This document shows, piece after piece, positions 1 to 64,000 of a stretch of 64,000 nucleotides of DNA; position 1 is the first letter of the stretch; every line of letters begins with the position of its first letter. The DNA is from Pempheris klunzingeri. Lineage: Eukaryota; Chordata; Actinopteri; Acropomatiformes; Pempheridae. The stretch spans positions 198,501-262,500 of the forward strand of contig NC_092020.1 in assembly GCF_042242105.1 (NCBI RefSeq), given 5' to 3'. The notes under the pieces are model-generated. The model was not told the DNA's origin. It ran no database searches and worked only from the letters and a program-made list of their open reading frames with translations. The position numbers and the translations under genes were made by a program.

Positions 1-291
1 AATGTTGATTTCTGTCTGTTATCTTCATACAGCTATAGGAGCTAGAACTAGCTTTCATAGCTTTCAGGATGACCTGAGCACTTGTATTTGTGACAAAGTC
101 CTTAAATAATGATCCAATTTTCCTTATTTATTAATTTTTTTCCTACACAATACATCTTAAGATGTATAGTTAAGCTACAGTGTAATGGGACATCCCTCAG
201 TAGTTTGTTTCAGTCTAAGATTGTGACTTTTTTTCTTCTTTTTATTTTTGCCATTGATCCTTTGTGTCTGTTTGGACCTCTGTGTTCTTAG

Positions 292-2541
292 ATAGCCAAC
301 TCTGATGGCACACGGCCGGTGGGCCAGCTTGGTAAAGCGCCCAGCTCTAGTGATATGTTGCTGAAACTGGCCCGGACCACACCATATTACAAGAGAAACC
401 GTCCGCACATCTGCTCCTTCTGGGTGAAGGGAGAATGTAAGAGAGGGGAGGAGTGTCCTTACAGGTGAGTGACCCTTCATAAAAACAGGCTACATTTCTT
501 TTACGATTCATACACGGTCCTGTGTGTGTGTGTGTGTGTTCTGCTGCTGATTGTTCCCTGTATTGATTTATTCTTTTCTTTTGTATGAATGTTGTCCTTT
601 TGAGTTCTTATCACAAAAGGCAAAATAGAAATGTGTGTGTTCTTATGGTTCAATCTGACTGTAATTTCCTTATCTTTGTTACTTCAGTATTTTCTCATTC
701 TGGCTTCTTTTCACACAGGCACGAGAAGCCCACAGATCCAGATGACCCTCTAGCCGACCAGAACATTAAGGACCGTTACTATGGCATCAATGACCCAGTA
801 GCTGACAAGCTGCTGAAACGGGCCTCAACCATGCCCCGACTGGACCCACCAGAGGACAAGTCCATCAGCACCCTCTATATAGGGGGCTTGGGAGATACTG
901 TCACAGATGGAGATCTCAAGTAAGGATTTATATTTCCAAATGGCCCGTGTTCAACTTCCTGTGGCTATTAAGAGGGTGTTTTATTCGTTTTGTAAATGTG
1001 GTAGACTGTCATTTAATTGTCAAAGCGAGCATTTACAAATTTAAACCTTTAGTTTCAGTGTTTTGAGTCTAACGGACATTTATCTTTTATTGCAGGAGTC
1101 ACTTTTACCAGTTTGGTGAGATTCGCACCATTACCATAGTCCAGAGGCAGCAGTGTGCCTTTATCCAGTTTGCTACAAGGCAGTCAGCTGAAATGGCAGC
1201 TGAGAAGTCCTTCAACAAACTCATCATTAATGGACGGAGACTCACTGTCAAATGGGGAAGGTAAGAAGCTGGTCAAGAAGGTAAAAGTTAGACATTGCGG
1301 TGGACATCACCAGTCTGACACCCCCCCCCCCCCCCCCCCGGGCAGAATTCATGCACTGTGTGGATGCAGCCCAAAACAGCTCCTCATTCCCTCTGATCAA
1401 AGTTCTCAGCTCACCATACAGCGCCACTAAGTGGAGCCTCTATTTGGAGGTGTGAAGATTTATAGTGATAATTTGCCTATTAAATGCTGTGTTCAGACAC
1501 CATGCGTGTTTGAAGAATAACGGCCTGTCAGCAAGTCACAAGTGAAATTAAGCTACTGACTGCAGTGCTTTTAAAATATTACAGAAAGAGCTTTACCTCT
1601 GCAAAAATAAATTGCAGAGCATGATACAATTTTGCTGCTGCACATCATTCAGTGGTATCTATAATTTTGTATGGTTTATTCTTTTAGGTCTCAGGCAGCA
1701 AGAGGGAAGGACGGCATTAAAGATGGTGTCAGTGAGATGGGCACCAGACTTGATCCTGTACCTGGACTGCCTGGAGGTGAGTCTGCAAACACAGGGAGAG
1801 TTGGAATTTGTGTGTGTACACGTGGTAACATAGTCATAAGTGTAATTTTTAAAGTTGTATTTAATGTCTAAATTGTGACATTAATTGTTGATTCTTTTTC
1901 ATATATATGTTAAAACATTAATGGGATTGATTGATGATGAAATTAAAATCTGAATTATTGCTGAAATTTGTTTGTTTTGTCATATTGTTTCTTTAATTCT
2001 ATTTCTCTTTGTGCTATAGCTCTTCCTCCACCCCCGGCTTTAGATGAAGAGACTCCTGCAAACTACTTCAACCTGGACCATGGCACATCTCCTGCTGTCA
2101 TGAACATCGCTCTTCCCCCACCGCCGGGCATCAACCCGCCTCCTCCAGGTACAATCATAACCATGATGTCATAGATGCAGCTTTTATCACATGTGTAGTA
2201 AATATGTCAATATAAAATAATCCCATAAACTTTGGAAATCCTGATCTGTTGTTATAGGTTTACTCATGCTAAGCTGCTGAGAATAATTTATTCATCATGT
2301 AGCACTGTGTAAATGATTTAAACAGCGAGAAAAGGTAGATGCCTAATACTGTCTTTTTTTTTTTTCTTCCTTATACGCTCAATCAGGTTTTGGCCCTCCA
2401 ATGTTTCACCCCATGGGTCCTATGGCTCCACCTATGCCCCCTCCAATGAGCATGAGACCTCCTGGTCAAATCCACTACCCCTCCCAGGATCCCCAGCGCA
2501 TGGGTGCCCATGCTGCACATGGCTCGCGTCACGGTGATTAG
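292..2541 (+). CDS. rbm22: Pre-mRNA-splicing factor RBM22, 3' part (6 exons visible)
   Basis: RBM22 is a spliceosome protein that contacts the U6 snRNA internal stem-loop and the intron in the activated spliceosome, in the nucleus. Exons read by eye: 292-464, 719-919, 1096-1260, 1688-1776, 2020-2148 and 2387-2541, with TAG at 2539-2541. The first visible exon encodes a CCCH zinc finger (C-X7-C-X5-C-X3-H, in the stretch from HICSFW to CPYRH). The next two encode an RRM with RNP2-like LYIGGL and RNP1-like QCAFIQF. The tail is Pro/Gly/Met-rich and ends [14 protein letters not shown]. All donors and acceptors are GT-AG. The N-terminal exons lie left of the window, so the start is not seen. The visible part follows my recollection of human RBM22 almost residue for residue. 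Paralogues are unlikely. Confidence 0.97.
1321..1339. repeat. Poly(C) tract in rbm22 intron
   Basis: Nineteen consecutive C lie just after the RRM exon. Such tracts bind poly(C)-binding proteins and are also error-prone in sequencing. Confidence 0.9.
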
Positions 2542-3578
2542 CTGCTGGAGTGAAATCATACTGTGCTTAGGTGTCATTCTTTTCCTCGCTTCAAACCTGG
2601 CCAGGTGCTTTCACCTCCGATGCTGTCAGTGGGCCTGAAACCTGCAGACTACTCCTGGAAGGAATACACTGCATAGGGAAACATCTGATTTATTATGCCA
2701 CCTGCACTGCAGTGAATGAACTGAGCACCATCTGTGTCTGAAGACGACTACCAGGAACTTCCAAGATAATCGTGTCACTACTCACAGTTAAAGTACCAGG
2801 GCAGCATCTGAACAGTGGAATTTAACATAGCAAAAGACTTCAGACAGGAGAGTAGTGGCAAATGTGATCAGGGCCATATGTTTTTTCTTTTTTACAGGCT
2901 ACAGCCTGTGGTTGGAGCCATTGTACATATCGAAATGTAATACTTTAGGTTAAACATGTATTTGTCACATTGTGAGGAGTAAAATTCTGGGGAGAATTTT
3001 TAAACCTTTTCATTTACAACTTTTTTTTATTTGACACAATCTTAATATTCCACAGCATAATGACTTTATTGTAAGGTTTTCTTTCAATGTTGTTTCCTCT
3101 TGTCATTAAAATGACGCATTTTAGTCATTTATCATCTCGGGGTGCATATCCATGAATCTTTTTTTTTTTTTTAAATTATTGCACAAGAGTGTTTTCCTAC
3201 TACTGCTCTTACACAGCAGTAGGGGGAAAGGGGGGATAAAGACGTGAAGCCAGTGTGAAAAGTATCAGATGAAGACTGAAAAGGGTGGAGAGAAGGGGAG
3301 TCAGGTATTGAGACGTGGATGGGATCGGACTCTGCCAAGAGTGACAAAAGACGGATGGGTAGAACTGCTCGGCCTGTGGCGGCATTGTCCTGGACTCTAC
3401 TGTGGTAATGAACCGTTTCCAGCATTTGTCTCGGCTGATCAGACCACTTTATATATCATGCAGGACTGTTTTGTTTCTTTCCCCCGCAGTGCCCACTGAT
3501 TAACAGAGGGATCATCTTTGTAGGAGGAAAGGGGCAAGCAGAGGTCAGTGCCTCAGTCTTTCGCTTATCAGCCGTTTT
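2542..3578. other. rbm22 3' UTR and convergent intergenic interval
   Basis: This holds the rbm22 3' UTR, with a possible ATTAAA poly(A) signal at 3105-3110. On the minus strand AATAAA occurs at 3064-3069, so the 3' ends of rbm22 and myoz3 could overlap. A T-tract at about 3159-3172 follows. No gene was found here; short open frames lack splice or coding character. Confidence 0.55.
3105..3110 (+). terminator. Possible polyadenylation signal ATTAAA, rbm22
   Basis: This common variant hexamer lies 564 bp after the rbm22 stop. It is the best candidate before the convergent myoz3 gene. Confidence 0.45.
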
Positions 3579-6500
3579 TCATAGTTCATTAGACTCAGGG
3601 CAGTAATCAATTCCCCATCCCCTAGGTGCTCTGTTGAAGTTCGGCCGTCGAAACATGCGCTTCTGAGCGATGCTTGGCAGACTCTGGGACTCCACTGCCT
3701 CAAAGCCAATCACTGGGATCACCCTCTTGCTGGCCATAGTGCCTCCAAATGGCGTGGCAGATCTGAGGGACAAAGAAAAGAGTCCTTACTAAAGCAGCTT
3801 GAATGCATTGTGTTTCATGTTCCTGGCAGAACATGACCTGAGATATCATATGGCTCAGACTACTTTAGATGACATAGAATACTCAGTCTGGTCATCTCTC
3901 TGATTTTAACTGGTCCTGTTAACAGGAAAACCACCCGGGGGTTAATGATAACTCAAACTGGGCGTGGAGCTGCTCTGCCCAGTAGTTAAGATGAAATTTA
4001 ATCATGGCTTCACAATTTCATAGTAATCTCCACAGGGGATATACTTCCAGACTGGTTTACAGAAACCAACTGACTGGCAGTTTTAATTGAGTTAAGTCTG
4101 AGTTTGTCTTTCATATGCTCTCCATTTCTTCATCTTTCCAAGCTTAACCTTTGCACAGCCTCGCTGGTGTGATGCAATTCTTTGTGTGCATTGAGAAAGG
4201 TGATTCCCATTCGTGCGTAATCTGTCTTGTGGAGGCATTAAAAGCTTGCAGCCCCCCAGTGGATCATCTTTCAAGAGCCAGGGTTCAAAATAGCCATCAC
4301 GCAGCCATACTCGAAGGAGGTGCAAGCCAGAGACTGGATTAATTTTCAAACTGGAAACATGGAGTGAAGCCGAGAAGAGATGATTGTGATGGATGACGTT
4401 AGATCATCTGTGGGTCTATTTGAAGATGGTTGGGTCTCCACGCTTGTGCTTCCAACTGAATGGGATTTTTTTTTTTAGGTTATGATATATTTACGTGAAC
4501 TAAGGAGTGACTAAAAAGGTAGATTTACCTGTTGAAGCACCTGTAGTTGGCAGGCTCTTGACTCAAGGGAAACTGGGGCAGCTTGGCGCTCAGGGAGTTC
4601 AGGAGCTCTTCATTGCTCCCCAGAGCTTCTGTCCATGGAGAACAGTAGGATTTTGGGATTACTGTTGTGTTGAACTTCTCACGAGGAATTTCTTTCAGAG
4701 GGCCAGAATATCCTGAAAGAATCAGAAGTCTGTCAGTGGGTAAAAATAAGATACCACTATGATTAAAGTGACAGCTTTGTCACTTTAATTTGCAGTAATT
4801 GTATCTTTTCAAACAAAAAAAATAAAGGTCCCCTGTGTTGTGAAAAAATATATCTTGGCTTTTCAAACTAATTACAAAGCCCACTAAAAAGCCTCAACAA
4901 GACACAAGCACCTAATATACATATGAATTTCTTTGATGTCAATCCTGTCAACAATAGAAACTACAGCAATTAGATCTCAGTGTGAATCCCTGCTAATAGA
5001 CAGAGCCTCACTGTCCGGTTGGAAGCAGCGCTTTTTGTCAGGCCAAATACACAACAGCAAAGATTGTCGCAGATAAATGCTTTCTGAAAACTGCCAACTC
5101 TCCTGGCACTTGAAATAAAACTACTTAGTTCAGTACATTTCTACAAGACTCGCAGATCAAAGTGTCCATGCATTGCACAAGCATTTGGCATCGTGGCGAG
5201 CAAATCCTACGGCATGTGGCAGTCAGCAGCAATCCTCTCTTCACCGTGTATTGCAGTACCATTTACCTGGAGCGAGGACTTCAGGAGTGCCCTTCTTTGC
5301 TACAGTCTTCTGAAGGTTCATGACCAGGCTATGCTTACCAGGGATGGAGAAAGCCTGGTTCTCTTTTCCTCCCTGTGGCTCTTGGATGATCTGTGGAGAA
5401 GGAACAACCAGTGGATGGACCTGCGAAAGGAACAGTGTTGGATTTCTCAAATTAGTATTTTAAGATTCAAAGACTTATTTGTCTTGTACTCATGCAGTGA
5501 CATGGATGGATGTCCCAAAAATAATAATCAGAATAACAGTAAAAATAGATACAAAGGTTAGGATAGGAATATAAAGGTCGTTATTTGTTAAAGATACTCC
5601 TGTCTGATCATTATTATTATTGTTATTGTTCACTCATTTGTCAAGGTGAAAACACCCCATTCTGTACATGCAAGTCCTGTGGAAGGATGGGAAATTCCTG
5701 CTGCTATACTCCAAAGAAATCACAGCAGACGCTGAGAAAGGTCAAAGGAGTCTGACGTGACTGGCCATTAATTATAGCTGTTTGATCAATTTTGCACACT
5801 AAGCATTAACTAAATGTCAGCAAGACAGGTAGATAATTTGGGGTGTGTTGGTTGTAAGCTCAGTGGATAGAAGTCATCGTGTGCTATGCCCCTTCTCACA
5901 GCTCCTTACATTGTTGGTGTCATGAGCACCATTGGCAGTGCTCTCCAGTGTGAACCTCTCAGCCCTCTTCTGTCTCTCCTGAAACATGCGAGAGCCACGA
6001 TTAGATGAAAGGTTGAGCTCCTCCATCATCACGTCCTTTGGAACGCTGATCTTCTTTCCCAGGTTCAGACCCTCTGGCACAACATGACAGACGAATTCAT
6101 GCGCTTTAGTAAGTGATTACATTTAATGCCTGTATGCATTTTGAAAATGGCAGCAGCAGAGTAGAGACATCTGATTGCTGCAGGTTTTCATCAGGAGACT
6201 AGGTGACTCTAACTCTGCATAATGCATCATGACATTTAGTTGTTAGTACAAAGGCAATAACAACAGCAACTTCCAGACATTTGGAAAGAGAAGGAAAGTA
6301 ACAGACTAATCAGGACCTTTGGCAAATCTTAATGTCTCCTCTGATCTTCTTGTTTCTGTCAACATTAAACAGCTGAGGGGAACTGATTAAAAAAAAGCCA
6401 AACCGTGTGCAGCATCACTAAGTTGGTATGAGCACAGCTTTTTCTCTCAGGGTCTCTTCTCCTCTTATATCATGGCACAGTGGAGGGTCTGAAATAGCCT

Positions 6501-7243
6501 TGAGATGATGTCAAGGGGTGCGTAATGTTTGTTGTGGTCCAGGGTTGCATGGGTAACTGGGCATATAAATAGGATCTTTGGATGAAAGAGTCATGTAAGA
6601 GCGGATGGCCCTTTTTCTCAGACAGGAAAAGCGTCGGGAGAAGTCCAGGCATGTGCCACCCTTGAGGACCTGCCTTTGATCGGCCTGTGTGAAATTCAGT
6701 GGTGGGAGTCACATTTTGCTGAGTTTATGGGACTTGTTTTCAAAGTGTAGCTGGCAGACAGCGCTGGAAAGCAAACAGTGCAACTGGGATGGTCCCTGCT
6801 GGAATGTTTGGAGAATTTCAAGAACACGCTGGCACTCCTGGGATTTGGGTGTACTGCACTGCATGTGGGCTAACACTGTTTGATGTTTGGCTCAATTACA
6901 TCTGACAGCCCCGGCTGTGATCGCTCAGTATGACAGCTTAAATATGGGTGTAAATACACACAACAAAATACCAAGTTGTTGATGCATTGTGTTTATTCAG
7001 TCATTTCGGTATCAATCTACATAGTCATGTAATCTAATGTCTCTCTTAGTTTACTAATCAGTCTTTACTTCCAGATAGTATGTATGTGCATGCCAGTTCT
7101 GTCTTAAAATGTAATGACATGGACATGACAACATCAGATCATCCAAACTTACCTCCCCTGGCCTCCTTAGACAGAGCCCTCGCCTGCAACATCCTCTGCT
7201 TCGTCAAGTCATCCAGGCCTGGCTGCATCATCATCATCATCAT
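3579..7243 (-). CDS. myoz3: Myozenin-3 (calsarcin-3/FATZ-3), Z-disc protein
   Basis: Myozenins are Z-disc adaptors of striated muscle that bind alpha-actinin, filamin C, telethonin and calcineurin. Five coding exons on the minus strand, in order of translation: 7243-7153, 6073-5910, 5420-5267, 4712-4529 and 3762-3579. They give 258 aa; human MYOZ3 is about 251. Conserved blocks include LGKKISVPKDVMMEELNL, then NRGSRMFQERQKRAERFT, then APGYSGPLKEIPREKFN, and the end FNRAPRGWG with C-terminal PESNEL. These match MYOZ3 better than MYOZ1 or MYOZ2. The gene sits tail-to-tail with rbm22, its neighbour in mammals. The start is a run of six ATG codons (7226-7243); which one is used cannot be decided. 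A 5' UTR exon with its donor at about 7709 is possible. Confidence 0.95.
6074..7152 (-). other. myoz3 intron 1
   Basis: A 1.08-kb intron separates the Met-run exon from the VMMEELNL exon. It contains only AT-rich unique sequence. No repeat family or additional exon was recognised. Confidence 0.6.
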
Positions 7244-8027
7244 CTTCTTCCGCCTCTAATTCACAAACATGTGAATTACTGTGAGGATTTCTCTAAATTG
7301 TAGTTTGTCGACGATACAATATTTTGATATATAATTTGCTAATGAAAATCTCTTTTGTAGGTGTCCTGTACATTCTAAACTTACCGTAGATATACCAGAA
7401 GTATAAATATATGTTTTATCAATAGCTCTTTTATGGTGTTGAAGCTGATATTGCTGAAGTTGCTGAAATAAAATACTTCTTTACTTTACTTCATGTGAAC
7501 TGTCTTTTTTGCAACAGTTCCATGTACAACTGTGTCTCATTGCAGCAAAACCACAGCGCACCATTACATTTTAAAGTTGCCTCTCCAGCATCCTACAACT
7601 GCTGACAGTTCATTAAAGGACCTGGCAGCTTCCACACCTCAGTCAGACTGTAAACTGTGCTTTCTGTCACCTTATGAAAGGCCTACACTGCCCTCACCTC
7701 AGCCCTTACCTGCGTCTCCGTACGTCGGGTGTTGGAGCTGGTCAGGATGGTCGAGTGGTTTACCCTGCACTGGAGCTGGGATACTTCAACGCTGCACTCT
7801 GACACTCCTCGGCAGAGAAGGAACAGTCTGTATAAAACTCATCCCAGGATGCCTCGGGCGCTTACCTCACTGGGTTATTTTAGCAGAGGAATAAGAGAGT
7901 GAGGATGGATGGAGGAAGTATTTGTACGGGGTGCAGGGGGTATAAAAGGGCAATTAAGGAGGAGGGGCAAGTATAAAGATTTACATCCCGACCTCGAGCC
8001 TGTTTGATAATAAAAAACATGATCCCT

Positions 8028-8070
<43 letters not shown>

Positions 8071-9522
8071 TGGCAGCTGCCGTCCAGATACTGACACTGA
8101 TCTCTCAGAGAGGCCAAGCATCCAACCTCTCCACTGCAAACATAGACACACACAAACACAACTTCTATCTTCTCTCTTTCATTTCTACCCTCTGTAAAAA
8201 CTAGTTGGCCATTTATACTTGGTTGCTCACAAACACACCCACCGTGTGTTTCCCCCCCACACACAGTTTTACAGGAGAAGCTGTAAAATTGATGAGGTCA
8301 CTGCGATCAGAGGTGGTGATTCGGTTTTCCAGTTTGGGGTCAAAGGTTAAACTCTGGCAGTTTACTCTTCCATTTTTGATGGTGTGAGACCCCTGATGTT
8401 CTTTTCCCTCACACCGCTGTGAAGCACTGGCATTCTCCTTACCTCAGTACTGAAAAAGATTGCAACAAATGGCACTTCATTGTTTTTCGTTTTGTGTTTT
8501 CATTTATCCGCTGGCTTACCAACCGCTGAGAATCTCCAGTTGTGAGTTCTGCATAAACTCGTAGTTTGTATTACAGCAGAAGTGATGCCCTTTAACTTTA
8601 TATTTGGTTGCCCTTTTTGAACTCAAGTTAGTTTTTTCCCCCCACAAATTGATTCATTGAGCTCAGCAGGAGCCTGGAGTGAAAAAAAACATTTTCCTTA
8701 TCCCTGTTGAGATTGGATATCGATTTTGCACCTGCCCTGCTCCACAATAACACTATCCCCCAGTGGGAAGCCTCCCGGCCACTGAAAGAAAATGTGGAGT
8801 CATCCTGAGTCACAGAAAATTATCTGCAGACACACAATGGAAGTTGAAGAGTTTCTTCACATTATGGGTTTATTTGTTTGGTAGAAAAACGTACTGTGCT
8901 CCAAAAACTGGAAAAAAAAAGAAACCAGAGTAGGTTATGAGCCTCCTTTTAACAAATATAAAGTAATGTTTTGTGTGGTGCTGTATCACACAGAGCCTTA
9001 AGGCTTAGAGACAATATGCCAAGTTTATTCAAACCTATTGCTTAATTGATTACAAATTATATTAGTTATTGCGACAAATGTCAATTGATAATTCAATGGT
9101 TTAAAAAGTAATTATCTACGTAACAAGATTATGAAAACAGGACATATTCTTATGACTAATGCCATCTGTGTTTGAAAGGTGGCTTCCGCAGTGTGTTCAT
9201 GTCACATAGTGAGAGGTGCACAGCCACCAGGCGCTGACAGCTGACACAAGAACAATAGAGGCCCATTCAGACTTAAGGGCTTGCACGATTAGGGTACCTT
9301 TAAAACCGTTAGGCCTGTTGGCTTTCAGATGAAACCTTATTTGGCTGGCTAGTCTGAGAAAGTTCACAACGCCACAGGTAGTGTTGAGAGCAAGAGAGAA
9401 CCAAAGCAGCAATACTCAGAATACGGCTTTTTATAGCTTCATGCTGAAAGCTAAATGCATTAAGATTCAGATTGCAGCACTAAAAAAAGTCATCGTTCTG
9501 AACTTTTCTTATTTGCTTGCAG
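7244..9522. other. Divergent intergenic region between myoz3 and gucy1b2
   Basis: This holds the upstream regions of both genes, which are transcribed away from each other. A possible myoz3 5' UTR exon lies on the minus strand with its donor at about 7709 (exon from 7710 upward). A forward TATAAAAG at about 7941 has the wrong orientation for myoz3 and no clear gene downstream. A (GT)n tract fills 8031-8069. A possible gucy1b2 leader exon begins after the acceptor ending at 9522. No additional coding gene is supported. Confidence 0.5.
8031..8069. repeat. (GT)n microsatellite
   Basis: About 19 uninterrupted GT units lie in the myoz3-gucy1b2 intergenic region. They create spurious open frames rich in Val/Cys or Thr/His on the two strands. 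Confidence 0.95.
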
Positions 9523-9608
9523 GTGCCTTTGGGAGGACTGTTGGAAGTCAATCAGTTGGGGAGCTGTCTTGACAGTGCTCAGTTTGAGCTCCAATCCAGA
9601 GAGGCATA

Positions 9609-12600
9609 ATGTATGGGCTGCTGTGTGAGAGTCTTCATGACTTCATCAAGGAGTCGTACGGAGATGATGTGTGGAAGCTGGTCAGAGAAAGAGCAGATGT
9701 CAGACTGCACTCCTTTGTCACCCACCAGGTATGGTGTCTGTCTCTCTGAAATGAATGATACAATACTGAATGAATGCACTGAATAATAATGTCTGTCTGT
9801 ATCCAAGTCAACCTGTCTGCAGTTTCTGCCACTGCTCTCTGCTTCTGTCTGAAGCTCCGTAGTTCTGATGTCTAAACATATACTTTTCTCACTAATGATA
9901 GGTTCTATATATGTGTGCCTGCAGGTGTATAGTGAGAGCGTGATTCCCCGCATAGCAAAGGCTGCCAGCGGAGTGACGGGCACGCCCTACAATGAGCTGA
10001 TGAACTCCTGGGGTGTCTACTTCCTGGGCTTTGTTGGGAAGTACGGCTATGACAGGATCCTCAAGGTGAAAAAAGATCTCAGACTCAGAGCTCAGCTGCC
10101 TTTTGGTAGGCTGACATTTCTAAACAAAATCTCTCAATCTAGACAAAAGATTTTATTGTGACTTTTATTGTACTTTTTCATCTTTAGGTGTATCTTACAA
10201 TTGAATATGTTAGAAAATGAGGTCATGCCACATAAATGTACAACCTTCTAAAATAAGGTGCTATCAGTGGATTACATGCACTCATACATTCCAGTTTGGT
10301 GCATTATTAACCCAGATTTTGGTCATAGTTTCTGTCCAGATCTTATTATCAAGCATTATCTGTTTTTATCTGAATATTTCTAGCGGGCCATGTTTTGAAG
10401 AGTTAAAAATTAGCATAATGCACTGAGTTCTCCAAAAGTTTAGTAATTTAATTTTCAGTCAAAGTAGGAGCAAAATATTTTAAAGGGCTTCTACAGTAAT
10501 TTTGGATTGCATATTCATGAGTTTGTGGAATTCACAAAAGATGGATTATAAAAAGAATCAAATCACAGTAGCAAAGACCGAGATATCTTGATTTGTAGTC
10601 GCTTGTATGGTTTAAGCTCCAAAAATACTGTCCTTATTTTTAAAAAAATGGTTTGTCCTGAAGCACAAGCCAAAATAACTCTGATGAAATCATCATAGTT
10701 CACCCCATGATGAGTAAACTGACCTTTTTGTGTAAAATTAGTGAACTGCCCCTTTTAAAATACTACAATTGAAAGGTGGAGCAACTATCTTAGACATGAT
10801 CTGTCACCCTGTGTCTGCCTTCAGGTGCTGGGCCGTCATGTACGTGATTTTGTCAACGGGCTCGATAATCTCCACGAGTACCTGCGCTTCAGCTACCCCA
10901 AGGTGCAGCCTCCAACCTTCTTCTGCCAGGAGGAGTCTGCCACTGGAGTGACCCTCCACTACAGGTCTGAGGCGATGGGGGGAGGGAGAGATGGATAGAC
11001 TATCAGGCATCAGACATGAAAGTAGGAAAAACAGGGCATACAGAGAGAAAGCTGTGCGATTAATTTCTTTCAACTGATATAGAATTTTCTTCTTCCGTGA
11101 CCTGCAGGAGTAAGCGCAAAGGCTATCTGCACTACGCCATGGGTCAGCTGCGGCAGATGGGGAAACAGTTCTATGACACAGACATCCATGTAGAGGTGTT
11201 GTCTGAGCAGATGGTCGGAGACTACTCCCATGTCACCATGAGGTAGGTACACAAACACACACACACACACACACACACACAATGGTAGAAAGTAAGTGCT
11301 TTAGATCGAGTACAGCAGAAGAGTACAAATTGTACTTTTCTTAATGTTATGCTGTGTCACGCTTCTACTCCATTACATTTAAGAGGGAAATGTTTGAATG
11401 TTTACTCCACTAGCAGCTACTGCTAGTGATTATTCCTCAGGTTGAGATTTTACATAAAAATCATATGAAAGGAAAGGTTCTTCTTTCCCTCCCTATCAAT
11501 CACCTCATGATGCCTCAGGTTTATCTTGTGGCCCTTTGGTGGGGGCCCGACCCTTAGGTGGTGAACCACTGGACTAAACCATGTAACTGTGTACACACAA
11601 GTAGCTAACCACAACATTAAAATGCTACTGATGCATCAATACTATGAATCTACTCAATCTAATCTTACGTTTGATAACTTAAGTACAATTTCCTGTCAAT
11701 AATTTTGTACTTTGACTTTAAGTAAAAATTTGAATGTAGGAGTTTTACAGAGTAATTTAACTGTGTTTCATTGGTACTTTCATTTAAGTAAAGGATCTGA
11801 TTACCACTTGTATCTAACTTTAAACTGATCTGTGCAGGCTGAACTTTGACAACTCAGCCTACCGCTACATCATGAAGGAGGATGAGGAGGAGCAGGACAT
11901 TTTGCCCATTACCTCAGACTTCTTCTTTGAGGTCTTTCCCTTTAACATCGTCTTCAGACAGGTATTCCCTCTCAGTTACATTGCTAAAGTCACCAAGGGC
12001 AGCTCAAGAGTGAAATGAAGCTTTATATGAATTAACACTCGTTACAATTCTTTGATTCTTTAGGACATGGTGGTGCACAATGTTGGCTCGGGCCTGGCCA
12101 CAGTCTTCCCTGATCTTGATGGGAAGAAGATCAATGATGCCTTCTTGCTGGCTCGCCCCCTAGTGGAGTTCACCTGGAACATGGTAAGACGTCACTTCAA
12201 GTGTCCCAATTTCAGACAGACGGTGTTAATATTTCCAGCCAATCCAGGTCAAACTTCCCAGCTCTAAATAGAATGCTGATGAGTACCAAGAATGCTGATT
12301 TAATAATCTGTACACAGATCATCTCCCACCCCAACAACCTTTTTGAGATCATGTCTAAGGAGCCTGTGAAGAGAGAGAGGAACCTTCACAACCGAGTCCA
12401 GAGTAAGAGTGGGGGTCTGGCTTGTGGTCAGATCTGTTTCACTACAGTTAGTTGCAAAAGAAACTCTCATTTCATTTTTATTGACTTAAAAGATAGAGCA
12501 GTGTCTGCTGTAAAATAAAATAAAATAAAAGCTCAAACATCAACATTAAAACTTGAAAACATTGCCTAATTAAAGTTGAGAGTTTAGGGCTGTTTAGTGT

Positions 12601-15600
12601 TGCAGCTGCTGAAATGGAATCTTTTGATGCCCTGATACAACTTAAATCGATTGAGTTTTAAGGAATTGATCCCAGCCCTGGATGCTATGGGTGGGTGGGT
12701 GTGAATATGAATGTTTATGGCTCTGATAGTTGACCCTGTTTTTCCACAGATTCAGACTATGAAAATGCCAATCGCTCTGCTGACGTAGATGTGGAGCTCA
12801 TGGCTTTCCAGTCCATCATTGGAGATGATTACAAAGGTCACCTGTTATATAAAAAGACACAAAGCAAGACCTGAATATACAGACACAGAACTGACATTTG
12901 GGGAAATAAAGTTATTTGCCTCCTTGTTGAGAGCTGAGAACACTCTCACGGACCACTCCCACAGGTCAGCAGTTTGCTTAGCTTAGCTTAGCTTATTAAA
13001 ATAGAGAGACAGGGGGAAAGATCTGGGCTTGCTCTGTCTAAAGATGACAACAATCTGCCTGATAGCACCTCCTGTTGTATGTCGTCTGTTAAATATGTAC
13101 AAAAACCAAAGTCACCATAGATAATTCCTGATTCTATGCGAGCTGAAAGCCATTAACTGTTGATAGTTTGAACTAGATCAACTATTTTCCCCTGTTTTCA
13201 GGCTTTATGCTAAGCCACGCTAATTAGCTGCCGTCTCCAGCTTCACACTAAACGTACTGATATGAGAGTAGTATTGATCTTCTCATCTAAGTGTCAGCAA
13301 GAAAGCAAATCATTTCACAAAATGTCAAACCATTCCTTAAAAAATGCCCTGAGCTGTTAGGCCAGCCATTAGGCTGGCATTTTTGACACAGTACAGTTAT
13401 TATCTTCTGCTTAAATTTACCCTAAAACACCTCTTTAAATGTTTGTCTTGTTGGCATTTCATCGTGCTCTCTTTTAGATGGTAATAGTGCTAATGCAATG
13501 GAGAGCTGGGGCGATGGGAGCCGCTGCCTAAGACTCAAAGGACAAATGAGATACATGCCAGAGTGGGAGTCCATCATCTTCTTGGGAACCCCTGTGTAAG
13601 GCACAAACACGCATTAATTCACACACACACACACACACACACACCCATAGACACAGATCTTTATTAAAACGCTGCAGTTGAAAAGTAAAACATTCTGAAA
13701 AGCAGCAAGAGCCAAACTGAATTACGAGGCTGGAAATAAAAGCCTGGGCAGTGAATCAAATCAGGGGCCCATTCTAGCAGCACTTACCATGCATGAAATG
13801 AGCTGCTAATTAGCTTGTAATCAGACAGTGCAGCTCTTGTGAGCCTAATGGGAATCCATTTGCAACTGAGAGTGTTTTCCTCTGAGTACATTACCAAAAC
13901 ATATCCCTCCTCTTCTAAAAGATTTTGTTTTGCATTTACAAATGCTCTTATGCCTGTATTGACAAAACTCCTGAAATGTTAAATGCCATATTACACTGCT
14001 TATATTATGTACACTGTGGGAAACTTAAAATTACATATTGCTGTGTTTTAATTCTCCATTTTTACAGATACTGCTTTTGTTATTTCTTAATCCGTTCTGT
14101 AGTTGTTTTAGTACATATTCCTGACATTCTCGTTGTCTATGTGTGTGTGTGTGTGTGTGTGTGTCTAGGATGGAGAGTCTGAGTGCTATGTTTAAGACTG
14201 GCCTGTACATCAATGACCTGAGCATGCATGACTCCAGCAGAGACCTGGTGCTGGCAGGCACGCAGCAGTCAGAGGAGCTGAAGAGAGCTCTCATACAGGT
14301 TTACCCTGCCGAAATACGGCAGCATTTTATATGTGTGATCAGTTCACTTGTCACTCTTCATTATGCAGAGTTACTGTGAAGCTCTTCTTTCAGTCTGGCG
14401 GCCACAGATCACCTACCGCCCGCAGACCTGAGATGAAAGAAGCAGCTACAGACTCACTGTGTTATTCTGTCTTATTTGCCGTTGTGAGTACAGGAGCAGA
14501 AGAAGTCCAGTAAGCTTGAGGAGAGCATGAAGATGTTGGACTATGAGATGAAGAAGACTGATGACCTCCTGTACAGGATGATTCCCAAGCCGGTGGCTAA
14601 AAGGCTGCGCAAAGGAGAGCCGGCTGTAAACACTTGTGAGGTCAGGACTGTGGATGGTTATCTATTGATCTATTATACACCTCAAGTGCTAAAAACAACT
14701 GATGCTGCTCTTAAAAATAACAGTTTAACATTGTGGGAAATGTGGCCATTCACTTTGTCACAGATGAGATGACTGGCACCACTCTCATGGGTAAATATGA
14801 AGCTACAAGAGCCGATTAGCTCAGAAACAGTGGGAAACAACTAGCCTGGCTCCATCCAAAGATAATAAAATATACTCACTAGCACTTCTGCAGTCCACTA
14901 ATTACATACAAGATATCAGCTAAATAGTTTTTGCTACCTTCGGACAGAGCCAGGCGAGCTGTAGTTTCATATTCATCGTAAATAAGAGACATATACAGAC
15001 ATATCAGACTTCCCATCTAACTCTCTATAACTCACATTCATCTACTGAAGCACAAAAAAGACATTGGCTCATTTGTTTGATTAAAGATTTTGGTGCAAAC
15101 TGAGGTTTTTTTCTTGCCCAGTGTAAAAAGTGACTGGTTCACACACATGTACGCACACACACTCATAAATTCTACTTGTGTAGTTTTACTGTTGGAGACT
15201 TTTTGCTACGGTAAAATTCAGCTTGATTGACAGCGGCTTCCTGGTGACGCATAAAAGCATAGGCACAAAAATGGCCCATGAATGCTCGCCTCCCACTCCT
15301 TTGTGTGGGTGTGTACAGTTGAACAACCCTCCTGCTCATCAACTCTCTTATCTCTTTTCCCCCAGGTGTTCCCAGATGTGACCATTCTCTTCAGTGATGT
15401 AGTGGGATTTACTCGCATTTGCAGCCACATCACGCCAATGCAGGTGGTCTCCATGCTCAACACAATGTACACGCTGTTTGACACGCTCAGTGAGAAGCAC
15501 CGCGTCTTCAAGGTTCGTGTGTGTTTTTTTCCCACTGTTTAATATACATTATCTGGAAGTGCTGCTGCGCGAGAGCTGCTGTTCCTGTTATCTCCCAGGT

Positions 15601-17460
15601 AGAGACTATCGGAGATGCTTACATGGTGGTCGCCGGGGCTCCAGAGAAGACAAAGTATCATGCTCATAACATCTGTGACATGGCCCTGGACATGGTGCGC
15701 TCCATAGATCACCTGAAAGACCCCTCTAATGGCAACAACATACAGATTCGTGTTGGTGGGTAAAATATGTCTGGGCCTATTTGTGTGTTACTGTTGCTGC
15801 TTGACTCAGTAAACTAACCTGTCGTTTTGGATGCAGGGATCCACTCTGGGATGGTCGTGGCAGGTGTGGTCGGACATAAGATGCCACGTTATGGTCTGCA
15901 TGGTGACACAGTCCATACTGCATCTGCCATGGAGAGCAATGGAAAGGTACGGAAGGGTAATGAGTGAAGGAAAGATGTCAGCTGATATGAGAGAGAGAAG
16001 TAAGGCTGCAAGGCTAAGCCAGTATACAGAATATAATGACTACAATGATATTTTCTGTGTTTTTGCTATAACTGCATTATTATTCTTTATCCTATTCAGG
16101 AGATGCACATTCAGCTCAGCAGTGCCACCTACGAACACCTGAAAGGAAGTCATTTTATTTTTGAAAGAAGGGGGACCATTACCATCAAGGTTAGGGGTCA
16201 AAACCATAGCAACTGCACTCACCACATTAACTTTATTCACCGAGGCACAACATGTAATTTATATGATCTGCTGTAGAACGTCTGAATAACACACAGCGAT
16301 GACTTGGCTGTGTTCATAACTGTGTCTACACATACATACATACAAAATACATACATGTTATCTGCACATTATACACAGCCTACCTGAATGCAAACATTGA
16401 GGCTGTAATCTGCGTTAATGAAAGATATGTATATCGGCGATGAGACATAATAAGCGTTTCTGAATCTAAAAATAATAAATATAATGATAATAAAATAATA
16501 ACAATAACCCATAATGGCTCTGGGGGGTCAGCACACGGTATGCAAAACTTGTGATTACAGGTTGCTTGTTGATTTGGCTGTACCTTTAGTGATAATGGCA
16601 GCAGAGTGACTCCCAAAGGTGTCTGAGGCAGCTGATTACAGGTGCCAATCTCAAGAAAGCAAGAGTGACTCATTTGTCATCAGGGAACTCAGACTGTTGA
16701 AAATCTGCCCTCCAAACAGAAATTGTTGTTTTCTTCTCTCCATTCATTTCTAGGGGAATGTTGAAATCGAGACCTACTGGCTAAAAGGAAAGAGGGACAA
16801 AGATGGGAACGCTCAGGCAGCGTGTCCTCAGTTTGAGACCCAGACCATCAGCAAGGCCATCAGCAAGGCCACCCTCTCAGGCCCCGAGGCCACAGGAGAT
16901 GAGGAGGGACTGGTAAAAATTTCACAAAGACATGCTTGAATGGTAAACGCTCTCATTTGCTTCATTGCTACCATCATCATCTCTGATTCCTCGAGTCTCC
17001 CGCTGTGTTTGCCCCAAGGTTTTCCCACTGGTGGCAGGGGAGGATGAGGATGACGTCAAGTCTATTCGCTCTCATCGCATCAAGATGGAAATTTCAGGCC
17101 ATTCTCTGGAGGAGTCGATGGAGGAGTGCCGGGTGGAGGAGATGTCCGTTCATAAGGTGAGAATGAGTAGAATAGATTCAGAGTTATTTATGTTTCTTGT
17201 CATCTATAACCGTCATTAGGATTTCCTTCCTGGGTTCTTATTAGCTGTTAATGCTGTTTTTACACTTGCTATTATCAGTGTTATAAAATGAGCTGTTCCT
17301 TCCCCATTCCCACTATAAGGATGCTTTGCAGGACGGCCTCCAGGACTCCCACTTGGAACTGGATTCGCCCGAGTCTGACGGCAGAGACTCCATCATGGAG
17401 TCCTGTGGCAGCTCCTGTGACTCCCGCTGCTCCAAGAGCGCCATGTGCTCCGTGTCATGA
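9609..17460 (+). CDS. gucy1b2: Soluble guanylyl cyclase subunit beta-2
   Basis: GUCY1B2 is the heme-containing second beta subunit of soluble guanylyl cyclase (GTP to cGMP). Eighteen exons give 762 aa: 9609-9728, 9925-10065, 10825-10964, 11108-11242, 11838-11961, 12064-12183, 12318-12402, 12750-12836, 13478-13595, 14169-14298, 14494-14640, 15366-15512, 15599-15755, 15837-15946, 16100-16189, 16754-16912, 17019-17156, 17320-17460. Residues 1-180 form the H-NOX domain with proximal heme His104 and Tyr133-Ser135-Arg137 (YxSxR). A PAS-like/coiled-coil region follows, then a cyclase domain from about residue 450. Metal ligands Asp460 and Asp504 are present, as is Glu500. Gly570, His577 and Ala581 replace the usual Cys, Asn and Arg. 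The tail beyond about residue 640 is acidic, then Ser/Cys-rich, ending CSVS, a possible CaaX box. Rat beta-2 is about 682 aa and also ends in an isoprenylation motif. The ATG at 9609 is chosen because MYG begins beta subunits. Confidence 0.93.
11255..11281. repeat. (AC)n microsatellite near gucy1b2 exon 4 donor
   Basis: The tract starts 12 bases into intron 4 of gucy1b2. Unlike intron 9, the 3' end of this intron has no matching GT tract. Confidence 0.9.
12889..13345. mobile_element. Palindromic MITE copy A, in gucy1b2 intron 8
   Basis: The left end (TGACATTTGGGGAAATAAAG region) and the right end (ending ...CACAAAATGTCAAACCATTCC at about 13341) are degenerate inverted repeats of at least 50 bp. 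The interior has the GCTTAGCTTAGCTTAG block and an internal stretch similar to copies B (26632-27185) and C (14724-15035). The GATCTTCTCATCTAA block near the right end is shared with copy B. This matches my recollection of a very common perciform MITE-like repeat with no coding capacity. Confidence 0.7.
13621..13644. repeat. (AC)12 tract at the 5' end of gucy1b2 intron 9
   Basis: Twelve AC units begin 25 bases after the exon 9 donor at 13596. They are complementary to the (GT)12 that abuts the acceptor of the same intron (14141-14164). Confidence 0.95.
14141..14164. repeat. (GT)12 tract abutting the gucy1b2 exon 10 acceptor
   Basis: The GT run is followed directly by CTAG and then exon 10 at 14169, so the usual polypyrimidine tract is missing. 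UG repeats are known TDP-43/CELF binding sites, and this one could also pair with the AC tract at 13621-13644. Confidence 0.95.
14724..15035. mobile_element. Palindromic MITE copy C, in gucy1b2 intron 11
   Basis: The left end reads TTTAACATTGTGGGAAATG, then GACTGGCACCACTCTCATGG and the GGGAAACAACTAGCCTGGCT block. The right half carries the reverse complement of parts of these (GACAGAGCCAGGCGAGCTGT, then a TTCATATTCATCGTAAAT block and a CCCATCTAACTCTC end). The element is therefore a long degenerate palindrome of the same family as copies A and B. Confidence 0.65.
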
Positions 17461-18704
17461 GCTAATGTTGCTGTAGCCAGTAATTCATTTCTCTTACTGT
17501 TTCTAAAGTGCTTTTTGTACGACTCAGTTAAAGCACTGAATGCTAGACCAAATGCCAGATAGGAATGCAATTTAATTTGTTACTTTTTCCTTTTTGGAGG
17601 AGCTCTTGTAGTGATGCCATGACAACCTCTAATGATGTGTTGTGTGTACATAGTGTAGTCTGTAATGCTTGAAATGCCTAATGGCTTTGTGTGGTGTTAT
17701 ATTGCACAGCAAAATCATCAGTGCATATTTAGTTCTGACAATACAGACATCAGCTGTAGCAATCATTAATGTTGCACTTTGATCAGTTTAAACAGCTGCC
17801 TCAGAGCTTTAGCAGCTCTACGAGTGAGCAGAAACTTAATTAGTCCAATTAACACCTCAAAGCAATTGCAAACTTTGCTGCGTGCCCATTTGTGCAACAG
17901 CAGGTTAGTACCAAATAGTGTTCACTGCCACACGGTTCGGCTGGACACAAGCTCAGTAATTTCCTGCACTGTTTGTTCTGTTGCACCTTGCACATTTGAC
18001 ATTTGTTTTTTTTCATCCTGTGAAGAAATCGGAATCTCTCATCCATCCCCCTTCCTCCTCTATCCTTCGTCATATTTCCTTCATCTTGCATGTCTGAATA
18101 CATTGTTCTAGATCAGTCTTGTCAAATACACAGCCACGGCACAATGTAAAGGCTTGTCAGCTCAGTGAAAATAAAGCAATATGACTGCTGAGCTGCGCGT
18201 GGATCCGCTTCTTATTGTTTGTCCTGTCACTCAAAGGCATTCAGACTCACATGACATTTGCATATATTTTGCACTTTTTTATTGAACACAGTTGCCCATG
18301 GCTATAGTTGTATTTTTATTGTGTCTATGTGTGCTCATGTGACATTCATGCATGTGTACCTGCATTTTCTTACCTTAACTCCAGTGAATTCCAGGAAACC
18401 TAGTTCCTTTTATATTGTGGTATTTTAGCTTCCAAACGCAACATAACTGTACTTTTTGTGATTGTCTAGTGTCCAAAAATACTGCTCCTGTTCAATCAAA
18501 CACAGGAACAAATCAAATCAATTTAGGAGTTTAACGATTGTCTCAAATTTCATGCTTTGGTTTAATGCTTAAGGTGAAATTATCAATCTGCTTTACAGTG
18601 CTATGACAAATCCATACAAGCCACTAAAACAACAATAGTGTAATCCTGACACAAAAAACATCAATAGACAGTCAAAAACGAGTTATCCTGGTATGGAATC
18701 CGAG
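17461..18704. other. gucy1b2 3' UTR and convergent 3' UTR of the minus-strand membrane-protein gene
   Basis: An AATAAA for gucy1b2 lies at 18170-18175. A minus-strand AATAAA (forward TTTATT at 18278-18283) fits the end of the gene whose stop codon is at 18705. The two transcripts would end within about 120 bp of each other. No other gene is seen. Confidence 0.6.
18170..18175 (+). terminator. Polyadenylation signal AATAAA, gucy1b2
   Basis: This is the first canonical AATAAA downstream of the gucy1b2 stop codon, about 710 bp into the 3' UTR. It is followed by T/G-rich sequence at 18205-18225. Confidence 0.6.
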
Positions 18705-19463
18705 TCAGACAACGTTCCCCACTGACTGGTTATCAGAGGAGCTGCACTTAAAAGTGGCGTCCTCTCTGTCTATGCTGCATCTGTTGGTGGTGTGCGAGTC
18801 TGTAGGCGATGACCCGATGGAGCAATGGAAGCAGAAGGCGTAGAAGAAAGCAAGCAGCAGCAGGAAGCAGACAACACAAAAAATGATGACAATCAGGATA
18901 GTGTGCACTTGCATGTGTGCCTCCTCCCATGGGAGTATCGTGGTGGTGGTCAGAAGGCTGAAGGTCGATCGTGTAGCATTGAGACTGGGTAGAAGGGTCA
19001 CTGTGGGTAACTGCGGCTTCATGGAGGCCAGGTGGGCGACTTCCGGCATGATGCGAGGATGTGTGCCCTCAGTGGCTTGGAGATACTTGCTGTTGCAGCT
19101 TTAATGAGACAGACATCTTTTAGTTTGGTATACCACATGCACAGATAAACACCATCCATAAGACATCGTAGTCATTTTATTTTCAAATGTATTTGAAGTA
19201 AATTTTGTCTAATGATAAATCAACAAAGCATAAAAATATTAATTAGTTTGGTTTTCACATTCTCAACACAGTGCATTTCTGTGCAAAATCTAACAGTGCT
19301 AGAAAAAGTATTCATTTTAACAACATCACTTCATTTTTAAAAGCAGAGGGTTAATTATCTTCCTCACAGACAGCCAAATGCAGACGTGCCTTTTGTTCTT
19401 ACCTGGTTGCAGTGTTGTCCAGGCTCTCTGAGCAGGACTCAGCCTGTCCTTTGATGAGGAGAT
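18705..19463 (-). CDS. Unrecognised single-pass membrane protein, 5' end not found
   Basis: I do not recognise this gene. Two exons are visible on the minus strand: 19463-19403 and 19098-18705 (stop TAA at 18705). The ectodomain has two Cys (SCSES, SCNSKY), an N-glycosylation site (NAT) and a Ser/Thr-rich stretch. A strongly hydrophobic membrane segment follows (TILIVIIFCVVCFLLLLAFF). The cytoplasmic tail of about 50 aa is rich in Ser, Cys and Asp and ends SVGNVV. The upstream exon enters in phase 1, as expected after a signal-peptide exon, but no signal exon was found in 19464-21178. A poly(A) signal follows at 18283-18278. Good splice sites, an open tail of sensible composition and a clear TM segment argue for a real gene. 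Homology was not tested. Confidence 0.65.
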
Positions 19464-21178
19464 CTTGGGAAAATGAAAGAAATGGAGGACAAGAGAGGGT
19501 GGGCTGGTGGAATATGGATAACAGGGAGGGTTGCCATGGCAACATTTGCTGAGGGGCCACTAGCATGAGAGTGACATCATATCAACTTAACATTGAGAAT
19601 GTTTTTTAAAGTATACAAATGGAGATATCAGGAATATGTAAAGAACTACTATAGTGTGTACCCCCAAAACACCTGCAGCTTATAATAAAAAATGATTTGC
19701 TTCAATAATTTACTGGTATCATTAAGCTGCGCAGGAATAAAAGTATCTGCCCAATCAAGCCTGAGCTTTGGAATAGAAAACAAAATTAGTGAAATTAGAG
19801 AGTGTCAAATCACTTATTTGTAAAGAGCAAACCCTCCTCATCAGCCCTGAGATTAAGCAGGCTGTCTAATACTGCCACCTGTTGGTAAAAGAAGCCGCAC
19901 TGAGCAATACACTGCAAACAACAATCTCATCTCGCCACCAGCCCAGTCCCTCAGCCGTCTGGCCTCCTTCAAACAGCCATAATGATCCTTTAGTACAAGT
20001 TGTAATTGGTCCCACGCCCCCTGCTGTGCTCGCTCAACAGGAGTTGATGTCTAAAAAAATGTTTCAGGACTTGCACCAAATTTGAGTTGCCATGGAGATG
20101 ACTCAATATTCATTAATTTTGTTCACACTTAGAGCAGGAAAACTAGAGAGCAGCTATTTCTTTCCTCCCCAAAACCACTCATAAATACCAGACAAAAGAA
20201 AAGAAAAACTATTCATTAGCATAATTTCATGTGAAGGAAGATACAGATATCCTGCCAGCTGATGTGATTTTAGAGTGCTTTCAGATGGTTAATTACAGCT
20301 GCAGACAATAGACACAAAAGACCCATTAAATCCAACTGCAGCTGAGTACAGCTAAAATGGCTGAATGGGGGACTTAGCCTACACCAAGGTCAGTCTAAAG
20401 GACAAATATGTGAAGAAAGACCATAGTGCTGCATAGGCCTTCAGAACCTGCTGTCCGGGTAGAGATCAACCACATGTGGGTAAAGACTGAGCAGGTCTTC
20501 TGAAATGAATGACCTGGGTGAAGAAGAAGAAGAAGAAGAAGAAGAAGAAGGAGGCGAAGAAGGACTTTACCTCAAAGTTGCCCACACAAAGTAGACTATT
20601 TGTATTTCTGCTGGGACAACACACAGTATTCCCAGCTGGATATGAGATGTATCATATGGCCAAGTACCTCCTGACAAGCTCTAACAGAAACACACAGTGC
20701 TGTGAGAGTCTGCATGCTACGTAATAGTCCCAGAATTAACATATAAAACAAACATTTTGAGAAGAAGTCTCCCTGCTGCAAATTAGTCAGCCTCTCAGCG
20801 TGTAATTTGCAGCGCTGTTTGCTCTGCTGTGCCTTGAAGATTTGATATCTTGTTCCGCCACGCGAGTGTACACTTGTAAACTCTACTCTCTCAGTCTTGC
20901 TTCTAAATTAGTCTCTCTGCCCCTTTACAATGTAAGTGGTTGTTATTGCGGTGTGGACATAAAGCAACAGCTGAGCAGGAGTGGATCAGTTTGTTTTTGC
21001 TCTTTTCACTCACGGAAGCGTTTTGGCATTTAGAGTTACGTTCACAATCAGTTTTAATAACTGACCATTAATATCTTATTGTTTGTGCATTTTTTAAGGT
21101 ATTTTTGGAGCATTTTATCACTGATGGATACATAAGATTTGAAAAAAACAAAGCAAAAGAACAGTAATGGCTAAATAT
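19464..21178. other. Intergenic region with a GAA tract and a possible conserved element
   Basis: A (GAA)n run lies at about 20520-20550. The AT-rich block 20195-20345 has homeobox-like ATTAGCATAATTT and TTAATTACAGCTGC sites and could be an enhancer or conserved element; this is inference only. The missing first exon of the gene at 18705-19463 should lie here. No tRNA or other RNA gene was recognised. Confidence 0.4.
20520..20550. repeat. (GAA)n microsatellite
   Basis: About ten GAA/AAG units on the plus strand create a Lys-rich spurious frame. Confidence 0.9.
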
Positions 21179-21184
21179 TTTATT
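21179..21184 (-). terminator. Polyadenylation signal AATAAA, arl3 paralogue
   Basis: Forward TTTATT reads AATAAA on the minus strand, about 410 bp beyond the GTPase stop codon at 21596-21598. Confidence 0.55.
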
Positions 21185-21595
21185 GTCAAAAATCTTAAAA
21201 CACATACTTTACACTCACACTGAACTCATGTCTATGTAACTGACATTAACCCAACTGTTCTACATGGCTACACACTCTTCTCAGTGTTTAAGAAAGCACA
21301 CAAATTCACCAGACACGAATCACTGGGATAAGGAGAACACAGACATACATTTTTAAGACCGAACAAATATGCCTAATTCATTTATTGTAGCTAAAATCTT
21401 TGTTTAAATTTGTTACATTTGCAAAATACTCACAATGACACAATTTGTAAAATCAGAGTTAGGATTCAAATCTGTGAGGGGGACAGGATGTGTCATAGAT
21501 GAGGTGTGTTGATATTTGATATATTAAAGTGAAATATTTTTTAATCCCTTGTGTGATGCTGTTTGACTCTGGTCAGTGTTCTTTGGGACGCTGGT

Positions 21596-24500
21596 TCACT
21601 TCTTCTTATTAACAATGTTGTTGCAAATCCAGTTCATGCCATCCTGTTAGGGGAATGAAAATAAAGGGAGCACTTTTATATGGATAGTCATGGTCCACGT
21701 GGAGAGAAATTGATAAATCAAAGTTAGGACTAAATCTGACCTGAACTCCCTCCCCAGACACAGCCGAGCAGGCCTGAATCTGCCACTCACGGTCACGGTA
21801 CGTGTGCAGGTTGAGTCCCTCAGCGATCTCACTGGCCGGTGACGCTGTGGCCAGATCCTGCTTATTGGCAAAGATGAGCACTGGAACACCCTTTAGGTTC
21901 TCCTCGTCGACCAGCTCAGACAGCTCCTGCACATGTGCACACATACAATTTTTGTTACTAACTTTTAAAAAAAACAGAACGGGCTCTTTTATGCATGTTA
22001 ATATGATTAACTGTTCAGTATGTGCATGCTGAAATGATAACAAGTGTGCATCAGGCTCACCAGTCCCGTCTCCTCAAACCGCTTCTTGTCTGCACTGTCA
22101 ATAACATAAATCTGAAAGAACAAATGTGTAAGAATAAAAGTAAACACAGAAAATTCATGGGTGACAAGTTGTTTTTTGGCTTCAACATTTTGCTATCTCC
22201 ATGCAAACTCCTGAAAGTGTCAGTGACTCTTTTAGTGTGCAGCTGCTCCGGCACAGCAGCCAAACAATTAGCCTTAATTGAGAACACAAAATACAGTTGT
22301 CAACCTTTCAAAAATGTTCCACAACATTAGAGTTTTACTAACAACCTCCTTCATCAAGACACAAGTATACTGCTATATTTGTGCATTTATACTGTCCTCA
22401 GTATAACATTATGTATCAACTCTTTGTGATGTGACTAAATGGCAATTTATTATACTTTAATGCTATGGATTTTTAAAGATGCACATGTTTTTGTGGTGTA
22501 TTCTCAGTGATGCCCTGTGAGGACCACAGGATGACTAGCAACCACTTTGTAGAAGCTAATGGGGACCCTAATAGCGAACAAAGCAAATGTCTCTGGAAAT
22601 GATTTGAATTAAGATTAGTCACTCACCAACAGGTCTGTGTTTTCCAGGTACTTTTTCCAGAATGGCCTAATCTTCCTCTGTCCTCCAATGTCCCAAACAT
22701 TGAGTTTCATGCCATGAGAGGCAACACTCTTTATGTTGAAGCCCTGGAGTGAAACACAAAGCTGCAGTCACCGTACTGCACATCCCTGTCTTTAATCTAA
22801 CACAGCTCCAGTTCGCAGCACCTGGACAGCCTTGCAAATGGTTACGAAGCAATTCAATAAGCTGCAGTTTATGAGAGCACGGGTGTGTGTATTAAATATT
22901 GAATGAATCAATGTTTGGTGACTGTATTGTAATTGTAGCAGGAGTGCAACTTGTGCTTTCAGTATTTATGTGGCAGCCGCTTTTCATAACGCAGCTCCTT
23001 TCTCGGCAAGGTTGTATAACAACTTTATCCTGAGGGCCAGCAGAGGAGCAAATCTGAGGATAAGACTGGAAGGATCAAGTGCAGTGTATGTGTTTATGTG
23101 TCAAGTCTGATTTAGCTTTGCAGTGACTATTGCTGTGGCATACTGTATTGTATCCTCAGCCTGGTGTCTGATGAGCCACTGCACTCGTCCAGGACATGGC
23201 AGTACATCTGCTCTATGTCTTGTTTTGTGAGAGAAATGCCAGAGTATTAGATAATCATATCACAGGCTAGATAATCACATTAAAAGAGTTAGATAAAAAA
23301 AAAAAAGAGCTCACTGCAGCGTAAGGATCTTCTCAGAAACTGTGCTGAGCATGCAAATCAGAAGGGTCACATACGGCCACAGTTTAACCTCCTGCTGAAG
23401 GTTATTTACCATGAAATACAACAGGATGATCCGCCATCCTTGAATCATTATTTTACTGATTAGTGGTTAAAGCATGTGTACTGTAAGACCAATCATTTAA
23501 TTTCCCAGAGCGTCAGAAAGCAAAGGTCATCTGAATCCCATTACCATGAGCGAGAGCGTGCACTGGTCCAGCTGGTCTCACAAGATTAGAAACAATCCTC
23601 CTGCTCCTTATAAAGCTGGGTTACAGCGCCATGAAAATACACAATATCTTCATTCACACAAGAGGAAGTCATCATTGTAAAGTGGCACCTGTTTTTGCAA
23701 GAGGACTCAGTGACAGAAGACAAATTGCGTTGATCTTCAAAGAGCGATAACTTGTTGGTTAACAAGAAATTGATGGTATATTTCTGACAGATGTGTCCTG
23801 TTTATGTAGGATACAGAAACATCATCTGCAAGCATAACTGTCAGTGTTGTGGCATTTCTTTTTTATTATGCTGTACAGTCAGTGACGTCCCTTTAGGTCA
23901 TGATGTGTGTGTGTGTATTTTAACATACAGCGTCCTCTCACCTGTGTTGGTGTGATGGTGTTCACATCCTCAGAGGCGAGGCTCTTCAGCAGAGTGGTCT
24001 TGCCGGCGTTGTCCAACCCCAGAAGCACTATCCTGACCTCCTGCTCTGTGGATCCCTTCAGTTTCTCAATGACAGAGAGTAAGCCCTGCATTTAAGGGGG
24101 AGGGAGGGGTATGGTGTGGGGTGTGGGAGATTAGAGCACACCATAAACTTGCAAGAAACTAAAGCCAGACCATATTTGTAAAATATACTTGTCATCTCTA
24201 GAAGTCAACCTGTATCATGACAGGCAATTTGTCATTGGGTATTTCGATTTTGTAATGTTTTGGCTTAGAAAACAAAAGCATATGAAGGGCTCAGCTATCT
24301 ATTACATTATATTCCAGGAAAACCAGATCTTTACTCTGAGGAAAGATATTTCCTTTCCTCTGGGTTTTTTTTTTTTTTTTTAATGTATTCCAAGATAACA
24401 TTCAGACTTAAATAAAAAGATAAACACAATTTTCAGACATACACTTGAATTCTAATGAAACTCCCACTGACCTCTTTCTGATTTGATGTGAGAGCACCCT

Positions 24501-25092
24501 TTACATACAGCACTATTGAGAACCCATGCATCCCCATTGTCTTCTACCCACCCACCAATCTCCAGCCCTCCTTCCCTGGAGCTGCCGTATATAGCTCCCA
24601 CCCCATTCTGCAAGAATTAATCTGTTGCTTCATTTAGAAAAGCACTGGTGTTGATTTGAGCTCCATTCATATAATGCTGCACTGTTTAATGTGATTAGTG
24701 TGCAGCGAGGCTGCACAACCGCAGAGGGCCACGCTAAAAAAAAACCAGGCCCTGTAGCTTTAAATATTTGATCCGAGGTGATAGGTAGAACAGTATGTGT
24801 ATGTTTAACTGTGAATTAAAGGCCATTAGAGGTTTTAATTAGACGTATAAGCATAATATAAAGACTATTTGATGGGCAAAGCAATTTAGATAATCCAACT
24901 TTCACAGTCTAAAGCTGCAAATAAACAGAAATACAGCAAACACATATTGGTGTGTAGTTTTGTCACAATAACCTGTAAATAGTTATAATTATCATCCAAT
25001 GCTTTGTATCAAACAAATACTGAAGGTTCACATTTGGTTTTTTAAGTCCTGTTCCTCCAGATCAGGCCACTTACCTTTTGAGCTTCTCCCAT
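21596..25092 (-). CDS. arl3: ARL3-type small GTPase
   Basis: ARL3 is an ARF-like GTPase that releases lipidated cargo from UNC119 and PDE6D in cilia and photoreceptors. RP2 is its GAP and ARL13B its GEF. Six minus-strand exons: 25092-25075, 24085-23942, 22743-22627, 22111-22061, 21926-21741 and 21643-21596 give 187 aa; human ARL3 is 182. The P-loop GLDNAGKTT is at residues 29-37. WDIGGQ ends at Gln76, and NKQD is at 131-134. The end is INVKKK-like (NNIVNKKK). A separate 18-bp first exon encodes MGEAQK and lengthens the usual MGLLS start by five residues. Gly2 is present, but residue 6 is Lys, so N-myristoylation is unlikely, as in ARL3. Divergence from my recollection of human ARL3 suggests a teleost paralogue (zebrafish has several arl3 genes); the exact paralogue is not settled. 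Confidence 0.94.
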
Positions 25093-26160
25093 GGTGGCGT
25101 GTGTCCTGTGGCTTGGCTGGAGGGCTGCAGCTACATTCTCCAGTGAAGCTCACACAGGTGTATTAGCTATCCAGGTCACCCAGGTTAGCTATCTAGAAAA
25201 GGGAGCAGGCGGCTCTGTCTTTTCCCTATTCCTCCTCCGCTAACTTGGGTGGGTTAAGTGCTATCTATGTATGTGATAGTAATGTCCACCTGGGCGTCAA
25301 TTGCTCCTCACTGTTGCCGTGGAGTTAGCCAGCAGAAAGAGGGGGAGGGTGGATGGGACTGGGATTAGGAGGCCAGAATTAGCCCTGGTCGTCCATGCAA
25401 AGGCCAGCCCATCCACCCTCCCCCTTCTTCTGCTCAACCCTCCATCTCCTCTTTGCAGTGGCTTTACCTGGATTATCCCTTAGCCACCTGCTATAGGAGG
25501 AAACTGAATAAACAGTTCTTCCTGAGACTCTCACACACACGGATGATATGAGGAGAAAAGCAGAAAAAGTTCAGACATGCTGCCATATGATTGAAGGAAA
25601 GAAATGCTGTCAATGCAGAGAAACACAAAGGACGGCATGAGGACTGACAGTGTGCATAGGGCTTAAACACAGAAACTTCAAAGGATTATATCATGTCGTT
25701 GAACCAGGGAACTTATCATTACAGTGTTCATAAGTCAATTTGCAAATCCCACATCCACCCCTCTCTTGAAGAGGAGTGGATAGCATTATCATTCCATATA
25801 TCCATCACAACCGCTATAAAGCTGCTCTTTGTGGGTCGCCTGTAGTGTGCGTTCCTGTGAGTAGAGCATTCAGCGGGATTAGTTTGAGCACGCCTGTCCT
25901 GTGTCTGGATTAAAACATTTCTAGGCTCTTTTCCTTAGCAGAACAGGCTTTCTGCTCAGTGGGCGTGGTTAACACGAAGGCTGTGTTGAACAATGGATCC
26001 ACACCAGTCTGGAAACACTTACACAGAAGCTTGCAACCTCACCTGATCACACACACTCAGTCCTCAAAAAAAGAGGTTTTATTTTTACATCAAATACAAC
26101 AATAGCAAATAATGAAACAATATCCATCTTCATTTTTTTTTCAGTGTGATAGACTGGTTC
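25093..26160. other. Intergenic region upstream of the arl3 paralogue
   Basis: This contains the presumed arl3 promoter and leader, then unique sequence, then the 3' UTR of the Ig-domain gene. A minus-strand AATAAA (forward TTTATT at about 26086-26091) supports that 3' end. No additional gene is supported. Confidence 0.45.
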
Positions 26161-28649
26161 CTATGAGTGTGTGAATGGAGATGGGACACCACTCTGTGCC
26201 GCCTGTGCCCTCTGCTGTTTCATCCTCTCTTTGAGTTTAGCTGCAGAGAGAGAGAGAGAGAGAGAGATAGCTGTATGGTAGTAAAGTATGGAGTCCACTC
26301 AGACATCAACAATGGACAAGCATCCAACAAAATGCACGTAGAGCAGAATGAGGCAGATCCCCACTGATCACTAACATTCAAAAGGGAGCACTTAAATTCT
26401 TTGATCACCTTAAATCCACCCCTGAGACACCCTCCATCCCAAAGCCCTCCAAAACCAAGGATGAGCCCAGAAAACAGTCCCCTATATCTGCTGGTGGTGA
26501 GAAAACGCCCCCCTCACACACACTGTGACCAGTGTCACAACAACACTGCTTTCCAAACTCCAATCAGAGCAAACCTAATTAGACCGCAGTGTAAGGACAC
26601 CTATTTGGAACAAGCTAAAAGCCACAGTGGACAAGTTGCTGTTAGATGAGAAGATCAATACCACTCCACTGTCTGTATGAGTTAGCAGCCATTAGCTTAG
26701 CTTAGCATACGGTGGGAAACAGCTAGACTGGTTCTGTCCAAAGGTAACAATTTTGACCTACCAGCACCTTTAAAACTATTTTATCAACATGTTAGTCTAA
26801 TCTGTTCAATAACCGACAATTAAACCCAAATATTGACTGTTTTGGGGGGAATGTGCGAGATTCTACCTGTTAACAGCTTCTGGCAAAGAAAGAAATAGCA
26901 CAAAGCCTCCTGAAATATGCAACTTTTCAGTTTTTATGTGTCTTAAATAAACCAGATACAACATCTTAATGACTGAACTTTAGGAGTTCTGGTGGGTGGA
27001 TTTTACTGGTTTTGTTTCCAGTCTATGTGCCAAACTAAGCTCAGCTAAGCTAAGCTGAGCTGAATAGCTGCTGACTGAAGACTTATTTTATATCTCATGG
27101 ATAGATGTAAGAGTGGTATTGATCTTCCCATGTAACTTTTTGGCAGACAGTCAAATAAGTGTATTATTAAAAATGTTGAACTACTTAAGCTTTGAGCATT
27201 TGAAATATACTATTTGTACAAATGTGCAGTTACATAGACCCACAGTACACCTATCATCATCGTTTGTATTCAAGGAGAGGAGAGGTGCTTTCATTTCTTT
27301 CAGTCTTTCATCTTTTAGGCCCCTGTGCTGTCTAGAACCACAGGTAACCTGAACTGAGCTCTTACCGTTGTCTCTTTTGAGCTTGAACTTCATGGCCAGC
27401 CCCATAACCACAATCAGGGCCAAAGCGGAAACGCCACAGATCACCAGGATCACCACATTGTTGCCTGCTTGAGGTCACAGTTACAAATCAGAAAGATAGA
27501 CAGACAGCGAAGAGACATGCTATCCAGGATCAGATGTGCACTTTTCATTATTTAAATTTTGAATTCAGAAACTGTAAAATTCACTATTTCAAAACTTATG
27601 AGTTAAAATGCATCTACATTACAAAAGTAATCTGTGGCTGTGTGAAATAAGCAGGGAGAGGTCTACTTACCATTTACAGTGACATTGTGTGGCGGCGACT
27701 CATAAAGGCCACATGTGCTATTCACAAAGCAGCTGTACCGGTCTGAATTATGTGAAAGCGCTTTTTTGAAAACAAGCTGGCTTTTATTTTGGCCCTCATG
27801 TATTTCCACCCCATCCCTCTTCCACCCAAATGTCAGATCCAAAGGGGGAAGATTATAGTCACATGTTAGAGTGAAGGCCTCACCCTCCTCTACAGCAGAT
27901 CCAGTGCCGTTGACAGAAACCTGGAAGTCTGATGGGCAGAGTGGATATTTAAGGGGAGGGAAGCAGCAGGGGCAGTGTTAGGTAATCAGATAGTTGTCAC
28001 TTTCTGTGCTTCAGTGCACTGCCACAAATATTGTTACAGCTTACCTTTTTTGCAGTTTGATAGACTGTCTGGAGGTACTAGAGAGAAAAGTAAACACGGA
28101 AAGAAGTTGGCATTTCATTTACGGCAGAGCACACATGACACATCCCAGACATTTATAAGGTTGTATAAGGTTCTTCTGAGAATACATTTGCACCCACTGT
28201 AACTTGTTCTACTCAGTTAAACCCACATCCCACCGTTTGTCATGTACCATAATTAAAGACACAGGAGTTTTCTTCAAGGAAACAAATGAAAAGAACAATT
28301 ATACTTACCATTGACGCACTGCGCTGAACTGTTTGAGCAGAATGAACAAGAGACTAAAGAAAAAACAGAGATGGATGGGATAGCATTCAGAACATTTTTC
28401 CTGTGCATCTCACTGCGCAATTATACATTTTCAATTTATAACATTTTCAGATGCTTTAAATACAGAGAAAGGTTATGGTTGATTTCATGTTCTCTTTTTT
28501 CTCTTTTCTTTTTTACCTGCTGAAGTTTCTCCCCTAATGTCACATATCAGACATTGGACAGGAACACAGCCAGAGCCAACGCCAGCTAAGATGAAGAATA
28601 AAAGAAATATAATTAAAAAAATAAATAAATGAATGAAAATAAAAAAAAT

Positions 28650-28714
<65 letters not shown>

Positions 28715-28865
28715 TATATACACAAACACACACAAATGCATAGCATATAACTTATATAGCATATATAGTCATGGAGAATATGAAAAGAATATATAAATCA
28801 ATAAGTTCACTACCTTTGACAAGATGACCAAGCAAAAGATACAGACATATCTCTTTCGTGAACAT
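26161..28865 (-). CDS. Unrecognised type I membrane protein with one Ig domain and N-terminal cysteine mini-exons
   Basis: I do not recognise this gene. Seven coding exons on the minus strand: 28865-28814, 28585-28517, 28353-28309, 28077-28045, 27928-27671, 27467-27366 and 26240-26161 give 212 aa. Residues 1-17 look like a signal peptide. Three tiny exons (69, 45 and 33 bp) encode a Cys-rich stem with two CxxC motifs (CLIC 29-32, CSFC 43-46) plus Cys24, 53 and 64. One Ig domain follows: Cys89, Trp102, DRYSC with Cys133, extra Cys139, and several N-x-S/T sites. Then come a TM helix (about 157-180) and a Lys/Arg/Gln-rich cytoplasmic tail. All six introns are phase 1, as is usual in Ig-superfamily receptors. 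A CxxC pair before an Ig domain recalls the IZUMO/SPACA6 gamete proteins, but their helical bundle is missing. Function is unknown. Confidence 0.8.
26632..27185. mobile_element. Palindromic MITE copy B, in the last intron of the Ig-domain gene
   Basis: The left end has GATGAGAAGATCAATACCAC and the right end GAGTGGTATTGATCTTCCCA, which are inverted copies. The interior begins TTAGCTTAGCTTAGCATACG, then GGGAAACAGCTAGACTGGTT, CTGTCCAAAGG and CCTACCAGCACC. It shares these blocks with copies A and C in gucy1b2. Confidence 0.72.
28650..28735. repeat. Compound (CA)n(TA)n microsatellite
   Basis: A CA run, then a long TA run, then CA again lies inside intron 1 of the Ig-domain gene. The TA core is self-complementary and generates Tyr/Ile/Val-rich spurious frames. 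Confidence 0.95.
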
Positions 28866-31192
28866 TCTCTGTTGGAAAAGACTCATATCATTAAATTGCT
28901 GTAGCTTTCGAACAAGTTAAACAGCAGAATAAAATCAACGCTCTAATCAACACACTATACTCTAAGAACAAAACTTACATTTAAACAAATTGGTGCAGAA
29001 AATGCCATAGCAGTGACACATCTTTTACATAAGGTATTAAATGCCATTATAAAGCTAAAAAAATAACATCATAATGAAATGTTTTTTATTTTTACCTGTG
29101 GGGTGTTGTCTCCTGTCCAATGTTCACCTGCTCTGCTTTGCCTAAACTAAAGGTCTTTGCATTGGAAAAGGCACAGCAGAACTGACTATAAACACTGATA
29201 CCAATGCAAATAAAGTCATTCCCGGAACTTTATAGCACAAACAATGCTGCTGTTTGTATGTGTTGGAGGTGAGTATGATAGCAACAAAGACAGTTGGGCT
29301 GCTGCTGATTTTTTTGTAAAATTTAGGTCGAAACTATGGGATGCTTACATTTGTTACACACACATATAGAAAGACCGACACAAGAGAGACTGACACAGGA
29401 ATATGAAGGCAGAGACAGAGATACAGAGATATACTGATGTTCAGCCTGTTATCAGCAAAACTGTGGTTTACTTATGCAAACTACCCACAGCACTCAGTAA
29501 ATAATATGACACAAACAGCGACTACTTTGCTCAGAGTTTTGGGGATCATAGCTAAATAGACTGAATTTGAAGAATTGAGGCTTGGAAATACGACATCATG
29601 TCTTTACTGAAATCATCCATGGCCTTCAGACACAGTATTTCTTCGTGCAGTGGCCAGTAGAGAGCGCTGCTGATCACCCATCTTTTTTCATTCGGGGTCA
29701 TGGGGTGCTGTCTGTCAGTCTATGCCAGCCAGAGGTAAAAGTAGCAACACCACAGTGTAGAAATAGTCTGTTTCAAGTAAATGCAATGCATGTTGATGAC
29801 ATTTTGTTGTAATAATCTGAGTCTTTACAGTAACTTGTAGTGAAATTAATCAAATAAATGCAGGGGAGTAAAAGTACATTTCCATCTGAATTGTAGTGAA
29901 GAGGAAGTATAAAATATTCTGAAGTAAAGTACCAGTACCTCCAAATTAAACTCAAGTATGATACTTGAGTAAAAGTACATTGGACTGACTGTCCAAACGC
30001 TATTACACTCCAAAACCTGACAATCAAAAGGCAATTTAGAGTTTAATTTAATGAAACCTGCCCGTGTTTGGACTGTGGGAGAATTCACACAGGCACAAGG
30101 TGATCATGCAAACTCCACACGGAAATAACCAAAACTGGTTTGTGCATTCAAACGACCTCCTAGCCACTTTGTCAAAGATAAAATACTGTAATGAGTATGT
30201 TTTAATCATTAAATTAATCAAATATCAAACAAACAACAAATATCAATCTGGACTTTGTGCTCAGCAGTGAGGCAGCTCTAGTAAAAGTATTGAATAACCT
30301 GAGAAAGAAAGTGTTACTTGTTTCTATTTCAGTGCTACAGTAGCATCCAATATACATCTTTTCAGCTTATAGCCATGAGATCAAACCTGTTTTTACACAT
30401 TAGTCAGTCCATCCATTGGTAGATCCTGATCCTATATATGCTCCACCCATTGATCCCCTAATGCTTCACTTAGTGCCTGGTCAACATTTCTACTTTTCAA
30501 ATGCTCAGTGTATGACAGGATAGCTTGATCTCTAAAACTAATGACCGAGACTCTGCAGCCTCAGCTCTGCTTGGATGCTAACATTAAAATTAGCATGCTG
30601 ACATGCTAAATGTTAGCCTGTTAGCTTGTTGGCCAGCAATTAGCCACAATGCCAAACAGCAGCAGGACAGAGAGCTGATAATGTTTTACTCAGCTTGGTA
30701 ACAGCAGGATATTTCTTCTGTCAACAGTTTCCCTTCAGGTTTTCGTGCATGCTACAGTTTTGTTCTACTGTTCCCCGTTGGTCCTACTATGTTTGCAGGG
30801 ACTATATTTTGAAAATGATGAACTGTGTTGCCTTTATGAATAGCTGTACATGCACCGCACTTCTCAGTAGCCTCTTCACAAAACCGTACAGCACATGTCA
30901 GCTAATTACTAATGTTTTAAACAATGTGAAAGGACATAAAGGTGTGCTGTTAATTAAAATGCCCTGTTTCACCTGCGTCCTCGGCTTGTGCGCATGTCAG
31001 ACACAAGCTGTCAATTAACTCGGACCTGTACAGCCAACTTTTCTCTCTCTCCTCTTGACTCCTGGTGTGTTTGTGTCCCTGAAGATGGTCGCTTTCAGGG
31101 CGCTTTATCACAGGTTTTCCCGCCTCGTAAAAGTTGCTGACCAAAAGCAATTTGTGAAATATGACAGACGGTGCGTCACAGCCACCGGCATC
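28866..31192. other. Divergent intergenic region between the Ig-domain gene and rgs14
   Basis: A non-coding leader exon of the Ig gene probably ends at 29096 (minus-strand donor GTAAAAA, exon from 29096 upward to about 29160). A GCTAACATTAAAATTAGCATGC-type repeat common in teleosts lies at about 30575-30665. The rgs14 leader precedes the ATG at 31193. No other gene is supported. Confidence 0.45.
30575..30665. repeat. Teleost TTAGC/GCTAA-rich interspersed repeat fragment
   Basis: Alternating GCTAACATT, TTAGCATGCTG and GCTAAATGTTAGCC blocks resemble a repeat seen widely in fish genomes. The boundaries are unclear. Confidence 0.5.
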
Positions 31193-34100
31193 ATGGCGGA
31201 CCATAAGGTAGGACAGTCATTTCGCACATCAGATAAATGGACCGTGAAGGCTCGTACTCACTGCAACATTAGTTTAAGTGCCATAATCTCCACATTAATA
31301 ATCATATAGTGGTGGTCCTGCTGTTCTGTGTACCAAAACTTTGCTTTTTAACTTTTCAGGAGTGTGAAGCTAGATGTTGAATTTCCTTCTAAAAGTCCCT
31401 TTTAAAATGGGAACTTGAAGAAGTAGAAGTTACTCCTACATCTTGTAGAGGTTCACGAGTTTGACTTCAGCCTGGTTTAAATAAAACTACTGTATGGCAG
31501 GAATAACCAGCTCAACATAAGTGATTATCAGGAGGTGTTTTCTACTTTCGATGCCTGGATCTCAGTGTCTTCCATGTAAAGGGAACCTTCAGTATGACTA
31601 AAGAGCAGAAGAAAAGGGACACTCCTCAGGTGCTGCACTGTAGCTGCAGAATTGCTGCCTAGATTGTAAATAATGGTTGTGAGCTGGAAGTAAACTCACA
31701 CAGTGACTGCACATCAAAAGCAGAGTGAGTGTGTACGTCTTGTCTGTGTTCCCACATCATGGTGTTTCTCAAGACGCAGGCTGAGAACAGTTTGATCATA
31801 GTAACCCATACTTCCTCTTTTGTGGCTTGTTGCTATGGCAAGACTTCCTTTCCAGGCAGGAAGTGACAGGAAGACCCAAGTGATGTTTTTTTTTTGTGTG
31901 TGTGTGTGTGCATCATGTTTGGGTGGAGCACTTTACTGTGTACCCAGACAGTGTGCACATCGTATTGAGACTTCAGCTTATGGTCTGGTGTCTGGGCCAC
32001 CATGGCGAAGAACTGCAATGCTCTAGGGGTTCCTGTTGGCCACATGGTGAGTTGGCAACAATGTGGTTGGTTTGGTTCTACAGCTATTCTCTGGATACAG
32101 GGGCTTGTTAATGCATCTATCATGTACAAAGAGGGAAAGACCGTGAGCTTACTGCTTGTGCTCATACTATTGAGCTGACATCCAGGTCAGAGTATCAGGA
32201 GTACGGTACAGCAGTTTCTTTTGTTGGCTTGTATTGTTTGTCCCAACTTCTCAGCAGTGCCAGAACCACTCAGACTGTGTGCCCACTATTGGTTGCTACT
32301 TAAAACAGACCAGGCCTGCTTGAGTCAGAAGCGGAAACCAAGCCATGCCTGTTTACCAATCTGTCATGTGTAGGCTGTGTTGGCTTTGGCCTACTCTGTG
32401 TAAGACCATTATGCTACTTGATTTGGTTCAGTTCTGCAAAAGGTGTGAAAGTGTGTATAAAAATGTATTTCACAGGGGCAAAGAAGACCTGGATGATGCT
32501 TGGTGCTTTGCATTTTGCGTGACTGAAAATGTTCCTATACTCGGTGCAACATCAGGCTCCTGCGTCACATTAAAGTATGCTTGCAAATCTTGTCTCTCTT
32601 TGGAAGGATTTGTTGAGAATCTTAATCCTTAGATAACGCTCTCTGCTTCTGTATACGAAAATGAAAGGTGCACAAACAAGACAATGATGAGTCATTTGCT
32701 TTCATTTCAATGTGTGGAAAACGATGTGTGTTGGCCTCTCCTGGCAAGCATATTTGTAGGCACTGACATGTTGTTTTTGCAGCCAGAGTTTCAGCAGTAG
32801 AGCAAAAACGGCCAAGAGGTGGAGTCACAGTAGAGTTCACACCTGCAGAACCACAAGTCCATATCAGCCTTATATGGATAAAGTTTATCAGTTGCCAAGA
32901 GCTGAATTACAGAGACACTTTCTCTTTGCATGCACTAAAATTCACACGCAGTGTATCTTCTCACTGGCAATTTGTTATGGAAAAGGTATTGTGGATATGT
33001 TCCTCTTGTGTTTTAAGTTTTTGACCGTCTACTTCTACATGGGAGACGAATAATACTAACTTATCCAGTTCTTTCTCCCAGAACGTCTGTCAACTTCCTA
33101 AACCTGAACCAGTTTTAACACCATGGGTTTTCACATCACATCAGTGGATGCTGAGAAGAAAAAATTTTCACTCACATTATGATGTGTACATTTCCGTGGG
33201 TGTCCAGTTGGCTCAGTCACTTTTGATGCCATGTGGGTTACTCCAGAAATGAGGTGAAGTTAAACTGGACCATCTGTGACCATCTTGACCTTTTTGTTAA
33301 TCTAAAAAGTTGGTTCATATTTCAAGACATTTCACAAAACCATCAGGAAAATTTGAAGTGTGTTTTCTCCAATGAAGAAAACTGCATGTACATTAATGAT
33401 AAAGTTGTGGTGTTAAGACCATATCTCATCATTTCACAATAACAGACGAAGTTCTCAGGTCTCGTGCCTGGTTTCAGGCATGGAGCAGTTTTAACTCTTA
33501 CCATATTTAACTCAATGCATTGTATACATTTCCTCTAGGACAACTTTTCAGGCTCACAAGTATTTCTTGCTTTCAATCCCTGCAATGAGGAAGATGCCAA
33601 ATACGAAGCATGAACAAAGAAAATAAAAGCAAAAAGTTAGCTTACAGGTATGTGATTAAACAACTTGTGAACAGAACATAAAAATATTTCTGTATAAGCA
33701 CTTAGATGATGCCACTTTAGGGAGGCAAACTATACCCATTCGGTGTGAATGCTACTTTTTTCATTTTTATACTCTGGTCAGGCTTCCATTCACAGGAGAA
33801 ACCTACACAGACAAATACACTCGCATAAACATCACACAGACAGTCCTGTGGATTAAAACATGGGCCCGTTGTGCAACAAGCCATGCCGGAATAATATTTC
33901 AGTATTACTGGGTTCTTGAGCGGGAGCTTCTCTGTGAATGCCACTTTTGAAACTCAACATCCAGGATTTCCCTCAATTTCAGTCAAAACAGGTTCAGTCA
34001 CTCTGCTCATCCTCTTTTTGAAAGATCAGTATCTTGATAGCTGAGTAACATGGCTGTCGGCACAGGTTTGTGTGCAGGGAGTTTGCAGAATTTATTGGCA

Positions 34101-37100
34101 GCATTTATAACTGTGAAAGTCCTTGAAGTGAAACAGAACGTTAACAAGATGTGAATTTTGTGAGCTCTGAAAGCTGAATGAGAGCCATTGTCATCAGTGT
34201 CACAACCACTTCCTGTGAAAACAGCCCTGACTGATTGCACTACATTGTTACACACAGGAGAGAAAAAAAATAATGCAAAACACATGCAGCTGGTGTTCAC
34301 ATTTCACTTCCCAAATGCCTGGTTGCCTCTGAATATATGTGTCTAACTTCTGTATGAGTACACTGTGCTGCGTACATTGTAAAGCTGTTACTGTAATATT
34401 GAGATGTACTGAAAATCCCACATTTGTCATCATACTGAAGTTTTGTTCTGTGGACTTTTGATTACCACTGACAGTAGGCAGCCTATTAATTTCAATACAG
34501 ATCCTCTTTGTTCTCAAGTCAAGTGGCTGAACTACTAAACTATCCTCCTACTATAGAAACTATCAACTAATGTCACACTAGTCCACGAGAGGATCAGTGA
34601 GGTGTAGCCCATCTTGTCAGATGTTTAAGAGTTATTGCTTAACACTCTTTGTCTTCTCTCTCTGTTTACAGAGCCAGGCAGTGTCAGATGGAGGTAGGCA
34701 TGAACAAGCATCATGCTTTGCATGATGACAGCATCCTATTCACATCACATTTCTACGAACTGAAACATGTCTGTGCACGACAGAAGAAAATATGTGATTC
34801 AGTCTCATTCTTGGTCCTGCTTTTCTGTGCTGATAAAGGGGTGTGTTTGTGTCTGGATGTGTTGTAGAATTGAACATGTCTACAAGGGGCTGTGGAGGCA
34901 GCAGCTCCAGCCTTCCGGGGACACCAGGCGGAGAAGCGGGCACAGCCAACAGTGTGCTAAGCTGGGCCGTCTCATTTGAGAAGCTGTTGGAGGACCCCTA
35001 TGGAGTGCACCAGTTTACGGTGAGAGACACACACACACACACACACACACAGTCAACAAGTTCAGGAGTAATTCAAGTCTGTGATGTTTTCTAACAACCT
35101 CAGGAAATGCGTCGCACGTGTTCATACAGTGTGTGTGTCTTTCTCCACAGGCCTTCCTGAGATCTGAGGTGAGTGCCGAGAACATTTTATTCTGGCAGGC
35201 TTGTGAAAAGTTCAGAAAGATCCCCGTCACCTCCTTGGACGAGGTATGAACACACCTCTTACCTCTTTACATGGTGAATTATCTTGCATGTCACTTGTGA
35301 GTCATTATGCTGTTGTGTGTCTTACCCTGCATAAGCTCCCTTTTATAAATGCTAATATATATGCTAGTATCCTGAAACTTTTTTTTATATTGAGAGACAA
35401 CACTTTTTAAATGTTTACAACTTGGTTGCCATGTTGCTAAAATTGTGTCTCTGTAGCACTGTGCAGTTCCATCAATCAAATACTCTGTAGTAATGCTTTA
35501 ATGAAGAATCCAGTAAAGATTTGATACATATATTCCTGACTTCAGTGATGGGTTAAGCTGTTTTTAGCCATCCGATTTATGTTTGCCTTATTTTATAAAA
35601 TTTTTTTAAACTTTGCAAGCAGAAATATTGTTTGGTTAATTCAATTCTATTGGTAAAGAAACAGGAAGTGCAGAAATTGATTTGTGTTGTTGACTGTTCA
35701 AACATCAGCCGAGTTTCTGCAGTTGCTTAGCTCTCTGGGAAATGAATTGCCTTTTTAGTGAATTATTGATTGTGTGACTTGCAGTGTGGATGCTTAGAAA
35801 GGGTTGATTTGATTGTCAGCACACTTAACAAGGAGGGACACCAAGCCAGCGTATAGACATGCACACACACACACTGAGTGGCTTCTTCCATGGATACTGA
35901 ACAGTACACTCTAAATACTTTGAAATCCAAAGGAAAATTGGTTCAGAGTGTAATTGGGGCTTGTATCTATTCTTGTTTAAAAAGCTGTCTCATCCGCTTA
36001 GGAAACAATAATTAGGACACAAAGTTTAGATAATGATTACCATCTAATGGAACTGTTTTGTTCCCAGCTGAAAGCAGCAGCTCGCTCCATCTACGGCACT
36101 TATCTGTCTGAGAGTGCTCCCTATTCAGTCAACATAGATGATACAGCCAAGACAGAGGAGAAGGACCTGGAACAGCCCACACCTGACATGTTTAACAAAG
36201 CTCAAGCACAGGTCTGTTTGGAGTCTGCACTCCCATTTTAGCTTCGTAGAGCAGTGCTACATCGTTGGTGCATTGGCTGACTGTGTTCCACCGTCTCTGC
36301 TTTGTGTTAGATATTTAAGCTGATGAAGATGGACAGCTACAGGCGCTTTGTGCGCTCTCCTCTCTATCAGAGCTGCACCTTGGCAAGCGTAGAAGGCAAA
36401 CTTCTACCTCAGCTTTCTAAAGAGCCAGTCTGCATGGGATCTTGGGAGAACATGGCCACTAGAAGCCCCACATTGAGTGATAAGGTGAAGTGACAAGGAG
36501 GAAATGGACTGAGAGGCAGGAAAGAAAAGAAAAGAAAAAAAAAACATGTGAGTGATTGTTTTAATTTTGCTGTTATGGCATTTCTCTCATCGCTGTCTCA
36601 AACAGAACAAGGCGTCAGACTCCAACAGCTTGCCAGGTGGTAAGAGTGCTTCGGAAAAACATCAGAAAAGAGGATCCTGGGGAGGTAGTGCCTGTCAAAT
36701 GGCAGATCCTGTGCGCTTTAAGTTATGCCTTGATGTACATTCTGTGACTTGATCTGACAATTTCTCCCTGGCTCTCTTCTTGGTCTTTTCTTCCCATTGG
36801 TTACAACAGATGTATCCAACATCCATGGCTCAGGTTCCCGGAAAGAGCCCCATATGGCGGTCAAGTCGAGCAGCAGTGTGGAGCTTGGCTCCCTCTACAG
36901 GCAGATAGAGGTCTGTGCACTTTTGATAATAGGTATTCGAGCTGGTTCTGGCTTATAGATGTTTAATGACTACAGAGGCACAATAATGATAAAATGTGCT
37001 CTTCAAGGTGCCAAATATCAGAGTTTTGAGAAAGTTCTGCAATGAAGTGACCAACTCCTCTTGTTTTGAAGTATATTTTTCACTCAAGTTCTTTCCTTTC

Positions 37101-40100
37101 TTTTCCATCTGTGATGTAGAATGGCAGATCTAGCCCCCGGTCTCCAGAGCAGTTTGGTGTAGGAGGGAGTCGATTAGGGGTGGAGGGGGGTTACTGCTGT
37201 GTCTACCTACCTGATGGAAGCGCCTCCCTGGCCCCCACACGTAATGGACAACCCATTAAAGACATGCTGGCTAGCCTGTGTGAGAAGAGGGGCTTCCCGC
37301 TGAAAGATGTCATCATCTACCTTCATGGCAAGGACAAGGTGAGCACAAAGATGCTCTGCGTATAGCACCAGTTGCAGCTTTAAATCAAAAGTGTCTACTA
37401 TACCACACTGGAAAGTTGTTTTGCAACAGGCGGTATGACAAAGAGGACTACCCTCTTCCTGTTCTGACATCCTCTCAACGTCACTCCCTCTTTTTGCTTC
37501 TGAAGCTTATTTTAAAGTATCCCCAGCTAATATTGACACCTGAAAGTGACTTTAATTTCTGTCTGCCTGATACTCTGTTGCTCTCTCCACAGCAACCCTT
37601 ATCGCTGGACCAGGACTGCTCAGTACTTAGAGATCAGCAGGTCTCTCTAGAGCTCAGGGTGACGTTTGCGTGAGTCAACTCTGTCACTTCCTTTTTTTTC
37701 TGACTTTATCACCCTAGCAGGCTTTCACACCTCCATCCCCACTACAGCATGCCACTTCTCACCATATTAGAGGGAAGTCCTTGTGTTAAAATCGCATAGA
37801 GATTGGCTCTCTATGCGCTACTCATTTCTATGGAATACATTAATCAAATGAGTCTCTATATGATCAAATTTGGATTTCCTGCTAAGATATCTTTGTGTGA
37901 CAAATTTTTCTGTGACTACAGGCTTTGCATGATCAGATTTTAATGATGATCCCTATTGCTGTTCCCCTGCATTTGGCTCAGATGTACTATTTGTGCTCAC
38001 TTTTTGAGGGAGGTTATTGAAATACATGTGTTTCAGGTTAGAGATTGCCTTCACTGGCAAGACTGTGGGGATCGTGGTGAAGTCCAGTAAGACGCTGCAG
38101 GACGCCCTCTCTCTTGTGCTGCAGAAGCACAATCTCAAGCTTCAAGAGACCGTGGTCACAATGGTGAGTGTCTGAATGTGTGAGTGAGATCATAATCTGT
38201 AGCTCCTCAGACAAAGTAAATGATTGATAATTTCTCTCTATGATGAAGAAATGGCTTAACTGATTACTCTGGTTTGGTTCCGCTGATTGATTGTGAGTTC
38301 ATTTCTGAAACCTGTAAATTCTTATTAAAAAGGGAATGTCATGGAGACACAAAAACACACTTTACATAACTGTCTTAAATTCCCATTAATACCCCGTCTA
38401 TACTTCACAGTTATACAGTCAAGCAGCAGACATATCAGACATTTTTAAATGTATTACTAGGCAGTGTTTGAGTCATTGCATGTTTACAAAATCTGTAATT
38501 TGAATGTGCTTGCTGAAAATTGAAAGTGTTAAACTATTTTGTTATAGGAATAAGCAATGAGGATTAGACTGCATTTATATAGCACCTCTAGTCCTCCAAT
38601 CACTCAGTGGGCTTTACACTACATGTCAACGTTCACCCATTCTCTCTCTCTCTCACTCACACACACACACACTCATAGACGGATCCTGCCATGCAAGGAG
38701 CCAACAGCTCATCTGACAATGTGTTTTCTGTTATGCATCATTACCCTTTGGGGTCTTGGTGCTTCATCCCACAAAACTGCAACCGATTTTGTGTTGGCAA
38801 TATGTCTGACCGGAGTTCTTCATATCCTATTTCCTTGTTCATTTTAGGTTGGAAGCAATGAGGCTGTGAACATGACCGGCACTGTGTTCAAACTGGCCAA
38901 TAAGACGCTACGGCTTGACAAAACCAAAGGTTAATGTACTTGACCTTTTTAAAACCCACCGTTTTACTTTAATGAGAACCAGAGAGAATAATGTTGACAT
39001 CATTTAATAAGAAACACTGCTCCCCGAAAAACACAAGCAGCCACAGGGTAAAAAGAAACCTACTTGGCCAATTAGTAAATGAAATGGCTTCAATCGAATC
39101 AGATAAAGGCACATTCTACACCTCCATCCACTGTTAGCTGTTGATCATGTGGTTGATACATTGGTAATGCTTGGTGTATTCCCCTCTGCTACCCTGTCTG
39201 TGCTTTCTTAATCATTTAATTGTTTCCCTAATGGGTCCCTAGAAAGTGTTTCTGTATTTCTTGGCTCTCACTCGCTCTTCACTGGCGGCAAAGATGAAGT
39301 CTTTTTTTTTTTTTTTGGTGTCACACCCTGCGTGTTCCTTTTTCTCCTACTCTGATTTCTTTGTGTGTCTCTCTCTGTGTCCTCATTGTTTTCTATGGTG
39401 TTGAAATGTCTGATTCCATTTGGTTTGTTGAGTGCGGTGTTCACTCGCCTCATTTCGCTACTGCTGAGAGACCAGAACCAACTTCACTTTAGATCAGTGC
39501 TCCCCACCTCCGCTCTACTCACTGCTTTCAGGAAGCGGGAATTAAGGTGGCTGTATCCCAGGAGGACCAGTTTTAATTCAGGCAAAAAATATTTTATCTG
39601 GCCGATGTCATTGTTTAACACAGTAGAGAGTTGTAGAGTCGTATCCTCACTAGTCTGCTCACTTACTGCTTTGTACTGGAAGTGGAAGCACTGTTGGAAA
39701 CTCATTTGCATCTTTGTCTGGTTTGAGCAGGAAGAGACATTTCCAAAGCCAGTGCTACAGCAGCAGTCACACAGGTGAGGCAAATTAACAGACTGCTAAA
39801 CATCAAACAGATCTCGTCCTAAAGATATGTTGGGTTGCTTGTGTACGATACTGCGAGTCCTAGAGTACATGCTGTGGTGTGTAATGAAATTATTGGCTAG
39901 TTTAAAAAGCAGTATGCCCTTGATAACTTAGAGAATGTTCTATCTAAATAGTTGTCATTTGAAGCCCAAGCCTTTTTTTAAATTTTTTTTTTATAGGAAG
40001 TAGTATAGGGAATATTTTTGCATCTATGAAATGCAACACGTTGCATTGTGGGATTGTTAGCAGAAAATTTTTACACTCAGAATTCAAATGTTTAAATAAA

Positions 40101-41382
40101 TGAATATACTACACTTAGGATTAATCATATAGGGAACAGTTTTAGACACCACCAAAGTCCTTGTTAGAAAATATGAGCATTAATCTCTCCGATGGAAACT
40201 TTAATCCTTGTGTGATTTGTAATGTAATGTTAACTGGGATTTAAAACCTGTTTTGTACATTGATAATGCTGGAATCTATTTTAGTCCCAGGCAGGAGCAG
40301 CAAGTGCAGGAGGTCTGGAGACAGACGAAGCCAAGGCTCAGTCCAAGCCCAATAAGAACCGCGACATGGATGGTAGGACATCTCAGCAGAATCTTGGACG
40401 ATATTTTCCACAAGATGATTTTTTTAAGAAATACAACATTTGACAGCCATCTGAGATTTTTACCTAGTGTTTATAGCAATAAACACATAAATTCAATATA
40501 GTTTATTGAATTCAAATTCAATATAGTTTATTGAATTTATGTACCTATAAAGAGTTTCTCCATTTGATTATCGAGAGTAATTTTTGAAAACAAAACAATT
40601 CTCAAGACACGGTCCAACACAATTTCACATTTCTCCACCAGAAGCTTTTCTGCAGCTTTCAATCATATCACACAATTCTTCTCAGCAGACAAAACTACAA
40701 AAAAGTACAATACCATGACTACAGGCAATTGTCCATCTGCTGAGGATGATTGTGTGACATGATCAAAAGCCACCAAATGGTCAAAGGGGTGAATAAAATT
40801 TTAATCTTAACTTTCCCAGCTGAGTGTACAGAATATATATTAAGTTATGGTACGCACTTATGCTGCAATATAACTCATTATATACCTTGATGTAACATTT
40901 TATCCATATAGCTCAACCCTAGTATCCTAGCTAGGACTGGTTTGAAGAATGTACTATACTAATATTTAATGACATAATCATTATTATATATTTTTGACAC
41001 CATCAAGAATAAGTTGAGAGAGTAAGCGTCTCCTAATTATGCTCGACTGTAATCTGTAAATATCTTACTGTAGAACATGATGTTTTGTGTGTCAGGGTTT
41101 CTGGACATGCTGACGAGGGCGCAGTGCAGGGTTGATGACCAGCGAGGCCTTTTGACTAAAGAGCAGCTGCAGCTTCCTCTGTTCCTCCAGCTGTCCCCAG
41201 ACCAGCAGCAGGATACAGAGCCAGACGAGCCCAGCACGACCAGCTCCTCCGCTGCAGACTTCAAAGAGAAAGAAGTCAAAGAAGACAAGACGTCATTAAC
41301 TTCAAGTTCAGCCGGAGAAGCAGAGGCAACCTGTGACTCTACTCAATCTGAACCCAAAGACTTGAGGGAAACGGCAGTTTGA
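31193..41382 (+). CDS. rgs14: Regulator of G-protein signalling 14
   Basis: RGS14 is a scaffold that stimulates Gi/o alpha GTPase activity through its RGS domain. It binds Ras/Rap through two RBDs and binds GDP-bound Gi alpha through a GoLoco motif. Fifteen exons give 552 aa (human 566): 31193-31207, 34672-34693, 34868-35019, 35151-35243, 36068-36211, 36311-36484, 36606-36639, 36810-36910, 37120-37338, 37593-37669, 38037-38163, 38848-38929, 39731-39774, 40285-40372, 41096-41382. The RGS domain spans about residues 45-170 ([29 protein letters not shown]). RBD1 starts at YCCVYLPDG (270) and RBD2 follows near 344. The GoLoco motif [18 protein letters not shown] carries the catalytic-type Asp-Gln-Arg at 472-474. 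The start is supported by the conserved AVSDGEL near the N-terminus. RGS12 is excluded by the missing PDZ/PTB region. The acidic C-tail is weakly conserved. Confidence 0.96.
31208..34671 (+). other. rgs14 intron 1
   Basis: This 3.46-kb first intron is the longest in the gene and follows a 15-base coding exon. A short GT run lies at 31896-31910. No exon, RNA gene or complete transposon was recognised. Confidence 0.55.
35027..35051. repeat. (AC)n tract at the rgs14 exon 3 donor
   Basis: The AC run starts seven bases after the exon 3 end (35019). It faces a (GT)5 at 35129-35138 near the acceptor of the same 131-bp intron. Confidence 0.95.
38560..38725. repeat. Teleost interspersed repeat (SINE/LINE-tail-like) in rgs14 intron 11
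   Basis: The blocks GCATTTATATAGCACCTCTA, CACTCAGTGGGCTTTACACT, ACATGTCAACGTTCACCCAT and CCATGCAAGGAGCCAACAGC match my memory of a very common fish dispersed repeat. A CT/CA run lies inside it (38641-38671). Confidence 0.65.
40491..40537. repeat. Tandem duplication of a 22-bp AT-rich unit
   Basis: Two identical copies (40491-40512 and 40516-40537) of a unit beginning ATTCAATATAG and ending TTTATTGAATT are separated by three bases. The unit is itself nearly palindromic. Confidence 0.9.
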
Positions 41383-43112
41383 AAGACTTTTGTGTGTGTG
41401 GACCCACACACAAACAAAAACTACATCGCAACATCATGTTGCCAATCATGTCAAAAAACTTGCGTTTAGTGAAAAATGGTCAAGCACTTTTAAGAATTGT
41501 TTACAAATAAGCTCTGAGACAGCAGTGTGCTTCCATCTCTGCTGCATATAATCGGCTCCTTGGGGCAATAGGTAAAGAAGAAGAAAGTTCATGGCAAGCA
41601 TTTATAGTGTCATTTCAAAACACTACACATCTTAAAGAAATGTTTGCTATGAATTGTTTAATTCAAAAATAGTCTGAAAAGAAGTTTTAGCTCAACATTT
41701 TACTCTGAAGCCAATGTGTTTGCTTTAGTGTTCCCTGATGCTGTACACTTTGCAGTTACATCTCTTAGCCCTGCTTTGAACTCTAAGCGAAAACATGTTT
41801 CTTCACAGGACTGTCTAGAAGGGTGGTTTGAAGTGTATTGCACAATTGTTTTTTTCTGTTCTGATTCTAAGATTATTGATCCTTTTTACTGAGATTTTAA
41901 TATTTTAAATTACTAATTTAGATTTTGTGTGCTTACTTGCTATTCTCAAATGTGTGTTTGTGGTACTTAAATGCATTGTGTTTGCTTTGATGGCACTTTG
42001 AGAAGCCCTGGTCAAGTCCTGTTTTCCTGTCACCTCAAACTACATCACAGGGCCCAGATTATTAATTAGTAATGTGATATTACAGGGACTGAACTAGATG
42101 ATCTGATTATCAAAAATATCCAACAGGGTGTATCCAAAGAATTAAAGTTTTATGTTGAAATGAGATCTTTTCTGTCGGTATTTGCTGTTGCCTAAAAGCT
42201 GAAGCTGGTCATCTTTTTCCCCCTCAGTGAGCAATTTCTTTTGGAAGAATCACTGAGGTCAGTTTGTGGCTTGACAAATGCTACGTGATTTGGTTTTATA
42301 TGTAGTGCAGCCAGACCCACTGCCCCAATGGACTGGCTGTATGACTCATGCCACGCAAAACGGTCTAAACTGTGTCTGTGTGTGCCAATTGTAACCAGCC
42401 TTGATTATATTATCTTGTGTATCCTGCTAGTGAAACCTCCCTCTAAAGTGCCATCATGTAATGATGTCATTTTTGCACAGTGATGGTGGATCATTGCCGT
42501 GCTGCGATTGGCTCTTTATGAGGTACATGTAGCCAATGACTTGCTTTATCAGCCTACAGACTTGTTGCTGGAAGGTGTTTTCCAATCGAGGAGCCTGGGA
42601 GGATTATTATGGGGTGTATCTGGCTATTGTATGGGTTACAAAACAAATTAGATGAGTCATAGATTGATTCATCCACATGGAGGATGTCAGCAGCATGCAT
42701 ATTTCAGATTAGGTGACAGTGTGAGGTTTGGAACACATCTCATTCGATCACCATGCCTGTATCACCACCTTGTAGATGTAATTATCACTGAAGTAATTAA
42801 CCTAAGACAATTAGAGCTGTGTAAGGAAGCATTAATGTGCAAAATAAGATACCTGTTTGTCACACCCACAGCCTCCGACTGCCAGGCTGGAGACATTAGC
42901 GTACAGAACCATGATTGGCACACCTAATAGTGTGTGTGTGTGCATCCATGCATGAGGAGGGATGGGGCGGGGGGGGCGTCGCGTCAGCGGAGCTATGAAT
43001 GGGCAGAAAAGGGGTGTGCTCTCACAGACACCATAGCAGCAGTGAGATGAAGAGAGCCAGCTACTCCACTGCACGTCTGCACTGAGGGAAGAAAAGAGAA
43101 GGAAGAATAGGA
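41383..43112 (+). other. rgs14 3' UTR and promoter region of the 65-aa gene
   Basis: A possible rgs14 poly(A) signal ATTAAA lies at 42141-42146. Paired ATTGGCT and AGCCAAT boxes lie at 42507-42513 and 42531-42537. A G-rich stretch occurs at 42965-42978, and a donor-terminated leader exon ends at 43112. No other coding gene is supported. Confidence 0.45.
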
Positions 43113-46100
43113 GGTGAGTGAATTTCCCCCAGGCATTACACTAATCTCATTTTTTGGGGTGATTGCTGTGCATGTTCACTCAGATATATTTACCTATCCT
43201 TTCTCTCTCTGTCAGTGCCTTTCTGTGCTTGATTAAATGTCTTATGCTGTCTTGAGATAAACCTCATTTCATTCATAGAAAAGCTCGCATTTTCATTCAC
43301 ACTGAGTCCAATGCCTTTTTCCTATCTCTCTTTTTTTGCTGTTCGCTGCTTTGAGTATTTCAAATTTGGATAGATAACAAAACAGGTTTTGAATATCTGG
43401 AAGTATTTATTTTCTGAACTCAATCCTCTTCTAATGGGAGCTCTGAATGGCACTCACTGTGGCTTTGAGAGTCCTACAGAGGAATACACAAGTGGTGTAA
43501 AACAAAACCCATCCATCAGATCAATGCTTACACCTCACCGTGCACTGAAAGATTCTGTTCACCCTACCGAAGGACAGACTCTTCTCAGTGTGGTAAAACT
43601 GAAAACGATAGTTGAATCATTAGCACTGACTCAGTTATCAGGTGAGATACACATGGTTGAGCTGTGATTCAGGCTGGGAGCAGCTGTGACCGTCGACTAC
43701 TGACTAAATTCATCCTGTGTGAGTGTCTCACACCTGAGCGTTGCACAACAGACAGCCCATCATCATCAATTACAGGACATAATGTCCTTGCCACAGTGAG
43801 CCGTCGTAATGTGCACTGTACCTGGCTCTTGGCGCAGCCACTGTCCACACGCTCACCTTGGTGCTCTAACCTCCTGTCTGTGTGCTATAATGGCCTCTAT
43901 AATTATACATATCCTGAGCCTCTGATCTCCTCTGATTAGCATGTTCAGCAGCAGGCGGCAATGTAAGACCTGGCTTCAGTTTCATCTTCTGGACTGGAAT
44001 TATTGGAATTATTTCACGCAGAAGAGTGGAAACTATCTCCAAGGTGTTTATCCCTGAACTCATGGCTGAGAGGATATTTTCTTTCACCGTTGCTAGATGA
44101 ATGAATGTATCAATGATCATTGATTTCCACCAGTTGGAGACCCTGTCAGTGTTTGTGTCTTCAGTAAGTAGTCACTTGGCAGCCCTGCAGACCCTTTTCT
44201 GTTGTAGTTCAAGAAGACAGCAGGAGAGATGATCTAGATGCAAATTGTCTGTACTGTTCTTGATATCTTTTCAGTTCTTGTGGAACTTTTTCACACAAAC
44301 TGAAATGAAGCTTAAGAAGTTCTTGTTATGCTGTACTTCTCAGTTGGGGAGTTAATTAGTGTTGACCCAACACATGGAGAGCTGGGCCAATCTCGGTCTC
44401 TACTGGTGTTATGGATTCAAATCTTCAGAACAGATTTTCTTATTTTACATAAGAAAATCTGTTCACATGCTCACATCAGCAGTACATTATGGACTGCAAA
44501 GGCTAAGTGCTCTTATTAAACTTTTCTGCCTTAGATTTATCACCCTCCTCTTGCAGCATTTCAGTCAAAGCGATGATGAAAGGAGAAAAAGGGTAGAAAA
44601 GACTGTGAGGCAAAATATTCAATTTGCCCACCCTAGCAGAAAGAGCTCTTGAGTAGCTTTTAAGGTGAAAGTCTCGTGGTTGCTTTTGTGTGTGTTTATG
44701 ATCATGTCCATGTAATAATGTATGAGTGCTTTGTGCATGTATAACTTTTTGTGCACATACCACAAAGAGACGTGATGTTTTGGAGGTGTCACCTTGGTTG
44801 TTGTTAGCTTGCTCATGTGGATTAATTGATGGAGAAGTGTTTCTCAAAGCCACAGGGCTTTTCTACCTCTGCCACAAAGGAGATGCGCTTCCACCCGCCT
44901 CAGTCTAACCCATGTGGTCCTTCATCCCTTTTGCCTTGCACGCAAAGTAGTGATTCTTCATCTAACTAAGGACGTACAGACAGTGACAGAGGAAAGCAGA
45001 GGGAGAGACGGGGTGAGACAAGCAGGCAAATCATTTTCATTTAGGTCATTTCCTTCAGTGAGCTGGTCAGAGTGAGCACTCAAGACTCACTGAATGCCTG
45101 CCCTGCCATCAAGGCTGAGATTATCCTCCTCTACCCCTCAAAGGGCTGTAATGGACATTTTAGAGTAAGTGCATGGAGCACAACAGCCTTGTATACCCCT
45201 GGGTGTGCCAACTGAACCAGCATGCATGTGCATAATAGGCCTGATGTCTGAAAGAGGCAGGGCACACTCCATGGGGTCAGTCTCTCTGGCACAGATCATT
45301 CAGTTGTCTTGGCAAATGCTGGCTAGCAGTTAGGCCTTATTGAATACCACATCTATTCCAGTCCAAGTGGGACTTTCTAATGGAGTTCCCTGCAGCATCA
45401 AATGTGGCGCTGCCATGACTGCTGACGTCAGCTTCCACAGTGGGTGAGCAAGCTCCTGTCGATCAGCTCCATTTATTGTTCATGAGCCCTGGGCTATATG
45501 CTTCCTCTAGAGCAGCATGCTAAACTGTGTGGTACACAATTCACTGTCTGTTCGGTCAGATCAGAAAGTTACTAGGACATTGTTGTCTCATCAGGCCAGA
45601 CCTCAAGAGACATGTGAAAACTGTAAACACATTTTTCTGGAAGAAATCATTTTATTTTCAATAACAAAATCACCAAAAAACCCATTTTCCCCATCAGTTT
45701 GTAACTATGAATAATGCATGAAGACAATTTTCTGGTAAAGTTTGAACAGTTTTGGTCTCTTTACCTGAAAGATTTTCACAATTCAGTCGTTCTCTGTGTT
45801 CTTCTCACTAGTTTAACGCAGGCAAACCTCAGTAAGGAAAAGGTTATATGACACATTTCTGCGCACCAATCAGAATTTAACAGCATTTTCATCAAAATTT
45901 AAATGGTGGTCGGTGAGGTGTCAATCAAATCTGATGAAGCCACATCCACACAGTCCTGATGAGTCAGGGTGGGTGTGTTTTTTTGGTTAAACTCTCCATA
46001 AATCACACCTACAGAGTAATTTTATTTTGACAGGAAATCTAATAATGGACTGTATTCCAAATCTTGATGCAACTTGATAAATTATACTATTTAAAGGCCT

Positions 46101-47166
46101 GGCAGAACAAGAAACCAGTAAACCAACAATTCACTCTGAGAGACCGGGAAGCATTTGTACCAGATTTATCTGGTCAGATGTCAGACAGAAGCACACACTG
46201 AAGGCAGCGCCGAGATGTTTGGAGTATAAAAATCTATCTCCTGCAAACTGACCCAGTCTTTTCGCTGGATACCAGATGTGGATCTGGCTGTGACTTCTAG
46301 CTCGTCTTCATTGTGGCCTTTCATTTGCAAAGAAATCATGTTGTGCTCTGTGTAGTGCCGACTGTGTGTGATGGTATTATATATGTTATCTTTCATTCTT
46401 TATCTTCTTTCAAAGGGCATTTTTTCTTTTTATGGTCTTAAGAAGTTTCACTTTTGAAGCATGTTATAAAATCATTTAATATCAAGGTGGTTATTAGAAG
46501 AATTATTCATTTAGTAAATCCCAGTTTTATTATTTTAATCTTGAGTCTCCAAGCATGTCATTTCAGCCCGTAAATTTACCCTCTTCATGCTGGGTCTAAA
46601 ACTTCAAGGCTGGCAGACTGGAGCATTTCTGCTGTTAAGACCTGAATTTTAGAATATTTAGTCACAAAATTTGATAGGATAGATGTGGAAACAAAACTGG
46701 ATAGGACGTATTATCATCAAGCAAAGCCATTTTAATAGCTGTGTCTGTTTTCTGTGATGATTTCTGCCATTTCTGGTGTGTCCGGGGGAACAGGTATGTT
46801 TTTCTCTCAGCAGCAATAATGGGAGAAATGGAGTGCACATCTCAGCGTGCTAATTGGTACCGAGCCCCAGGGTAAATCTCCTGAGGAAAATCAGTCAGCA
46901 AAATAGTCAGATCTGTGAAGTCGCAGTGGGTCCCTGAGTCAGAGTCGCCATCTAGTGAAAAGAGGCCATAACTGCAGATTTGTCAGCTTGCCTGTGGTGT
47001 CTCAGTAACTTGTGCTATTGGGCTACTCAGGAAAGTGAGGTCAGCCAGGGATCAGCCTTTTGTTCATATTTAAATGGAATTAACAATGAAGAGGTCTCTT
47101 GTGAAATGTCATTGTTTTAACAATTTTTTTTTCTTTCACCTGTCTTTTACACTTGAACAACTACAG
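43113..47166 (+). other. Probable leader intron of the 65-aa gene; otherwise empty
   Basis: If the donor at 43113 and the acceptor ending at 47166 belong to one transcript, this is a 4-kb intron in the 5' UTR. Inside I see unique sequence with no convincing exon. The longest frames (up to about 116 codons) show no domain, coding bias or splice sites. Confidence 0.35.
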
Positions 47167-47228
47167 TAATCCAAAGGGCACTATCACATCCTAAACCTGC
47201 ATCAGCGAGGAACTATTTCACGTCAGCC

Positions 47229-47848
47229 ATGGAACAGAAGGTGAATGAAGTGTGCGAGAGCCTAATGCACAAAACACTGGAGTCACTCTGGCCCGGACTA
47301 ATATAGTCCCCGCCCCACTCTCTCTTTGTCTCTCTAGTGTCCCACCACCACCTCTCCTCAGAAGCATATGAAGAACAGGTCCAAGTCCACAGAGGAGGTG
47401 CAGCAGACGAAGAAGGTGAGCAGCAGTCCGACATTCATACCGACAGTCTCATTTTTCATACTCATCAGACCTGATGTGACTGCCCTGTCTTACCTTCAGG
47501 GCATTTCCTCACAGAAATCACTCCCAGGCAGACCGGAGCTTGACAAAGTGAAGGTGAGCTGTGCACATGTGGTCCTGTGTTGTGTGTGTACGTAGGAAAA
47601 CAAAATGCCTGGGTGTCTTAAGCTATATTTCTAAATAGTGTGATGCTGTTATTTGTTTATTTCTGTGTCACTCCAGTACAATTCAGGTGGATTAATTTGA
47701 ATATGTAATGATATTAAGGTATTAAATGTGCTCAAACGTGCAAATGAAAGTCAGAGTCAGATTGTATTTTTCCATATGTCTCCCTGTTTTTCAGGAGTGT
47801 CCTGATGGCTCTGACACGCCCTCGTCCTCCACAGAGGAACTAAAGTGA
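47229..47848 (+). CDS. Unrecognised 65-aa spliced protein
   Basis: I do not recognise this gene. Four coding exons: 47229-47240, 47338-47415, 47500-47553 and 47795-47848 (12, 78, 54 and 54 bp). All introns are phase 0 and together the exons encode 65 residues. The ATG has a strong GCCATGG context and is preceded by an acceptor ending at 47166. The protein begins MEQKCPTT, is Lys/Ser/Gln-rich (HMKNRSKSTEEVQQTKK), has two Cys, and ends in an acidic Ser-rich tail (SDTPSSSTEELK). It has no signal peptide or membrane segment and is predicted by eye to be disordered. RSKS and SSSTEE are plausible kinase sites. A canonical AATAAA follows at 48147-48152. Tidy splice sites, a kept frame and a proper poly(A) signal argue for a real gene. 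A non-coding leader exon ending at 43112 may belong to it. Confidence 0.7.
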
Positions 47849-48146
47849 TGAATGGAGGGACTAATAGGACATTAGAGTTGCCATCAAGCTACAAGATAAT
47901 CATACACTCAACATGCATTAAAATGTACATATGCACACAAGTAAACATACAAAATATCGAGGATAATGGTGAACTAAATTAAACAACATACATACAAGTA
48001 ATGAATTTCTGATTGGTTGAAGGAAACTACACACACAAACTCGCACTCACTGAAAGAAATTGCATGTAAACAAAGGGACACGCGTGATGGTACCGTTTCA
48101 TCATACTGTGAGTGTTGTATACATATCAAACTGAATGTGTATTGAC

Positions 48147-48152
48147 AATAAA
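48147..48152 (+). terminator. Polyadenylation signal AATAAA of the 65-aa gene
   Basis: A canonical hexamer lies 300 bp after the TGA and is followed by a GT-rich stretch (GATGGTGTTGAGTG). Confidence 0.7.
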
Positions 48153-48328
48153 GTGATGGTGTTGAGTGAAATCAGTCTTGACTCTGCTCTCATTCACATC
48201 AAATCTGAAAGCTGATGAAGTACCTGTTCAAGTTTCAAAAGAAATATTTTACTGAATATCTTGATATAATGACAGAAAAGAGTAATAGCTGCAAGAGTTA
48301 TAATTTGTATATATATATATATATATAT

Positions 48329-48858
48329 ACAGGGTTCACAAAATGTTAGGGATACTCGACTTTCAGGTGAAATTTATGGAAAATGTAAAAAGTTAATGCT
48401 ACAGTGATATTATATCATGAAAGTAGGACATTTAAGTATCAGCATGCACTGGTAGTTTCTTCATCTTAAACAATTTATTGAAAGAAAATCTAACAACAGT
48501 GGAGGGTAAACGAGGGTAAACGTAAAATTGGGATGTGGCCAAAGGACGTCCACTCCTCTCCTTTCTGTGACTCTTCCAGTCTCTGTATCACTGTTCCAAC
48601 CTCCTGATGACACTCTGTGACCCTCTAAGCTCAGTGAACACCTCCGTCTGAGGACTTCCTGTTTGAAGCCTCCAGTGTTGAGGTGCTGCTGATCAATAGT
48701 TAGGTGTCGTCTTGGTCTCATGATGTCAGAATGTGAACAGCAGGATGAGGAGGACTGTTTAAATACCAATTCTAACTGAACCAGGAAATGTATTGGTGGT
48801 GGTTCATCCTGAAATTTCACCTGAAAGCTGAATATCCCTAACTTTTTGTGAGTAGTGT
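48329..48858. mobile_element. 530-bp MITE with 47-bp inverted repeats inside a TA microsatellite
   Basis: The left end (48329-48375) contains GTTAGGGATACTCGACTTTC and AGGTGAAATTT. The right end (48812-48858) is its inverted copy (AAATTTCACCTGAAAGCTGA, ATATCCCTAAC). Both sides continue directly into (TA)n, consistent with TA-specific insertion of a Tc1/mariner-type element. A 119-codon minus-strand frame inside shows no transposase motif. Confidence 0.85.
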
Positions 48859-48915
48859 ATATATATATATATATATATAATACTAACTCCCATCTGCTAT
48901 GATGTTTGTGTGTTA

Positions 48916-48917
<2 letters not shown>

Positions 48918-48946
<29 letters not shown>
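48918..48946. repeat. (GT)n microsatellite
   Basis: About 14 GT units lie just downstream of the MITE. Confidence 0.9.
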
Positions 48947-48948
<2 letters not shown>

Positions 48949-51199
48949 CCTATAACTACTTTGATCAGGAAAGACACCACATGAGAACAAAAAATGCAGA
49001 TGCTGTCATAACCTGGCTATGTAGTTCACACATCCTTCAGCTGATATGATCACTGGTCAACAGGAAATTCCCAGTTAACGTTAAGTATTGCGGATCAAAT
49101 GTTTTTGAAACTGTGAATTGCGCTTATTGCGGATTAAGAGACTTCTCAAAAATATCTCTAGTCGCCAAAGCCACTTTAAAGCACCTCCCAGTAGTCAGAG
49201 TCTAACACTGAGCAAAGAAAGGATGAATGAAATGTTTTACATGTCAGTCAGCTTCATCTGGAGTTATTATATAATTATTCTGACCGACTTTACTATCAAG
49301 TTTACTCCTATCTGCAGTTCAGGAAACAAAACCATGATGTCGAGTAGAAAGTTAAAAAACTTTTTATAAATTTTTATTTCTAAGACTGAATGACTCATTC
49401 AAAAGCTGGTGAGTCTCCTGAGATGATGAGGTCATTAAAATATGATAAAAATCAGTCCAAGGTGACACCTTCATATTCACATTGTTTTGTCTGACCAACT
49501 ATCACTATCACAATTTACTGTCACTATCATTACTATCATTTGAGCAGTTGGATCAGTGAATATCACTTTTTTCCTTAAAAAGTAGTTGAACAATAAATTC
49601 CTCTTTAGAATAGTTGCCAATAAACTAGCTGTAGATTAACTAACTGGTTCAGTTCTACTGCAAACTCCTACTTTTGCACCATGCCTGGAAACACAAAAAT
49701 TAGAATGCTAAATGTTTTCTTGCTTGCAATAAAAACCTTAAATCTTGACAGCAGCCTGCCAGTGATCGAGGTTAAAGTCATGTATCAACTTGTATCTCTT
49801 CTATTAGAGCATGAATTGTAGCTATAGTTACAGTATGCCGGATTGCCTCAACATTGATGAAATGATAAAAATGTTCAAAGACAAAAATCATGAAAATGAA
49901 ACACGTACTGCTCATGGATATCAGCATATCACCTGCCGTATGGCCAGATATAATTACCTGGCACGTTTCTGTGATCCCATTCACTCAAATAACAGACTGA
50001 CGGCTCACTGAAAATATCATATGGTGTGCCTGTGTGTTAGATTAACAGGATAACACGGCCTACTGAGGAGCAGAGGAGGACTAGCAGCATGCACCTACAG
50101 CTCACTGACTGGGAGCTGTTTTCAGTGGCAGGATGGTGTGTGATGACCCGGTGGCCTCTTTCTGGTTTATCCCCGAGCTGAGCGGCGGCAGCACATCTGG
50201 AGGGAGGATTAACAGCATCATGGAGGGGTTTTTATCAAAGCCACACACCAGAGACTCAGCCATGTATCACAGACTTCTGCACACGCATGATATATGTATG
50301 TAAGTGATTACATGTGTGTGTCCATATGTGCGCGTACATCTCAGTTTTTCTTTTCCTCTGCTTAATGCTGCACCAAATCTCCACCACTGACAGCAGAAAC
50401 CTCGGCTCCAGTCCAACTGCCTGCGCAACTAGAGAGCTGTTATCTCTCCCGCTGGCTCCCTGCTTTAATAACAGTTTGGAAAGTAACAACTCAGGCTGGG
50501 GTTTATTAAGTTCTGCTCTTCTGAGCTTATGGATGCAAGTCTGAGGTCAGCAGGTTTGGCAGATTTGGTTGAGAGCACTGCTGATATGACAGAACCATAG
50601 CTGGACTAATTATTAACAATGGCCCTGTTACTCAGGCCATCACGACCCGCTCCAATGGTGAGGAGGACCTTGCCTGTGGGTAGTAGGGTGTGTAAGTACA
50701 AGTGTGTGTGTGTATGTGTGTAATTTTAGAGGATCTCATAAAATCTCCCTGATAGTACATTTCTAATCATAAGATGTTTGATCTTGAGTTCTGGTAAAAA
50801 TATCTGCAACGTTCTGCACAAGTCAAGCAGATTAGACTGTATGTGACTGTAAAAATGTCCACTGACTTATCTTATGGGGGAAGTGATCATTTAATACCCT
50901 GACTTTAATCTTAGCCAGGCTACTGTACGTGCTGAAAACAGCTATTTGAAAGTATCAGCGGACATGCCCTTTTTCTTCCAACATCTACCACTAGATGTCA
51001 GATTTCTCCTGCTCTTACATGCGCAACTAAGAGAACCTCAAACAACAGGGATCATTTATTACATCAAACAGGCCTCTTCGTCTTGGAATCTTTATCTGGC
51101 CCCAAATGAGGTGAAAAACAGCTGGTTGAGTAAATATCATTCATCACCTAATACACAATGTGCTGTCCCAACTTATGCATCATGGAGTTAAGGCTTTGT

Positions 51200-51212
51200 G
51201 TTATTGATTAAC
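51200..51212. promoter_or_regulatory. HNF1-like binding site upstream of slc34a1
   Basis: GTTATTGATTAAC differs from the HNF1 consensus GTTAATNATTAAC at one position. It lies about 90 bp upstream of a TATTTAAAG box and 160 bp upstream of a donor (51377) that could end a slc34a1 leader exon. HNF1 factors drive many renal and intestinal epithelial genes. Confidence 0.5.
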
Positions 51213-51359
51213 AATGAAGTCTCCCCTGATGGAGCAAGTTAATCGACAAGAGATGAGGTGTTCCTCCTGACACCCGCAGACCTGGTGGCTTATTTAAAGA
51301 TGATTCACACGTTACTTTGATACTTTCCCTACGAGGGGGTCACACACAACACTTACAGC

Positions 51360-52558
51360 TGTTCCAGTCAAGGTAAGATACTTGATACCAACATCAAATA
51401 TTTAAGATGAGTAGCATTTTCACACTAATACCGTGTGTTGAAAGCCACTGTCATCTCCATTGAAGCTTTCTGTTGTTATTTGAAATGAATCATTTATGAC
51501 TTTTTATCTCAGCTAATAAATCCTTTTGAAAATGTTGGCAAGTCAGCCATCACTCACTGACAACAGTTGCTAAATGTTTCATTAATCTCTTTATTTTTCT
51601 ACTTCCAGTAAAACTCAGGCATATTTGGTGAGGAATAAGCAGCACTGAAATATACATATGAGTCACAGTGACTTTAAGACAAACTCACAAATAGTTACAG
51701 AGACAGAAACAGAGTGGCAGGCCGGCAAACAGATGAGCGTGGGGCTGATAGATTAGAGGATAACAGTCGGTACACACACACACACACACACACACCCCCC
51801 AAATATGAGTGCATTCAGAGTTTATTCAGTTGCAATCTATGGAACTTGTCTTTTGTCTCACACTCCCACATACAGATAGACGTACATATACTAACAGAGC
51901 CTCTCTGCACATCAGAACCTGCAGGAAGATGCCACACAGAATGAGAACGATGCACTGACTGTAATTACTGTAATTTCAGCTGCTGTAATTACTGAACTCA
52001 CTTCCATCCTCTTTGCTTTTAAGAGACACATTAGTACTCCCTCCTCCACTGGAGTCCCCAAAATATGGCAAAGTGGAAGACATGAAAAGGGGAAAAACGG
52101 TCTCTTTAAACCGAGAGCGTGAAAACCTTTGAGGGGAGTTGCTGCTCTATAGACAGTGGAGAGTCCCTTTAACTTGCAGCTGCAGGAAATGGAGGACAAG
52201 ACATGTTACATGAAAACTAATGTTTCCTGATTGATTCTGACAAGGCCTTCATTTGTTGAGAGGCAAGACGATGCCTCGCGGTGTATGTGGTTTAACTGTG
52301 AGATTTGACCTTGAATCAAGGACAGCTGGCGATTATAAACAATGTGGGCCGCCTTTATTCTTCTCTAATTGCTTGTCTGTTGATCTCAGTAGTGTGGTGA
52401 GAGCTGAGCTCATATACAGGCATGTTGGTCTCCTTTGGCTTCTTTTTACTGCTGAAGGTGTCTGATAAACACATTCACTCCCACATTTTCTCCCCCTACA
52501 ATGGTACCATCCTGTGATTTTAATTACCTCCACGTCTCCACACAGCATTCAAAGCACC
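51360..52558 (+). other. Possible slc34a1 leader exon and 5' UTR intron
   Basis: A TCAAG/GTAAGA donor at about 51375-51377 and the acceptor CTCCACACAG just before the ATG exon would define a leader intron of about 1.17 kb. Inside are an (AC)n run (51774-51794) and unique sequence. Confidence 0.4.
51774..51794. repeat. (AC)n microsatellite
   Basis: About ten AC units, followed by a short C run, lie in the presumed slc34a1 leader intron. Confidence 0.9.
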
Positions 52559-55500
52559 ATGTCCTGCCGATCTATAACTATAGTGTCCTCTGGATGGAGC
52601 ACAGGGCTCGAATACAAAGGTACCTTATTAGTTTTAATCCCCATCATTCTGTTTCTTATGTCCTTGAAATGCCTCCCAGCTGATTCTTCCCACCTGAGTG
52701 TGAACTGTTCTGTGCCATCAGGGGTGAGGATTCACAGCGCTCAGCTCTCCCCACGGCCCAAACCCCAGCTGGAGGAGGACAGAGAGTCCGGCATCGGCTC
52801 CACCCTTGACCTCAGCAGCAGCTTTGAGTTCTACAACCGACATACCAATCACCACTCAGACACACCTTCGCTCAGGGAGGCAAAGAGACTGCCTAAAGAG
52901 AGAGGTACAAGAGTTGCACGGAGAGAAGGATCACACATTCAGCTTCTGGTTTGGCAGCAGGTCTGATCTCTTTGAAAAGGCAAATAACAGCAGCATAAAC
53001 GGAACCACATGCTCATTAGATAAGGACATGCTCAAAAGAGGTCCATTGAGATCACGCAGTCTGGGCAACAAAGCCAAAGTCCTGCTGTCGCTCTGCGTAT
53101 GGGTTGTGTAGTATATCAGATGGCTTTGCTCTCTCCATGTGAGATTGGTTCCTGAGGCTATCTCTCTCAGCCAGAACACAAAAATCACAAATAAGAGTGT
53201 GACACAGAGGCCAGAAAGATACCACATTTTGAGAATATTTCAACTTTGCGCTCTTTTCTCTCTGGTGTTTGTTGATGTTTTGAACAGACAACTCTCCACA
53301 GCTCACAGCAGTGAGTCCAAACAAGATAAAGCAGCTCTTTATCAATCTATCCAAGATCCCTCTCCTCTTCATCCTCCTCTTCCTCTTTGTTTGCTCCTTG
53401 GACACTCTGAGCTCTGCCTTCCAGTTAGCGGGGGGTAAGTACTATAACCCTCACTGTGCCCTCAGCGGGTTGACAGTGACTCAGCCAGTTGATGTTTGAC
53501 AAATAAGTGAGTCACTGCAGAATAGTTCACACTGTCCTACTGGGGCCCTGCTGTATAATTTACTGCAAAGCTTCATCTGGTGACCTTTCTGGATTTGGCG
53601 AAACAAGCGGTTTGAATCTTGTTTAACATTGCTCTTGGCAACCCTGTCATGTCTGAGACCAGTGTTTTTTGTGTGTGTGTGTCTTTGTGTGTATGTGGGC
53701 GGCATATTTAACCAGGGAAAGTGGCGGGGGACATTTTCCAGGACAATGCGGTGCTGTCTAACCCTGTGGCAGGGCTGGTGGTGGGCATCTTGGTTACTGT
53801 GCTGGTCCAGAGCTCATCCACGTCCACCTCTATTGTCGTCAGTCTTGTGGCCTCCGGATGTGAGTAGGCATACGTGTGTGTGTGTAAATGTGGGAGTGCC
53901 ACATACTGTAGCACGAGTTCTTTTAGGTTTTAAATATCATCTGGACATCTGGACTGACCTCATTTAGTCTGAGATATATATTATGTGTGTGTCTATTGTA
54001 TGGACCGTAGGCTATTATTTAGCATGTCAAGATATTACAGTAAATAGTAGCATAGCAATAATAACAGGAACCTCCCATGGTGCATGTGTCGCAATAACAC
54101 ATACGTCTCATTAATTTGCGGTTTATAGTTATAATCTTGGTTTTTGGCTCACAGTTAACATGTTGTTTTCTCTGTGGAGGACCTGGTAAAATGTGCTTTT
54201 TCACTTGCTGAAAATGAGCAAATATTGTTTATGTCAAATACATAAATGTAAGCAGATGAACGTATATTAGGACACATTTCGCTGTGTATCAACACATACA
54301 TGAGTGTTCTCCAGCACTCTGGTGTAATTTCAATCATCAAGCTGGAGTTCTATCTATAATTCTATATCCTAACTTATTGTATAAAAGACCAAAATCAAGA
54401 GCAAAATAAATCATGTGTTCCAAATACATTTTTAAAAAGGATTAATAATTTTCTACGGCACATACTAAGCTATATCAGGCTTTAGCTCCACAGAAAACAC
54501 TTGTTGGTGAAATTAAGTTATCATTTATTTCTTATCTTTCCATGGGATCTTTTTGACAATAAGAGCAATACAAAATATTATTAGCATAATCCTTTGCACC
54601 CAATTAAAATGACTAAATGATTAAACTTTGAAGTTTAATCTTTGTTTTTTGCAAGATTAGTGATTTGTGAGAGACAGGCTGACGCTGCCATTTTGAGACT
54701 TTTGTCCTGTGGTGGCCATTTGTTAAAAAAACACAGTTGAGAATTATTGTAATCTAGCAGGTCCGGACTGGGATCAGAGAGACCAAGTGCTCAAGAGATC
54801 AAATCAAACCATTTCACACCCTGTAATCTCTCATCATCTCAATCTACACATTACCATGTCTCATAAGACCATCACATGGGAAGGTTATGACCTGTCTGTT
54901 TCTAATGAGTGCAGGCTCCCAGCTCTCCTCTCTTTTGTATATACGGTTCAAAAGTGAATAATATCATTATGTAAGAGCTGCTTCTCTGCTTGTAAATCCT
55001 TTCTGTAAGGAAAAAGATCGTAGGTAATTATCAAAGAGAGGAAGGAGATGCAGAGGCATGAATGTGTGTATGTTTGAGCATGTGCATGTGGACATGCGAC
55101 CTCAAGATCTTGCGAAGGTTAAGCAAGCCTCCACCTACCTGCAAATTACAATCACCTTTCATCTCCATTAAAACTAAAAAGTGGAGGGTCATGTGTGGTG
55201 ATTCTGTATGTGACGCATTACCATTGGTGTGAGAGTACTTGTAAGACTTGTCAAGCAGAATGTATTGTTCTGCGTTGTCTCTCCAGTGCTGGAAGTGAGG
55301 TCAGCTGTTCCGATCATCATGGGGTCCAACATTGGGACCTCAGTCACAAACACCATAGTGGCCATGATGCAAGCAGCAGAGAGGACAGAGTTTCAACGGT
55401 GAGTGGAAAAAGGCTGCAAGGGAGAGGATGAGTGGGAAAGCGGGAAAGCTGAAGAGCAGGGAAGAAGACACTGTAATGGAAAAGTGAAGAAGATAAGCGT

Positions 55501-58500
55501 AGAGATGGTGAAAAGAAAGATAAAAGTGTTAAAAGTTCAGTGGAGCAGTAGAGGAGGGTGAAGAGGAAGCATTAGCTGTTCACTGCCTCTCTGCTTCAGC
55601 TTCCATTTGGGTGACAATAATGGCACCAATCCACACTGATCCCATACCAGTAACCTTTTGGCATGAAAGATATGGCACTGAACAGATGGCACGTTATTTA
55701 ATCTGTGCCTGGTAAAATAAACAAAATGTATTAATCTTTCACAATATACTCACACACTGAATCAAAACGAAAATGCTCATTACATTGCACACAACCAAAA
55801 AAGTTGAGCCATGAAAAGCAGATTAACAAGCAATCATTTTGAGTGGACGACCATGCTGATGGCTGACCTTAGTTAACACAGGAAATGATTGTGACCCATT
55901 GCAGTGCCTTTGCTGGGGCGACTATCCACGACTGCTTCAACTGGCTGTCGGTCCTGGTTCTGCTGCCGCTGGAGGTGGTGAGTGGCCTCATGACCCGACT
56001 GTCGCATTTGCTGGTCGCCAGCTTCAGGCTGCAGCCTGGGGAGGAAGCACCTGAGCTGCTCAAGGTCATCACCGAGCCAGTCACCAAGCTTATTATACAG
56101 GTAAAACTAACAGCCGATCATCATTTTTGAAATGTATCGTTTGGTAAACTCCTCCCCCAAAACAGCAATTGTCCTATCATGGCAACCATTACTCATCACG
56201 GCAGGTCTGCCAATAGTTGGATTCCTGAAGTACGAGTGATACTTGGTTGGTGGTGTCTTAGCAAAGAGTCAGTTTGCACAGAGACACTTCAGCAGGTCTG
56301 ATGAGAACTGAGAGATGAAAAATATTTCTCCTTTCACCCTTAGCTAGACAAGTGTGTGATCACAGGGATCGCCATGGGAAATGAGGACATGAGGAACAGG
56401 AGCCTGGTGAAAGAATGGTGCCAGACTGACCTTGTTATGGTAATGGCTGTCTCCTGCACATGCAGACAATTGTGTCACACACTGGCGCCAAATAGAGCCT
56501 GTCACTGCTGCCAGTGTAAACTGCGCTGCTAATTTGTGTTTCATCGCAACTGCTTCTTTCTTTCTTCCTTTCTTTTTTTCTACAGTCCACTGGCAATGTC
56601 AGCACTGAAAACTGTGGCCCCAGTCATGACTTTTCCCAATCATCACAGAAGTGTGAGTTCAAACCCAACAATATCTGTGACCTACCCACTCAGGAATCAT
56701 TATGTATTTTCTTTGTGGTATTGGTCCTGTTAAAAATGTACTAAAACTGAATGTTTGTGGGATGATATCCTGATGATATTTGGTCCTGTCACTTTGCAGG
56801 TAGGCATTTGTTTGTGTCAGCAGAACTGTCAGACCTCACCGTGGGCCTGATTCTCCTGGCAGGCTCTATGGCTGTCCTCTGTACTTGTCTGCTGCTTCTG
56901 GTCAAGCTGCTCAACTCTCTTCTTGAAGGCCAAGTAGCAAAGGTTATCCAAAAAGTCATCAACACAGGTGGGAATGCTTCTGAGCTGCTGGAGCTTTTAC
57001 ACAGCGTATCAACATGCTGCAGTTGAATATGCAGAATGTAGTCGGCAAGTGAGACAAACAAACAGACCCATAAAAACGCTCTGCTGCTCTGGATGCAAAT
57101 TGCGTAAAAGAGGCTGTGTAGAAGATCTGATGATTGCTGTGTTTATTGTATGTCCATGTGGGTAATTTCAATCTCTCCGCTGTTTATCTCAACAGACCTG
57201 CCGTATCCCTTTGGGTGGCTGACAGGATACATGGCCATGGCAGTGGGTGCAGGGGTAACATTTGTCGTCCAGAGTAGCTCTGTCTTTACTTCAGCCATGA
57301 CTCCCCTTGTGGGTGAGTGATATGTGCTTTTGCACAGAGGAACACTATGAGTTAATGAATTTACAAGATAAAAGATGAATGTGGGACATTTGTAGGGTTA
57401 AGTAAGTAGGTCACAATAAATTGGAAGTAAAAGTGACACTTCATCAGCACCAAAATGCTAAACGGAATCAAATTAGATAAAGCATGAAATGGATGTGCAC
57501 AAAATGTGTTATTTTCCTGTATTGCACTTATATATAATATGATGACACCCACCAACCCAATACCCTCACCAAAATGTTATGTAACGCCAACATCTGTTAT
57601 AATTAAAATGACAGATGCTGATTTGATTGCATAAATTATTTAGAATTATGAATTTTAATCAATTTAAGTCAGCTTAAGTACATCATCAACACTTCCTGTG
57701 GCCTTTTTCTGGGAAACCATGTGATTATATTCTGCAAAGCGCCACAGCCGAGTAGAAACAGCACACTTTAACAGTGGAAACATGAAAACTGGGTTTACAG
57801 TAACTGAGTGTTTGTTTCTAACAGCCTTTTTCACAAGAGTTATGAAGTGAAGTCACTTTTAAAGCCACAGTAAGACATGGGGAAGCAATTAACTAATATA
57901 CAACTAGATGGCAAATCTATCAAATTTAAAGCTGCTGGAAGGACATCAAATAAATGTTCCTTGTTTTTTGTTTGTTACACACTCGTCACTGCCAATGAGA
58001 CAAGTAACTGTCAGTGACTGGTCCTCTGCAATAATTGCTTTAACATGGTGGGCCAGATCTGAACTGACAGTTTGGAATAGGGTTAGAAACAAGACTTTTG
58101 TAATGCTTAGTGCCCTAAAATACTTTAGTGTTGCATTTGCACTTCAGTCTGTGACCCTCTTCAACAAATGGCTGCTAGCATTTAGTATGAATACAACATA
58201 AACAAGGAAACTTGTTGCATGTTTTCCCCTCCTGGATGTGTACTATTGTCCACCACTGACCTCAGTGACCACAGGAGTCTGAAACAGACAAGATAAGATA
58301 TTCCTTTATTAGTCCCACGATGGGGAAGCATATTTTCTACAATGATATGAATTTGAGCCTGTACATTCTGAAAATGTTCACATTTAATGAACTATCTTTT
58401 TACAAAACATTATGAACGACCTGAAATTTGTCTTCTCTGTAATTTTTACACTTTGCAAAGTCAACCCGTGGGCCGGATTGGACCCTCTGGCGGGCTGCAT

Positions 58501-61500
58501 GTTTGACACCCCTGCTGTACACCGTCATCACCTCTGAGTCTGACACCTCTATTGTATAATCCATATGTAATAGGTGGTCAGTGGTACTAATTCAACATCA
58601 GTATATAGCATATGCAACATCCAACTACAGTATAATTATCACACTTTCATTGGATTTTTTTGTTTGTGTGTCAGATCTAGTACACAGTCAAATAATGCTT
58701 GTATGACTAATGCCAACATGACACTTTATGCATATGTGCCTTTTGTGTGTAGGCAGTGTAGGACGTGGCACTGTTGCTGACTAGATCACAGACACATGAC
58801 ATCCTCAAAGTAACGAAGAAAATTCAGATATAAACAAGTGTGGCAAAGCAGTGACCTTTTTGAATATTATTGGAAGTGGGTTTGTATCAGATAAGTATTG
58901 ATAGTTAGTGCATTACCTACAGTAGATTATAATCAACACAACCCCAATCTGGAGAAGCAGGCAGAAGTCCTGCTGCGGATGGGGTGAGCAGAAAAACAGA
59001 TTCTAGCCACCTAAAACAAGTCTCACCTAAGGAATTCAACATCAGTTTAAGTGTACGCTATATTTAGAATATTTTCACCCATTTATATTACGGATACGGA
59101 TGCCACCAGACTCTATCAGGAAAAACATCATTTTACCTTACTATTCTACTGCTGTGTACTCCCGTGTTCTGCAAGGCGAGATTACTGTTTTTGTCAATGG
59201 ATCCTGGTGGCTTTGAAACAAGAGGAGAGCAATGGAGGGAATGTGCCTGCCTGCTTCTCTAAACTGGGGACATGCTGAACACAATCTATTGTAAGTGTCA
59301 CACTGACTATAGGCGAGTACCTCATACAACCCCACTTCAAATAATCTGAAGTATCCATTTAAGTAAAATTCCTTCTTCTTCACTCTTGCAAACACCACGT
59401 CCACGCCTCACCGTCCAACTCCACGTTGCTGCTCAGTTTGTTCGGTGATCTCTGGGTGAGAAAGTGCTGTTTATGGTTTCAGTCTGAAAGATTTACTGAT
59501 ATCAAGTTTCTTTTCATCCTGACCCTGCAGTTATGATTGGGAGACTGTCTCCTGTAATGTCTTATTAAACTTAACTCTACCTGTGCACGGTATCAGACCC
59601 TATACTATAGAAGTGGGCTGGCACCGTGCAGAGGTGGCTATCAGTCATGTTATTTGCGTGAACAGAAAATACTTTTTACTGTCAATCAAATGTGACAGAA
59701 TGACCACTGTGATCTAGCAGCTCGTAAACTGGGCTGTTGTTTCCAAGGCCACTGGTTTTTACACAGAGTTATAAATTCAAACAGCACAACCTCTAAGCAG
59801 ATATTTACTGTTACAGTAATACATTGTTAAATGTACACTGAGCAAAGGTTTACTCGATTCCTCTGGTTATGTATTTAATGGCTAATCAAAATTAGTTTGT
59901 TCTCATACTTGCAAGAGAATAACTCCAATTTCCTTGTTGGCTAATGGCTCATTTGCCAGATGGGGCCAAATATGGACTTAAACCTGCTTATTTCCACTGA
60001 TTGAGTGTGATTGAGAACATGTTGCATAACCAGCACTTTATGCCACTGGCTAAATGAAGCATGTAAAATCAGTGATGTCTGAGTCATCGGCCTGCTACAC
60101 AGTGATAAATGTGAGACAGGGAATGATTTCTCATTTTAAACTGCAGTAATTAAACAGCTTGAAAAAGAGCTAAAAGACAAGAAACTATACACGTGGAGGA
60201 TAATTTCCAACTCCCAGATATTCCTAATTATTTCTGTTTATTTTACTCACTGTTACCATGACATAGTATCATATATTGAGGACAAACTAACCAATAGAGA
60301 ACAACCATTTTCACACAATTTTGGTACTGCAGCACTGCCCTATTTTGGTTGTTAGTTCCTATCAAACAGCTTCTCTTATGACATGTCATTAGTCATCCCG
60401 TTTGGCAAAGATATACTTCAGCCACTGTTGCTTTTTCAAGTATTTGGCTTTTGTTCATCTCATGCACCAAGTACAAATGATTTCATTTCAGTCTGAGCTG
60501 TAATTTGAGTCAAATAGTTTGAATGGTTCAGATAGTTATTTTCAAAACTATTAGTTTTCATGAACAAGAACATTTCTTTCACTGCTGTGCTTTTATGCTG
60601 CTTCTAACCCTTGTGAAAGCAGTGATTTACGATTATACCTGCTGCTCACAGATCCCAGTCAAACATTTAGATAAGATAGATTAGTGTGGTTTGATCTGAC
60701 AAACATACAGGGATCATTTCTGAGAAAAAGATACAGTTTATCATTGCTGACATTTGTGTTTGTGGCATCTTCCATCTTTTTAAAATCTTTTTTATCATCT
60801 AATTGCAATGCACTTGCATACCATTTCTTTGTTAACCGTCTTCATTTACTGTTCTTGTTTCTCCTGACACAGCATGTTTTTCCGTCTCCTTCAGGTGTTG
60901 GTGTGATCAGTCTGGAGCGAGCCTATCCTCTCACTCTCGGGTCCAACATTGGCACCACTGCCACAGCCTTGCTGGCAGCTCTGGCCAGTCCTGGGGACAA
61001 GCTAGCAGCAGCCATACAAGTAAGCAAGTGTCTTATCAGATACAAAAGCCATTTTAAAACTGCAAGAAAATGAGAAAAAGGAAACTGTAAGCACCTGTAA
61101 GCATCACAGGAAGAGAGGAAATAATTATTTTAATGAATACATTTTCCACTGATATGCCTCTGAGAGAGTAGGATGAACTCAGGCTGTGAGACTACGAGGG
61201 AGTTCACAAATTTCCTTTTCACTTCCATGAACCAAAAACATGGGAATTACAGCAAACTATCTACTCATTGGAGATTAAAATGATGTTTGCATATATATTC
61301 ATAACATGGATTTATGCATAAATGTGTATACAGGAGCTTTGGAGGCAACAAAGTGGACACTCCAGGAAAAAAAAAACTGCTCTTTGTTAATCTTCTCTAG
61401 AAAATGAAACTGTTAAAATTTGAACCACATTATGTCATTGGATTATGTGCAACATGATGAGAAAACAAGTCGTGTAGACTCTTTCTCAGGATGTAAAACA

Positions 61501-62651
61501 CAGCACACACTGACTGTGATGAATTATGTCCTTCAGCACTTGTACTGTGGGCCAGCCTTACGAGGCTTTTGGCTTTTGGTTTTACGCATTCTGCCACAAA
61601 CACATGCTGAATTTCATAAGCATACACACAAGGCTGGAGTTGCGGTTTGCATGCCATTTGTGTGCATGTCGGCAAGGCGCACCTCTCTCCTCATTGTACG
61701 TGAAAAGGAGGCATAAGCATGGCGCAGGTGGGATTTACAAGAAGAAGATTAAATTTAGCCTTGCATTAAACTAAAAACTGATTGTTTAAAGCAAATGTGC
61801 AGCAGTTTATCAATTAGCACCATATCTACCGCTTCAATACCACTAACATCATGCTGTCTGCTAACGACAGGTTAGTTACATTTATCTGTGGTTCCCTGCA
61901 CCAACACTCAGGCAGGTATAATTTTATGATATATTTTAAGTAATAGTTTCTCTCAGGTGGAATTGGTCAAAGTAAATATTTTGAAATCCTGATGATTGTG
62001 TCATATTTTCCTGAATGAATCTGGCCCTGTATCTCTCTGTCTTCTCTCTGTGTGTAGATTGCACTATGTCACCTGTTCTTCAACATCTATGGCATCCTGC
62101 TGTGGTATCCTCTTCCCTTCATGCGGCTGCCGATAAGGATGGCTCGTGTCCTGGGTGAGCGCACTGCCAAATACCGCTGGTTTGCAGTCTTGTACCTTCT
62201 CCTTTGCTTCTTGCTCCTGCCCTCACTGGTGCTGGGCCTCTCGCTCACAGGCTGGCGGGTGATGGCTGGCGTTGGGGCTCCCTTCCTGTGCATGACCATC
62301 TTCATTGCCATGGTAAATGTGATGCAGGCCCGCAGCCCCAGGCACCTGCCCAGTAAGCTCCAGAACTGGGAGTTTTTGCCCCAGTGGATGCACTCTCTCA
62401 AACCGCTGGACCGCTTGATCACTAAGGCAACTGTATGCTGCAGCCTTACAAGCGAGGAGGGTCAGAGAGACAGACAGGAGGAGCACATTTCAACACAGAC
62501 GACCGCTGTTGACACAAAGCAAGAGTCCGTCCAGAGGAAGGCACAGCTGGCTTATGACAACCCTGTCCTGGATTACTTGGATGAGAGAGGGAAAGGTGCG
62601 CAGGTTTTTAAATTAAAAGGGTTGGAGAGGTGCAACAGCACTCCACTGTAG
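52559..62651 (+). CDS. slc34a1: Type IIa sodium-dependent phosphate cotransporter
   Basis: SLC34A1 (NaPi-IIa) imports phosphate with sodium at the apical membrane of renal epithelium. Twelve coding exons give 662 aa (human 639): 52559-52619, 52722-52904, 53309-53434, 53716-53859, 55287-55398, 55905-56100, 56344-56439, 56586-56652, 56800-56967, 57196-57312, 60895-61019, 62058-62651. Both inverted-repeat QSSS motifs are present (155-158 and 410-413). In [13 protein letters not shown], Ala212, Ala214 and Asp218 are the electrogenic type; the electroneutral IIc type lacks this Asp. The large extracellular loop has Cys278, 300, 316 and 329 and glycosylation sites Asn292 and Asn310. The cytoplasmic end lacks the cysteine cluster of NaPi-IIb and finishes STPL, a class I PDZ ligand comparable to the mammalian TRL. 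Linkage to rgs14 supports orthology. The ATG has A at -3; an upstream leader exon is likely. Confidence 0.95.
53860..55286 (+). other. slc34a1 intron 4
   Basis: This 1.43-kb intron is AT-rich unique sequence. No exon or recognisable repeat was found. Confidence 0.55.
58287..58325. repeat. LINE/SINE 3'-tail-like fragment
   Basis: AAGATATTCCTTTATTAGTC followed by CCACGATGGGGAA matches the widespread fish tail consensus resembling ACTTTATTAGTCCCACGAGGG. Only this short piece is seen. Confidence 0.55.
58450..58516 (-). mobile_element. hAT-like transposon terminal fragment
   Basis: On the minus strand it begins CAGGGGTGTCAAACATGCAG, then CCCGCCAGAGGGTCC and CCGGCCCACGGG. This is the familiar end of vertebrate hAT/Charlie-like elements. 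The other end was not identified. Confidence 0.6.
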
Positions 62652-64000
62652 TCAACGTGATAACAGAGGGCTTTTTTATTCTTGATTTTGTCAATATTGG
62701 TGGATAACTAGGATTGACAAAAGCCATTTTATAATTCTTTGGTAATGAGCCCATTTCTGATAACTGATTGATTGATTAGTAGCCTCCCAATGCCAGGCTA
62801 AATACTTTGAGCTCACTGATAATCGACCAGACTCCACAACTGGACACCAAACAACCGTTTATGGGCTGTGATTTCTCAGCAAACTCTTGATGAAGATGAC
62901 AATCTCACCGCAGAGTCCATTAAAAAGTTCTTCTGGAGCTTTCCCTCACATTGCATGATCTTCGCTAACAGATAGTTAGTTGTCATGGTAGAAGCTCACC
63001 TTTCCATTTTTACTGAGCACTTTTAAGACTTCTCATCCATGTTTGACTTCCGTCCCACTGGACAAACTGCATCTGCAGATGAAGCTCATATGATATGATC
63101 AGAAGCTCCAGAACAGCTACTAAATAAACCTTAAAATGTATATTTTTGTCGAGTGTCGTTCTTAAGGTCAAAAACTAACTTGATTAACATGTAGCACACA
63201 CAGCACATAAAATGAAGCATGAGTCTGTAACTGCATAAAAGGTACCCTGTGGAGTTTTTGACCACTGGTAGTTTTTTGTATGCTTGCATGTGCCTAAGGA
63301 CGCACAGGGATGAGCATGTGGGCAGCAAAATGTACATCCTGCCTTTGGTTTCACGTTATTTCATTGACTGACGGCTGCTGGCAGCACTGCGCCAACAAAT
63401 GTAGGCAGTGGAAGAAGAAGGCCAGCTAACAAGAAGGATTCAAACATTTAAAAAATGGGTTGTGAGGAAGTAAATGTGCTCAACACATTTAGGCCATAAG
63501 CATATACGCATAATGCATTTTGATGAGGAAAGACTGAATGTAAACATAGCTTTTTCTTGTTTGTGTGCCAAAAAAACCCTCCACAGGGTCGCTTTATGTA
63601 GCCTCTTGCCACAAATGTACACTGATTGTATTCAGTGGACAATGTGGCATTTCCAGAGCAGTTTGTGCTGTCCAGTCATGTATATAAAGTGTTAGTGTTA
63701 GTGTTGTTAGTGCTTAAATCCCCAGGGTTCAGCAGTCCTTGGTGCCAAGTTCATCCATTTAGATTTGTCTCTTTGTGTTAAGAACAGTCAGAAGGAAAAG
63801 GAAACCTGCATTGTTGTCAGTCCAGAGCCTACTGATTAAACACCGTAATAACCAAGAGGACAAATGTTTGATCATTATGTTAAGATACCATGTACTCACT
63901 TGTTATATAAGTGTAAGTGGGCAACTCAGTACACCCAGACACTACAAAGGATTCAAAGAATCGTCACATTAGCTTCTTGATGTTATTTACAAAGGAGTGC
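62652..64000. other. slc34a1 3' UTR and downstream intergenic sequence
   Basis: A canonical AATAAA at 63123-63128 probably ends slc34a1. From about 63150 to the window end I see only short frames without splice or domain support. Confidence 0.55.
63123..63128 (+). terminator. Polyadenylation signal AATAAA, slc34a1
   Basis: This is the first canonical hexamer after the stop codon at 62651. T/G-rich sequence (TATTTTTGTCGAGTGTCGTT) follows it. Confidence 0.65.

Follow-up and report, generated by a model that had tools for sequence, protein, structure and literature searches.

The window analysed here is a 64-kb stretch of DNA on contig C9 of the Pempheris klunzingeri genome (646 Mb, 439 contigs). 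It contains a gene for what looks like an atypical, Gyc-88E-type soluble guanylyl cyclase (sGC) subunit (Table 1). All 17 introns have GT..AG borders and the exons splice to a single open frame of 762 codons, bearing out the preliminary description, which had reported the frame to be intact over 18 exons. The exons were re-obtained by splice-aware alignment with the gene's own protein as query, a check of the program and not independent proof. The Pfam families HNOB, HNOBA and Guanylate_cyc were all matched far above cut-off. Exon 14 was read in the frame set by the spliced gene, which is not frame 1 of the isolated exon, and all residue calls for the gene come from a single assembly of one animal. 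Elsewhere in the window, domain searches identified an RRM protein at 567–2541 (+), similar to RBM22, and an Arf-like GTPase at 21612–24091 (-), similar to ARL3. An Ig-domain protein lies at 27184–27977 (-). At 60675–62648 (+) there is a Na/Pi cotransporter-like gene, presumably slc34, whose single-exon matches fall below the curated cut-offs.

Table 1. Features of the sGC gene, with positions counted from the first nucleotide of the window.
Feature	Position	Strand	Remarks
Gyc-88E-type (atypical) soluble guanylyl cyclase subunit gene, putative	9609..17460	+	18 exons, 762 aa plus stop
Domains			H-NOX aa 2–164; HNOBA aa 202–438; cyclase aa 451–629
Heme ligand His104	10873..10875	+	His105 in human beta1; residue table
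YxSxR heme propionate motif, Y133/S135/R137	10960..11117	+	split by intron 3; motif as given in the accessible part of PMC1435932
Tyr143, distal-pocket position	11133..11135	+	Ile145 in human beta1; residue table
Asp460, metal ligand	15396..15398	+	kept (Gly in beta1); residue table
Glu500, presumed guanine-recognition position	15602..15604	+	kept; residue table
Asp504, metal ligand	15614..15616	+	kept; residue table
Arg549, triphosphate-positioning Arg of metal half	15749..15751	+	kept (Thr in beta1); offset from CYG12 Arg571
Exon 14	15837..15946	+	carries lost substrate-half residues; AG precedes, GT follows
Gly570 (GGT)	15893..15895	+	replaces the Cys presumed to contact guanine; residue table, invariant columns
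His572 (CAT)	15899..15901	+	replaces Phe
His577 (CAT)	15914..15916	+	replaces ribose-orienting Asn
Ala581 (GCC)	15926..15928	+	replaces transition-state Arg
Lys617, triphosphate Lys	16187..16189	+	kept; followed by Gly618-Asn619 (Gly-Lys in 7 reference guanylyl cyclases)
C-terminal CSVS	17446..17457	+	predicted CaaX-type prenylation box

Searches of the genome with the HNOB and HNOBA families located adjoining alpha1 and beta1 genes on contig C3, alpha2 on C4, a further C4 gene at 12.71 Mb, one gene each on C24 and C8, and the window gene on C9. The genes at C4:12709001-12719000 and C24:14086001-14112000 are both of the gucy1b2 type: their catalytic residues are complete, and the distal heme pocket has Ile. 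Models of these paralogues were built with a home-made splice-aware aligner, and those of the gucy1b2 genes are uncertain in their N-terminal exons. A cyclase and HNOBA match was also seen at C415:1896-2918, interrupted by several stops and showing unusual variants (CSDIVNFTS, FCIFGKTVSQAVKLE); it may represent a degenerate copy, a further sGC-like gene or a contig from a contaminant.

The window gene itself had been named gucy1b2 in the preliminary description, an assignment that we rejected on three grounds: i) A tree forcing it together with the C4 and C24 gucy1b2 genes had a log-likelihood lower by 92.1 and was rejected (p-AU 4e-43). ii) Of the peptides of four published gucy1b2 primers (accessible part of PMC4480006), the zebrafish reverse (NQLKEG) and mouse reverse (FGEETW) peptides each matched at 6/6 residues in the C4 protein and 5/6 in the C24 protein, and at best 3/6 in the window protein; the zebrafish forward peptide (WMESLN) discriminated weakly (4/6, 5/6 and 4/6, respectively), and the mouse forward primer, which overlaps the start codon, does not separate the genes. 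iii) The window protein has Tyr143 in place of the distal-pocket Ile of gucy1b2. The two gucy1b2 proteins have the sGC domain order of the window protein but share only about 36% identity with it and retain a complete catalytic set, including the Cys, Asn and Arg discussed below. Introns common to the window gene in place and phase number 1 of 15 modelled for the C24 gene and 2 of 11 modelled for fish beta1, and identity to fish beta1 is 35.0% over 575 columns. Alpha1 and alpha2 form a clade of their own (support 100/100), to which the window gene does not belong. Rat beta2 carries a C-terminal CaaX, as the window protein appears to. Because the gene is not gucy1b2, the contrast drawn earlier with the ability of rat beta-2 to act alone falls away. 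Fish genes of the Gyc-88E type are thus open to confusion with gucy1b2.

A basal sGC clade, sensitive to oxygen and insensitive to NO, is known from insects and nematodes. Two marks set it apart: the distal heme pocket has Tyr instead of the Ile of beta1 and beta2, and the H-NOX domain strongly resembles that of cyanobacteria (PMC1435932, accessible part). The distal-pocket residue is Tyr in the window protein, Phe in the C8 protein, and Ile in both gucy1b2 and all three beta1 rows of our residue table. The H-NOX domains of the window and C8 proteins have cyanobacterial Alr2278 as their best PDB match, scoring 109 and 114.8 bits against it and 98.4 and 89.1 bits against animal beta1. Unlike the window protein, the C24 gucy1b2 is closer to beta1 (94.6 bits to Alr2278, 146.8 to beta1), as is fish beta1 (104.3 and 341.8), and beta1 is the best PDB match of both. 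Since the window protein has the distal Tyr143 and an H-NOX closest, among PDB sequences, to the cyanobacterial one, it appears to be of the oxygen-sensing atypical kind, and this fish gene seems to be related to the insect Gyc-88E-type cyclases. The H-NOX region of sGC alpha binds no heme, according to the accessible text of PMC2576301, whereas that of the window protein is of the heme-binding type.

The same order of H-NOX, HNOBA and cyclase domains is found in Drosophila Gyc-88E, Gyc-89Da and Gyc-89Db, Manduca beta-3 and C. elegans GCY-31 and GCY-33, and these cyclases share with the window protein the distal-pocket Tyr, the heme His and the YxSxR motif. In the best tree, rooted on GC-A, the window and C8 genes lie outside alpha, beta1 and beta2, the position also taken by the Gyc-88E group, with support of only 89/92; a tree uniting the pair with beta2 (gucy1b2) was not rejected (p-AU 0.102). 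A provisional Gyc-88E sequence, not taken from a database record and serving as a lead only, shares 54.7% identity with the window protein and joins the pair at 100/100. At the two NO-linked cysteines, which we take to be C78 and C122 in beta1 numbering, the window protein has Val77 at one and retains Cys121 at the other. Moth beta-3 is described as lacking both, and the atypical clade as described in the accessible part of PMC1435932 is one of insects and nematodes, whereas the window gene is from a fish.

In class III cyclases, one chain contributes two Asp and a triphosphate Arg to each active site, and the second chain contributes Asn, Arg and Lys (PMC2576301, accessible part). Residues at these positions were compared in a table of 13 rows, one of them the provisional Gyc-88E. 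The preliminary reading of exon 14, with G570, H577 and A581 at the Cys, Asn and Arg sites and with Asp460, Asp504 and Glu500 retained, held in the spliced frame and in the residue table. The window protein thus lacks the Cys, Asn and Arg of a homodimer-competent guanylyl cyclase but has what is expected of a metal-donating, alpha-like half. The references were seven guanylyl cyclases that carry all three of these residues (the C8 protein, the two gucy1b2 proteins, beta1 of fish, human and moth, and human GC-A), and 56 columns within residues 451–630 are invariant among them. The window protein differs at six (Y497F, C570G, F572H, N577H, R581A and K619N), so the earlier list, correct for the three substrate residues, was incomplete. 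All three substrate residues being among the 6 of 56 changed columns (hypergeometric P = 0.0007), the changes are not a random scatter. With slightly different reference sets, departures from invariant columns number 2/52 in C8, 1/57 in each gucy1b2 and 0/56 in fish beta1.

An alpha-like split had also been proposed. Metal Asp kept with Asn and Arg lost is indeed the pattern of alpha1 and alpha2, as of adenylyl cyclase C1, but the alpha1 and alpha2 of P. klunzingeri, with Thr for Asn and Lys for Arg, keep the Cys that is Gly570 in the window protein, and the window gene has no close relationship to either the alphas or adenylyl cyclase C1. Fish beta1 shows the reverse: its first metal position is Gly and its triphosphate Arg is replaced by Thr, but it has Cys, Asn and Arg. 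The latter three are also present in the provisional fly Gyc-88E sequence, from which the window copy differs in lacking them. Conversion to an adenylyl cyclase was considered and rejected, the Lys and Asp found at the two base positions of the AC5 rows being absent. The same absence speaks against a homodimer with altered chemistry, acting on another substrate or catalysing without Asn and Arg; retention of the metal ligands, Glu500 and Lys617 is in its favour, but alpha1, alpha2 and AC5 C1, the remaining table entries that have lost Asn and Arg, belong to kinds known to work with an unlike partner, and we regard this explanation as barely credible.

The C8 gene lies at about 3926–18831 of the stretch C8:25486501-25506500. 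It and the window gene are sisters in the tree (100/100), their proteins share 55.8% identity over 638 columns, and 9 of the 14 modelled C8 introns are found at identical place and phase in the window gene. The C8 protein keeps Cys, Asn, Arg, Lys, both metal Asp and the triphosphate Arg. One of its two departures from the invariant columns is Arg506 (CGT), immediately ahead of the second metal position, at a site that is Gly in all 12 remaining table rows. A separate, unjoined terminal exon ends in CSIL, a likely CaaX box. An origin of the pair by whole-genome duplication was sought by comparing the ORFs of the 64-kb window with those of 60 kb around the C8 gene, and the 32 matches obtained involve only the cyclase gene or one repeated element near 48304–48949 of the window. 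That stretch looks like a mobile element and is matched almost exactly on C8, at 95.7% over 92 residues of an open frame; the C8 copy lies some 8 kb upstream of where the C8 gene starts.

Comparison with C8 also bears on whether the residue changes are real. Codons 570, 572, 577 and 581 differ between the two genes by 1, 2, 2 and 3 bases, and such multi-base differences are not explained by a single sequencing error. With one assembly of one individual as the source, exon 14 might be suspected of being misassembled, of having undergone gene conversion or of carrying a private variant, but the changed codons are set in conserved surroundings with the frame unbroken, and K619N falls in exon 16; we therefore consider such an explanation highly improbable. 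The changes could be specific to the lineage or the individual.

Decay of the window gene toward a pseudogene, with the cyclase lost first, would account for the loss of three essential residues along with the changes at 497, 572 and 619. However, the gene retains its 762 open codons, its 17 of 17 GT..AG introns and its CaaX end, and the cyclase is the most conserved of the three domains relative to C8, with 71.1% amino acid identity and the lowest dN (dN 0.199, dS 1.38; H-NOX, 0.322 and 1.59; HNOBA, 0.425 and 2.31). These pairwise values pool the window and C8 branches, and at such high dS the estimates are uncertain. In relative-rate comparisons over aa 1–630, window and C8 did not differ with 4 of 5 outgroups, and the provisional Gyc-88E as outgroup gave an excess in C8 (49 vs. 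71, p 0.045; in HNOBA, 12 vs. 32, p 0.003). For the cyclase domain, a nominal excess in the window gene, as decay would predict, was obtained with 2 of 6 outgroups (the C4 gucy1b2, p 0.041; provisional Gyc-88E, p 0.034), and none with the other 4. The selective loss of the three substrate residues, the changes clustering where substrate is bound, together with the low pairwise dN/dS, argues against decay, as the preliminary description had supposed, and we judge it very unlikely.

As it lacks Asn, Arg and Cys but has the metal half, a homodimer of the window protein would have no complete active site and a heterodimer would have one; judging from these residues, the protein probably works only with another subunit. 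In a heterodimer with the C8 protein, the single complete site would be the one using the window protein's metals, since Arg506 of C8 sits beside its second metal Asp, an arrangement like that of NO-sensing sGC and adenylyl cyclase. The window protein would supply the metals and an oxygen-responsive heme, and C8 the base, ribose and transition-state contacts. As with the fly enzymes, cGMP would rise when oxygen is low, and the predicted C-terminal prenylation would hold the window protein at membranes. Pairing, oxygen binding and activity are what we infer for the window protein. Taken together, we give an even chance to the reading that the gene encodes a teleost Gyc-88E-type sGC with a one-sided cyclase, likely the metal and oxygen-heme half of an asymmetric heterodimer, whose partner would most simply be C8. 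The earlier suggestion of an alpha-like half of a heterodimer is supported in substance by the residue pattern, but it had missed the oxygen-sensor-type heme pocket and the C8 partner.

Rat beta2 reportedly dampens the activity of alpha1/beta1, and this, with the substrate half of the window protein lost and its H-NOX and HNOBA intact by Pfam, could be taken to favour a catalytically dead regulatory subunit, a dominant-negative or purely oxygen-sensing pseudo-cyclase that would join C8 or a canonical partner and reduce or gate its activity while adding no working site of its own. Retention of D460, D504, R549 and K617 would be needless for a purely regulatory role, and we think this explanation unlikely, if a serious one. 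Beta1, or beta2, would on paper complement the window protein as C8 does. Having Cys, Asn and Arg but an incomplete metal half, beta1 is a close complement, and the natural partner might be canonical beta1 (or a gucy1b2 protein) and not C8, which would make the window protein a third alpha subunit. The much lower identity of the window protein to fish beta1 than to C8 tells against this, and we hold it to be quite unlikely.

Precedents for pairing in the atypical class are mixed. The fly studies suggest heterodimers made of unequal subunits: fly Gyc88E, 89Da and 89Db are described as mostly inactive singly and enhanced by co-expression (PMC11568450, accessible part), and fly atypical cyclases as stimulated by the absence of oxygen (PMC2990333, accessible part). 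Moth beta-3 and fly Gyc-88E are described as forming active homodimers (PMC1435932, accessible part), so pairing is no rule for the class, and C8, with both Asp and with Cys, Asn and Arg, might be an active homodimer in no need of a partner.

Acute oxygen sensing in vertebrates is still debated, and gucy1b2 has a reported role in the low-oxygen responses of mouse olfactory neurons (PMC12755159, accessible part). A fish cyclase of the oxygen-sensor type, with a possible partner gene whose residues complement its own, offers a concrete candidate that can be tested. We tentatively suggest, at somewhat less than even chances, that teleosts kept an oxygen-sensing atypical cyclase, duplicated it and split the active site by complementary loss, the window copy keeping the metals and the oxygen-linked Tyr and the C8 copy the base, ribose and transition-state residues. 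This would give a second obligate asymmetric sGC heterodimer of vertebrates, independent of the NO-sensing alpha/beta one and a direct candidate for an acute oxygen sensor in fish neurons or gills. The division of sGC into alpha and beta, with metals on one chain and substrate residues on the other, may then have evolved twice. Among the matches listed in our literature search, as judged from titles and the starts of abstracts, we found no paper dealing with how atypical sGCs of fish pair or with their catalytic residues. Four further strong cyclase matches in the genome, on C17 and C3, are ordinary cyclase domains in unusually long open exons, and look like adenylyl cyclase 9-type genes.
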